In this document: positions 1 through 64,000 of the stretch, piece by piece | Layout: each line of letters begins with the position of its first letter | Numbering within the stretch: the first letter of the stretch is position 1 | Assembly: GCF_009905375.1 (NCBI RefSeq) | Contig: NC_133657.1 | Span: 40,605,853 to 40,669,852 of the forward strand | Direction: 5' to 3' | Source of the DNA: Apium graveolens | Taxonomy: Eukaryota > Streptophyta > Magnoliopsida > Apiales > Apiaceae | Length of the DNA: 64,000 nucleotides | Program-made: the position numbers and the translations under genes | The notes under the pieces: model-generated | Told to the model about the DNA's origin: nothing | Database searches by the model: none | The model's input: the letters and a program-made list of their open reading frames with translations, nothing else

Positions 1-2
1 GA

Positions 3-524
3 ACAACATCATCAATTCCTGATACAGTCATATATGTTCCTGATCAAGCCAATCCTAACTCACCTCCAGCTATATTTATTGAGGTCTCAACTGAGAGGTT
101 GAGAGAGCTAGCTAAGGAAGTTGATTATGATACTGCTAGAAAAAGGAAGGCTGAAATTACAAAAGTTTTCCAAAGAAAGAAATTAATGCTACAATCTCCA
201 CAGAAGGAGCACAACACACAAGAACCACTTTCTCAAAGTGCAAGTCTAGCTGTTAAGTCTCATATCCCAGAAGAATCACTCTCTCAAATTGAAAGTGCAG
301 ACATTCAAACTCAAACGACAATTCTTGACAATGCTCAAGGTGGTCCTGTCACTGTGGAAGTTGAGATTGCAGAACATGTTCAACTAAAGGAAGCTCATTA
401 TGAGCATCTGGCTAATTTGGATGATGTGATCAATGATCCTGTCTATGAGGGAAGCCCACAAGAACCTTCAACTCAAATGGTTGAAGCAGCTTCAAACCTC
501 CAGTCCATCAGTTCGAAGTACTAA
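3..524 (+). pseudogene. copia accessory protein, middle fragment
   Basis: The frame is open from the window edge to a TAA at 522-524. The protein is hydrophilic, rich in Gln, Ser, Pro and Glu, with Pro-Asp/Asn-Pro repeats near the start and a basic patch (ARKRKAEITKVFQRKK) around residues 45-60 of the open frame. It corresponds to the region after RNase H in element A. No enzymatic domain is recognisable. Plant copia elements of the Sirevirus type carry an extra, sometimes called envelope-like, ORF in this position; whether this is related I cannot tell. The start is missing and the frame breaks after 524, so this is a broken piece. Confidence 0.6.
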
Positions 525-1009
525 TGTAGACAAGCTTTCCAATCCCGACACAGGGTCAAATCCTGACACAGTTGCTCCGTGATCCTGATGCAGTAATTCC
601 TGAAACCTCAATTCCTGATGCAGAGGTTGAACTTGTTACTACCAAGAAGAACACTAAAGCTATCTTGGTGACTCCTTAATCTGCTCTACCCATGGATCCA
701 ACCACTACAGGTACCTTTAACTCAATCTTTACTATATGTTAGCATGATTATAAATAGACCTTTGCATGAGGATACCACTATTTATATGACTATAGACCAC
801 TCCTTTTTTCCACCTCTTATTTCTTCTTTTATGAGTAAACTGAACTTTTCAAGTGAGAATGTGGAAAAGATTAAGTAAAAAACAGAATTTCTGAGAGGTA
901 GTCTCCTGTAATGGCAAAAGTAGAGATAGAATTGAGTGATAAAAGTGAGAAAAATATTACTCTCAAAAGCAATATATGTTTGAGAAGTGATGAGATCACT
1001 TTAAAATAA

Positions 1010-1549
1010 AAGAGAGATTTAGGTGTTCCTTGTTCTTTTATTTCAGGTTCATCACAGGATATTGCGCTTTCTAAGTCAATTCCTAATCTCAAACTTAAAG
1101 GCAAAATTGATGAGCCAGTTCCTGACATTCCTGATGTTTCTGATGAGTTTGGTGATGATTCGGAGTCTGATGGTGATGATCCTACTGATGCACAACTCAA
1201 AGTTATTGAAGATTCTAAAATGTCTACCTATGGATCTTCATCGGGCAATGCTGCTCTTAATTCTCATAGGGCACATAAGTGGAATCACTCTTGGAGATTG
1301 GAAAATGAAAGAATCTCAATGGATACTACCCACACTCTTGTAGATCATGTTGTCAACTCTACTTCCAATCCTGAGCTTAAAAATACGATGAAAACTACAA
1401 CAGTGCTAGTCAAAGGGATGCACTCTTCTGTTTCTGCCATGAAGGAATCTAATATTGATTTGAAAGAAGAAGTAGCTGACCTTTTTGTGACTATCAAAGG
1501 GACCAATAAGCACAATGGTTTTGTCAAGAGAATGTTGAGTAGAATCTAA
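1010..1549 (+). pseudogene. copia accessory protein, C-terminal fragment
   Basis: Open after a TAA at 1007-1009. It encodes an acidic stretch (DEFGDDSESDGDD), then a domain starting MSTYGSSSG with HRAHKWNHSWRL and a helical segment (VLVKGMHSSVSAMKESNIDL). The same domain occurs at 63002-63270 with conserved H-R-A-H-x-W-N-H-S-W-R. The conserved His/Trp pattern between two diverged copies suggests past protein-level selection. Function unknown. It ends just before the LTR at 1557, so its normal C-terminus is lost. Confidence 0.6.
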
Positions 1550-1649
1550 GTAAGAGTGTTAAGAACTGCCTATATAAGGAATCAGGATTTATCAAGGCGT
1601 TAGGATCTGACAGAGGAATCAAAATATGATCAATTGTTAGGATATAATT

Positions 1650-1765
1650 ATCCGTTAAAAGCTTCATTATCATCCGTTGACAATCTATTCAGTCATCCGT
1701 TGATATCTATATATTAATATCCGTCGAAGCTATATCATATATCCGTTGATTAGGTTATCCACTGA
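1650..1765 (+). promoter_or_regulatory. six ATCCGTTGA repeats in U3 of element A
   Basis: Copies start at 1650, 1672, 1695, 1719, 1741 and 1757, spaced 22, 23, 24, 22 and 16 bases; three are exact ATCCGTTGA and three differ by one or two bases. The reverse complement TCAACGGAT contains AACGG, the core of plant mitosis-specific (MSA) elements bound by three-repeat MYB proteins, and CCGTTG fits the MYB core CNGTTR. They lie 150-260 bases upstream of the TATA box, a usual enhancer position. Binding is inferred only. Confidence 0.5.
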
Positions 1766-1913
1766 GAATGACTTGGATGACAAGTCAGAACTGCGAGATA
1801 AATCAGAAGGTCCTGATTTATAGGATCGTAGTTGATTTAGATATGTATAGAAATTGGTAAAATTATATTGTAACTTATCTTGTGATTGATAGTGATTGAT
1901 TATAGTTGTGTAG

Positions 1914-1921
1914 TATATAAA
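1914..1921 (+). promoter_or_regulatory. TATA box of element A LTR
   Basis: TATATAAA in the sequence GTAGTATATAAACACAG, about 220 bases before the LTR end, which would put the transcription start near 1945-1955. Confidence 0.55.
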
Positions 1922-2143
1922 CACAGAATAGGTTAACACTTTATGTGTGGTGCTTAACTCGAGTATTCGCATAACCTAGAAGTTCTTAAGAATATTCTTC
2001 TTGAGAGAGTTTGGTAACAGTTCATTAAAGATCAGTATAAACTGTTATTTCATTCATCAGTTCTTACTTTACTTTCATAATACATCAATTTGTTTAGTAA
2101 TTGTATCCAACCCCCTTAAACAATTAATTTACTGGGCAACAAA

Positions 2144-2154
2144 TGGTATCAGAA
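2144..2154 (+). other. primer binding site of element A (tRNA-iMet type)
   Basis: TGGTATCAGAA two bases after the LTR end, complementary to the 3' end of plant initiator methionine tRNA except at the last base. Confidence 0.8.
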
Positions 2155-2212
2155 CGGTCAAATTAACTGTTAATTTGCAAAGGTCAAGATTTCTGTAAGT
2201 AAATATGAAAGC

Positions 2213-2517
2213 ATGAAAATTCCCATCCTGAAGAAAGCTGATTACTTTACATGAAGAGTAAAGATGTTGATGTTCCTAGAAGCTATTGATGATACATATA
2301 TTGATATCATCAAAACAGAACCTCCATACCCTATGGAAACTGTGGTTATGACCCTAGATGCTCCTGAACATTATGTCAGGAAAGAAAGATCAAAGTGGTC
2401 AGATCTGGAAAAGGCTTCAACACTGAAGGATGCAAAAGTCAGGAATATTCTGCATAATAGTTTGGACAATGTGATGTCAAATAGAGTGATTGCTTGCAAG
2501 ACTGCAAAGGAGATATG
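2213..2517 (+). pseudogene. gag: element A gag, N-terminal part
   Basis: The likely start is the ATG at 2213 (MKIPILKKADY). A TGA at 2252 replaces an expected Trp codon, and the frame resumes at 2255 (KMLMFLEAIDDTYIDI). This is the N-terminal part of the plant copia gag family (DUF4219/UBN2 type): the conserved KTAKEIW motif sits just before the break at 2517, where the MITE is inserted. The protein would form the virus-like particle. It continues at 2951. Confidence 0.8.
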
Positions 2518-2950
2518 GGGTGCTGGCCAAAAATACTTTTTTTTAGAAAATGTAACAGGAATACCCATTTTTGAAAGATATGGCCAAAAATACATTTTTA
2601 ATACGCATTTCAAAAATGGGTAAGGCTATTACGCATTTGACAAATGAGTATTATTTAAAAAAAACAAAAAAAAAATTAAAAAAAAGAAGCAAAATCATGA
2701 TACGCATTCCTGACATGCGTATCATGCTTTTCAAAGTCATGATACGCATCTCACGAATGCGTATCCAAAATTATTATTTTTTTTTAATTTTTTTTTAATT
2801 TTTTTTTACACAAGTTAACCATTTCTAAAATGCGTATTACTAATACCCAATTTTAAAATGTGTATTAGGTAGGTATTTTTGGCCAAACATTTCAAAAAAT
2901 GGTATTCTTGTCACAAAGTTTAAAGAAAGAGGTATTTTTGTCATTTTTTC
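2518..2950. mobile_element. MULE-type MITE with 9-bp target-site duplication
   Basis: 433 bases flanked by GGAGATATG at 2509-2517 and 2951-2959; removing the insert and one duplicate restores the gag frame. Both ends are long imperfect inverted repeats of roughly 100 bases: GGCCAAAAATAC and GGAATACCCATTTTTGAAA on the left have counterparts on the opposite strand at the right end. A 9-base duplication with long terminal inverted repeats is typical of Mutator-like elements. The interior is AT-rich, with several ATACGCAT/ATGCGTAT palindromes (2701-2765). No transposase. Confidence 0.8.
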
Positions 2951-3486
2951 GGAGATATGTGATGCCTTGGAGACATAGTGTCAAGGTACAATGGCAATCA
3001 AGAAGAATAGAAGAGTTGTTCTTGTGCAAGAATATGAGCAATTTGATGTCAAGACTGATGAGTTAATTACTGACATTTGTGATAGATTTCTTCCACTGTT
3101 GAATGATCTATCATTAGTTGGAAAAGAATATGAAAGAGAAGACTCAAACACCAAGTTTTTGAGAGCTCTTCCAAGAGATTGGATACTCAATCCTCAATAA
3201 TATGGCATCAATATGATCTTGGTTCACTAACTCTAGATGAAGTGTATGGGATGCTGAAAACTCATGACTTGGAGATCCAACAAAGGAAGAATAGAAAGGG
3301 TCAGAGGATGAAGGATATGGATCTCAATGCTGAGACTCATAAAGGCAAGGAAAAGATGAGTGAGAGGTCAAGAAGAAGGAACATGGTGGAAGAGTCAGAT
3401 ACTTATAATTCATCAGATCCTGACACAGATACTGATGAGGATTCTGAGATTGATCTGGATGATCCTCAAGTTGTCCAAATGGCTGT
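2951..3486 (+). pseudogene. gag: element A gag, middle part
   Basis: Continues the gag core after the MITE: GTMAIKKNRR, VLVQEYEQFD, DRFLPLLNDLSLVGKEY and FLRALPRDW are hallmarks of the copia gag (UBN2) domain. A frameshift near 3185 moves the frame to one encoding LTLDEVYGMLKTHDLE, followed by a charged linker with DPDTDTDEDSE. Element B interrupts at 3487. The zinc knuckle lies beyond B at about 24150. Confidence 0.8.
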
Positions 3487-3716
3487 TGTGGCGCCCTCCA
3501 AACCCGGGTCAGAAGTTTGGGGTCCACAACACAAATACAATATATCAACCTGTATAAGAAATATTATTTATAATGACTCTGCTTTACAAAACCACGGATC
3601 ACAACAGGTTAAAGTATGAATACAAGCCACAACCTTAATTTATTACATCGTACCAAATCCCCACTAATTTAACTTACAATTGATAATAAAATCATTCTTA
3701 CAAACTAACTATCTCT

Positions 3717-3803
3717 TTACCGCGTGAAACTTCTGCTAGCTCGATCCAACTCGACTGGAACCTTAGCCCGCACTTTGGAATGAGGAACTTCACTATCATC
3801 CAT
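3717..3803 (-). CDS. short LTR exon of B (28-aa frame), 3' LTR copy
   Basis: ATG at 3803, eleven bases after a TTTTACAG acceptor-like site. It encodes MDDSEVPHSKVRAKV and ends in SRSFTR before TAA. It sits where elements D and E carry histone H3-tail-like peptides, but no clear H3 similarity is seen. This copy is in the 3' LTR; the copy that could be expressed towards the body of the element is at 12877-12963. Confidence 0.35.
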   Translation of the reverse strand: MDDSEVPHSKVRAKVPVELDRASRSFTR

Positions 3804-3814
3804 ATTATTTTCAA

Positions 3815-5096
3815 CTGTAAAATATATAAAAGAATCGCAAGGGTGAGCTAACTAGCTCAGCAAATCATGATAACGATAACTGAAGTTAAACAATGATCAA
3901 ATGAGATGATTCAAAGGAATCAAGTTTCTTTTTAACTAATCATTAGAATTGGATATTCATTTTAAGTTTTAAAAACAAAGGTTAGGCTGCTGATCAGTCA
4001 CACACTAACCCCGAGCGAAGCACACAGCACTGCTCTAATTACTGGATCCAAGGCACACATTGGCCTAACTTGACCATTGGTATGGCCTGACCACGAATCT
4101 GGTCCACATAAATAAAAACTATCCAATCCTAAAGCAGTTCTATATGATAACAATATAATTCAATAAAACAAGATCATAATCAATGATGGTTAAACATTTG
4201 CATAAAAATGTAAGGAAACTCATGGATATCTCAAGGATATATCAGGGTATGTATAAGAAACGGTTTTCAGTTTGTACAAGGGTCAGGTATTAGACCAGTA
4301 ATGATTTTTCAGGATATGGCTCTTTGATGTTATTAAGAATGATTAGAGTATAAAAGTTTCTGTGTTTTCAAATCATTCTCTTTCAGTGTTTGGTGTTTGG
4401 TAGTTATACCTTTGGGGAATAGTATTATATTTGTATGGTTTGGTGTCTGAAGATCAACAAAGGACAGATTACAAAGAATGAGGCTTATGGCTCAAGATCA
4501 AGAAAATCAGGGTTCAAGGTTAAATGGTTTAAAGTTCTTGCAATATAAAACATGAATTATTTTGAATACTAGCGACATGTTATAACACAGTTCAAAACAT
4601 TGGTAATATATATCTTGAAGAAAAGTTCAGAAATACTTGCCTTTCAAGGCTTTACAACTATTACTCATCAACTCTGAGTTGACTCTGCTGCTCAGGTTCT
4701 AACGTCCAACCACTAGATCCCATTGGATTCGACTTCGACACTCAGGTCTTTCTGTTGAAACTGTACTGAGCTCGTCGACTGACCACTATGTTAACTTTAG
4801 TCCATCGTCCACTTTCAGGTTCCCGACTATAACCTACAGGGTCGAAATACCCTACGTTAGGCGTCTAGGTATGCTTGACATATCCTCGATACTAATTCTT
4901 ACCCAACAATATTCAAATCCGACTTATAATTATGAATATTGTAATAACATATACAACAAATAGGGTTCACATCTTAAAGATTGGTTTGCTGTTCGTTTTC
5001 GGAAAATACATATACTTTTTATTTTATGAAATCAGGGTTATCGATTAGGCGAAATATTTCATCACATCATGTAACAAAATTCGTATAAACACATAC

Positions 5097-5155
<59 letters not shown>

Positions 5156-5865
5156 CTCAACGTCCCGATAATCATCGGATACGTTCCCTTATTTACGTAA
5201 TTTAGTTTCCCGGAAATCGGGCAGCGCCTCCTTTGTTTATTGGACTACCCGTCGAACACAATATCGACGTCAAATCAATTCACAACAACTACAAGGACAA
5301 TCCAAATCACACTCTAATTGCACGAATCCCAATCATGGATATTATTTAACTATTAATCTTATTCGCATTTTATATTTTTATTCATATTAGGACTCAGAAT
5401 AAATTCATCACCGTCCACCGTCGGCTCACCGAGGCTCATCGCCAACGGCGGTAAAATTCGTCGGTACCTGACAAAAATTCAGATTTTCCTAACGAGCTCC
5501 ACCGATAACTAACTGATAACTTTTTCAAAAAATAAAATCTGAATAATCATAAGGGTTTATTCGACATATCTAGCAAAATAATCCGAATAAATATATTAAA
5601 TATTCATTTCGGAATTTCAGAAAATTATCGAATAAGTAATCATCAATAATCTGATATAAACACTGTATATCAGAACTACAGAGTATACAATTTATATTCA
5701 CGAACATCGAACAACAACCACAGGACAGCGGCGAATAATCGCCGGAATTTAGAAACACCAGGAAGAAACAAAACGCAGTCAGTACACATGCAACATAGAA
5801 TCGTAATCACACAGCAAGCACGCATAATCAACCACACAAAACAGGCGCACACCGCGCCACCGTAC
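3815..5865 (-). other. putative leader intron within the LTR of B
   Basis: In sense direction the transcript from the TATA box near 6080 reads a CT-rich 5' leader, then GAG|GTACGG (donor at 5865). About 2.05 kb later comes a branch-like CTCAC, CCTTGC, a T-rich tract and TTTTACAG (acceptor at 3815). D and E share the order GCTCAC-CTTGC-...-AG at the same place before the LTR end. Splicing is inferred, not observed. Confidence 0.35.
5100..5152. repeat. AT dinucleotide microsatellite
   Basis: About 26 AT units in the left LTR of B; the right LTR has only about eight units at the matching place (around 22290-22306), so the array changed length after insertion. Confidence 0.95.
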
Positions 5866-6074
5866 CTCCTCACCGGAAGTTAAAGGAAGGGCGGCGGCGG
5901 TGGAGACACCGGAAACGGGCGACACGGCCTCTGGGAACACAAGGCACAATAAGGAAAGGAATGATGGGAGAAGATAAAGGAGTAATCAAAGAAATCATAA
6001 GAGAAATCAGGAGAAAGAGATATCGATGAGAGAGAACCGAGAGGAGAGATGAGAGGATAATGAAAAAAAAATTG

Positions 6075-6084
6075 ATTATATAAA
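6075..6084 (-). promoter_or_regulatory. TATA box of B LTR
   Basis: On the minus strand AATTTATATAATC, followed by a CT-rich leader without obvious structure, as in plant retrotransposon promoters. The same site in the right LTR is at 23233-23242. Confidence 0.55.
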
Positions 6085-6834
6085 TTCATTTTCTTATTCA
6101 ATTACTCAGCTGCTGCCACGTTGCTTGCTAGTTTAACAGGAAAGGAACACGTGTCCCATTACTGACTGCAGCCCGATTTTTATTTCGCATTTCGATATAT
6201 ATACGAATCGAGGTGCTCTTAAAATAGTTCGTGAAAATCAAGAAAATAATCTTATAATATTATAAATATCCCGAATTAAATAAAAACATGAATTTTGGAA
6301 TTTTAAAATGATTTTTAAAATGCACTTTATATCTGCTTTTATCAATGAAGCGAAACAACGAGCGCGTGAAATTAATCCCAAAAATTTCCAAAATAATTTT
6401 AAAATTTTCGGAATATTCCAAACTTAAATAAATATGAGTTTCAAAATTTTTGAAAAATTCTAGAATTAAATATGGATTTTAAAAATAAAAGTATTCAGAA
6501 AATCATTTAAAGATAAATAATTAATAAAATATTAATTTCTCAATTTTATAAAATCCTAAAAATAATTATTGTAATTATAAAATCATAAAAAAAATTTTAG
6601 AATTATCCCCAATATTTATGCAAATAAATTTGCACTAAATCCACTTTTGAAATGAGAAATAATTCAATACGACTCCATAATTAATTGTGCGGATAACCCG
6701 GTACACTATAAATCACATATGGATAATAATCAAACAACACATAGCGGTCAAAACCAACACACATATCTTATTTATTTAATAATTTCCATAATTGCACAAT
6801 TAAATAATTCAAAAAGAATACACGAGTCGTTATA

Positions 6835-6870
6835 TCCTTCCCCTCTTAAAAGGATTCTGTCCTCAGAATC
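6835..6870 (-). other. polypurine tract and adjacent hairpin of B
   Basis: On the minus strand a purine run AAGAGGGGAAGGA abuts the LTR. Next to it is the perfect inverted repeat GATTCTG-TCCT-CAGAATC (6853-6870). The tract primes plus-strand DNA synthesis. The hairpin is also present in D and E. Confidence 0.8.
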
Positions 6871-7830
6871 TGGTCTAACTAATTAAGTGAGGATATTTGT
6901 CAAGCATATCTAACTCAAATTTCTAAGTAGACCCTTCTACTCGAGGGTTCAAATGTACTCACAAAAGGTATGCACTCATTTCCAAGGACTTACCTTTAAC
7001 GATCAAGAATTTGGATTGATCACTTATATGCAGAACAACTTGGACAAGAGCCCCATTGGCTCCTGATCAATCACTTAATTCAAACCCAATACTTATTACT
7101 TTAATATTGACAAGTAAAATACATTAGGTGTACACACTGGTGTGACGGTCATATCATTCACGAACAATTTTATATGTATTTATCCATACCTCGAATGGTT
7201 CACTAATATTAGGACTTAACCTGTCCCTTCTAATTAGACTTATCCAGTTCTTACAAGACGATACTTTTACTAACTCTACTGGTCCTATTTCTATATTCAT
7301 ATTCTTTCTCAATATAATTTCGCCTTCTTTCTTTGTCTACTCCGAGCTGCTTCAATCAATCTCATTACGCTCTTGGTGTGCTAATCTAACTTAGAATTTG
7401 ACAACTTTCTCTCCCACTTTATTTCAATAGAAATGGGGACCTACACTTACATTCACATGAAGCTTGGTAAAGTGGCATTCCAAAGCTGACATCGCTGATA
7501 AATGATCATTCCAGTGTTTCCTTAAAACTCCACCTCTCAACATATTTTACCTTTTCTGAATCATTTTCGTACCTTGATTCTCTATTCAAGGATGATAGGC
7601 GGTACTCGTTTTCAACTTGGTTTCCAAACATTTAAACATCTTTTACTCTTTTCCATTAGTTAAGGCTGGAAAGTAATCTCATATATTCATATATTATCAT
7701 CTTTAAGTATTTGAGTTTCAGATTCTACTCTTTCCAATTCGTTTACTAACTCCTCGGTGGTCTTAATTACATCCAATCCTTTCTGTCGACATAAGGCATC
7801 TGTTACCATACGGCTTTGCTTAAGTAGTTG
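6871..7830 (-). pseudogene. pol: B integrase remnants and RNase H/integrase border
   Basis: Read on the minus strand with several frame changes: TDALCRQKGLD around 7760-7825 matches the ADALSRK border of gypsy RNase H; WNDHLS near 7510 matches the WDDHLP motif late in integrase; a Gln/Arg-rich stretch like [10 protein letters not shown] lies near 7320-7360. No run longer than about 50 codons remains. No chromodomain could be read in the remaining bases before the polypurine tract. Confidence 0.5.
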
Positions 7831-7849
7831 TTAATGGATTAATTCAGAA

Positions 7850-8400
7850 TCTTTGATTAACCTTAGTCAAAATTTCATTCTTGAAGACTCAACGTATAGT
7901 TGCGTTCCTTATGATCTTTGGAGAAAAATCCTTGGGCACTCCATGCAGGCTTTCTTATTCTTTGAATAACTGAGGATGTTATCAATAAATACAATTCGCT
8001 TACCCAAGTATTCCTTATACACCAAGTTCCTTAATTCCTTGTAGCCACCTGATACACTTGTCATTTCACATAATATCATCAGAGCTTGCAATGCTCTGAA
8101 TTCACTTTGATCGTAATCTCTGATATTTTCTCAGGTCAGATCTTAAGTTAATTTTCAATACATAACACACTTCTTAAATTAGGTCTCATAAGTAATCAAT
8201 TCTTTATAGGGTCTCACTTCTTCTTATTCATTATTTTGTTAAATTCCCGACAATCAGTACATACTCTTATAATTTCATTCCTTTTTCTCCGTGAACATCA
8301 CTGGTACCTTTCACGATTCACTTCTTGTAAAACTATTCCCTGGGTCTGCCTTATCCATTAGGTCTCCAATAATTCACCTTAATTTTTTGACGTGTCCAAC
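7850..8400 (-). pseudogene. pol: B second, displaced reverse transcriptase fragment
   Basis: The minus-strand frame at 7909-8091 contains VYKEYLGKRIVFIDN and ILSYSKNKKACMEC, a decayed form of the RT catalytic block ([10 protein letters not shown]). Around 8220-8310 a CREFNK-like motif recalls CIDYRELNK. The fragment lies between the RNase H core (8830-9085) and the ADALSRK border (about 7800), where RT should not be. It is probably a duplicated or nested gypsy fragment. Confidence 0.45.
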
Positions 8401-8799
8401 ACTTTCTAATCCATTTTGAAATATCCTTCGTTTACCTGGTTATCGCTGTTTTTCTTTTATTTCCATATATTTTGGCATCTCTTCAATAGAGTATATACTT
8501 TATACTATGAATTCCCTATGGCATCTCATTTCTTAATTCTTCTACTTGTAACTTCCAAGTGCTGGAAGAGAACCCGCGGATATCATGATCGTTCTCATGG
8601 GCGCATAAATTTCCTTTTTCTAACTACTAACATCGTGATCCATTATCTTCTCTTGACATTTTATATTTCCCTTCACAACTTCAACTGAAAGGTCACACTA
8701 TCCATCTTTCTTCCTTTTGGATTATGAACTTTAGCTTCCAATTCTAACTTCGAGAATCCTATAGTTAATCCTTCTGATGTAGTCTCTATGTTCGTTCTC

Positions 8800-10060
8800 T
8801 CCTTTTTGTTTATCGCTTTCCTCTATCTTTACTTTTCCTCGTGAATACATACTTCAACTTCTTATAGTCTGTATAGATCTTACACCTTTCTCCATACATA
8901 TCATGTTTCCCAATCTTTCAAAATAAATATTATTACTATTAATCCCAAATTATGGGTAGGATACTTCTACTCATAAGGTTTCGGTTGTCTGGATGCATCT
9001 ACAATAACTCTATTGTGCTGCATCAACACACTTCCTATTCCCTAATGAGAAGCATCACTATAAACTACCAAACCTCCTTGATACTTTTAAATTGATAAAA
9101 CAGGTGCTGAAACCATTCTTTCATTTAATTCCACAAAACTTTCCCTTCATCCTTCTCCATTTCACAAAACTTCTTGCTTTTCCCGGTTAGCTTCGTCCAA
9201 GGTATTGCAACTTCCAAGAAATCTTGCACAAATTTTCAATAATAACTGGTCCATGGTAGAAATCCTTACTTTTATTGGTACATTTTGGCCTTTCTTTATT
9301 CCTTAAAGGTGTTGTCCATCCAATTCAAATATTACTGGTATATTGGTTAATGACAATACGAGAACAGTACTTAGTTCTGAAAATTATCCTTGATACATCC
9401 ATAGGTTTAATCTTCCATTGGTGAAATACCAAGTCTTAAATCAGTCTTATAAAAGTGCTTTGCTTCCTTTGTTTGATCAAACAAATCATTGGGTCAAGGT
9501 AACAGATACTTGCTCTTGATAGTAAACTTGTTGAGCTCTTGCTAGTCGACGCATAATCACATACTTCCATCTTTCTTATTAACATTTAATATCGGTGCAC
9601 CTTATGGGGTACCCTAGGTCTAATCGTTTCTTCTTCTAGCATTTCTTGCATTCACTTTGCTAACTCCTTCACTTTAACTGGCGCCATTCTGTGCGGAGCC
9701 TTAGACACTGGCTTCATTTCAGGTGCTAAATCAGTCACGAACTCAATTTCTATATCCGAAGGAAATGTTGATAACTCATCCAAAAACATATCTTGAAATT
9801 CCTTAATTACTATAAAAATCTTCATACTTTGTTTGCTTCCGACTTTTATGTATTCCATAATCACCATAATGCTAATATCTTGATCACCGTAATTATCATT
9901 AACAAATTCGTTACCTTCTTTTATCTTCTGAACCTCCTCACCTTCTCATTTGGCATCCTCAGAATTATCTTTTCGTCACGACGGTCTGTCTGGACATCAC
10001 GCTTTAGTAGTCAATCCATTCCTTAGAATAATATCAAATCCTCTTACCATCCTGGATATC
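8800..10060 (-). pseudogene. pol: B protease, reverse transcriptase and RNase H remnants
   Basis: In sense order: FDIILRNGLT near 10010-10045 (protease ILGMDWL block); the frame 9867-9652 with EFQDMFLDELSTFPSD and LAPEMKPVSKAPHRMAP (protease-RT linker and RT start); a MEVCDYAS-like CIDYRELNK block near 9530-9560; and RNase H VYSDASH at about 9070-9085 and a GEKC-like block near 8850-8880. The catalytic block of RT is missing from its expected place near 9.1-9.3 kb. Dead gene. Confidence 0.6.
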
Positions 10061-12338
10061 AATTCTACACAACTTATTGCCAGGAATTTCAATTTCACCA
10101 TTGGTACTCACTTATTTTAACAACTACACGTTCCTGACTTGCTAGTCCTTTAATCACAATCTTATCAATTCAACAGGGTAATTCATCTCATCTACAAAAC
10201 CTTGAGAGATAAACAATTAAGTTTCTCTCACATCTTTTAATACTTTAACGCATAAGGTACTTACCATCGTCATCCATGTTGTCATGTCCGTGATTTGAAC
10301 AACATATTTCACAGGAAAGTCGCATATCTCGTTCTCGAAGACGTATCCTAATTGGAGTAGATTCCCTTGATTCTTAGTGCATCCCTGACTGGGGCTAGTG
10401 ATTTGCTCGCCAGGTGCCCTTATTTCCTTCCCATGCATAAGACGTGGATGGAACTTCGTCCACTTGATTCAGGATACGTTGATTTATGTTCAAAAATTTC
10501 TTGCAAAGAATGACAATACAACGAAACGACTAGAAAGATTCAAAATTCAACAAAAATTAGAGTTGAAAAGAAAGAAGAAGTAAGAATTTGAATATGAATG
10601 AGACAACCATATTGGTACTTAAGATGGGCAGTCTTTCATACCATATGGCATACAGCATATGATTAGGTGGCGTGCCACCCGACTCTTCGTCATTCTGACA
10701 AAGTGTCTCACCATAACACTATTTGTCCCAATTAGAAATCAAAAATTGAGGGAAATAATTAAATTTGAAAGGAATGCAATATCCTCCTTTTCAATATCAT
10801 AGCAAGGAGTTTATTTAAGAAAAAAAGTTCATACTTATTTAGGAATCAAAAAGGAAATATACGCTGTAATATTGAAGATAAGAATGATACCATTGGTCAC
10901 CATCCACATTTCACTTGTATTCATCTTTCGAGCTTGTTGGATCATATCTCCATTGTTTCATATAATAACTTTTAGAAAGTACGTTGAAATGCCTTCGCAA
11001 ATTAAGCACTATGGTAGATTCTTACTTGTCACGTCTTGCGTCTTTAACATCACACCTCTGCATATAATACTTTAACAACTCAATCATAATGACGTCCCTA
11101 CCAGACAACCTCGAGTTTCCTTTTTCAATTTAAAATAACCCCGAAGCATTCAACATAGCGATCTTTGTGTTAGTAATATTCTTCTTTTTAGGAAATCTGG
11201 AAATCTTCTCAATCTCCTTCAGTCATACTTAGACTTCTGTTAGATCAGTGAATTCTTTGAACTTGAATAATCCTGTAATTGGATGAGTAATTGCTCCGTA
11301 CACTGATTCTGTTGTTAATCTTATCAAACAATATTTGTACCATTCTGTTAAGAATAACCAACTTCTTCATCTGAATTAACAATATTAAGTCTGAAACAGC
11401 ATTCTTCCAAGTAATCCGGACTTTCTAACAAACAAGAAACTCAAGTAGTAACTTGACAACCAATGTTTAAAAATCATTTTATTCAAAAAGACTTTTAGAA
11501 ATTTGTAAAGGAAGATCTTTTTCGAAAACTTGTTTTAAAAGTTTGGAAAATCACAAACCTGGTTGTCCTTACTATATGAGTTGGTTGTTGTCCTTCCGAC
11601 CTATAACAAGGTACCATATTAAAGAAACAATTACATAAAAATTCATTCACTCCAATCTACCTTTTGTCCTTTATTGGGTCCATTTGCCTTCCTTAATCGA
11701 CGAAAACTTCAATTGCCGTTGCATGTTATCTTATTCGTAGCTTCACATCAAGGCTCCCATATTGGTAATACTCCCAACATTATCGTTGTAGTAGTTAAGT
11801 AAAACAGGCTATCCAATAGTCAACAAGTCTATTTCATAGAACAAAGTTTGCCCGTACCACATCACATCATTACTTTACATATTGCATTTATCATATCATC
11901 ATCATTTAATTTCACAAAAATTCCAGGTTTATACTTTTCTTTCTTACTCTTTCAAAATTCATCTAGTTCATCCCATAATTATTCACGGGTGGCTTAGTCA
12001 CTAAGGGCTTATTTTAACCCGATAGCAGCTATCCTCTAAAACACTTAAATCTCCTCTCTAAACTTCGTCTCACCTTGAATAATAACTCAAGCGCTCACCA
12101 TTTACTGTAAATCTCAAATCCATCCTCGTAGGTACAATTGCTTCATAGGACAAGTTCTAAATTGGGGGTATAGAACAGGATGTAGAGTAAACTAAAGAGA
12201 TACACTCACAGCCGAATGTCCAGTGAAACAAGAATATCCAGATGGAGGTTCTTGAATAGGTAATCTCATATCAAGAGGTGGAAAAGTAGCATAGAATAGC
12301 TTGAAGAAGTGCAACCGTTATAACAGAAGGTAGTACCA
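10061..12338 (-). other. B gag region, decayed
   Basis: By position this should hold gag and the front of the protease in minus-strand sense. I could not recognise a zinc knuckle or the gag core; short open stretches (for example 10438-10217) have no family hallmark I can name. No sign of a separate insertion. Confidence 0.4.
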
Positions 12339-12600
12339 TTAATGCTGGTAAAGGAACAAGGTGCAAATCCAATCTGAGAGAAGATAACGATCCTCGAACG
12401 GAAAGCTCCAAATGATCAAATGACACCGGGGAATCAAGATCTGCCATTGCCGTTGTCCAGAAATCACGTCACAAGCTGAGAATCCCGAATCGCAATATGA
12501 ACCGTGCCGGAGACCTACTTTACCATCGCACTCAACCTCACATCGTCTTATCTTTCTATTTCCTATTCCTATTCCTAACCCTCTACCCAATCCCGACAAT
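12339..12600 (-). CDS. B open frame behind PBS, putative third exon
   Basis: The frame is open from an AG acceptor-like site (GCCTAG, ending at 12601) to the TAA at 12339-12341. It starts SGLGRGLGIGIGNRKIRR, Gly- and Arg-rich, then about 65 residues without recognised domain. There is no good ATG at its start, so an upstream exon would be needed. A donor CG|GTAAAG at 12880 in the LTR exon would join in phase, with a 280-base intron that includes the LTR end and the PBS. D and E have frames in the same place. The rest of B is decayed, so an open 86 codons may be chance. Confidence 0.35.
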
Positions 12601-12632
12601 CTAGGCTTGTTTCAGTGACTTATAACCTGTAG

Positions 12633-12643
12633 CTCTGATACCA
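12633..12643 (-). other. primer binding site of B (tRNA-iMet type)
   Basis: On the minus strand TGGTATCAGAGCTACAGG, four bases inside the LTR edge at 12647. Confidence 0.85.
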
Positions 12644-12646
12644 ACC

Positions 12647-13355
12647 TGTGGCGCCCTTCAAACCCGGGTCAGAAGTTTGGGGTCCACAACACAAACAGAA
12701 TATATCAACCTGTATAAGAAATATTATTTATAATGAGCCTGCTTCACAAAACCACGGATCGCAACAGGTTAAAGTATGAACACAAGCCACAACCTTAATT
12801 TATTACATCGTACCAAATCCCCAATAATTTAACTTATAATTGATAATAAAATCATTCTTACAAATTAACTACTTCTTTACCGCATGAAACTTCTGCTAGC
12901 TTGATCCAACTCGACTGGAACCTTAGCCCGTACTTTGGAATGAGGAACTTCACTATCATCCATATTCTTTTTAACTGTAAAATATATAAAAGAATCGCAA
13001 GGGTGAGCTAACAAGCTCAGCAAGTCATGATAACGATAACTGAAGTTAAACAATGATCAAATGAGATGATTCAAAGGAATCAAGTTTCTTTTTAACTAAT
13101 CATTAGAATTGGATATTCATTTTAAGTTTTAAAAAAAAGGTTAGGCTGCTGATCAGTCACGCACTAACCCCGAGCGAAGCACACAACACAGCTCTAATTA
13201 CTGGATCCAAGGCACACATTGGCCTAACTTGACCATTGGTATGGCCTGACCACGAATCTGGTCCACATAAATAAAAACTATCCAATCCTAAAGCAGTTCC
13301 ATATGATAACAATATGATTCAATAAAACAAGATCATAATCAATGATGGTTAAACA
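12647..13355 (-). repeat. right LTR of B, first part (5' LTR in sense, distal end)
   Basis: Starts TGTGGCGCCC directly after the PBS and matches 3487 onward. It is cut at 13355 by copia C and continues at 21396. Confidence 0.9.
12877..12963 (-). CDS. short LTR exon of B (28-aa frame), 5' LTR copy
   Basis: ATG at 12963, same peptide as 3717-3803 with two changes near the end (R21Q and T27M). A GTAAAG donor overlaps the stop (CG|GTAAAG at 12880), giving an in-phase route to 12600-12339. No clear H3-tail match. Confidence 0.35.
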   Translation of the reverse strand: MDDSEVPHSKVRAKVPVELDQASRSFMR

Positions 13356-15021
13356 TGAAAGGAATATGTCCTAAGTCCAATCATGTATTAGGATTTAAGA
13401 ATAACTTCCTGTGTAATCTGTTTTGATTTCATTGATATTAATAAAAGACTTGTTTTGTTTTTATTACGGGCTCTATCTATTTAAGTGTTTAAATAAGATA
13501 TACCATAGTTTAGAGTAAAGCTTTTTATGGATTATGATGAGATCATAATAGTGAGACCTAAAAGATGATAACTCTAAACTTAAATAGTTCCTGGTCGTAG
13601 GATTACTAACTGGTAATTAATAATCCGCAGAGATCGGTACATACTATGCTTGCTTCATTATGAAGGATGTCTGTTCTCATAGACATTTGTGTGGTGACAC
13701 TATAGCTAGTATGTAGGTGCTTATTATAGAATAAGTTCACTGAACATGACCGCCTCGTCCCGGGCCGTCGCACGGCACAGCTGAACAACTGATGGAGTTC
13801 ACTCACGTGTCAGCAGTTGTTCACATAGTGATAGTTGTACAAGTATCCTTAGACTTGAGGTCATCATAGTCATCTTGTGTACACTGAACTATGCTTTGGT
13901 TTAGTTCTTAGTCTCCAGGGACAATTATTAGGGCTCTACTGGGTATAGGAATTTGTACACGAAGATAGTGTATGATCAATAAAGGATCTACCCCTTCCAG
14001 TGAAGGAAGCGAATGTTCAAGGCTGATCCACTTATGCTAGTTCAGGAATCTCTGACCAGAGTAAATGAAATTAGAAAGGAGTTTCTAATTTGCATAGAAC
14101 TAAGCATAGTAAATGGTAAGCAAGTGATTGAATTAGATAGGCTTGACACGAGATCCATGCCTTGTATTTAATTGGGACATTGTAGGGTAGAAGGAGTTTA
14201 TTGTACGGTAACTATTCACTGAATAGGTTCTTGGTATTCTAAGCAGTGAATTCATATTATCCGGATAGTCGCGATATGCTGAGAAGTATCCCTCACGATG
14301 TAGAATAAATGTGATTAATTAATTAATCATATTTAATAAATAATGATAAAATAGTTTTATTATTATTTATTTCTACTACCGGCTTAATATTGAACCTACA
14401 GGGTCACACCATAAAAAGAGAATGATTTAATGGTGGAAGAATTAATTAATAATGGCTAATAATTATTTATTTATGAAATAAATAATTAATTGGCAAATTT
14501 AATAATTGATTAAATGAGATTTAATTGATTATAAATTAATTAAGAAAAGTTCTTAATATTATTAATTAAGGATCTAATTTTTGGAAATTAAATCAAGAGA
14601 GAGAATTATTTTTAAAGTGTTTAGAAAAAGGATTAATAATTAAAAGGTGTTTTAATTATTAATGAGAATAATAAATGGGATAATAATAATAATATTTATG
14701 GGAAAATTTTAGCTGAAAATTTTGCCTATAAATATACTATTATAAACCCTATTTTCATTCGAACCCAAAAACCCAAAAGTTTTAGAAAAACAAATTCTCT
14801 TCACCTCCTCCTCCTCCTTAACGTCATTTTCTTGGTGGATACCGGTGGAGTGCTTCACGTTTGAGGAGCAGCTGCTAAGGATCTCTGAACATTGCTTTCG
14901 GATCGCATATTAAAGGTTAGTAATCGATCCCCTCGTTTTTACCACGATTTATATGCTTTTATTTGGATTTTATTTGTGTAAAAGTGTTTTACCATGCCTC
15001 CGCTGCGATTAAAATCCAACA
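13356..15021 (+). repeat. 5' LTR of C
   Basis: 1666 bases, TGAAAGGAATATG to AAATCCAACA. Compared with the 3' LTR it lacks about 47 bases (present around 20442-20489) and an 18-base AT-rich insert (near 20690), and has about 22 extra GC-rich bases near 13750-13775. Confidence 0.95.
14727..14734 (+). promoter_or_regulatory. TATA box of C LTR
   Basis: TATAAATA in TTTGCCTATAAATATAC, about 290 bases before the LTR end; the leader that follows is CT-rich (CTCCTCCTCCTCC near 14805). Confidence 0.6.
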
Positions 15022-15022
15022 T

Positions 15023-15033
15023 TGGTATCAGAG
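15023..15033 (+). other. primer binding site of C (tRNA-iMet type)
   Basis: TGGTATCAGAG one base after the LTR, complementary to the initiator tRNA-Met 3' end. Confidence 0.9.
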
Positions 15034-15473
15034 CTTAGGTTGTATGCATATAGATCTGTGGTAAAAATTTCAGAATTTTATGTGATTGTATGAATTAATT
15101 ATGATTTTTACAAGTTATATCATGGATTAATTTTTTCTGATGAGAAATCATTTCTCAGAATAATTTTGAATGTTGATCTGGGTTCTACAAGTGTTGTAGA
15201 TCGTCTGGGTATTTTTTTTCATAATTTTATGATGTATAGATTTTTTATTATGAATTTTTGAAGTTCTTACAATTAAATTCGTAATTAAATAAGTATGTAT
15301 ATATATATAAAGTTGTATATGTATAAATATATCTGTGGCTGCCATACATCTGCTATTGTTTCTATGCTGCACGGACAAAAACAAACAAGACAGACAAGCA
15401 CAGGTGAGTTGTCAGGCACGGTAACCGAGAAAGAAAAAGACGGCGGCTGCTGCAAAAGAAAAAAAAAAGGGTG

Positions 15474-15610
15474 TCGCACATTCCGGGAATGCGTTACACC
15501 CTGTGGCGCATTCACGGAATGCGTTACACCTTTTAATTGGTTAAAAGGGTTGTAACGCATCACCGGAATGCGTTACAGGGCTTGTAACGCGTTCATGTAA
15601 TGCGTTACAG
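15474..15610. repeat. cluster of CGCATTC/GAATGCG palindromes in leader of C
   Basis: Four palindromic units, each like GTAACGCATTC-nn-GAATGCGTTAC, at about 15474-15498, 15505-15530, 15551-15578 and 15583-15609. Units two and three sit on the arms of a larger inverted repeat centred on TTTTAATTGGTTAAAA (15531-15546). It could be a small fold-back insertion. Its CGCATTC motif resembles the palindromes of the MITE at 2518-2950. Confidence 0.7.
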
Positions 15611-16350
15611 CCCGACTGTTTACATTAAAATTGATTTTCTGGGAGTTTTGTAACTCCTTTTTAGGCGTGCAATATACCGTTGGATTCGTTTTTCCGAGAC
15701 GGATCTAATGGATTGATCAATTTTAGTTTATATAAAAGTTTTGAACTGTTTATATTTCTGAAAGTGTTTTAAAGCTGTTTTTAACTGTTTTAACTGCTTT
15801 TAAATGCTTCATGTGATACATAGAGATGTATAATGCTTAGACTAATGTGCTAGATGATATAACATGCCTACCTTGATGTTTATTCATGTTGATATATGTG
15901 ATATATGCTTAGTTTATCATGCGATGATAGATTTAGGTGAACTTAAATGAACATAAGGCGTTTGTTAGACAACCTAGTATAGTGAAATTGTTTCATAACC
16001 TTAATAACAATATTATGAATACAATCATGAGATTCTTGTATTTGTGAAACACGTAATTGAATATGAATTTTCAATATGAGAGAAAGGATGATTCTGTCAA
16101 CAACAGATTTCTATCTGTAAGAAAGGGTTATTAAGTGACGCCTCTTGACAATGCTCCACCCGATCTGGGAATCATCTGATTATTGATTATTGATTTGAAA
16201 TATTTAATTTAAAAGAAATAATTTCTTTATAATATGATTATGATTGTAACGTAATATAATCCCTCTAAAATTAAATAATATCAAGTAGTAATTGGCCAAT
16301 GATACAACGGGCTTGTGTCGGTCATAGCCTTCCAACATGATAGAAAGTAG

Positions 16351-16684
16351 TTCTTATTTTTGAATCATTGTCGGTTCGTGCTACAGCCGAGGGCTTTGAT
16401 TTTGAAATAAGAAATACTTGTCTATTACATAGAGATGTGTACATTGGATAAGAATCTAAAGGTCGGTATGTGCCACAGCCGTGGGCCTTTGGGGACTGAT
16501 TCAACTGTACGGAATGTTGGGTTAGACTTGACTTAGAATATTGAGTTTGTCATGCCACAGCCGAGACTCAATTATTCAAGAGGCTAAAGTTTGATTAGGG
16601 AATAACATAAGATGTAATTGACAAGAGTTGTCTGCCTATTGAACATTACATGGCGGTTCGTGCCACAGCCGGGGTTGTGTAATG
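16351..16684 (+). other. array of four conserved-loop hairpins in the C leader RNA
   Basis: A 12-base core GTGCCACAGCCG (or one mismatch) occurs at 16378, 16470, 16552 and 16660; a poorer copy lies at 16318-16329. Each core sits at the tip of its own inverted repeat with a different stem: TTCTTATTT/AAATAAGAA plus AATCA/TGATT; GTACA+TTG+AAAGG/CCTTT+CAA+TGTAC; CTTGA+ATTGAGT/ACTCAAT+TCAAG; CATTACA/TGTAATG. In three of the four, CGG/CCG closes the apex. Constant loop and changing, self-complementary stems indicate conserved RNA structure. The array lies between PBS and gag, where packaging or translation signals occur. The leader 15034-16874 has no protein gene. Confidence 0.65.
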
Positions 16685-16874
16685 GAATGTAGGATCCCTA
16701 TTCCCACTAGCATTATGAATGTTTAATTTTTCACGTAGGGGGTTGAATAAATTAGGTAAACTAGTGGGAGCCACTTATGAATAAAGACCCAATTCATATA
16801 GTGTTTTAAAATGAAATCGAATATTTTCTAAGTGTTGTTATGTGTTTATCATTTACAGATTTACAATATACATT

Positions 16875-17466
16875 ATGTCTTCTACACTATCACTCAGGAG
16901 CATACTGGATGCTCACAAATTGACTAGTCCTAATTATGCTGACTGGCTTCAAAACTTGAGAATTGTTCTCAGGATTGAGAAGCTGGAATACGTGATTGAC
17001 TCACCTAAGCCTACTGAACCTGCTAGTGATGCACATAATGATGAACATGTTGTGTAACGTAAGTGGATAGATGATGCAAATGTTGCTCAATGCATCATGC
17101 TAGCTTCCATGAACATTGAGCTACAGAAGCAACATGAGCATATGGATGCTCACACTATCCTAATGCATCTACAAGAGTTGTATGATGTGGCGGGGAGGAC
17201 AGCTCGATATGAGATATCGAAGGAGCTGTTCGGTTGTAAGTGTCTGAGGGATCATCTGTGAATGACCATGTACTTAAGATGATCAATTTGATTGAACGTC
17301 TTGGACAACTTGGTTTTGCCATGGATGGGGAGTTGAGCCAAGACTTGGTCTTGCAATCGCTTCCGAGTTCGTTCTCGCAGTTTGTTGTGAACTTTCACAT
17401 GAATAAGTTGGATGTCAGCCTGCCTGAACTCCACAACATGTTGAAGACTACGGAATCGAATTTTCC
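16875..17466 (+). pseudogene. gag: element C gag, core
   Basis: ATG at 16875: MSSTLSLRSILDAHKLTSP, then NYADWLQNLRIVLR, matching the copia gag N-terminus. An in-frame TAA at 17055 interrupts before KWIDDANVAQCIMLASM. A one-base deletion near 17238 shifts the frame into VNDHVLKMINLIERLGQLGF and LPELHNMLKTTESN. A second shift near 17461 leads to the zinc knuckle. Two frameshifts and one stop in 590 bases. Confidence 0.85.
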
Positions 17467-17484
17467 CCTAAGAAGAGTTCTGTT

Positions 17485-18140
17485 CTTCTAATTGGTGAAG
17501 GTTCCAATCCTAAGAAAAGGAAGAGGAACTCTTCCAAGAAGAAGAAAGTAGGTGAAGAAAAGCCGGTTCCACCAAAAGCTAAAGACCCCAAGAGCAAAGT
17601 TGTTTGCTTTCACTGTAACAAGGTGGGGCACTGGAAGAGGAACTGCAAGGTTTACCTTGCAAAATTGAAGAAGAAGAAGGGTAGTGAGACTACCGCTTCT
17701 GATTCAGGTTTGTTCATGATAGAAGTGAATATGTCATTAAATCAAATTTCTACTTGGGTATTAGATACCGCCTGTGGTTCTTATATCTGCAATTTGTTGC
17801 AGGGACCAAGGAGAAGTAGGACTCTTGAGGAAGAGGAGGTGATTCTACTGATGGGAAATGGAGCAAGAGTTGCTGTTGAAGTTGTAGAATCATTTCATTT
17901 ACATAGGCCTACGGGCAAGATTATTGTTTGAAATAATTGTTATTTTGTTCCCTCGATTGTGAGAAATATTATTCCCATGTTAGACTTGGCTGGATTTTCA
18001 TTTATTATTGAGAATGATGAATGTTCTATTCTTAGAGATAATATTCTTTATGGATGTGGTACTTTAAATAATGGTATGTATAAATGTGACATAATTTACT
18101 TCAGATTGAACAAACTAATAAAAGAAAAGGGATGATGAAA
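17485..18140 (+). pseudogene. pol: element C gag zinc knuckle and protease
   Basis: Basic linker (KKRKRNSSKKKK), CCHC knuckle CFHCNKVGHWKRNC at 17605-17646, then protease with WVLDTACGSYICN near 17755-17790. The catalytic D-T/S-G triad reads DTA, so the glycine of the active site appears lost. The frame stops at 17929-17931 and readable protease/pre-integrase sequence (VRNIIPMLDLAGFSF) continues for about 200 bases. Confidence 0.8.
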
Positions 18141-18204
18141 ATCTCACTTCATAGTGGCACTGCAGTCTCCATTTAGTAGACATGGAGAGAGGACTGCAAA
18201 TTTG

Positions 18205-19173
18205 CTAGAAATGGTACACACAGATGTATGTGGACCAATGTCTAAGCAAGCCATTGGTGGATTTTCATACTTCATTACTTTCATAGATGATAGATCTAGA
18301 TTCGGATATGTGTTTGATGAAACACAAGTCTGAAGCCTTGGAAAAGTTCAAAGAGTATAAGTATGAAGTGGAAAAACAAACCAAACATAGTATTATAATT
18401 CTTCGATTAGATCGAGGTGGTGAATACTTGAATGGAGTGTTTCTAGATTATCTCAAAGTAAATGGTATAGTCTCCCAGTGGACTCCTCCAGATTAGTATC
18501 TGAAAGGAGAAATCAAACTTTGTTAGACATAGTGCGGTCCATGATGAGCTATGCAAATCTTCCAGTATTCCTATGGGGTTATGCAGTGGAAACCTCAGCA
18601 TATTTACTGAATAAGGTGCCTTCCAAATCTGTTCCTCAAATTCCGTATGAGATATGGAAAGAAAGGAAAGCGAGTCTTAAACACGTTAAGATTTGGGGAT
18701 GTCCAGCTTATGTCAAGAAAGTTGACCCAGATAAGCTGGAATATCGATCCGTAAAATGTAGTTTTGTGGGATATCCTAAAGAGATTTTAGGGTATTACTT
18801 TTACACCAATCATCGGGTGTTTGTCTCCAGACATGCTACCTTCTTGGAAAAGGAGTTTATCCTTGAAGGAAACAGTGGGAGCAAAATTGAACTTGATGAA
18901 GTTCAAGAAGCACAAACTACTACGGATCAAGTGGAAACACCTGTTCTGACTGAACAACCTTTTGTGGAACAGCCCATTCATAGATCAGGGAGAGTGTCTC
19001 GCCAACCTGAGAGGAAATATGGCCTTGTCATTGAGAATGACAATGAGTTGTCGATCATTGATGATGACGACCCTGTGACCTATAATGAGGCTATGAGTAG
19101 TGTTGACTCAGAGAAATGGCATAGTGCCATGAAATCCAGAATGGAATCTATGTATACGGTATACAAAAGATAG
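18205..19173 (+). pseudogene. pol: element C integrase and start of RT
   Basis: HTDVCGPM and FITFIDDRSR give the first catalytic Asp region of integrase; a frameshift near 18310 leads to ILRLDRGGEYLNGVF (second Asp). A small deletion near 18495 removes part of the PQ-NG motif, then VSERRNQTLLD carries the catalytic Glu. The linker includes IHRSGRVSRQPERKYG, and RT begins with PVTYNEAMSS. The zinc-binding N-terminus of integrase is not clear. The longest open part is 18478-19173. Confidence 0.85.
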
Positions 19174-19668
19174 ATTATAGCAGATGGCCAGGTGGAGACC
19201 TATAAGGCCAGGCTTGTGGCAAAAGGATTCAAACAAAGGCAATGGATTGACTTTGATGAAACCTTTTACCTGTAGCCCTGTTAAAATCAGTTCGAATTTT
19301 GTTTGCGATTGCTGCTTACTATGACTATGAGATCTGGCAATTAGCCAGATGGTTTTCTTTCCAAGAGAAATGAAAACCTAGTGTGTAAGCTGCTGCGAAC
19401 CATATGTGGTTTAAAGAAGGCTTCTCGAAAGATGGAACATTCGTTTTGATGAGACAATCAAAGAGTTTGATTTTATCAAAAACGTAGATGAACCATGCGT
19501 CTACAAAAGGGTTAGTGGGAGCGCGGTAACATTTCTTATATTGTATTGAATTAGAGTTGACACACATAACAACATAGCAGACCCACTCACAAAGCTACTT
19601 TATGAAAGTCACTTTGATCGTCATAAAGACAAGATGGGTATTAAATACCAGAGTGATTGGCTTTAGTA
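19174..19668 (+). pseudogene. pol: element C truncated RT and RNase H tail
   Basis: ARLVAKGFKQR and DFDETF (RT start), fragments up to DEPCVYKRVSGSAV near 19490-19525, then a jump to HNNIADPLTKLL near 19565-19600, the end of RNase H. The RT YVDD block and nearly all of RNase H are deleted, roughly 1 kb by comparison with intact copia elements. Confidence 0.8.
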
Positions 19669-19680
19669 CAAGTGGGAGAT
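19669..19680 (+). other. polypurine tract of C
   Basis: CAAGTGGGAGAT directly before the 3' LTR; a typical copia plus-strand primer site. Confidence 0.8.
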
Positions 19681-21390
19681 TGAAAGGAATATGTCCTAAG
19701 TCCAATCATGTATTAGGATTTAAGAATAACTTCCTATGTAATCTGTTTTGATTTCATTGATATTAATAAAAGACTTGTTTTGTTTTTATTACGGGCTCTA
19801 TCTATTTAAGTGTTTAAATAAGATATACCATAGTTTAGAGTAAAGCTTTTTATGGATTATGATGAGATCATAATAGTGAGACCTAAAAGATGATAACTCT
19901 CAACTTAAATAGTTCCTGGTCGTAGGATTACTAACTGGTAATTAATAATCCGCAGAGATCGGTACATACGATGCTTGCTTCATTATGAAGGATGTCTGTT
20001 CTCATAGACATTTGTGTGGTGACACTATAGCTAGTATGTAGGTGCTTATTATAGAATAAGTTCGCTGAACATGACTCGCACAGCTGAACAACTGATGGTG
20101 TTCACTCACGTGTCAGCAGTTGTTCACATAGTGATAGTTGTACAAGTATCCTTAGACTTGAGGTCATCATAGTCATCTTGCGTACACTGAACTATGCTTT
20201 GGTTTAGTTCTTAGTCTCCAGGGACAATTATTAGGGCTCTACTGGGTATAGGAATTTGTACACGAAGATAGTGTATGATCAATAAAGGATCTACCCCTTC
20301 CAGTGAAGGAAGCGAATGTTCAAGGCTGATCCACTTATGCTAGTTCAGGAATCTCTGGCCAGAGTAAATGAAATTAGAAAGGAGTTTCTAATTTGCATAG
20401 AACTAAGCATAGTAAATGGTAAGCAAGTGATTTAATTAGATAGAACAATTCACAATAGCTTGTGGTGGCATCGTGCGTAGGTAGAGGCGTAGGCTTGACA
20501 CGAGATCTATGCCTTGTATTTAATCGGGACATTGTAGGGTAGAAGGAGTTTATTGTACGGTAACTATTCACTGAATAGGTTCTTGGTATTCTAAGCAGTG
20601 AATTCATATTATCCGGATAGTCGCGATATGCTGAGAAGTATCCCTCACGATGTAGAATAAATGTGATTAATTAATTAATCATATTTAATAAATTAGAGAA
20701 TTTATATAAATAATGATAAAATAGTTTTATTATTATTTATTTCTACTACCGGCTTAATATTGAACCTACAGGGTCACACCATAAAAAGAGAATGATTTAA
20801 TGGTGGAGGAATTAATTAATAATGGCTAATAATTATTTATTTATGAAATAAATAATTAATTGGCAAATTTAATAATTGATTAAATGAGATTTAATTGATT
20901 ATAAATTAATTAAGAAAAGTTCTTAATATTATTAATTAAGGATTTAATTTTTGGAAATTAAATCAAGAGAGAGAATTATTTCTAAAGTGTTTAGAAAAAG
21001 GATTAATAATTAAAAGGTGTTTTAAATATTAATGAGAATAATAAATGGGATAATAATAATAATATTTATGGGAAAATTTCAGCTGAAAATTTTGCCTAAA
21101 AATATACTATTATAAACCCTATTTTCATTCGAACCCAAAAACCCAAAAGTTTTAGAAAAAAAATTCTCTCCACCTCCTCCTCCTCCTTAACGTCGTTTTC
21201 TTGGTGGATACAGGTGGAGTGCTTCACGTTTGAGGAGCAGCTGCTAAGGATCTCCGAACGTTGCTTTTGGATCGCATATTAAAGGTTAGTAATCGATCCC
21301 CTCATTTTTACCACAATTTATATGCTTTTATTTGGATTTTATGTGTGTAAAAGTGTTTTACCATTCCTCCGCTGCGATTAAAATCCAACA
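19681..21390 (+). repeat. 3' LTR of C
   Basis: 1710 bases, near-identical to 13356-15021 apart from the indels noted there and scattered substitutions. High identity points to a fairly recent insertion relative to A and B. Confidence 0.95.
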
Positions 21391-21395
21391 AAACA

Positions 21396-23992
21396 TTTGC
21401 ATAAAAACGTAAGGAAACTCATGGATATCTCAAGGATATATCAGGGTATGTATAAGAAACGGTTTTCAGTTTGTACAAGGGTCAGGTATTAGACCAGTAA
21501 TGATTTTTCAGGATATGGCTCTTTGATGTTATTAAGAATGATTAGAGTATAAAAGTTTCTGTGTTTTCAAATCATTCTCTTTCAGTGTTTGGTGTTTGGT
21601 AGTTATACCTTTGGGGAGTAGTATTATATTTGTATGGTTTGGTGTCTAAGATCAACAAAGGACAGATTACAAAGAATGAGGCTTATGGCTCAAGATCAAG
21701 AAAATCAGGGTTCAAGGTTAAATGGTTTAAAGTTCTTGCAATATAAAACAGGAGTTATTTTGAATACTAGCGACATGTTATAACACAGTTTAAAACATTG
21801 GTAATATATCTTGAAGAAAAGTTCAGAAATACTTGCCTTTCAAGGCTTTACAACTATTACTCATCAACTCTGAGTTGACTCTGCTGCTCAGGTTCTAACG
21901 TCCAACCACTAGATCCCATTGGATTCGACTTCGACACTCAGGTCTTTCTGTTGAAACTTTACTTTGCTCGTCGACTTACCACTATGTTAACTTTAGTCCA
22001 TCGTCCACTTTCAGGTTCCCGACTATAACCTACAGGGTCGAAATACCCTACGTTAGGCATCTAGGTCTGCTTGACATATCCTCGATACTAATTCTTACCC
22101 AACGATATTCAAATCCGACTCATAATTATGAATATTGTAATAACATATGCAACAAATAGGGTTCACATCTTAAAGATTGGTTTGCTGTTCATTTTCGGAA
22201 AATATATATACTTTTTATTTTATGAAATCAGGGTTATCGATTAGGCGAAATATTTCATCACATCATGTAACAAAATTCGTATAAACACATACACATATAT
22301 ATATATATTCACTCAACGTCCCAATAATCATCGGATACGTTCCCTTATTTACGTAATTTAGTTTCCCGGAAATCGGGCAGCGCCTCCTTTGTTTATTGGA
22401 CTACCCGTCGAACACAATATCGACGTCAAATCAATTCACAACAACTACAATGACAATCCAAATCTCAATCTAATTGCACGAATCCCAATCACGGATATTA
22501 TTTAACTATTAATCTTATTCGCATTTTATATTTTTATTCATATTAGGACTCAGAATAAATTCATCACCGTCCACCGTCGGCTCACTGAGGCTCATCGCCG
22601 ACGGCGGTAAAATTCGTCGGTACCTGACAAAAATTCAGATTTTCCTAACGAGCTCCACCGATAACTAACTTATAACTTTTTCAAAAAATAAAATCCGAAT
22701 AATCATAAGGGTTTATTCGACATATCTAGCAAAATAATCCGAATAAATATATTAAATATTCATTTCGGAATTTCAGAAAATTATCGAATAAGTAATCATC
22801 AATAATCTGAGATAAACACAGTATATCAGAACTACAGAGTATACAATTTATATTCACGAACATCGAACAACAGCCACAGGACAGCGGCGAATAATCGCCG
22901 GAATTTAGAAACACCAGGAAGAAACAAAACGCAGTCAGTACACATGCAACATAGAATCGTAATCACACAGCAAGCACGCATAATCAACCACACAAAACAG
23001 GCGCACACCGCGCCACCGTACCTCATCACCGGAAGTTAAAGGAAGGGCGGCGGCGGCGGAGACACCGGAAATGGGCGGCACGGTCTCTGGGAACACAAGG
23101 CACAATAAGGAAAGGAATGATGGGGAGAAGATAAAGGAGTAATCAAAGAAATCATAAGAGAAATCAGGAGAAAGAGATATCGATGAGAGAGAACCGAGAG
23201 GAGAGATGAGAGGATAATGAAAAAAAAAATTGATTATATAAATTCATTTTCTTATTCAATTACTCAGCTGCTGCCACGTTGCTTGCTGGTTTAACAGGAA
23301 AGGAACACGTGTCCCATTACTGACTGCAGCCCGGTTTTTATTTCGCATTTCGATATATATACAAATCGAGGTGCTCTTAAAATAGTTCCCGAAAATCGCG
23401 AAAATAATCTTATAATATTATAAATATCCCGAATTAAATAAAAACATGAATTTTGTAATTTTAAAACGATTTTTAAAATGCACTTTATATCTGCTTTTAT
23501 CAATGAAGCGAAACAACGAGCGCGTGAAATTAATCCCGAAAATTTCCAAAATAATTTTAAAATTTTCGGAATATTCCAAACTTAAATAAATATGAGTTTC
23601 ATAATTTTTGAAGAATTCTAGAATTAAATATGGATTTTAAAAATAAAAGCATTCAGAAAATCATTTAAAGATAGTTAATTAATAAAATATTAATTTCTCA
23701 ATTTTATAAAATCCTAAAAATAATTATTGTAATTATAAAATCATAAAAACAATTTTAGAATTATCCCCAATATTTATGCAAATAAATTTGCACTAAATCC
23801 ACTTTTGAAATTAGAAATAATTCAATACGACTCCATAATTAATTGTGCGGATAACCCGATACACTATAAATCACATATGGATAATAATTAAACAACACAT
23901 AGCAGTCAAAACCACCACACATATCTTATTTATTTAATAATTTCCATAATTGCACAATTAAATAATTCAAAAAGAATACACGAGTTGTTATA
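21396..23992 (-). repeat. right LTR of B, second part
   Basis: Continues the right LTR after copia C and ends GAGTTGTTATA, next to the resumed gag of A. It contains the LTR promoter (TATA near 23238) that would have driven B. Confidence 0.9.
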
Positions 23993-24763
23993 GCTGCAAT
24001 GCTGGTTAAAGGCTTTAGGAGGATGAGGTTTGCAAAACCACAAAGAAAAGGTGGTTTCAACAGAAGATTCTTTTATGATGGCAAATGCAAGTTCAGAAAG
24101 ACTGATGGACAGTACACCAAGGGAAGGAAGTTTGATCAGACCAAGGTGACTTGTTACAACTGCAATGAAAGGGGACATTTGGCTTCTAAGTGCCCCAAGT
24201 CAACTGAAAAGGCTTTGGTCACAACAAACTCCAACAAAGACTGGATGGACTCCTCACGAACTGACAATGATGATGAATGTTATGCACTCATGGCAAATCA
24301 TGGAGAGGATACTTTAGAAACTGATAAGGTACCTTATGTTATATTCCCTGTTGATATTGATAACATGTCTGAACTGAAAAATTTCTTATACTCTTTACAT
24401 GTCACTTTTAAAAATAAGACTATTGAATGTGCCAATTTAATTTCTGATAATAAGAAGCTTAGAGAAAGAAATGATTTTTTAGAAGATGAGTTAGTATGCA
24501 TGCATGAGAATAAAAAAGCATGTAAGAAGGCCCAACATAATGAAACTCAGATAAACATCAAGTATGCCAGACTAAAGAAAGTTCTTGAGAATGAAAGAGA
24601 GGTGTTTAAAATATGGATGACTTCAGGAAAGAAAGTTCATAGTTTCATCAGTGACAAAAATTGGAAAGAATGTCTAGGTTATAATAAATTTACTGATAGG
24701 AATATCAATCAGGGTATTAATAACACTACTCATGTATATTTGTTAGAACTGATGAAAATGGAG
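23993..24763 (+). pseudogene. gag: element A gag, C-terminal part with zinc knuckle
   Basis: Gag resumes after element B. It has a basic region (RRMRFAKPQRKGGFNRR), the CCHC knuckle CYNCNERGHLASKC at about 24153-24194 that binds RNA, DNDDECYALMA, and a long helical region (24370-24640) with heptad-like Leu/Ile/Lys pattern, probably a coiled coil. This stretch stays open for about 255 codons, while other parts of A are broken. It ends at a TGA at 24764-24766 after LLELMKME. Confidence 0.8.
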
Positions 24764-25490
24764 TGAAGTTTATCTACGATTGGTTCTACCTCTAAGAATT
24801 CTGATGAGAAGAAAGTTGAACCTAGAGTCTCTAATAAAAGGAAAGAAGAGCCTAAAATACAAAAAAAGAAAAAGAAAAAATATAGGACTTCTTTCTAAAA
24901 TTCAGTTAGACAAGAAAAATTGTGAGTTAACTTCTAGGACTCCCAAATCTAGGATTAAGAGAGGTAGAAATGGAAAACAGAGGATAAATAAGGCAAGCAA
25001 CTATAAGTGCATTCCTGATGCTCCTTGGAAAGCTTATTTTAACTATGGTAATACTAATCATATTGCTATTGATTGCAGGTTGCCTAAAAAGAAAATTTCT
25101 AAGATTCATGAGTCTGATATTAGTGGTAGATCATTACTTTACAAACCACAGAACCCTTGTTCTCATTGTGGTATCAGTTGGCATTTTTTTTACACTTATA
25201 AAGATTATCATAATTTGTATCACAACAATTATAATCCTTTGCCAAATTCAATAAAATTGTTGTTTTAAATAGAACTGCTAAACTGATTGTGCATACATCT
25301 TATAGAGCTAAAGATGTCAAGACAAATCCTAATGGAGTAATTCCTAATGGATTAAATCCTGACAAGAAGTCTTCTACTACAAAAATACATAAGATGTCAA
25401 AAAGGACCCAACAAGTGCGGGTTCTTTAAAATTCTAACTGATTTCTATATTTCTGATTACAAGGAAACAAGAAGAATGTGCTTGTCTTGG
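24764..25490 (+). pseudogene. element A gag-protease spacer
   Basis: A Lys-rich stretch with frameshifts, then the frame 24780-25268 with two degenerate Cys/His motifs (NTNHIAIDC and CSHCGISWHFF followed by YHNLYHNNY), a known extra Cys/His region in this copia group. Asn-Pro-Asp repeats follow (NPNGVIPNGLNPDK near 25325-25365). Broken at 25490 by element D inside the protease start. Confidence 0.65.
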
Positions 25491-25660
25491 TGTCACGCCC
25501 CCAACTTAAGCAGCAAATTAAATATAACTATTACAACATTTTAAAAAGAAGTTTACATAACCAACTCCAAGATCTTACAGTTTAGGATTTGGAACAGCCC
25601 AACACTACCAACTATTACATCTGATTAAAAGTACCGAGTCCTCACACAAACTATTATTAC

Positions 25661-25732
25661 TTATTCTACCTGAGCTCGAACATAAACATCAGCATCACAG
25701 GTCTTACGGGCAGTCTGCTTGAATCTAACCAT
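25661..25732 (-). CDS. H3-tail-like short exon of D, 3' LTR copy
   Basis: ATG at 25732, nine bases after a TATTACAG acceptor-like site. Encodes 23 residues beginning MVRFKQTARKTCDAD. After removal of Met this matches the histone H3 N-terminus (ARTKQTARKS) at R2, K4, Q5, T6, A7, R8 and K9, with T for S10. The 5' LTR copy (35129-35200) differs at residues 14 and 16 only, so the tail block is unchanged. The frame can stop at TAA or leave at the CAG|GTAGAA donor. Confidence 0.55.
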   Translation of the reverse strand: MVRFKQTARKTCDADVYVRAQVE

Positions 25733-25741
25733 AGCTGCTAG

Positions 25742-28667
25742 CTGTAATATCTGGGTAAAGCAAGGAGTGAGCCAAATACTCAACAAATGCTAACAGTACG
25801 ACACAAAACATAAATCGAGATATATATTAAAGAATGATAATGGAAATACATAACCAATGGTAACAAGAGATAAAACTATGTGAGATGGCATCATTTTGCT
25901 TGTATCAAAACAATTTTAAAATCATGTCTTAATCAAAATCATTTTATGACGCTACGGATTACAGCCGGTGATCAGCCGCGAAGTAATCCCGAACCTCGCT
26001 GGGTTCTAAAACATTAACGGGAATCCCTAGGCAACTTTTAAGCCTAATATAAGTGTGGAAAGGACTCGCGTCTCAGTCCAGATCCACTATTCAAGGAAAA
26101 CATTTATCCCCTTTGGGACTGAAAACCCATATTTTATTTATTTCAAAAACTGATGCCGAATTATAACAAAATCTCTTTTAACAGTAAACATTTTTATTAA
26201 GGGATTATAGATCAACTCGAAACACGGGAAATATGGTACTAAATCTCAGGGCCATGATTTACAAAATTTTACTCTATTAGGGTAACCAAAAGGTTTTCAT
26301 ATGTCAGAACTTGGACAGGAAAATTTAGTGAGACTAATGGATAATATAAAGGGGTAATGCCAAACTGGGCTTAAAGCAATGGTTTCTCGTCAAGGTACAA
26401 GTGTTGGATCATCAAGAAGATAAGCTTCATGAATACTATGGGTGTTAAGGTATGAAGAAATGATTCTTTAGCTCAGGATATATCAGAGTTGTCAAGCTTT
26501 AGGATAAGAAAGAGGGATATCAATCAATGAGGGATCACTTTGATAAGTTTCTGACTTTCAGGGTTCAAGGTAAGGTTCTATAGGGATTCAAGTATCAGGA
26601 TGAGATATCAATACTTAGGAATCATCAGCATGTTAATCAAGAGGATCAATCAAGTAATATATCAACTCTTCATTTTATCATGGCATTTAACTATCATGAA
26701 AAGGCTTTTGAACTACTTGCAATACATACTCGAGGGTTCATGGCATTTCTATATAATTCAAAGATAAATGAAAGATACGCTTGATTTAAAACATATCAAA
26801 TGACTCAGGATAATTGCATCAATATATATATGAACTGTTTATAGTAAATACGAAGGTCAAGTTGAATCACTTGCCTTGAGAAAGGCTGGTCTGGTTTGAC
26901 TGGTAGGAGCAACTGGAGCTTCACTCGACCTTTATGGCAAGTTTTCCCTCGTCTCGAGATCCTACATAATAATAATAATCCTCATTATAATATATTCTTA
27001 CCATCTTAACCTATTTACAACTTGAAATTAAACACGGATGGCACTTAGGCCTATACGGACTTAATTTTATATTCAGTTTTAAATTACAAAAGTAGACACA
27101 TAGCCACATAATCACATATCATATATTAATACCAATAACACCATATATACCATAATGCAACACTAGGCTTGGATGATCTCGACTCACAACTTAAGTCACT
27201 TGGTCGCTAAACTAGACAAGGTCTTCTAATTTTGGCTTCCTAACTCGATGTGCCTTTCCTAAATTATCCAAAACCTATTGACCCTCACTTGTGCCTTTTG
27301 CTCTACTGACCTTATACTATCTTACAACTATGATGGTTGACCTAATACTCACTTCTAAGTGTTCTAAAACTATGTGATAAGTGAAAGCGCTCACTGGTGC
27401 AAATTTCAGAATGACAACTATAGTTTCTTGAGTGCATTAGGCACTCTTAAACTACAAGTTTTCCTTCAAAACTTTTACACAAGACTCTCCTGACCTAAGG
27501 GCATCTCACAAACTTGATGTGGCTCAAGGGCCTGGCTTAGGCCTTCTTGGGCCTAAACTAAAAGTCCAAGGTTCCCCTCTTTTTCTGGGCAGAAAATGCC
27601 CTGACTTGAATTAACTTGTGACACATGGTTCTAACTCATATCCTATGCACTATGGTTGGAAAAACTTCTCTGACACTCCCTCTAACTAAGGCCCAATAGG
27701 GCCTAATGAGGGCCTACCCATGACATGGTCAAATCTTCCTATTTCTAAGTTCCAACAAAACTGTCCCCTGCTGGACAGATTTTGTTATTCTACTTGTGCA
27801 CCTAACCAAAAGACATGCAAACCTCCAACCAACTCCTAAAACCTTTTATATACTCCCAATACTAACTTCTGGTGGCTTGGGCCTCAAAGTGCACATCAAT
27901 GACATGGTCAAAACTCACTCTAAACCTCAGGGTACTAAACTGATTTTCTGCAGAAACTATAACTCTCATTTATCCAAGGTTTTGACTTGACAAACTCAAC
28001 TACCAACATCCCAATACTTAAACCAAGACTTATACATGGTAATCTACTGAACTAACTCCCTTATTCTCAAAATAACATTGGGTGAGATCATCCTTACCTA
28101 AGGTACAATTATGGCAAAACAAAAGAGATCACATTTCTCAACTCACCAATCATTAAGTTTTTGAAACCACAAGATATGCATTTTATAAAAGATAACCACG
28201 AATTATTACCATGCAACAACAAGCATAAATCAATATTAACACATTATTCCTACTGAAATTAAGGCTCACTAATAAAATCTTTCCAAATGATCAAAATCTT
28301 ATAACATTCTAATAGAAATCCACATGCATGCATGTCCTCGGGTTTTGCAAACCAAAACAACACATTTTCTACATATATTCTACCATAAAATTGACATGCA
28401 AGCCTAGCATAAGCTATACCTAGATGATCACTTAGCATGCAAGGAGTTTTATCAAATTTTCCAACAAAATTCAAGTCATTATCACATAAACATGCAAAAT
28501 TTCAGCAAAACAACAAGAATGATCTCAAGGACCATTCATTCGGCTCCCATATGGTCATGGTCGAATGAAATGGATGGGAATGTCCATTTAATCATCAAGA
28601 GTTTCCTTCTCAAGACTTGGCACTTATCCATTCCTTGTAGTCCTCTCAAAAACAACCCTAAACTCAC
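25742..28667 (-). other. putative leader intron within the LTR of D
   Basis: In sense direction: donor-like TCTT|GTGAGT at 28667, about 2.9 kb, then GGCTCACTCCTTGC with a plant branch-like CTCAC and TATTACAG (acceptor at 25742). The acceptor end matches the layout in B and E better than the donor end does; an alternative donor CAA|GTAAAT lies near 28790. Not observed, inferred. Confidence 0.35.
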
Positions 28668-28941
28668 AAGAATCAAGGTTGTATTTTGAGTTTCACTAAA
28701 ACCTTTACATGCAACCTTTAAACTTAAACTTTCTACTCAAAACTCTTTGAAATATGAGTGATCATGGTATGGGAAGTAATATTTACTTGTGTAAAGAGTA
28801 GAAGCTTGGTTGAGGAATGAAGACAAAAAAATGGGGAGGGGGGTTTCGGCTAAAAGCCGAGAGTGAGAGAGGGAGGAGGGTGGGAGGAGAAAGTGTGGTG
28901 GTGAGTGAAGTGAAATGATCATGTATTTGCTTGTTGTATGG

Positions 28942-28949
28942 TTTTTATA
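28942..28949 (-). promoter_or_regulatory. TATA box of D LTR (3' LTR copy)
   Basis: Minus strand CCAATATAAAAACC, followed by a CT-rich leader (CACCACACTTTCTCC). In the 5' LTR the same place reads CCAATACAAAAACC (near 38420), so the promoter that would drive the element has TATA changed to TACA. Confidence 0.55.
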
Positions 28950-29500
28950 TTGGCAAAAGTGAGTGGAATTATGAATTGACATGATTAGCCTTCCACTTGA
29001 ACTTGGTTCAATTTGCATGCAAGGGTAAAGAGGGAAATTGGCTAGAAAAATAAGAGTTAGTGGGGTTGGAATTGTCCTCTTTGTCCTTGAAAAGAATGAG
29101 AGGGTGTTTTGCATGCAAGGGCTTTCTTGTAATTTGCTAAATATGACAACTAAAATTTATAATGATTTATTTTTATAAAATAAAATACAAGTTCAAAAAT
29201 TATAAAATTTATACCATAAAATAACTTGGATTTTTAGAAACTTTATAAAATCATTTTCATAACTTGTGAACAAAATACCTTTTAAAAGAAAAATTTTCCA
29301 AGGCTTAGAATATTCCTTATAAATCAAAAATAAAGAAATTAAATAAACTCTTGCTTTGAAAAATCATATACTACATAAAGCAAATTTATAATGCAGAAAT
29401 TTGCACTCACACAAACGTACAATCATTGAATATATTTCATTCGGCTATAATATTATACCAAATCCACAAATAATATTACACGAAAATACCGGTTGTAACA

Positions 29501-29535
29501 TCCTCTCCCCCTTAAGGGATTCTGTCCCCAGAATC
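29501..29535 (-). other. polypurine tract and hairpin of D
   Basis: Minus strand AAGGGGGAGAGGA next to the LTR, preceded by GATTCTG-GGGA-CAGAATC (29518-29535), which follows at once on the pol stop codon at 29535-29537. Confidence 0.85.
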
Positions 29536-30126
29536 TAAGAAAACAGATGAGGATACTGGGAACGCATATCAGACTCTAACTCCCAAGTTGATTCTTCGAC
29601 CTTAGGGTTCCTCCAAAGCACTTTCACTATCTTTACCGACTTATTCCTAAGACTCTTTACTTGCCAGTCGAGTATTTTTAACCGGTTGCTCCACAAATGA
29701 CATGTCTGCCTGAATTTCTACAGGTTCATATTCTATCACATGGCTAGCGTCAGGATTGTACTTCTTAAGCAACGACACATGGAACACATTATGCACATGT
29801 TGATACTGAGGTGGTAAGGCCAACTCGTAGGCCACCTTTCCTACTTGACTCAAAATCTCAAAAGGACCTATGTATCTAGGTGCTAACTTCCCTTTCTTGC
29901 CAAATCTCATCAACCCTTTTCTAGGTGACACCTTCAGCAACACAGCTTCGCCAATTTGGAATTGAACATCCTTACGCGCTGGATCCGCATACTTCCTCTG
30001 TCTATCTTGAGCAGCAAGCAACCTTTTCTGAATTAACTTGACTGTGTCATGCAACTGTTGTACCAATTCCGAGCCGAGAATTCTTCCTTCCCCTACCTCA
30101 TCCCAATTTGTTGGTGATCTACATTT
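29535..30126 (-). pseudogene. pol: D integrase C-terminus and chromodomain
   Basis: After a TGA at about 30104-30106 (an Arg codon CGA by family pattern), the frame carries the integrase C-terminal domain: [52 protein letters not shown]. One extra A in an A-run near 29675 then shifts the frame. In the next frame a chromodomain is readable at 29540-29670, with KIVKVLWRNPKVEESTWELE and a terminal SQYPHLFS. Chromodomains of chromoviruses direct integration to marked chromatin. The insertion could be a sequencing error in a homopolymer. Confidence 0.85.
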
Positions 30127-31482
30127 TCATCCGTACAATGCTTCGTATGGTGGCATGCCGATACTGGAATGATAGTTGTTATTATAAGAGAATTCAATCA
30201 ATGGCAAGTGGTCTTCCCAACTTCCTGCAAAATCGATTGCACAACTGCACAACATGTCTTCAATGGTTTGAATTGTCCTTTCACTCTGGCCATCAGTCTG
30301 TGGGTGGTACGCCGTGCTCATATTCAACTTCGTGCCAAGACATTCCTGAAATTGCTTCCAGAATGTCGAGTTAAAGCGGGGATCTCTATATGAAACTATT
30401 GATACGGGTACTCCATGCCTTAGTATGATTTCGCGCACATACAAATGAACCAACTTGTCCAGTGACGACTTCTCATTTATTGGAAGGAAATGCGCTGACT
30501 TCGTAAGACGATCAATTATAACCCATATTGCGTCATGTCCGGATTTCGTTCGCGGTACTCCTACTATAAAGTCCATAGCGATATTTTCCCATTTCCATTC
30601 TGGAATCTTCAAGGGCTGAATTAATCCGCTTGGTCGTTGATGTTCTGCCTTCACTTTCTGACAAGTATAGCACTTCGTAACCCATTCTGCCACGTCTCGC
30701 TTCATATTTGGCCACCAAAAGTTCTTCTTTAAGTCTCGATACATCTTGGTGCTTCCCGGGTGGATTGAAAATTTCGAATTGTGGGCTTCATGGAGGATCT
30801 CATTCTTTAATTCAAGTACATGAGGAATCCATATTCTGGATGAAAACCTTAGTATCCCTTGCTCATCCCTTTGAGTATTAATCTTCTCTCCAGATAACTG
30901 ATTCTTCTCTTTCTCCATTACTTCTTCTTGACACTTCTTTATCTTTTCCACTAGTGTTGGCTGAAAGGTCATTGTACGACAAACTTCCTCGACTTTTCCG
31001 CAAGCACAAAGTTCCAATTCCAATCTCTCGATTTCTTCAGATAACTCTTTTGATGTTATCATCATATTCAGTCTCTCCTTCCTACTCAGAGCATTGGCCA
31101 CTACATTCGCCTTTCCAGGATGGCAATTTATCGAACAGTCATAGTCCTTGATCAATTCCAGCCATCTCCGCTGCCTCATATTGAGCTCTTTCTGAGTAAA
31201 AATGTACTTTAAACTCTTGTGATCCATGTAGATTTCACACTTCTCTCCGTAGAGGTAATGTCTCCAAATCTTAAGTGCGAACACTATGGCGGCTAGTTCT
31301 AAGTCATGCGTCGGGTACTTTAACTCATGCGGTTTTAACTGTCTTGACGCATATGCGATCACTTTACTGTGTTGTATCAACACACAACCCAAACCCTTAT
31401 GTGAAGCGTCGCTGAATATTACAAAGTTCCCTTGATCATCTGGAAGTACCAACACCGGAGCTGTTACCAACTTCTGCTTCAA
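30127..31482 (-). pseudogene. pol: D RNase H and integrase
   Basis: 451 codons open. RNase [16 protein letters not shown] near residue 25 and [17 protein letters not shown] near 80. The VADALSR motif reads VANALSRK near 130, so its conserved Asp is Asn. Integrase: zinc-binding H-H-C-C ([13 protein letters not shown] ... CYTCQ) about residues 230-275; core Asp in MDFIVGVP (about 303), Asp in SYRDPRF (about 363), Glu in [10 protein letters not shown] (about 405); then [12 protein letters not shown]. This is the strand-transfer enzyme. The frame is separated from RT by a 7-base insertion and from the tail by a stop. Confidence 0.95.
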
Positions 31483-31516
31483 CTCTTGAAAGCTATCCTC
31501 ACATTCTGCACTCCAT

Positions 31517-34147
31517 TTAAACTTTTGATTCTTTTTGGTTCTTGGTCAATGGCGTGGCGATTTTCGAAAAATCCTTGACAAACCTTCTGTAGTATCCTGC
31601 CAATCCTAGAAAACTTTGCACTTCCGTAGGAGTCTTTGGCCTCTCCCAACTAATAACTGCCTCAATCTTTGCCGGATCCACTTTAACTCCCTCATTTCCA
31701 ATGACATGCCCCAAAAATTGAACTTCCTTTAACCAAAACTCACATTTGGTAAACTTGGCATACAACTTCTCTTGCCGGAGTATCTCCAATGCTATCCAGA
31801 GGTGCTGCTTATGTTCTTCTTCCGACTTAGAATAAATAAGGATGTCATCAATAAATACCATGACAAATTTGTCCAAATACTTCTTAAATACTCGATTCAT
31901 CAGATCCAAAAATGCGGCCGGAGCGTTGGTCAGTCCAAACGGCATTACTAGGAATTCATAATGCCCATATCTGGTCCTGAATGCGGTCTTGGGAATATCT
32001 TCTTCTTTGATCTTTAATTGATGGTATCCCGATCTCAAGTCAATCTTCGAAAAGCATTTTGCTCCCTTCAACTGGTCAAAAAGGTCATCTATCCTTGGTA
32101 GCGGGTAGCGGTTCTTGATCGTTACCTTATTCAACTCCCGATAATCTATGCATAGACGCATACTCCCATCTTTCTTCTTTACAAATAGAACAAGTGCTCC
32201 CCATGGCGACGCACTTGGCCGTATCACTCCCTTATCCAACAATTCTTGTAGCTGGCTCGCCAACTCTTTCATTTTTGCTGGTGCCATCCTATATGGGGCC
32301 TTTGAAACTGGTTCCGTTCCTGGAGCAAGGTTCATCTCGAACTGGATTTGTCGATCTGGTAGTAAGCCTGGTAGTTCGTCGGGAAACACATCTGGGAACT
32401 CGTTAACTACAGGGATATCTTCCATGCTGGGGCTGCCTTTTTCCGAATCTACTACATAAGCTAGGAACGACTCACAACCTTTTCTAAGTAGCTTCTTAGC
32501 CTGAACAATTGTAAGAAATAGTTGCTCTTGCCTCTGCCCCTTAAATACTACCTTCTCTCCACTCTTTGTCTTTAAATACACTTTCTTGGTCTTACAATTA
32601 ATCTGAGCGCTATTCTCTCCTAACCAATCCATTCCTAAAATTATATCAAACTCTCCCAACTTGAAGAGTATCAAGTCGGCTGAAAACATATACCCCAAAA
32701 TATCAATCTCACACTTTGGACAAAATTGATTCACAGGAATCTTCTCTTGGTTCGCAATTACCACATTTACTACCTCACTCATAACCATTTTATCACATTG
32801 GAGCTTATCAACAAAAGTTTCTGATATGAAAGATCTTGTTGCTCCCGAATCAATCAATACTTTAGCTTTGACATTATTGAGTAAAAGTGTACCTGCTATC
32901 ACCTCAGAATTCTGAATAGCATCCTTCATCTTCAGATCAAATGTCCTTGTTGTTGCTTGCGGGGTTGGTGTAGGTGGTGGAGGTAGTGCCAATACCTCAG
33001 CTGGCACGCTTGCACTGGCACTTGCCACATTCATTAAAGCTTTGACTAGTCCAGTTGCCTTGCACTCCCTAGCTATGTGTCCAGTCTTCCCACACTTGTA
33101 ACACGTAACTCCTGGCTTCGGCATCTTGCACTCATTCGCCAAATGTCCCTTCTGATTGCACCTGTAGCATATCATGCTCAGCTTATTACACACTCCGGGG
33201 TGCCTTCTTCCGCAGTGCTTGCATTCTGGCCTCTGGAACCTGTTTTCTCCAACTTGCCCTTGGCTTGCCTGATTGTTCCCCTTCGATTCTTGCCTTTTGC
33301 CCAAATTTCCTTTCTTTTCAAAATTTCCGCCCTTCTGGAATCCGATCCTCTTTACATTCCGATCTTGTGAACTTCCCACTTCAGACTTTTCTCCATAAAA
33401 TGGAACCTTCCTCTTCTTGTTATTTCTCTCCTTCCTTGACTGCATCCCATTATTCTCAATCAAAGCAGCTTTCTGTACTACTCCCGCATAAGTTTCAAGC
33501 TCAAACATAGCCACTCTATCTCTGATCCAAGGCTCCAATCCTTGCTGAAATTTCTTGGCTTTTTCCTCCTCAGTGCTGGTATACTTCATCACAAACCTTG
33601 ACAATTCAGTAAACTTCTTCTCATACTCCAGTACAGTCATGTTCCCTTGCTTCAACTCAAGAAATTTTAGCTCCATCTGATTCTGCATGTACTTAGGGTA
33701 ATACTTGTCCAGAAATAACTTCTTAAATCTCTCCCAAGAAACCTGCCAAGTTGCTTCCATAGCTTTTACTGACTCCCACCAATAGATGACTTCTCCCTTC
33801 AAGAAGTAAGTAGCATACGGCGTCTTCTGATCGTCTCCTAACTGTACCAACTCAAAAGCCCTTTCCATCTCCTTGATCCATGTGTTAGCTATCACTGGAT
33901 CAGTGGTATCATGAAATGCAGGTGGATTCACATTCTGAAAAGCCTTGAAAGTGACAATTTGTCTAGGTGGTACTGGTGGTTCAGGTGGTTGGTGTGGCTC
34001 ACGGTTATCTTGGTTTTCAATTCGTTGTTGAAGAGTTAGTTGTTGTTGAGCTATAACATTGGTATGCTGTTGCAAAGTTTCCAGTAGTCGAAGAATATTT
34101 GGGTCTGTGGTGGATGTGGTTGTTGGGTTCTTCTTTTTGGGAGGCAT
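31517..34147 (-). pseudogene. gag-pol: D gag-protease-reverse transcriptase polyprotein
   Basis: 876 codons from ATG 34147 ([11 protein letters not shown]). Gag retrotrans domain about residues 70-235 ([32 protein letters not shown]). Three Cys/His motifs at about 307-355: [40 protein letters not shown]. Protease DSGATRSF near 431 and IILGMDWL near 510. RT from YRMAP near 620: [30 protein letters not shown] and catalytic [10 protein letters not shown] near 763. Both active-site Asp are present. The frame ends through a small insertion near 31530 ([13 protein letters not shown]). By length and motif content this was recently functional. Confidence 0.95.
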
Positions 34148-34464
34148 AATCCTAAAATAAAAGTTATGTCAAAACAGATATGAATGATAAAATGATTCGA
34201 GGGTATCGCATGGCATTCTCATTTACATATGGGGTCAAGTTTCCAAATTAAGCAGATATGATGATGCATATAAAACGTAAAATAACAGTTGAGAGCAAAT
34301 GGAACAATAGCACATAATTATTGAAATTTTAAAGGTCACAATACATAGGATTATGACAAGGTCTGATTCTAGGAATAACAGGCTTATTTAAAGGAAACAA
34401 CGGAAACAACTAGGGATTCCACAGAGTCTGATAGTACAACAACATGAATGGTAAATGGAAAGAA
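34148..34464 (-). other. spacer between accessory frame and gag of D
   Basis: About 317 bases, AT-rich, no open frame with recognisable product. In sense it is the leader just before the gag ATG. Confidence 0.5.
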
Positions 34465-34821
34465 CTAAGGCTCCACTCCATCTGAACGGGGCTTGGTAGT
34501 CTTTTTCTCTCGAAACGTCTTCACAATGCTCTGGAGCTCATCCGCCACCATCTGAATGACATACTGGCTGGTGCGGTCCCGGTGCGCTGGCATCTCCTCA
34601 AGCTTAGTGTTGACGTACTGAACCAAGGTCTCAAGTCTCGTAGTCATCTGCTCCTTGGGCTTTCCTTCATAGTTTTGGCTGTCCGGATACACGTTCTTCA
34701 GTCGGTCTATCAGTCGGTCGTACTTGCCCTGAAGCATGTCGAACTCGCGCCTCAACTCAGCATACACTGAGAAAGCAATAGTGTCGTCCGACCCAGAGGA
34801 TGACGAGGAATGCGCCCTTTG
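34465..34821 (-). CDS. D accessory frame upstream of gag, putative third exon
   Basis: Open from an AG acceptor-like site (TTGTCAG, ending at 34822) to TGA; 118 residues. It starts QRAHSSSSSGSDD, then is mostly helical and charged: AELRREFDMLQGKYDRLIDR, QMTTRLETLVQYVNTKL and VADELQSIVKTFREKK, suggesting a coiled coil. The first in-frame ATG is some 30 codons in, so the N-terminus probably comes from another exon. The LTR exon ending CAG|GTAGAA at 35137 joins in phase 0 across a 316-base intron; the product would be 139 residues with an H3-like N-terminus. Function unknown. The C-terminal half looks distantly like that of the E accessory frame (51116-51964). Confidence 0.5.
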   Translation of the reverse strand, partial: QRAHSSSSSGSDDTIAFSVYAELRREFDMLQGKYDRLIDRLKNVYPDSQNYEGKPKEQMTTRLETLVQYVNTKLEEMPAHRDRTSQYVIQMVADELQSIVKTFREKKTTKPRSDGVEP

Positions 34822-35137
34822 CTGACAACCAATAAGAGGAGTATTAATAATAATTTACTTAACCTACTCTCTCGTATATTATCTATAACCTACACACATA
34901 TCCTATAACCTATTTGGGCTGTCCAGGGACTCTAAACCGTAACTCTGATACCAAAACCTGTCACGCCCCCAACTTAAGCAGCAAATTAAATATAACTATT
35001 ACAACATTTTAAAAAGAAGTATACATAACCAATTCCAAGATCTTACAGTTTAGGGTTTGGAACAGCCCAACACTACCAACTATTACATCTGATTAAAAGT
35101 ACCGAGTCCTCACACAAACTATTATTACTTATTCTAC
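34822..35137 (-). other. putative intron spanning LTR end and PBS of D
   Basis: Donor CAG|GTAGAA at 35137, acceptor TTGTCAG ending at 34822; 316 bases. It removes the end of the LTR and the primer binding site, so a spliced RNA could not be reverse transcribed in the normal way and would serve as mRNA only. E has the same arrangement with the same AG|GTAGAA donor. Confidence 0.4.
34943..34953 (-). other. primer binding site of D (tRNA-iMet type)
   Basis: Minus strand TGGTATCAGAGTTACGG, five bases inside the LTR border at 34959. Confidence 0.9.
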
Positions 35138-38100
35138 CTGAGCTCGAACATAAGCATCAGAATCACAGGTCTTACGGGCAGTCTGCTTGAATCTAACCAT
35201 AGCTGCTAGCTGTAATATCAGGGTAAAGCAAGGAGTGAGCCAAATGCTCAACAAGTGCTAACAGTACGACACAAAACATAAATCGAGATATACATTAAAG
35301 AATGACAATGGAAAGACATAACCAATGGTAATAAGAGATAAAACTATGTGAGATGGCATCATTTTGCTTGTATCAAAACAATTTTAAAATCATGTCTTAA
35401 TCAAAATCATTTTATGACGCTACGGATTACAGCCGGTGATCAGCCGCGAAGTAATCCCGAACCTCGCTGGGTTCTAAAACATTAACGGGAATCCCTAGGA
35501 AACTTTTAAGCCTAATATAAGTGTGGAAAGGACTCGTGTCTCAGTCCAGATCCACTATTCAAGGAAAACATTTATCCCCCTCTGGACTGAAAACCCATAT
35601 TTTATTTATTTCAAAAACTGATGCCGAATTATAACAAAATCTCTTTTAACAGTAAACATTTTTATTAAGGGATTATAGATCAACTCGAAACACGGGAAAT
35701 ATGGTACTAAATCTCAGGGCCATGATTTACAAAATTTTACCCTATTAGGGTAACCAAAAGGTTTTCATATGTCAGAACTTGGACAGGAAAATTTAGTGAG
35801 ACTAATGGATAATATAAAGGGGTAATGCCAAACTGGGCTTAAAGCAATGGTTTCTCGTCTAGGTACAGGTGTTGGATCATCAAGAAGATAAGCTTCATGA
35901 ATACTATGGGTGTTAAGGTATGAAGAAATGATTCTTTAGCTCAGGATATATCAGAGTTGTCAAGATTTAGGATAAGAAAGAGGGGTATCAATCAATGAGG
36001 GATCACTTTGATAAGTTTCTGACTTTCAGGGTTCAAGGTAAGGTTCTATAGGGATTCAAGTATCAGGATGAGATATCAATACTTAGGAATCATCAGCATG
36101 TTAATCAAGAGGATCAATCAAGTAATATATCAACTCTTCATTTTATCATTTTATCATGGCATTTAACTATCATAAAAAGGCTTTTGAACTACTTGCAATA
36201 CATACTCGAGCGTTCATGGCATTTCTATATAATTCAAAGATAAATGAAAGATACGCTTGATTTAAAACATATCAAATGACTCAGGATAATTGCATCAATA
36301 TATGTATGAACTGTTTATAGTAAATACGAAGGTCAAGTTGAATCACTTGCCTTGAGAAAGGCTGGTCTGGTATGACTGGTAGGAGCAACTGGAGCTTCAC
36401 TCGACCTTTATAGAAAGTTTTCCCTCATCTCGAGATCCTACATAATAATAATAATCCTCATTATAATATATTCTTACCATCTTAACCTATTTACAACTTG
36501 AAATTAAACACGGATGGCACTTAGGCCTATACGCACTTAATTTTATATTCACTTTTAAATTACAAAAGTACACACATAGCCATATAATCACATATCATAT
36601 ATTAATACCAATAACACCATATATACCATAATGCAACACTAGGCTTGGATGATCTCGACTCACAACTTAAGTCACTTGGTCGCTAGACTAGACAAGGTCT
36701 TCTAATTTTGGCTTCCTAACTCGATGTGCCTTTCCTAAATTATCCAAAACCTATTGACCCTCACTTGTGCCTTTTGCTCTACTGACCTTATACTATCTTA
36801 CAACTATGGTGGTCGACCTAATACTCACTTCTAAGTGTTCTAAAACTATTTGATAAGTGAAAGCGCTCACTGGTGCAAATTTCAGAATGACAACTATAGT
36901 TTCTTGAGTGCATTAGGCACTCTTAAACTACAAGTTTTCCTTCAAAACTATTACAAAAGACTCTCCTGACCTAAGGGCATCTCAAAAACTTGATTTGGCT
37001 CAAGGGCCTGGCTTGGGCCTTCTTGGGCCTAAACGAAAAGTCCAAGGTTCCCCTATTTTTCTGGGCAGAAAACGCCCTGACTTGAATTAACTTGTGACAC
37101 ATGGTTTTAACTCATATCCTATGAACTATGGTTGGAAAAACTTCTCTGACACTCCCTCTAACTAAGGCACAATAGGGCCTAATGAGGGCCTACCCATGAC
37201 ATGGTCAAATCTTCCTATTTCTAAGTTGCAACAAAACTGTCCCCTACTGGACATATTTTGTTATTCTACTTGTGTACCTAACCAAAAGACATGCAAACCT
37301 CCAACCAACTCCTAAAACCTTTTATATACTCCCAATACTAACTTCTGGTGGCTTGGGCCTCAAAGTTCACATCAATGACATGGTCAAAACTCACTCTAAA
37401 CCTCAGGGTACTAAACTGATTTTCTGCAGAAACTATAACTCTCATTTCTCCAAGGTTTTGACTTGACAAACTCAACTACCAACATCCCAATACTTAAACA
37501 AAGACTTATACATGGTAATCTAATGAACTAACTCCCTTATTCTCAAAATAACCTTGGGTGAGATCATCCTTACCTAAGGTACAATTATGGCAAAATAAAA
37601 GAGATCACATTTCTCAACTCACCAATCATTAAGTTTTTGAAACCACAAGATATGCATTTTATAAAAGATAACCACGAATTATTACCATGCAACAAGAAGC
37701 ACAAATCAATATTAACACATTATTCCTACTGAAATTAAGGCTCACTAACAAAATCTTTCCAAATGATCAAAATCTTACAACATTCTAAGAGAAATCCACG
37801 TGCATGCATGTCCTCGAGTTTTGCAAACCAAAACAACACATTTTCTACATATATTCTACCATAAAATTGACATGCAAGCCTATCATAAGCTATACCTAGA
37901 TGATCACTTAGCATGCAAGGAGTTTTATCAAATTTTCACCATAAAATTCAAGTCATTATCACATAAACATGCAAAATTTGAGCAAAATAACAAGAATGAT
38001 CTCAAGGACCATTCATTCGGCTCCCATATGGTCATGGCCAAATGAAATGGATGGGAATGGCCATTTAATCATCAAAAGTTTCCTTCTCAAGACTTGGCAC

Positions 38101-38973
38101 TTATCCATTCCTTGTAGTCCTCTCAAAAACAACCCTAAACTCACAAGAATCAAGGTTGTATTTTGAGTTTCACTAAAACCTTTACATCCAACCTTTAAAC
38201 TTAAACTTTCTACTCAAAACTCTTTGAAATATGAGTGATCATGGTATGGGAAGTAACATTTACTTGTGTAAAGAGTAGAAGCTTGGTTGAGGAATGAAGA
38301 TAAAAAAATGGGGAGGGGGGTTTCGGCTAAAAGCCGTGAGTGAGAGAGGGAGGAGGGAGGAGAAAGTGTGGTGGTGAGTGAAGTGAAATGATCATGTCTT
38401 TGCTTATTTTATGGTTTTTGTATTGGAAAAAGTGAGTGGAATTAGGAATTGACATGATTAGCCTTCCACTTGAACTTGGTTCAATTTGCATGCAAGGGTA
38501 AAGAAGGAAATTGGCTAGAAAAATAAGAGTTAGTGGGGTTGGAATTGTCCTCTTTGTCCTTGAAAAGAATGAGAAGGTGGTTTGCATGCAAGGGCTTTCT
38601 TGTAATTTTCTAAATATGACAACTAAAATTTATAATGATTTATTTTTATAAAATAAAATACAAGTTCAAAAATTATAAAATTTATACCATAAAATAACTT
38701 GGATTTTTAGAGACTTTATAAAATCATTTTCATAATTTATGAACAAAATACCTTTTAAAAGAAAATTTTTCCAAGGCTTAGAATATTCTTTATAAATCAA
38801 AAATAAAGAAATTAAATAAACTCTTGCTTTGAAAAATTATATACTACATAAAGCAAATTTGTAATGCAGAAATTTGCACTTACATAAACGTACAATCATT
38901 GAATATATTTCATTCGTCTTTAATATTATACCAAGTCCATAAATAATATTACACGAAAATACCGGTTGTAACA
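34959..38973 (-). repeat. right LTR of D (5' LTR in sense)
   Basis: 4015 bases, TGTCACGCCC to GGTTGTAACA. Differences from the left LTR are few and scattered; one is a 10-base repeat unit near 36140 (CATTTTATCATTTTATCAT). This indicates a young insertion. Confidence 0.95.
35129..35200 (-). CDS. H3-tail-like short exon of D, 5' LTR copy
   Basis: ATG at 35200 after GATATTACAGCTAGCAGCT. The peptide starts MVRFKQTARKTCDSDAY and would end at TAA (35129-35131). At residue 21 a CAG|GTAGAA donor gives an in-phase route to the accessory frame at 34821. The R-x-K-Q-T-A-R-K block equals H3 residues 2-9 except T3F. In H3, K4 and K9 are methylated and read by chromodomain and PHD proteins; a role as mimic or as donor of these lysines is inference. 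Chance similarity is unlikely at this length and exact position after Met. Confidence 0.6.
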   Translation of the reverse strand: MVRFKQTARKTCDSDAYVRAQVE

Positions 38974-40404
38974 CTTGGACAGTGGTTGTTCAACACATAT
39001 GACTGGAACTAAATCCATGTTATCAGAATATAAAGAGAAGGATCGCCCAATGGTTTCCTATGGTGATTGTAATGTAGGAAAAACACTGGGATATGGAAAT
39101 ATAATCATTGGAAATGTCATCATCTCAAACGTAGCTCTAGTAGATGGACTGAAGCACAATCTGTTGAGCATTAGTCAAATTACCGATAGAGGTTTCTATG
39201 TTGTGTTCTGTGATAATCACTGTAAATTAGTTCATAAGATCACAAAGAAGATTGTTTTCAAAGCCTACAGATATTGAAACATTTATGAAGCCAAACTTTA
39301 TGCAAATACTGATGGTCCTGAAACTTGTTTTGTAACCAAAGCATCAGTAGATAAAAGTTGGAATTGGCACAAGAAGCTTTCTCACCTCAACTTCAATAAT
39401 CTTAATGAACTGGTGAAGAGAGACTTGGTAAGAGGTGTACCTAACATGTACTAATCATCTGATGGTTTGTGTGATGCATGTCAACAAGCCAAGAAAAGAA
39501 GAACCTCTTTCACAAGCAAGTCAGAATCATCCATCAAGAAGCCATATCAAATGTTGTTTTCGGATCTTTTTGGCCCTGTGAATATCATATCCATTAACAG
39601 GAAAAGATATACTCTAGTTGTTGTTAATGAATATACTAGATTTACTTGGGTGTTTTTCTTGCACAGTAAGGATGAAACAGCAGAAATTCTTTTGGATCAT
39701 CTGAGACTGATTGAAAATAGTATAATGTACAAATTCTGAAGAGTGACAATGGGACTGAGTTCAAAAATAGCAAGATGGATGAGATATGCAGATACAAGGG
39801 GATCTCTCAATAATTCTCAACACCTGGAACACCTCAACAAAATTGAGTAGTAGAAAGGAAAAACATGACACTCATTGAAGCTGGTAGGACTATGCTATTG
39901 TAAGTTAATCTACCAACATACTTTTGGGATGAAGCTGTCAACACTGCTTGTTATACTCAAAAACTGACTCTGATTAACATACATGGATTAACTCATTATC
40001 AAATGATCAAGGAAAAGAAGCCAATTTTAAAGCATCTTCACATATTTGGATGCAAGTGTTTTGTCCTAAGAACACATCCTGAAATGCTTGGAAAATTTGA
40101 CAAAAAAACGGATGAAGGGATTTTTGTTGGATACCCTTTATCAAAAGCCTACAAAGTTTTCAATTTGAGAACGAGGATAATTGTTGAATCAAATCATGTT
40201 TCCTTTGATGACAAGAAGATCACTGGAATTGACGAAGGCACGCATGATGAAATTATGTTTGCAAATAAAAGACTCAAGTCAGGAGATAATTCAAATCCTG
40301 ATGATTTGTTTAATTCTGTTGACAAGTTAAATTCTGATGCTGAGTCCGATTCTGATGAAGATTCTGATCCTGATTTACTGTTACTTCACAGACCCGTATA
40401 TTGA
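38974..40404 (+). pseudogene. pol: element A protease, pre-integrase and integrase
   Basis: Resumes after D. Protease DSGCSTHMTG right at the start (active-site DSG intact), then LLSISQITDRGFYV. A stop after KAYRY leads to the GAG-pre-integrase region (WHKKLSHLNFNNLNELV, CDACQQAKKRRTSF), the zinc-binding H-H-C-C. Integrase: LFSDLFGPVNIIS and VVNEYTRFTWVFFL (first Asp block), then a frameshift near 39735 to SDNGTEFKNS (second Asp) and VVERKNMTLIEAGR (Glu). The frame 40003-40404 has the C-terminal part (HIFGCKCFVLR, SDEGIFVGY-like) and an acidic tail. Several TAA/TAG stops stand at Gln positions. Confidence 0.85.
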
Positions 40405-40899
40405 GGGGGAGCAACATATACATACAAACAGTGATGACTCTAGTGATTCAGATTCCAATGAAGTTGATGCATCAGCAAATATAGGATCAACTGGAAATTC
40501 TTCAAATATAACAAATGATAACTCATCAGGAGATAATCATTCAACTGGAAATCAAGATCATTCTGGTGAATAGTCTACAAATGGAAGTTCTTCTCAATCA
40601 GGAACATACAACATTGATAGGGGGAGCTTCACATGAAGATGATAGCACAAGTGCAGGGGGAGCATCAGGAAATGAGACTAAACTGCCAAAGGCTATAATG
40701 ATCTACAAATGGAAATTCTTCTCAATCAGGAACATACAACATTGATAGGGGGAGTTTCACATGAAGATGATAGCACAAGTGCAGGGGGAGCATCAGGAAA
40801 TGAGACTAAACTGCCAAAGGCTATAAATGGACAAAAGATAATTCACCTGATCTTATCACTGGAAATCCTGAAGCTGGAGTCTAAACTAGAAGTGTAAAA
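40405..40899 (+). pseudogene. pol: element A integrase-RT linker
   Basis: Low-complexity Ser/Asp/Asn-rich linker in shifting frames, usual between copia integrase and RT, containing a 128-base tandem duplication (40574-40829). Confidence 0.6.
40574..40829 (+). repeat. 128-base tandem duplication in A
   Basis: TCTACAAATGGAA starts at 40574 and again at 40702; both units contain TTGATAGGGGGAG and GTGCAGGGGGAGCATCAGG with only a few differences. 128 is not a multiple of three, so the duplication breaks the frame. Confidence 0.9.
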
Positions 40900-42400
40900 G
40901 AACATGAATGACTCTATCACAACTTTCTTTCTAAAGAGGAACCAAAGAAAGTAGAAGATGCACTCAAGGATGCTGACCGGATTCAAGCAATACAGGAAGA
41001 GTTGAATGAGTTTGAAAGGAATGAAGTTTGGAAACTGGTTCCAAGGCCAAAGAACAAATCAATTGTTGGCACAAAATGTGTTTTAGGAACAAGACAGATT
41101 CAGATGGCACAATAATCAGGAACAAAGCTAAACTTGTTGTAAAGGGCTATTCCCAACAAGAAGGCATTGATTATTATGAGACATTTGCTCTTGTGGAAAG
41201 ACTGGAAGCTATCCGAATTTTCTTAGCATATGTTGCACACAAGAAGTTCAAAGTCTTCTAGATGGAAGTCAAGAGTGCCTTTCTGAATGGAGAGTTAGAA
41301 GAAGAAGTATAGGTTGAGCAACCACCTGGCTTCATTGATCCCAAATTTCCTGATCATGTGTATAGACTTGACAAAGCTTTATATGGACTCATATAAGCAC
41401 CAAGGGCCTGGTATGAAACACTTGCTAAATTTCTGATTGAATATGGTTTCAAAAGAGGTACTACTGACAAAACCCTGTTTTACATAAATAAAGGTAGTAA
41501 TCTGCTTTTAGTGCAACTTTACGTTCATGTTATTATCTTTGGGTCTACTAACAACAAGTTATGCAAGAAATTTTCTGATCTTATGTAGTCAAGGTACCAA
41601 ATGAGTATGATGGGAGAGTTGAGTTACTTTCTTGGGCTATAAGTTACACAAACTGATAAGGGAATTTTCATTAATCAGTCTAAGTATACAAAAAATCTTT
41701 TTACTAGGTTCGATATGCAAGAAAGTACAACTGCTGCAACTCCAATGGCCACTGCTACAAAGTTTGATCCAGACCAATATAAAGAAATTGATGTCACTGC
41801 TTACCGAGGTATGATTGGTTCATAGCTTTGTCTAACTGATAGTAGACTAGATATTATGTATGCAACCTGCATATGTACAAGATTTTAGGCCAAACACAGA
41901 GAACCTCATTTGATTGCTATAAAGAGAATTCTGAGATACTTAAAGGGGACTCCAACTCTTGGGTTATGGTATACAAGAGAATCATATTTCAGTCTAGTTG
42001 GCTATTCTGATGCAGATTTTGCTAGATGCAAAATTGACAGGAAGAGTACCTCAGGTGGCTGTCAGTGTTTGGGTGGTAGATTGGTTACTTAGCAAAGCAA
42101 GAAGCAAAAATCAATATCTTCATCTATAGTTGAAGCTAAATATATTGTAGCTGGCAATTATTGTGCTCAGATTCTTCGGTTGAAAAATCAGCTATTGGAC
42201 TATGGATTGTCTTACTCAAAGATTCCTATCTTTTGTGACAATCAAAGCTCCATAGCAGTGATAGGTAATCCAGTACAACACTCACTCACTAAACATATCA
42301 GTATTCGATATCATTTTATCAGGAAGCATGTCATGGAAGGAACAATTGAGCTTCACTTTGTTCCAACTGATCAACAAGTAGCTGATATCTTCACCAAGCC
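40900..42400 (+). pseudogene. pol: element A reverse transcriptase and RNase H
   Basis: RT begins [21 protein letters not shown]; a frameshift near 41085 leads to [19 protein letters not shown]. Further motifs: VKSAFLNGELEEE, QPPGFIDP, LDKALYGL, APRAWYETL. The catalytic YVDD reads YVHV at 41520-41531, so both active-site Asp are lost. RNase H: GYSDADFARCKIDRKSTSGG, FCDNQSSIAV, TKHISIRYHFIR. About eight in-frame TAG/TAA codons stand mainly at Gln or Trp positions. Cut at 42400 in DIFTK by element E; the last residues follow at 60604. Confidence 0.9.
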
Positions 42401-42644
42401 TGTAACACCCCCAAATCCGGGGTCGGGGATCCGGGTTGTCACGAGTTCCATTTCCCTTAATAACACCCAATCTTAATAATTAATCAACTACTCTGTACTG
42501 TGACCCCCACAATAAACACACACACCATAAGTTATATTCTCAGAGATGATCATCCAAAAATAATCACAAGTCGTTTTATTCCACAATTACATGCCAATAC
42601 ACCTTAAACAGGTTTCTAAATAAATTTACATTTCTCTTCCATTA

Positions 42645-42797
42645 TTACAACTCATAATATACATAAGTCTGGTACATCATTAGTTGAAAACTTAGCCTAT
42701 TGGTAATTTCTACCTCAGCTACAGCGGCCTCAACGCTTCCAGAAAGCTGCGGAACGTTTCCTATCCGCTTGCGAATTGGGAGCTTGGTCCTGTTCAT
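42645..42797 (-). CDS. H3-tail-like short exon of E, LTR 1 copy
   Basis: ATG at 42797, nine bases after an AACATCAG acceptor-like site. 50-residue frame beginning MNRTKLPIRKRIGNVPQLSG. After Met it matches H3 (ARTKQTARKSTGG) at R2, T3, K4, R8, K9 and G12. It can end at TAA or leave at GAG|GTAGAA after residue 28. All three LTRs keep the first 18 residues. Confidence 0.5.
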   Translation of the reverse strand: MNRTKLPIRKRIGNVPQLSGSVEAAVAEVEITNRLSFQLMMYQTYVYYEL

Positions 42798-42806
42798 CTT
42801 ATCTAT

Positions 42807-45592
42807 CTGATGTTGTGTGATGAAAGAAGAAAGCAAGGGTGAGCAGCAAGCCCACCAAAATAGTATTTATAATGATTAACTATATATGAGCCTTTTCATA
42901 GTACTCATGAAAGTCTTGGTCAAAAGAAATGAACCAAGTTTGATATCTTAATGCGATGAAGTCGCAAAATGTTCAGTATATATACATATATACTTTTCAA
43001 ATTCTTGGAAGTCCTCTTCCATGTATAATATATACAAAGTTCCAGTTTATAACTGTATAAAAAAAATATCGTTGCAAGGTGATCTTATATATCTAACCTT
43101 GTCTCAACGTTTTTCTGAAAGTCTTTGTCATTCATAAGACAAACATTAACTAGATATAAGTTTAAAAAGATGAAGTTACAAGGTACTCCAATATACTTAT
43201 ATCTTTTCCAAATACTACTTGAACTACCACCGTTCAAGTTATAATTAGTTCAAAAGTTCATCACATAGATGAGACTACAAGACAGATTTGAATAGATTAA
43301 ATCTTTGAAGTAGTATTGAAGGAAATGAAGTTATGATATACTTCATTAAGTTCCGATATATATATCCACATATACATCTTCCTTATACAGTCCCTGAAAA
43401 CCTCTGTCATGTAAAGTATGAACAGAGTTTGTAACATCCAATGAATTTTTGGAAGGGAAAACGAATTGTGGCATAAACCCGATATCTTGCTGATCAGGCA
43501 AAGATACCAATAAGTAACCTTTTCTACTAGTAGATGGACGAATTCCCCACTGGTCATCACCCTGGTCGCAATAGGACCTTATGCTGGACTGCCACTCAGC
43601 CACTTATGCATTTGATGGACTCCCACTGAGCCACTTACACTATCATGGACGCCCACTGAGCCCATGTTGCTTATGCCGACTCGATAGATGGACTTACTTC
43701 CCGAACGTTGGGTAAGTAATCAATTCATTTACCAAAACTGCAACCTTGTTGCGAATATAAAATACACCATAGAGCCGGATCCCTCAGGTTTTGAGCGAGT
43801 ATTTAAATCCCCTTTTTAAAAGGAAGATCTTAAATATAAAAATGAGCTTTGGGATCCGCTCTAACTTTTAAAAATCATTTTGAAGACTCGAAAACACTTT
43901 AAAGAGTGTTTGGAGTAATGCTGATTTAATGAAGTAAATCAGTCCCAATATATTTAGAAAATGTTTGTATATTATTATTTAAATAATATTCCCATAAAGA
44001 ATAATCTTTATACAAATAATTGAAGTAGAAGTTGTGAGACTTATACATGAAATGAGTATTAAATAACCAAAGATATACTTATACGAAAGTACTATCTTTA
44101 TTTGAATAATTGAAAATAAGTTTGATTATCGAAACATTATTCTTTAATAAAATAAAGAATATTATTAAATAATAAGCGGAGTCATAATACCTCGAATGAA
44201 TATTTTAAATAATATTCATTAAATAAAATAACGGAGTCATACATCCTCAAATGAATATTCAATTAATAATCATTAATAATATAACTGAGTCATAAGCCCT
44301 CGAATGAATATTCGAAATAATATTCAATAATAAAATAAAGGAGTCATAAGTCCTCGGATGAATATTCGAAATAATATTCAATAATAAAATAAAGTTAAAG
44401 TTATCGAATAAACCTTATTCGATTAATAGTTTTGAAAACTATAACCATATATATATATAAATATATATATTATACTCGGGAACATCGACTCCCGGTTTAG
44501 AAATATGTTCACCTTTTGATCCCCTATACTAAGGGTAAACTCAATACCGCTTATCTCTAGCATAGGTATTATGCAACTGTAAGCATTTTAACCAACAGAT
44601 ATATAATCCAAGAATATAAAACAGGCATGCATATATACCATATCACATGCTACAATATATCGCAAGAACTTGCTAATAACAAATATGCATTTATCGCAAG
44701 ATCATGCATATACACATATACATCACAACAACAGTATAACGGGTAGAAAACTTGCCTGAGCAACTGGGGGTGATAAAAGGCTCGGGACGGGTCTGGTAAC
44801 CTATAAACAACAAGTAAGTTGGAATTAAACCAAAGTCACTTGTAAATCTATACTTTAACTAACTTAGACTCTAACGCTTGTTTTGCGCTTACTGATTCTC
44901 TTAAGTCACTCGAGTACCCTCGGCTCCACCATTTTTAATAATCTAACCATTACAAGTTTTAAGGCGATTCCTTCGCGGGTGTCTTACCAACTGCCTATTA
45001 CACCTTACATAAATGTTTCATACTTCAATTAGTCCTTTAAGGTCTTTAACCTATGTTTCAAAGTAAGGCGAGGGGTAAGGGTTCATTCGCGAAACGTCGT
45101 TACTTAAAACGGCCGTTTCTCGTAAACCGTTCATCGGAATCAAAAGAACCACATATCAAAACGAAGCTCGTAATATGAACTATCTAAACATGGCAATGGT
45201 CAAAACCTAGCAGTGAGTTCAAGGGTTCTGATGTTAAGAACAAAAACATTCTACGGTAAATCGGGCATTACGACGGCTATGTTTACGCAATTTCCCAAAT
45301 TTAAACCATTCCAAAACAACCCATAATTAAGCCACAATCACATCCCAATCCAAACTCCATCCATACCACATCCTAAAAGCCCCAATAAATTCAATATTAA
45401 CATTTATACTTATGCTTAAGCTTGAATTTAACTATACTTAAGTTCTTTAAACCAAAACAACAAGATTCACCATCCATTTCACTACCACTCCAACCCAAAT
45501 TCTAAACCAACAAGCATTAAGCTACTATATCACCATAAAAACTAGAATCATCCTATTTAACAAAGTAAAGCTAGGGTTTGGAGATGATATAC
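42807..45592 (-). other. putative leader intron within the LTR of E
   Basis: Sense direction: AAGGAAG|GTATAT at 45592, a strong plant donor context followed by CTCCAAACCCTAGC; 2786 bases; then TGCTCACCCTTGC, pyrimidine-rich TTTCTTCTTTC and AACATCAG (acceptor at 42807). The same sites recur in LTR 2 and LTR 3. Confidence 0.45.
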
Positions 45593-46550
45593 CTTCCTTG
45601 AAGTGGTGTGAGTAGCTAGGAAGCCTTAAGAAGTCTTGAGATGACTTAGGGATGCTTGGATCTTAAAGGAAAAACAAGAAAATCAAGTTAAAATTCTTGA
45701 AGTCACTATTCATTGTCTTCTTCATTGATTTCTTGAAGAAGATTATGAATGATTTGGAGGCTTAAACTCATAGAATAGCCATAACTATGCATAAGGAATA
45801 CTAGGGAATTATCTTGCCAATTTAGGAAGCCTTGAACTTGAATTTTGAAAATTTTCCCTTTGAAAACTAGGAAAATCCGAGTGCAATGTTCTTGGTGATG
45901 AAAATAAAATTTTGTTTTGATGAAAAATGATTTACTTGGCTTGGTGGATGTAGTTTTGGTTTTTGTTTTAGTTAATTACCTTTTTAGCCTTAAACTTTGT
46001 GTGGTTCCAATTCAACCACATTTCCTTCCTTCCTTTATCATGCTTATATCATCATGTGGTGTCATCCTTCCCTCTTTGTCCTCTTCTCATTGGTTGGATG
46101 ACATCATCCCCTGTAATCTCTTTGATTAACTTCCTAATTGTTTGCCTAATGACCGCTGATCTGTTATACGGTTCGCTTAACTTTCGTTTTCGTTTATCGT
46201 TTGAGGGATCATACCCGGGATCTTATTACTTAGGTTCCCTTAACCTTTCTCAATACATTATATTCCTTTTTATGATCCTCTCTTATAATCCTTTAATTTA
46301 AATCCTTTTTACCCTGTTACCTTATACTCAATTCTTTCCGTATCTAGTGGATTTTCCGGGAAAAAATCAAAGTATTCGGAATTGGATTCTGACGATCTTT
46401 ACATACACTTATATACCATATAGAGTACTAATAAAATCTCAGAATATCAATAACAGAATCCCTACATAGTGGGGCATGAAAAGTTTTCTCATTCAGTAAA
46501 AACACTATTTATAAGGGTTTCAAAATTTTCCAAAAATTGGGGTTATTACA

Positions 46551-46585
46551 GTCTCCCCTCCTTAAAAGGATTCCGTCCCGGAATC
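46551..46585 (-). other. polypurine tract and hairpin of E
   Basis: Minus strand AAGGAGGGGAGAC next to LTR 1, preceded by GATTCCG-GGA-CGGAATC (46569-46585). Compared with B and D the stem has changed on both sides (CTG/CAG to CCG/CGG), keeping pairing. Confidence 0.85.
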
Positions 46586-47335
46586 AGATAGAAAATGAAT
46601 AGGGATACTCTCTTAGCATTGCACTTTCTAACTCTCGAGTAAATTTTCCCACATTGTGGTCCTACCACCAACTCTGCCTAGTTTAATAACCCTTGTCCTA
46701 AGCACTTGTTCCTTTTCACTCTCTAACCCTTCCTGGTTGCTCCATATAGGTTACGTCGGGTTGCGTGTCTATGTGCTCATATGCCCCTATTTGTCTGGCA
46801 TCCGAATTATACTTCCTTAACATTATTACGTGGAAGACGTTATGACTTGCTACATGTTCGGGGGTAGGGCTAGCTCATATGCTAACTTCCCAAAACGTCT
46901 TTATATATCCATGGGTCCAACAATTGGTGGACTTAGCTTTCCTTTCTTTCCGAATCTCAGTAACCCCTTCCAAGGGAATACCTATAACAATACTAGGTCC
47001 CCTACTTCTCATTCCTTGTCCTTTCGTGTCAAATCAACATACTTCTTATGTCCATCTTGGGCTACTACCAGCCGTCCTCTGATTAAATCTATTAAATCCT
47101 TGGTCCTTTGGACCACTGCTGGTCCGAGTATCTTGCGCTCTACAACTTCATCCTAACATAAGGGAGATCGACATTTTCTTCCCTCAAGGATCTCATAAGG
47201 CGATATCTCGATAATGACATATGATCTATTGTCGTAAGATAACTCAATCCACGTTAAGTGATCATTCCAAATTCTTTCAAGTCTATTGCATGGAATTTTA
47301 TCACAGCTTCTAGCACTATAGCTTTGGCGTCTCAA
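46586..47335 (-). pseudogene. pol: E integrase C-terminus and chromodomain remnants
   Basis: The frame at 47335-47153 contains RIWNDHLTWIELSYDNRSYV and EGRKCRSPLC, the late integrase motif. Towards the polypurine tract come LAYELALPP (about 46860-46890) and HNVGKFTRELESAMLREYP (about 46600-46665), a decayed chromodomain C-terminal half. Several stops and shifts. Confidence 0.65.
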
Positions 47336-50150
47336 TACCCATTCTTTTCCAGTTCGTAATCGCTACTACCTTCCGTTCCTAATATTATACTGATTATACT
47401 TTTGCTCGTTAGCGTTCTATAACCTTTTAATAACCACGTCAACCTTAGTATCACGAATGTGTTTCCATTCTGAATACTACCACAACTTTATTACTCCTTT
47501 TTCAGCTGTTTCTATTTCCCAAAGTTTGATCAATCATATAGAAGTAAATGAATTTGTTGAGAGATCACTATGATCATGAACACTTGTTATATCGCATAGT
47601 TAGTACAGAAGGTGGCCAGCCTTTAGTACTTGACCATCAATTAAACAATAGATGGTATCCTACTAGGCTTCTATCACACAGATAGATAGTCATTCGGCAA
47701 TACCTCCCCTTCTGGAAGGGTTGTTCTTCTCAGCTTACATGAAATGAAATGAAGAGAAAAGAACGAACTGAAGAGAATTGTATATTCGTAAAAATTTTAT
47801 TGCCATAAAATATCTGGCTTGGAATCTACCTCTGAAATATAGAGGTTTGTCATAGGAGAACAAAACATATATGTATTTATATCAACATCAAGTACTGTAG
47901 CATCGTATTTCACATGCCTAAATATTTTTGCTATTGCGTCCATCATTCTATGGACCCATGCTCTTCCTCGAGCTTATACACAATCACCTTTGAAACTCCC
48001 TTGATATCGAAAATCGAACCTGGGATCTCATTCTAGACATCATCGTTACTTGAATTCTATGCTTGCACCGTAACCTTCCTCGTATAATAATACGACTCTC
48101 TATTGATAAGAAAGAATAAATATTCAATAGGTAGATAATCTACTTAATTAGTCTATCAATGATAACTTATACACCACCACGACCCGATTAGTGGTACTCA
48201 ATCTCAACATTCATTCCAATACAACTCTCATGGTTGTAATCGACTCATTACTCGCAGAATCATTGTTGCATTACTATGGTCCACCACTGACCTACTATCG
48301 TAATTCACTTTCCATGAAATCTTAATATCTAACCATACGGAGTCCATACATGTCGTATAGAATTCTCCTAAGGAGGTAACATAATTTCCATTCATGATTC
48401 ATGAAGAACACTCTAGATTCCTGATGTATATACATGACATGAAGCAGATAAAATTGCAGAAGAGTTTCAATCAAAGTAACGATAGCAGGTTAATACCATT
48501 CTTAATCATATACCTTCAATAGAAGACTTAACTCGAAGGTTCGTCTAGTCCTTTTTGAAACATGGTCCTGGCTTATCTCAAGATAGTATCTTCTGAGATA
48601 GATAGCCCGCTCATGGCGATTACACGAATTAAACCTTTACCAACTACTATTATGGTTGGGTATTGCACAGTCATCAAAAGGAATGTCAATCTTTCAAACC
48701 ATAATACAACCTTTACGGCTTCAACCATTATTACTGTATTCCTCTGGCACGAGCGCCTGTAATTGTCCTCTTACATTTAAAGTGTCGGCCACCTCTTTGG
48801 CCTTTACTGATAGTAATATTTCCTTACAATCAATGTCATCTTAACCACTTTCACTAATTTTCTACCCCATTTCAATCACAGCTTATGTGAAGATGTTTTC
48901 CTTAAAATCTGATGAGTAAAAAAAATCACCATTTTTCCATAAGTTATTGCCTCAGTCTTTAGAGGTTAATCACTGTCACGACTGACTCTCAATCATAATT
49001 AGAACATCTTTTTATCTTAAGTCCTAATTGCCCTAAACAACTTCGACCAATACTGGTTCGATCCATACCTTCTCGTGGTTTAACACGTGCCCCACTTGGC
49101 ATCATTATAATTACGTCATATTTCCTTTATCAACATTTCTATTTTTGATAATTTTGAATATTACCTTTCTCCTTGTAAAACCTCTAAGGTTATCCTTGAA
49201 TCGTTCCTCCTGTATTCCCTAGATACAGGGCATATCAAGATACCATTTATTAATACCAGAATCATTGTTTATATACTTCTGAAAAAAATTCTCCACTGAT
49301 TCTTAAAGGTTGTTATTACCTTAATCCTTTCCAATTCATACTGTCAAAACTCATACTATCCCTATTAAGGGTGAAATGCCAACCTTTATGCATTTCCCCA
49401 GGATTCATTTTAAGTTACCGATGTTTTATCCTTAATTCCAGCTTTAAAAGGTACCTGCATTCTTCCATGGATAAATCAAGTCATATAACCCTGATAAGGG
49501 TGTCTTATTCAATCATTTCCACCTCGATAGTATATGCCAAATTTCACAATAACATCTGTATTCAAAATGAGGTCAATCAATATGGCCTCCAAAAGATAAC
49601 AACGGTTATCCGCTTTTCTTGCCCAATCTGGTAACGATAACAAGGATGTTCTGGAAGATATTGGTCGTGTTCAACGCGAACTTCTTCTTAATAATTCCTT
49701 ATTTACTTTTGTTGTTTATCTCAACAGTCACCTCAATGTTGGGATATCTTTCATACATGGCGTCTCCCTTTCTGGGTATCAAGCCACCGGTCTTACACTT
49801 CACATTCCTTAAGGTCACTTCCTTCATCCAATTTTTCCTAATTTCTTACTTTCTTGTCTCCTCAGTCTATCCGTGTCTCAATATTTATCCTTCAAACTAT
49901 CTCAAGGTTTCCTCAAATCCTCCCAACTTACAGGGGATAAAATATGTGTATCTCTTATTCCTTCAACCATCAATTTAACTCATGGTGAATCACCCTCATC
50001 CTGATGATTACATACTTTTCTATTTCTATTGCTACGAGTCTTTAGGGTTTCCTCATACCCAACTTCCTTATCATTCCTCAAACTCTATTGCCTTTATATT
50101 CCTTTCCACTTCAGTTTCTTTTTTTTTTATTTTCCTTTCTCTTATCATTA
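47336..50150 (-). pseudogene. pol: E pol remnants
   Basis: Very decayed. Possible landmarks on the minus strand: a DYLPIEYL block near 48110-48140 (integrase SAHFLPI), KEVADTLN near 48780 (ADALSR border) and GDFFYSSDF near 48920 (RNase H YSDAS). I could not place the RT active site or the protease with confidence. Confidence 0.4.
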
Positions 50151-50570
50151 TTTCATGAACCAACCCACCATAAGCATCGATTTCAAACATCCTGTCATTC
50201 TGGATTCGTGTCCTCAGAACGAATCTTGACAACTTTTACAACTTAGATTCATAATTCATCATACTCGTCTGCCTTTGTTCTGGCTCTAAAGCTTTTACAC
50301 TATCCCCATAACCTTGGGAAGTACTTTCCTGAAAATAATTGACTGAACTTAAATCAGTTTATTATAATCTCTTGCTCCGTGCCTTCCTTGGTCTTTCACC
50401 AGCGGGTGGTCTCCCTCTTAGGAGGGTAAGTGATAAAAACAGTCTTTTGTGGTTCGTCAATCATTTAGAATCTCAAATGATTCCTATATTTCCTTTAGCC
50501 AGGCTCTGGCCTCAACTGGGTCAACTTGTTCCTTGGAACACTGAGAGCTTAGCGATTTAATGGTCCTGAA
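50151..50570 (-). pseudogene. gag: E gag core remnant
   Basis: Minus-strand pieces resemble the gypsy gag domain: QSLAKGN near 50500 (ARAWLKEI position), SVNYFQESTSQGYG near 50320, YESKL near 50250, RFVLRTRIQNDRMFEIDAYG near 50165-50225 (compare [17 protein letters not shown] in D). This fixes the gene order: accessory frame, gag, pol, PPT. Confidence 0.5.
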
Positions 50571-51115
50571 AGAATTTCCCACTACATTATTTCCCTCAAG
50601 GTGGTGGTTGGGAAATAAAGTATAAGTTCTGTTTAGACAAGTCCATGAATTTCCGTATAGGAGTAGCGTCTCGGGTCCTCTTACCTCGCTCGACTTCTGT
50701 TTTCTTAGTCTAAATATTTCTTCCTACTCCCCATAATTGGGGTCATCTTTTAATTTGAAATCCTCATTTTTCCCTCTTTTAGTCCTTGCACGATTGCAAA
50801 TTATGAATTCTTAAGTTCGATAAACTTCATGACACTCTCTTAAGTGTTAATAGAGCAATTAACAATGTGATCTTATCACAACAACTCATCTGAACTGAAT
50901 TTAATGAATATATACATAACCATTTGTTCGAGGGTACAACTGAACATATTAAAGAGAATTACATCATTTGATCTGATCGCTTATAACCCAAAAGTACTAC
51001 CATAGATAATCATCTAGTCATTAAAATTAATCATTCATAACTTAGGCTAATCCTCCAAAAGCGGTGCTACATGAAACCCTTGTCTGATTGCTCTGGCTCT
51101 GCACACTACCATGGA
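50571..51115 (-). other. spacer between accessory frame and gag of E
   Basis: About 545 bases without readable protein; in sense it is the region from the accessory stop codon to the gag start, which I cannot locate exactly. Confidence 0.4.
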
Positions 51116-51964
51116 TCAAGAAATGCGAGCACGCACGACATCCATAACCTGCTCCATTAAAGCGGTGATGAGGTCTAGGATAGTTGCAAGTAGAGCTGGA
51201 TCAATCTGACCCTCAAGATGGCCTCTAGCTGTAACACGGGTGGTAGCCTCAATCCTTTCCATGCTATGAGCTAATCCCGCCGGAAGTACCCCGCCCTCAA
51301 TCCTTGGTGCAGTAAGTCGATCCAACAGATCACTCCTAACATTACGGGCCTCGGACAGGCCACCCAAAATCATATGATAATTGGCGATAAGAGAAGCCTG
51401 AGTGGTAGCATCTAGCAGTCCATGGGGTGCAGGTGGTGCAGACCCAGGAGATCCAAATGGATAACCAAGCACGGTATCAGGTGACAATGGTGCAGGAGAT
51501 AAATGTGGCATTTCCTCAGTAGGTGTTGGGCTCTGTACCGGGGATGGAACAGGAATTGGTGGAACCTCATGGATGTCTACAGGAACCTCTGGAAGAGGGT
51601 CTGATACTGGTATAATTGGGGTCGTGGAAGGCCCCACTCCTTCTGCCCTCATTAACCTTTGTGCCCTTGGTAACTCGTCATCCTCTAGTGCCACCCTCGT
51701 GGCCATTCTTGCTCTGGTAGTCACCCTGACTACGGTCATCAATTCCTCAGCGGTCCTCTCTTCATTCTCATCAGGATCCTCCATGAGATCCTCCTCAGCC
51801 ACAATCCTTTCCGGAATAACATCCTCAACCGCAACATTCTCAATATGAATCTCATCCGGTCCCTCATTAGGGTACTCCATCGAATTCACAATTTGATCTC
51901 CAACTTGTAATAAAACATCCTCATGCTGATGCTCCTGAACCTCAGGGTTCGGTACCCCGCTGCC
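51116..51964 (-). CDS. E accessory frame upstream of gag, putative third exon
   Basis: 282 open codons, from a TATAG acceptor-like site (AG ending at 51965) to TGA at 51116. First in-frame ATG at 51880. Layout: acidic N-terminus (EEDLMEDPDENEE), basic helix (RVTTRARMATRVALEDDE), Pro-rich linker (VPPIPVPSPVQSPTP), then a helical C-terminus (MILGGLSEARNVRSDLLDRL ... LLATILDLITALMEQV). It stays open while gag and pol of E are full of stops. The C-terminal part recalls the D frame (34465-34821). A GAG|GTAGAA donor at 52458 joins in phase 0 across a 494-base intron, giving an N-terminus like histone H3. No known domain recognised. Confidence 0.55.
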   Translation of the reverse strand, partial: GSGVPNPEVQEHQHEDVLLQVGDQIVNSMEYPNEGPDEIHIENVAVEDVIPERIVAEEDLMEDPDENEERTAEELMTVVRVTTRARMATRVALEDDELPRAQRLMRAEGVGPSTTPIIPVSDPLPEVPVDIHEVPPIPVPSPVQSPTPTEEMPHLSPAPLSPDTVLGYPFGSPGSAPPAPHGLLDATTQASLIANYHMILGGLSEARNVRSDLLDRLTAPRIEGGVLPAGLAHSMERIEATTRVTARGHLEGQIDPALLATILDLITALMEQVMDVVRARIS

Positions 51965-52458
51965 CTATACGAGAACGAACTATGTTACTATCACGATATT
52001 TATAAGGGTTCCCGTAAGGGTTTTAACTGTCAGTACTATGTTAGGTAGCCCGACTATGAACTTGGCAAGAGTTCTTATTATCTTAGTTATTATCTTAACG
52101 TCACATCATCTCTAAGGTTTATAACGCTTAGCTCTGATACCACTTCTGTAACACCCCCAAATCCGGGGTCGGGGATCCGGGTTGTCACGAGTTCCATTTC
52201 CCTTAATAACACCCAATCTTAATAATTAATCAACTACTCTGTACTGTGACCCCACAATAAACACACACACCACAAGTTATAGTCTCAGAGATTATCATCC
52301 AAAAATAATCACAAGTCGTTTTATTCCATAATTACATGCCAATACACCTTAAACAGGTTTCTGAATAAATTTACATTTCTCTGCCATTATTACAACTCAT
52401 AATATACATAAGTCTGGTACATCATTAGTTGAAAACTTAGCCTATTAGTAATTTCTAC
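51965..52458 (-). other. putative intron spanning LTR end and PBS of E
   Basis: Donor GAG|GTAGAA at 52458, acceptor CGTATAG ending at 51965; 494 bases. The TAG that closes the accessory frame upstream is itself the acceptor, so the third exon starts exactly where the frame opens. A branch-like CTAAC lies in GGGCTACCTAACATAG near 52045. Confidence 0.4.
52132..52142 (-). other. primer binding site of E (tRNA-iMet type)
   Basis: Minus strand TGGTATCAGAGCTAAGC, four bases inside LTR 2; repeated before LTR 3 at about 56446-56456. Confidence 0.9.
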
Positions 52459-55400
52459 CTCAGCTACAGCGGCCTCAACGCTTCCAGAAAGCTGCGGAAC
52501 GTTTCCTATCCGCTTGCGAATTGGGAGCTTGGTCCTGTTCATCTTATCTATCTGATGTTGTGTAATGAAAGAAGAAAGCAAGGGTGAGCAGCAAGCCCAC
52601 CAAAATAGTATTTATAATGATTAACAATATATGAGCCTTTTCATAGTACTCATGAAAGTCTTGGTCAAAAGAAATGAACCAAGTTTGATATCTTAATGCG
52701 ATGAAGTCGCAAAATGTTCAGTATATATATATATATATACTTTTCAAAATCTTGGAAGTCCTCTTCCATGTATAATATACACAAAGTTCCAGTTTATAAC
52801 TGTATAAAAAAAATATCGTTGCAAGGTGATCTCATATATCTAACCTTGTCTCAACATTTTTCTGAAAGTCTTTGTCATTCATAAGACAAACATTAACTGG
52901 ATATAAGTTTAAAAAGATGAAGTTACAAGGTACTCCAATATACTTATATCTTTTCCAAATACTACTTGAACTACCACCGTTCAAGTTATAATTAGTTCAA
53001 AAGTTCATCACATAGATGAGACTACAAGACAGATTTGAATAGATAAAATCTTTGAAGTAGTATTGAAGGAAATGAAGTTATGATATACTTCATTAAGTTC
53101 CGATATATATATCCACATATACATCTTCCTTATAGAGTCCCTGAAAACCTCTGTCATGTAAAGTATGAACAGAGTTTGTAACATCCAATGAATTTTTGGA
53201 AGGGAAAACGAATTGTGGCATAAACCCGATATCTTGCTGATCAGGCAAAGATACCAATAAGTAACCTTTTCTACTAGTAGATGGACGAATTCCCCACTGG
53301 TCATCACCCTGGTCGCAATAGGACCTTATGCTGGACTGCCACTCAGCCACTTATGCATTTGATGGACTCCCACTGAGCCACTTACACTATCATGGACGCC
53401 CACTGAGCCCATGTTGCTTATGCCGACTCGATAGATGGACTTACTTCCCGAACGTTGGGTAAGTAATCAATTCATTTACCAAAACTGCAACCTTGTTGCG
53501 AATATAAAATACACCATAGAGCCGGATCCCTCAGGTTTTGAGCGAGTATTTAAATCCCCTTTTTAAAAGGAAGATCTTAAATATAAAAATGAGTTTTGGG
53601 ATCCGCTCTAACTTTTAAAAATCATTTTGAAGACTCGAAAACACTTTAAAGAGTGTTTGGAGTAATGCTGATTTAATGAAGTAAATTAGTCCCAATATAT
53701 TTAGAAAATGTCTGAATATTATTATTTACATAATATTCCCATAAAGAATAATCTTTATACAAATAATTGAAGTAGAAGTTGTAAGACTTATACTTGAAAT
53801 GAGTATTAAATAACCAAAGATATACTTATACGAAAGTACTATCTTTATTTGAATAATCGAAAATAAGTTTGATTACCGAAACATTATTCTTTAATAAAAT
53901 AAAGAATATTATTAAATAACAAGCGAAGTCATAATACCTCGAATGAATATTATAAATAATATTCATTAAATAAAATAACGGAGTCATACATCCTCAAATG
54001 AATATTCAATTAATAATCATTAATAATATAACTGAGTCATAAGCCCTCGAATGAATATTCGAAATAATATTCAATAATAAAATAAAGGAGTCATAAGTCC
54101 TCGGATGAATATTCGAAATAATATTCAATAATAAAATAAAGTTAAAGTTATCGAATAAACCTTATTCGATTAATAGTTTTGAAAACTATAACCATATATA
54201 TATATAAAAATATATATATTATACTTGGGAACATCGACTCCCGGTTTAGAAATATGTTCACCTTTTGATCCCCTATACTAAGGGTAAACTCAATACCGCT
54301 TATCTCTAGCATAGGTATTATGCAACTGTAAGCATTTTAACCAACAGATATATAATCCAAGAATATAAAACAGGCATGCATATATACCATATCACATGCT
54401 ACAATATATCGCAAGAACTTGCTAATAACAAATATGCATTTATCGCAAGATCATGCATATACACATATACATCACAACAACAGTATAACGGGTAGAAAAC
54501 TTGCCTGAGCAACTGGGGGTGATAAAAGGCTCGGGACGAGTCTGGTAACCTATAAACAACAAGTAAGTTGGAATTAAACCAAAGTCACTTGTAAATCTAT
54601 ACTTTAACTAACTTAGACTCTAACGCTTGTTTTGCGCTTACTGATTCTCTTAAGTCACTCGAGTACCCTCGGCTCCACCATTTTTAATAATCTAACCATT
54701 ACAAGTTTTAAGGCGATTCCTTTGCGGGTGTCTTACCAACTGCCTATTACACCTTACATAAATGTTTCATACTTCAATTAGTCCTTTAAGGTCTTTAACC
54801 TATGTTTCAAAGTAAGGCGAGGGGTAAGGGTTCGTTCGCGAAACGTCGTTACTTAAAACGGCCGTTTCTCCTAAACTGTTCATCGGAATCAAACGAACCA
54901 CATATCAAAACGAAGCTCGTAACATGAACTATCTAAAAATGGCAATGGTCAAAACCTAGCAGTGAGTTCAAGGGTTCTGATATTAAGAACAAAAACAGTC
55001 TACGGTAAATCGGGCATTACGACGGCTATGTTTACGCGATTTCCCAAATTTAAACCATTCCAAAACAACTCATAATCAAGCCACAATCACATCCCAATCC
55101 AAACTCCATCCATACCACATCCTAACAGCCCCAATCAATTCAATATTAACATTTATACTTATGCTTAAGCTTGAATTTAACTATACTTAAGTTCTTTAAA
55201 CCAAAACAACAAGATTCACCATCCATTTCACTACCACTCCAACCCAAATTCTAAACCAACAAGCATTAAGCTACTATATCACCATAACAACTAGAATCAT
55301 CCTATTTAATAAAGTAAAGCTAGGGTTTGGAGATGATATACCTTCCTTGAAGTGGTGTGAGTAGCTAGGAAGCCTTAAGAAGTCTTGAGATGACTTAGGG

Positions 55401-56298
55401 ATGCTTGGATCTTAAAGGAAAAATAAGAAAATCAAGTTAAAATTCTTGAAGTCACTATTCATTGTCTTCTTCATTGATTTCTTGAAGAAGATTGTGAATG
55501 ATTTGGAGGCTTAAACTCATAGAATAGCCATAACTATGCATAAGGAATACTAGGGAATTATCTTACCAATTTAGGAAGCCTTGAACTTAAATTTTGAAAA
55601 TTTTCCTTTGAAAACTAGGAAAAGCCGAGAGCAATGTTCTTGGTGATGAAAATAAAATTTTGTTTTGATGAAAAATGATTTGCTTGGCTTGGTGGATGTA
55701 GTTTTGGTTTTTGTTTTAGTTAATTACCTTTTTAGCCTTAAACTTTGTGTGGTTCTAATTCAACCACATTTCCTTCCTTCCTTTGTCATGCTTATGTCAT
55801 CATGTGGTGTCATCCTTCCCTCTTTGTCCTCTTCTCATTGGTTGGATGACATCATCCCCTCTAATCTCTTTGATTAACTTCCTAATTGTTTGCCTAATGA
55901 CCGCTGATCAGTTATACGGTTCGCTTAACTTTTGTTTTCATTTATCGTTTGAGGGATCATACTCGGGATCTTATTACTTAGGTTCCCTTAACCTTTCTCA
56001 ATACATTATATTCCTTTTTATGATCCTCTCTTATAATCCTTTAATTTAAATCCTTTTTACCCTGTTACCTTATACTCAATTATTTCCGTATCTAGTGGAT
56101 TTTCCGGGAAAAAATCAAAGTATTCGGAATTGGATTCTGACGATCTTTACATACACTTATATACCATATAGAGTACTAATAAAATCTCAGAATATCCATA
56201 ACAGAATCCCTACATAGTGGGGCATGAAAAGTTTTCTCATTCAGCAAAAACACTATCCATAAGGGTTTCAAAAATTTCCAAAAATTGGGGTTATTACA
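52147..56298 (-). repeat. LTR 2 of E (5' LTR of the full copy)
   Basis: 4152 bases, same ends as LTR 1. It shares several variants with LTR 3 against LTR 1, for example CCACAAGTTATAGTCTC near 52270 and 56590. Confidence 0.95.
52390..52542 (-). CDS. H3-tail-like short exon of E, LTR 2 copy
   Basis: ATG at 52542; same 50-residue frame as in LTR 1. This is the copy placed correctly for splicing (donor 52458) into the accessory frame at 51964. Confidence 0.55.
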   Translation of the reverse strand: MNRTKLPIRKRIGNVPQLSGSVEAAVAEVEITNRLSFQLMMYQTYVYYEL

Positions 56299-56460
56299 GT
56301 TACTATCATGATATTTATAAGGGTTCCCGTAAGGGTTTTAACTGTCAGTACTACGTTAGGTAGCCCGACTATGAACTTGGCAAGAGTTCTTATTATCTTA
56401 GTTATTATCTTAACGTCACATCATCTCTGAGGTTATAACGCTTAGCTCTGATACCACTTC
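56299..56460 (-). repeat. 162-base leader fragment between LTR 2 and LTR 3
   Basis: Matches 51984-52146 (leader next to the PBS) with a few differences, including one missing T near 56432. It contains the PBS but not the acceptor at 51965 or any coding sequence. Confidence 0.95.
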
Positions 56461-59400
56461 TGTAACACCCCCAAATCCGGGGTCGGGGATCCGGGTTGTC
56501 ACGAGTTCCATTTCCCTTAATAACACCCAATCTTAATAATTAATCAACTACTCTGTACTATGACCCCACAATAAACACACACACCACAAGTTATAGTCTC
56601 AGAGATGATCATCCAAAAATAATCACAAGTCGTTTTATTCCACAATTACATGCCAATACACCTTAAACAGGTTTCTGAATAAATTTACATTTCTCTGCCA
56701 TTATTACAACTCGTAATATACATAAGTCTGGTACATCATTAGTTGAAAACTTAGCCTATTGGTAATTTCTACCTCAGCTACAGCGGCCTCAACGCTTCCA
56801 TAAAGCTGTGGAACGTTTCCTATCCGCTTGCGAATTGGGAGCTTGGTCCTGTTCATCTTATCTATCTGATGTTATGTGATGAAAGAAGAAAGCAAGGGTG
56901 AGCAGCAAGCCCACCAAAATAGTATTTATAATGATTAACAATATATGAGCCTTTTCATGGTACTCATGAAAGTCTTGGTCAAAAGAAATGAACCAAGTTT
57001 GATATCTTAATGCGATGAAGTCGCAAAATGTTCAGTATATATACATATATACTTTTCAAAATTTTGGAAGTCCTCTTCCATGTATAATATACACAAAGTT
57101 GCAGTTTATAACTGTATAAAAAAAATATCATTGCAAGGTGATCTCATATATCTAACCTTGTCTCAACGTTTTTCTGAAAGTCTTTGTCATTCATAAGACA
57201 AACATTAACTAGATATAAGTTTAAAAAGATGAAGTTACAAGGTACTCCAATATACTTATATCTTTTCCAAATACTACTTGAACTACCACCGTTCAAGTTA
57301 TAATTAGTTCAAAAGTTCATCACATAGATGAGACTACAAGACAGATTTGAATAGATTAAATCTTTGAAGTAGTATTGAAGGAAATGAAGTTATGATATAC
57401 TTCATTAAGTTCCGATATATATATCCACATATACATCTTCCTTATACAGTCCCTGAAAACCTCTGTCATGTAAATTATGAACAGAGTTTGTAACATCCAA
57501 TGAATTTTTGGAAGGGAAAACGAATTGTGGCATAAACCCGATATCTTGCTGATCAGGCAAAGATACCAATAAGTAACCTTTTCTACTAGTAGATGGATGA
57601 ATTCCCCAGTGGTCATCACCCTGGTCACAATAGGACCTTATGCTGGACTGCCACTCAGCCATTTATGCATTTGATGGACTGCCACTGAGCCACTTACACT
57701 ATCATGGACGCCCACTGAGCCCATGTTGCTTATGCCGACTCGATAGATGGACTTACTTCCCGAACGTTGGGTAAGTAATCAATTCATTTACCAAAACTAC
57801 AACCTTGTTGCGAATATAAAATACACCATAGAGCCGGATCCCTCAGGTTTTGAGCGAGTATTTAAATCCCCTTTTTAAAAGGAAGATCTTAAATATAAAA
57901 ATGAGTTTTGGGATCCGCTCTAACTTTTAAAAATCATTTTGAAGACTCGAAAACACTTTAAAGTGTGTTTGGAGTAATGCTGATTTAATGAAGTAAATCA
58001 GTCCCAATATATTTAGAAAATGTCTGAATATTATTATTTAAATAATATTTCCATAAAGAATAATCTTTATACAAATAATTGAAGTAGAAGTTGTGAGACT
58101 TATACTTGAAATGAGTATTAAATAACCAAAGATATACTTATACGAAAGTACTATCTTTATTTGAATAATCGAAAATAAGTTTGATTATCGAAACATTATT
58201 CTTTAATAAAATAAAGAATATTATTAAATAATAAGCGGAGTCATAATACCTCGAATGAATATTTTAAATAATATTCATTAAATAAAATAACGGCGTCATA
58301 CATCCTCAAATGAATATTCAATTAATAATCATTAATAATATAACTGAGTTATAAGCCCTCGAATGAATATTCGAAATAATATTCAATAATAAAATAAAGG
58401 AGTCATAAGTCCTCGGATGAATATTCGAAATAATATTCAATAATAAAATAAAGTTAAAGTTATCGAATAAACCTTATTCGATTAATAGTTTTGAAAACTA
58501 TAACCATATATATATAAAAATATATATATTATACTCGGGAACATCGACTCCCGGTTTAGAAATATGTTCACCTTTTGATCCCCTATACTAAGGGTAAACT
58601 CAATACCGCTTATCTCTAGCATAGGTATTATGCAACTGTAAGCATTTTAACCAACAGATATATAATCCAAGAATATGAAACAGGCATGCATATATACCAT
58701 ATCACATGCTACAATATATCGCAAGAACTTGCTAATAACAAATATGCATTTATCGCAAGATCATGCATATACACATATACATCACAACAACAGTATAACG
58801 GGTAGAAAACTTGCCTGAGTGACCGGGGGTGATAAAAGGCTCGGGATGAGTCTGGTAACCTATAAACAACAAGTAAGTTGGAATTAAACCAAAGTCACTT
58901 GTAAATCTATACTTTAACTAACTTAGACTCTAACGCTTGTTTTGCGCTTACTGATTCTCTTAAGTCACTCGAGTACCCTCGGCTCCACCATTTTTAATAA
59001 TTTAACCATTACGAGTTTTAAGGCGATTCCTTCGCAGGTGTCTTACCAACTGCCTATTACACCTTACATAAATGTTTCATATTTCAATTAGTCCTTTAAG
59101 GTCTTTAACCTATGTTTCAAAAATAAGGCGAGGGGTAAGGGTTCGTTCGCGAAACGTCGTTACTTAAAACGGCCGTTTCTCCTAAACCGTTCATCGGAAT
59201 CAAACGAACCACATATCAAAACGAAGCTCGTAACATGAACTATCTAAACATGGCAATGGTCAAAACCTAGTAGTGAGTTCAAGGGTTCTGATGTTAAGAA
59301 CAAAAACAGTCTACGGTAAATTGGGACGGCTATGTTTACGCGATTTCCCAAATTTAAACCATTCCAAAACAACTCATAATCAAGCCACAATCACATCCCA

Positions 59401-60603
59401 ATCCAAACTCCATCCATACCACATCCTAACAGCCCCAATCAATTCAATATTAACATTTATACTTATGCTTAAGCTTGAATTTAACTATACTTAAGTTCTT
59501 TTAACCAAAACAACAAGATTCACCATCCATTTCACTACCACTCCAACCCAAATTCTAAACCAACAAGCATTAAGCTACTATATCACCATAACAACTAGAA
59601 TCATCCTATTTAACAAAGTAAAGCTAGGGTTTGGAGATGATATACCTTCCTTGAAGTGGTGTGAGTAGCTAGGAAGCCTTAAGAAGTCTTGAGATGACTT
59701 AGGGATGCTTGGAATTTAAAGGAAAAACAAGAAAATCAAGTTAAAATTCTTGAAGTCACTATTCATTGTCTTCTTCATTGATTTCTTGAAGAAGATTGTG
59801 AATGATTTGGAGGCTTAAACTCATAGAATAGCCATAACTATGCATAAGGAATACTAGGGAATTATCTTACCAATTTAGGAAGCCTTGAACTTAAATTTTG
59901 AAAATTTTCCCTTTGAAAACTAGGAAAAGCCGAGAGCAATGTTCTTGGTGATGAAAATAAAATTTTGTTTTGATGAAAAATGATTTGCTTGGCTTGGTGG
60001 ATGTAGTTTTGGTTTTTGTTTTAGTTAATTACCTTTTTAGCCTTAAACTTTGTGTGGTTCTAATTCAACCACATTTCCTTCCTTCCTTTGTCATGCTTAT
60101 GTCATCATGTGGTGTCATCCTTCCCTCTTTGTCCTCTTCTCATTGGTTGGATGACATCATCCCCTCTAATCTCTTTGATTAACTTCCTAATTGTTTGCCT
60201 AATGATCGCTGATCTGTTATACGGTTCGCTTAACTTTCATTTTCGTTTATCGTTTGAGGGATCATACCCGGGATCTTATTACTTAGGTTCCCTTAACCTT
60301 TCTCAATACATTATATTCCTTTTTATGATCCTCTCTTATAATCCTTTAATTTAAATCCTTTTTACTCTGTTACCTTATACTCAATTATTTCCGTATCTAG
60401 TGGATTTTCCGGGAAAAAATCAAAGTATTCGGAATTGGATTCTGACGATCTTTACATACACTTATATACCATATAGAGTACTAATAAAATCTCAGAATAT
60501 CCATAACAGAATCCCTACATAGTGGGGCATGAAAAGTTTTCTCATTCAGCAAAAACACTATTCATAAGGGTTTCAAAAATTTCCAAAAATTGGGGTTATT
60601 ACA
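56461..60603 (-). repeat. LTR 3 of E (outermost, upstream in sense)
   Basis: 4143 bases, complete to the target-site duplication. Closest to LTR 2. In sense it heads the whole unit, so its promoter would transcribe the 162-base leader and then LTR 2. Confidence 0.95.
56704..56856 (-). CDS. H3-tail-like short exon of E, LTR 3 copy
   Basis: ATG at 56856; same peptide with S19Y. The first 18 residues, including R-T-K and R-K-R-I-G, are unchanged. No third exon follows it directly because the leader fragment lacks the acceptor. Confidence 0.45.
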   Translation of the reverse strand: MNRTKLPIRKRIGNVPQLYGSVEAAVAEVEITNRLSFQLMMYQTYVYYEL

Positions 60604-60675
60604 AAGCCCTTACCAGAAGAAATGTTCGGAAAATTACTCCATGAGCTTGGGATGGTTAGCTATGAGAAGAATTGA
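60604..60675 (+). pseudogene. pol: element A RNase H, last residues
   Basis: KPLPEEMFGKLLHELGMV to a TGA at 60673-60675 continues the DIFTK end of 42400 exactly after one target-site copy is removed, proving that E sits in RNase H of A. Confidence 0.9.
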
Positions 60676-60939
60676 TTTGCCAAATACTGATTTCCTTAGT
60701 CGGATCTTGACACATTAAATCCTGATATTGTAATCAAATTCTGATACTGGATGTGAGTATGTTATGATTCTGTTCAATTATTTTTCCTAAATTATAATTG
60801 ATTTAAATTAAGTATATTTGAGAATTATTCTTGTGCATTATTATTGAGTTGTTTGTAATTTGGATATTTGGGGTAACATAATTGCTAGTTTTTAGGCGCA
60901 ATATCTAATTTTGATGCTCTTTCATTGTCTTCCCTGCAG
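60676..60939 (+). other. T-rich non-coding stretch behind RNase H of A
   Basis: About 260 AT/T-rich bases ending in CATTGTCTTCCCTGCAG (AG at 60938-60939), which looks like a plant 3' splice site; the accessory frame begins right after it. The upstream frame also contains a Gln codon here (CAG), so coding is an alternative. Confidence 0.4.
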
Positions 60940-61953
60940 ATTGGTTACTCATTGATATATGGTCATAATTTTGATTATGGTAACACTATTATGCAATTCC
61001 TGATAGCTAGATTTAGTGATAAAGATGATGATGTCGGTTACACTAGGTTCTTATAATTGATTTTTACATATCTTTTGCCTGGTGAAAGTTTTGAAAAAGA
61101 TTATTTGGTAATGATCTTTCAAATCAATTTTAAATCGCTGATTTACTTAGCAAAAAGGAAAGATAATTCCAAGAAAGATACAATTTTACCAAGAGAATTG
61201 TGGGTGTTTTTGTCCAACAAAATGCCTAACAAGTACAGTTTTTCAAATCCCAACTCCATAGAACGGGGTACATCCAACCCTATTTCTGACCACAATTTTA
61301 ATTTTTTTGATCGAAATACTCTATCAGCTCTGGTTCTTCTAAAAAAGAATCAGTTGCAAAATTAAATACAATATCTAAGACTGATGTGTTTCAGAGACAA
61401 TCAGGTATAAAGATTGTTTCACGTTCACCTAAATCATTGGAGAAACAAGGTGGAGTAAGAAAGAAAAATATTTATTCATTAACAAGTATCAAAGAGAATG
61501 TAGGAAGAAAGAGAAGGAAGACTACAACTTCTGTTAAGCTGGTCAGACACTGAGAGTGACAGTGATGGTCCAAGTATGTTCAAGATGCCTGCTAGACCAA
61601 TGGAGGATATTGGTGCTATTGCAGAAGAAGACCAAATTTCAGTTGTAGTTGCTAAGCCTAAGAAAAGGAGACTGATCAAGGTAGCAGAAATAGTTTCAAA
61701 GCAAACAGATGGTCGTCCTGTATTGGATGATATTGCTTTGGATCAGGAATCAAAAAATCCTGATAAGTCATCGTCAAATCCTAACAGGTCTCAAGCAATT
61801 TCTGACATGATTGTGACAAATCCTGATCAGACAATTACTGATTCTCCAACAGCCAAAATTGATGAAATTTTTAAGGAAGTTGGTCTACAAAAGTATGTCA
61901 AGAGAAAAACAAAGACTTCAACAGTTTATAACAGTAAAAAGAGCAAGCTTTAA
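60940..61953 (+). pseudogene. element A accessory protein, N-terminal and middle part
   Basis: From 60940: IGYSLIYGHNFDYGNTIMQF, LIARFSDKDDDVGY, then after a TAA (61054) LIFTYLLPGESFEKDYLV and ILPRELWVFLSNKMP. A frameshift near 61540 leads to the frame 61576-61953 with MPARPMEDIG, PKKRRLIKVAEIV, NPD repeats and KYVKRKTKTS. Position after RNase H recalls the extra ORF of Sireviruses, but no transmembrane segment or known domain is seen. Probably a DNA- or RNA-associated, partly disordered protein; function unknown. Confidence 0.55.
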
Positions 61954-63431
61954 TCACCATAGAAGGGGTACAGCCCACAAGAACCATCTACTCAAAGTGA
62001 AGATGCATCTGTTACCCAGCTACACAAGAACCACCTGCTCGTGTAGGTGCATGTACTGAGATTTTTTTGACTATTCTTGACATTGCTCAAGGAAGTCATA
62101 TTTATGTGGGTGATGATATTCAGAAGATAGTGCAGGACATGGAAGCTCATCAGAAGTATATTGTTCAATTAGATGATGTTATCAATGATCCTATTTTTTA
62201 GGGAAACACACAAGAACCTTCAGTTCAAAGGATTGAAGAAGCTTCCAATCCTCAAGTCACATAAAAACTAACAGTTCAAAGTTCTGTTGCAGACTTTTTT
62301 ACAAATCCTGATATAGGGTCAACTCGTGACAAGCAGCATATTCCTGATTCATGGAAAATTCCTCATGCAGCTGTTCCTGACACAACACATCTTGCTGTAC
62401 TGGTTACTTCTACAGACGCCATCTTGGTACAACCACTCAAGACCATACCAATTGTTTCTACTACTCAAGGTACAAATCCTTTACACTCTATTTTATCTGC
62501 TGAAAATGATTAGTCCTTTACAAAGGAATACCTCTAGTCATATTATCACAGATAACTCTTCTCAGCTACCTCTTATTTCTGTAGGACTAACTTATCTGAA
62601 CCTTTCATGTGAGAATGAGAGAAAAGATTTAGAGAGAAAAAGGATTAAAGAGAGGCAGGATCCTTACCTGGAAAAATGAAAGGTACTTGAGTGACTGGAT
62701 TTAGTTAATCCTTGTGAGGAAACTCTGACTATTAGAAGTCATGAGATGAGTAGTGTGAGAAGTGATGAGATTATTTTAAAAGAACAGAGAGATTTAGGTA
62801 CTTATGGTTCTTTTCTTTCAGGATCTTCATAGGTAATTAAGCCTTCTAAGTCAATTCTTGATTTAAAGCTCAAAGGCATAGTTTTCTGATACTGAATCTG
62901 ATGATCCTGAGAAATCTTCTTGTGATGATAATAGGTCTGATTATTCTGATGATGATAATCCTGATAATGCGGCTCTGAAAGCTGGAATAGAAGCATCTAA
63001 AATGTCTAATTTTGGTTCATCATCTGGTCATGCTCCTACTCTTACTCCCCATAGGGCTCACGAATGGAATCACTCCTGGAGATTATCAAGTGAAAAGATC
63101 TCTCTGGAATCTGCTCAGAATTTAGCTAATCATGTTGTTCATTTGGTTTCTCATTCTGATATGAAAGCATCTATCAAGGCCACAAAATTTTTAGTCAAAG
63201 GATTACATTCTTTTATCTCTGCACTCAAACAAGATAATATTGATCTTAGAGAAGAGATTATTGATCTTTAAGTGACTATTAAAGGAACAAACAAACATAA
63301 TGGCTTGATAAAGAGGATGTTCAGCATGGAGGCTAAGCAAGATCACATATCTGAGAAGCTGATAGCTCTGTAGGATGGTCAGAATGTAACAAATTCTAAG
63401 TTGGATTCTATTCTCTCTCTTCTACAGATCT
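61954..63431 (+). pseudogene. element A accessory protein, C-terminal part
   Basis: Broken frames homologous to 200-1549: LDDVINDPIF near 62180, CENERKDLERKRIKER near 62610-62660, RSDEIILKEQRDLG near 62770, acidic D-rich stretch near 62890-62990, then 63002-63270 with MSNFGSSSGHAPTL, HRAHEWNHSWRL and KFLVKGLHSFISALKQDNIDL, ending at a TAA in 63269-63271 with readable homology to about 63330. Confidence 0.6.
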
Positions 63432-63450
63432 AGATGCCAAAAAGGGGAGA
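63432..63450 (+). other. purine-rich tract of element A
   Basis: GATGCCAAAAAGGGGAGATAG; the AAAAAGGGGAGA run is typical of copia polypurine tracts, but here it lies within MPKKGD-like coding sequence and no LTR follows within 500 bases, so its role as primer site is unsure. Confidence 0.4.
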
Positions 63451-64000
63451 TAGTACCAAATACAAAGTGTCAATTTTAATCAATTTTGAGGAAAAATGCC
63501 AATTCTGATGATGATGGTGATAAGCAAGCAAAGAAGACCTCTGATGCTGTCTTAGTTCAAACTGGAACTGGAATTCAAAATCAAACTACACAGTCAACTC
63601 AAGTATCTAAGGGTAGTTCACATAGATCTAATCTAGAAGCTGCTCTTGTTACTCCAAGTTCAATTCCTAACAACAAAGATACAAGTTCTGATTCTTTTTC
63701 CTAATTTTGTTAAAACTAAAGAAGAAGACACTCTATTTCGGATGGATTTATAGATTATCTCTGCTTATGTTGAAGCCTTTAATGCTGAAAATTTCAAATA
63801 AGAATAAATTGCTTTTTACAGAGAATAAAGGGCACGGGAAAGAAAAATCAGAATTGCTGTTGACAAAGAAATCAAGCATACATGAATATGCTTAGAAGAT
63901 ATGAAGAGAATAGATGGAGGAGTACAGATATGAAGATGTTACATGAAAGAGCAGAAAGGAAAGCTCAAGTATTTCCAAAGATTAAGAATAAGTAGAAATG
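63451..64000 (+). pseudogene. element A accessory protein, extreme C-terminus
   Basis: Frame 63486-63704 is hydrophilic (NSDDDGDKQAKKTSDAV, Gln/Ser/Thr-rich). After a shift, a charged helical stretch with SIHEYA near 63880 runs on to the window edge. Part of the same accessory region; no domain recognised. Confidence 0.45.

Follow-up and report, generated by a model that had tools for sequence, protein, structure and literature searches.

A stretch of 64,000 nucleotides from celery (Apium graveolens), hereafter the window, raises the question of whether a plant chromovirus may encode a spliced accessory protein that begins like the tail of histone H3, the region on which cells place the marks that silence these elements. 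According to the original prediction, a short frame in the 5' LTR is joined, across the LTR end and the primer-binding site (PBS), to a second and longer frame, and the resulting protein mimics H3 in order to bind silencing or targeting factors, or the element's own chromodomain.

The chromovirus-like element in the window

The window contains a 13.5-kb chromovirus-like element on its minus strand (25491-38973), which is flanked by a 5-bp target duplication, CCAAG, at 38974-38978 and 25486-25490. The LTRs start with TG, end with CA and share 97.2-97.3% identity in two alignments. The paired LTRs, the target duplication, the PBS and the domains in gypsy order identify it as a Ty3/gypsy LTR retrotransposon, whose integrase was recognised via its zinc-binding and SH3-like domains. 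The parts of the element are as follows:

34959..38973, minus strand: 5' LTR, TGTTAC...GTGACA, delimited by repeat and BLAST comparison and by its end sequences
25491..29500, minus strand: 3' LTR, delimited in the same way, with a purine tract immediately preceding it
37318..37329, minus strand: TATA-like GTATATAAAAGG, candidate promoter, about 2.1 kb upstream of the exon 1 ATG
34943..34953, minus strand: TGGTATCAGAG, downstream of the 5' LTR, which we take to be the PBS
29647..34168, minus strand: gag-pol, from the ORF list and Pfam, with open stretches 34168-31517, 31545-30127 and 30126-29647
29538..29717, minus strand: chromodomain piece, in a different frame from the integrase end, from a Pfam match

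The TATA-like GTATATAAAAGG is the best-looking of eight such matches in the LTR upstream of the ATG, and may act as the promoter. Within gag-pol, Pfam recognised gag, a zinc knuckle, protease, RT, RNase H, the integrase zinc-binding domain and a Tf2-1-like SH3 domain. The pol region of this copy is interrupted by one frame change and one in-frame stop. Since gag-pol is broken into three stretches and the chromodomain piece lies in a further frame, the window copy probably lacks a functional pol. The chromodomain piece is found at the expected place in its separate frame, and its match to the Pfam Chromo family (E 5e-4, 20.4 bits) is below the curated cut-off of 25.1. The cage-poor chromodomain, the long LTR and the 5' extra ORF suggest placement of the element in the Tekay clade.

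An H3-like exon in the LTR and its proposed splicing

The predicted accessory protein draws on the following features around the junction of the 5' LTR and the internal region, and on one copy in the 3' LTR:

35210..35217, minus strand: TATTACAG, candidate acceptor at the end of an intron in the 5' UTR, from sequence
35138..35200, minus strand: exon 1, MVRFKQTARKTCDSDAYVRAQ, H3-tail-like, from the sequence of the 5' LTR
25670..25732, minus strand: exon 1 copy in the 3' LTR, MVRFKQTARKTCDADVYVRAQ, from alignment, differing at residues 14 and 16 only
34822..35137, minus strand: proposed intron of 316 bases, GTAGAA...TTGTCAG, containing the LTR end and the PBS
34465..34821, minus strand: exon 2, 118 codons and a stop, predicted helical body, from the ORF and the structure of the relative P0008
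34145..34155, minus strand: TTAG|GATT, second candidate 3' splice site, from sequence, with the gag ATG at 34147-34145

The ATG at 35200 on the minus strand opens a 23-codon frame that reads MVRFKQTARKTCDSDAYVRAQVE and then a stop; exon 1 may start upstream of this ATG, at 35209. After Met, both LTR copies match H3 in register at 7 of 10 residues, the window tail being equal to H3 residues 2 and 4-9, so that the predicted H3-like frame in the LTR was borne out by direct reading as well as by this match. The two LTR copies were the best among 766 window ATG frames of at least 20 codons, with the next best reaching an in-register H3 identity of 5/10. The best match was also 5/10 in a control of 41,473 ATG frames from 60 dinucleotide shuffles, and a six-frame scan for KQTARK with at most one substitution matched the two LTR copies only. 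When the 21-residue window exon 1 alone was compared with the PDB, no match was obtained at E up to 10. Alignment of the LTRs confirmed that the first 13 codons are equal between the copies and that residues 14 and 16 differ, as had been noted earlier. However, we rejected this identity as proof of constraint: the LTR pair shows 88 mismatches in 3,746 aligned bases, which predicts about 0.9 change in 39 bases, and the identical first 13 codons are therefore uninformative.

The splice signals of the original prediction were all recovered by direct reading. TATTACAG ends 9 bases upstream of the exon 1 ATG, a donor-like CAG|GTAGAA follows residue 21 of exon 1 (35138|35137), and, after a gap of 316 bases, an acceptor-like TTGTCAG ends at 34822, with both exons being multiples of three (phase 0/0). 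The splice donor consensus usually has a G at +5, which the proposed donor lacks. The proposed intron has an A+T content of 66% and a T content of 37%; the A+T content of exon 2 is 47%. From these sequence features we infer that the window copy would be spliced. As a separate observation, TTTTATTTTAG|GATT lies 4 bases upstream of the gag ATG, and its direct joining to exon 1 would put gag out of frame; this site may allow gag, too, to be translated from a spliced RNA.

To find relatives, the joined protein was compared with 5.8 billion proteins (best 10 of 13 candidates taken), and two further searches used exon 2 alignments, A1 (best 20 of 2,663) and A2 (best 21 of 2,141), as queries. The matches listed by the three protein searches combined comprise 24 distinct relatives, seven of which carry the H3-like exon, namely P0001, P0005, P0022 and P0023 from celery and P0008, P0010 and P0011 from Heracleum. 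In all seven of these gene models, from two genera, the junction of exon 1 with exon 2 falls at the same residue. The joined window protein is 95% identical to celery P0001 at 100% query coverage. Exon 1 is missing from the other 17 of the 24 relatives listed, which are mostly apparent unspliced or truncated exon 2 frames; P0015 and P0021, likewise without exon 1, have exon 2 attached to other sequence. The models are imperfect, with internal gaps in P0005, P0010, P0011 and P0022 and an early end in P0022 and P0023. These seven models support the two-exon accessory protein and its H3 resemblance; the proposed binding to the element's own chromodomain is not supported, as discussed below.

The celery models also bear on the upstream splice site. 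P0005 and P0022 enter exon 1 as L-A-A-M, as though via TATTACAG, and P0023 reads through TATTACAG from upstream LTR sequence, which in the window is likewise open, back to the stop preceding HLLSIW. The celery models with exon 1 carry unrelated residues fused upstream of it, and they may in part be gene-finder output. For celery cv. Challenger, the available text of the genome paper states that each final gene model has Iso-Seq or Tag-Seq support, that models with exons overlapping transposons were discarded and that AgCh gene names are used (PMC12148408). The AgCh_ proteins presumably belong to this annotation, as far as that text describes it, though the names printed there differ in form; the removal of transposon-overlapping models would then explain why the surviving celery models are fused to outside sequence. 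One such model, Apium graveolens P0022, has a precomputed PF00657 domain upstream, which we take to be that of a GDSL-lipase, and extends through the H3-like exon into exon 2. It is a possible host-retrotransposon fusion transcript.

In giant hogweed (Heracleum), exon 1 reads MVRTKQTARKSSNGV(A/T)(E/G)QYVIAQ|Q. All three Heracleum models with the exon start with MVRTKQTARKS, in which H3 residues 2-10 are exact; of the ten residues following Met, nine are those of H3, V for A being the sole difference, which places the Heracleum tail nearer to H3 than the window tail. Exon 2 of Heracleum is 53-56% identical. P0008, which represents 13 clustered sequences, was compared as a whole with the PDB, where 68 different sequences matched at E up to 1. 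The best 60 of these 68 were all H3 or H3 variants (E 0.06-0.8), none of them passing E 0.001. Two more distant relatives were also retrieved: P0020 had an E-value of 0.087 in the A1 search, before it joined A2, and P0024 reached 3.5e-17 with the profile including P0020. Both share 27-29% identity with the first query sequence and show the same Q|QRAQ after an apparent acceptor, a hint that the gene may be wider than Apiaceae. No relative turned up in scans of viral contigs and genome contigs, which fits an element from plants.

The predicted structure of P0008 has a mean pLDDT of 68 and a pTM of 0.39. Its first 30 residues have a mean pLDDT of 36-45, and helices are predicted at 40-71, 78-99 and 106-128, mostly with higher pLDDT than the tail, so that the prediction describes a low-confidence tail on a helical body. 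A Foldseek search with P0008 against the PDB listed 49 matches at E up to 10, none of which reached E <=0.001, and in Pfam searches of five family members no family reached its cut-off and no histone matched at E up to 1. Exon 2 compared with the PDB gave three weak matches, two to keratin and one to Cas6 (E 0.25-0.3). The protein is thus like histone H3 at residues 2 and 4-9 in the window and at residues 2-10 in Heracleum, and unlike it in its body, which is predicted to be an unrelated helical protein with no sign of a histone fold.

Conservation of the tail and competing explanations

Between the two genera, P0008 and P0001 share 9 of 11 residues of block 1-11, 5 of the 10 that follow in exon 1 and 62 of 118 in exon 2, a contrast in tail conservation that is based on 11 residues. 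At both block positions that differ, Heracleum has the H3 residue; by arithmetic from ordinary residue frequencies, such a double agreement would be an approximately 1-in-250 coincidence. KQTARK (residues 4-9) is present in all three Heracleum models and in five of six Apium-type copies, i.e., the two in the window, P0001, P0005, P0022 and P0023, with KQTSRK in P0022. Among these six copies, residues 1-11 show two departures from the majority, an R to I and an A to S change, and residues 12-21 show three; an extra constraint on the tail is therefore not seen among these recent copies.

We consider it reasonably likely, from the sequence and the gene models, that the element specifies a spliced 139-residue accessory protein whose H3 tail would act as a decoy or tether of the H3K9 type. 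The K9-type function is suggested by the pattern of changes in the tail. K9-type binders contact H3 residues around 5-10, and K4-type PHD readers require that A1 be free and that R2 and T3 be contacted. Residues 4-9 are kept, and A1V, T3F and S10T fall where K9-type binding should tolerate change, which points to a mimic of H3 at K9; moreover, A1V and T3F favour K9 over K4, since K4-type readers would be weakened. In the window tail, S10T gives ARKT, which is the automethylation-site motif of animal G9a.

As a first alternative, the LTR may have captured, from a host H3 gene, the end of the leader intron together with the ATG and the opening codons, and this 5' piece would now provide a plain start exon with no mimicry. 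Plant H3.3 genes have a leader intron, and the acceptor just upstream of the ATG resembles such genes. The Heracleum tail also remains H3-like beyond residue 10 (M-RTKQTARKS--G-A), with 12 of the first 16 letters equal to H3, Met included. Nevertheless, we regard plain capture as unlikely: it accounts for the origin of the tail but not for its retention, P0008 and P0001 differing at 2 of 11 residues in the block and at 56 of 118 in exon 2. Capture does not conflict with mimicry.

Another reading treats the basic N-terminus solely as a nuclear-import or nucleic-acid-binding tail, with an incidental likeness to H3. It agrees with the four basic residues among the first ten and with the predicted nuclear localization of Tekay 5' extra ORF proteins in the available text on these elements (PMC11728184). 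However, charge needs no start-registered RTKQTARKS, and the Heracleum tail is exact over nine residues, which makes this reading improbable.

Binding of the tail to the element's own integrase chromodomain had also been put forward. Chromodomains are classical binders of H3 tails, and the element contains a chromodomain piece. Binding of this kind we hold to be very improbable, as the Pfam match is below its cut-off, only one cage aromatic (W) can be placed by eye in 29717-29538, and Tekay-type chromodomains are reported, in the parts of the papers at hand, to have no aromatic cage (PMC6317226; PMC11728184); on the latter two grounds it was rejected. A chance frame in a non-coding LTR, combined with gene-finder error, would fit a window match of only 7/10 and an exon 1 that alone has no PDB match, but it is scarcely credible given that shuffles reach 5/10 at most, that the same junction occurs in 7/7 models with the exon from two genera and that H3 2-10 is exact in Heracleum.

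Proposed mechanism, known systems and neighbouring repeats

For the spliced H3-tail protein that we favour, transcription would start in the 5' LTR, and a leader intron would probably end at TATTACAG; the distance of the TATA-like site, 2.1 kb upstream, would make such an intron useful. Exon 1, close to the LTR end, would provide the start codon and the H3-like tail, removal of the 316-base intron would delete the LTR end and the PBS, and exon 2 would provide the helical body. The spliced RNA, without the PBS, would then be a subgenomic mRNA, while the unspliced RNA would be the genome. Met removal would leave the N-terminus V-R-(T/F)-K-Q-T-A-R-K-(S/T) in H3 register, and this tail would engage a host reader or writer of H3 around K9, as decoy or tether. 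More tentatively, a chromovirus lineage predating the Apium-Heracleum split may carry a dedicated anti-silencing H3-tail mimic on a helical body, made from spliced RNA only. Such a protein, methylated like H3K9 or occupying H3K9 readers or writers, would shield the element from the marking pathway.

To our knowledge, this would, if true, be the first case of a plant retrotransposon with a histone mimic. H3-tail mimicry in transposons and an LTR start exon spliced over the PBS were not found among the best-ranked literature matches. According to the available text of the sunflower study, 5' aORFs are known in Tekay/Del chromoviruses, including sunflower Tekay group 2, rice RIRE3, RIRE8A/B and Retrosat-2, and elements of maize and sorghum (PMC11728184). 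Exon 2 is in keeping with this type, as a sense ORF between the 5' LTR and gag with relatives in Apium and Heracleum. The celery protein is further like the Tekay/Del 5' aORFs, as characterised there, in being an extra protein before gag, conserved among copies and composed of helices and disorder; in contrast to the sunflower Tekay aORF, described as a 402-aa ORF, the celery element has a start exon in the LTR, predicted splicing and an H3-like start (PMC11728184). The terms histone, splic- and intron are absent from the main text of the sunflower paper (PMC11728184).

Influenza NS1 is another parasite protein with a short stretch that resembles the H3 tail. In NS1, as far as the text at hand describes it, the stretch is C-terminal and binding has been reported (PMC12937675), whereas in the celery element it is N-terminal, in H3 register, belongs to an inherited plant retrotransposon and is a putative binding site. 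The use of a subgenomic RNA for an extra protein, predicted here, is shared with retroviral spliced accessory genes and with the spliced env-like RNA of Bagy2, in the portion of the source available (PMC7264820). Unlike in these systems, the celery protein has its start within the LTR, and splicing of its proposed intron would remove the LTR/PBS junction. In the available sections of a review on plant transposable element mimicry, miRNA target mimicry and transcription-factor sponging are covered, and histones are present only as silencing marks or enzymes (PMC12085086); the terms histone, mimic and Tekay are absent from a gene-capture review (PMC13317346). Within the literature searched, and to the extent of the texts available, Tekay 5' extra ORFs and viral histone mimicry were therefore already known separately, and their combination, together with a PBS-spanning splice from an LTR start exon, was not found among the best-ranked matches or in these two reviews. 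The extra ORFs of plant LTR retrotransposons are described, in the accessible text of two papers, as having unknown functions (PMC7264820; PMC11728184). A conserved H3 tail would offer one such ORF a concrete target, the readers and writers of H3K9 and H3K4 in transposon silencing.

The 3' LTR carries the H3-like exon with its donor at 25670-25732, and transcripts started there could put the H3 tail onto downstream host sequence by splicing. Elsewhere in the window, another gypsy-type element has three LTR copies of about 98% identity, at 42401-46550, 52147-56298 and 56461-60603. The second and third of these are approximately 160 bases apart, with a copy of the PBS leader in the gap, which gives an LTR-internal-LTR-leader-LTR tandem. 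Finally, 3487-15021 and 12647-23992 contain five blocks of about 700-1,700 bases repeated in pieces at 96-98% identity, which suggests another element that was interrupted or duplicated.
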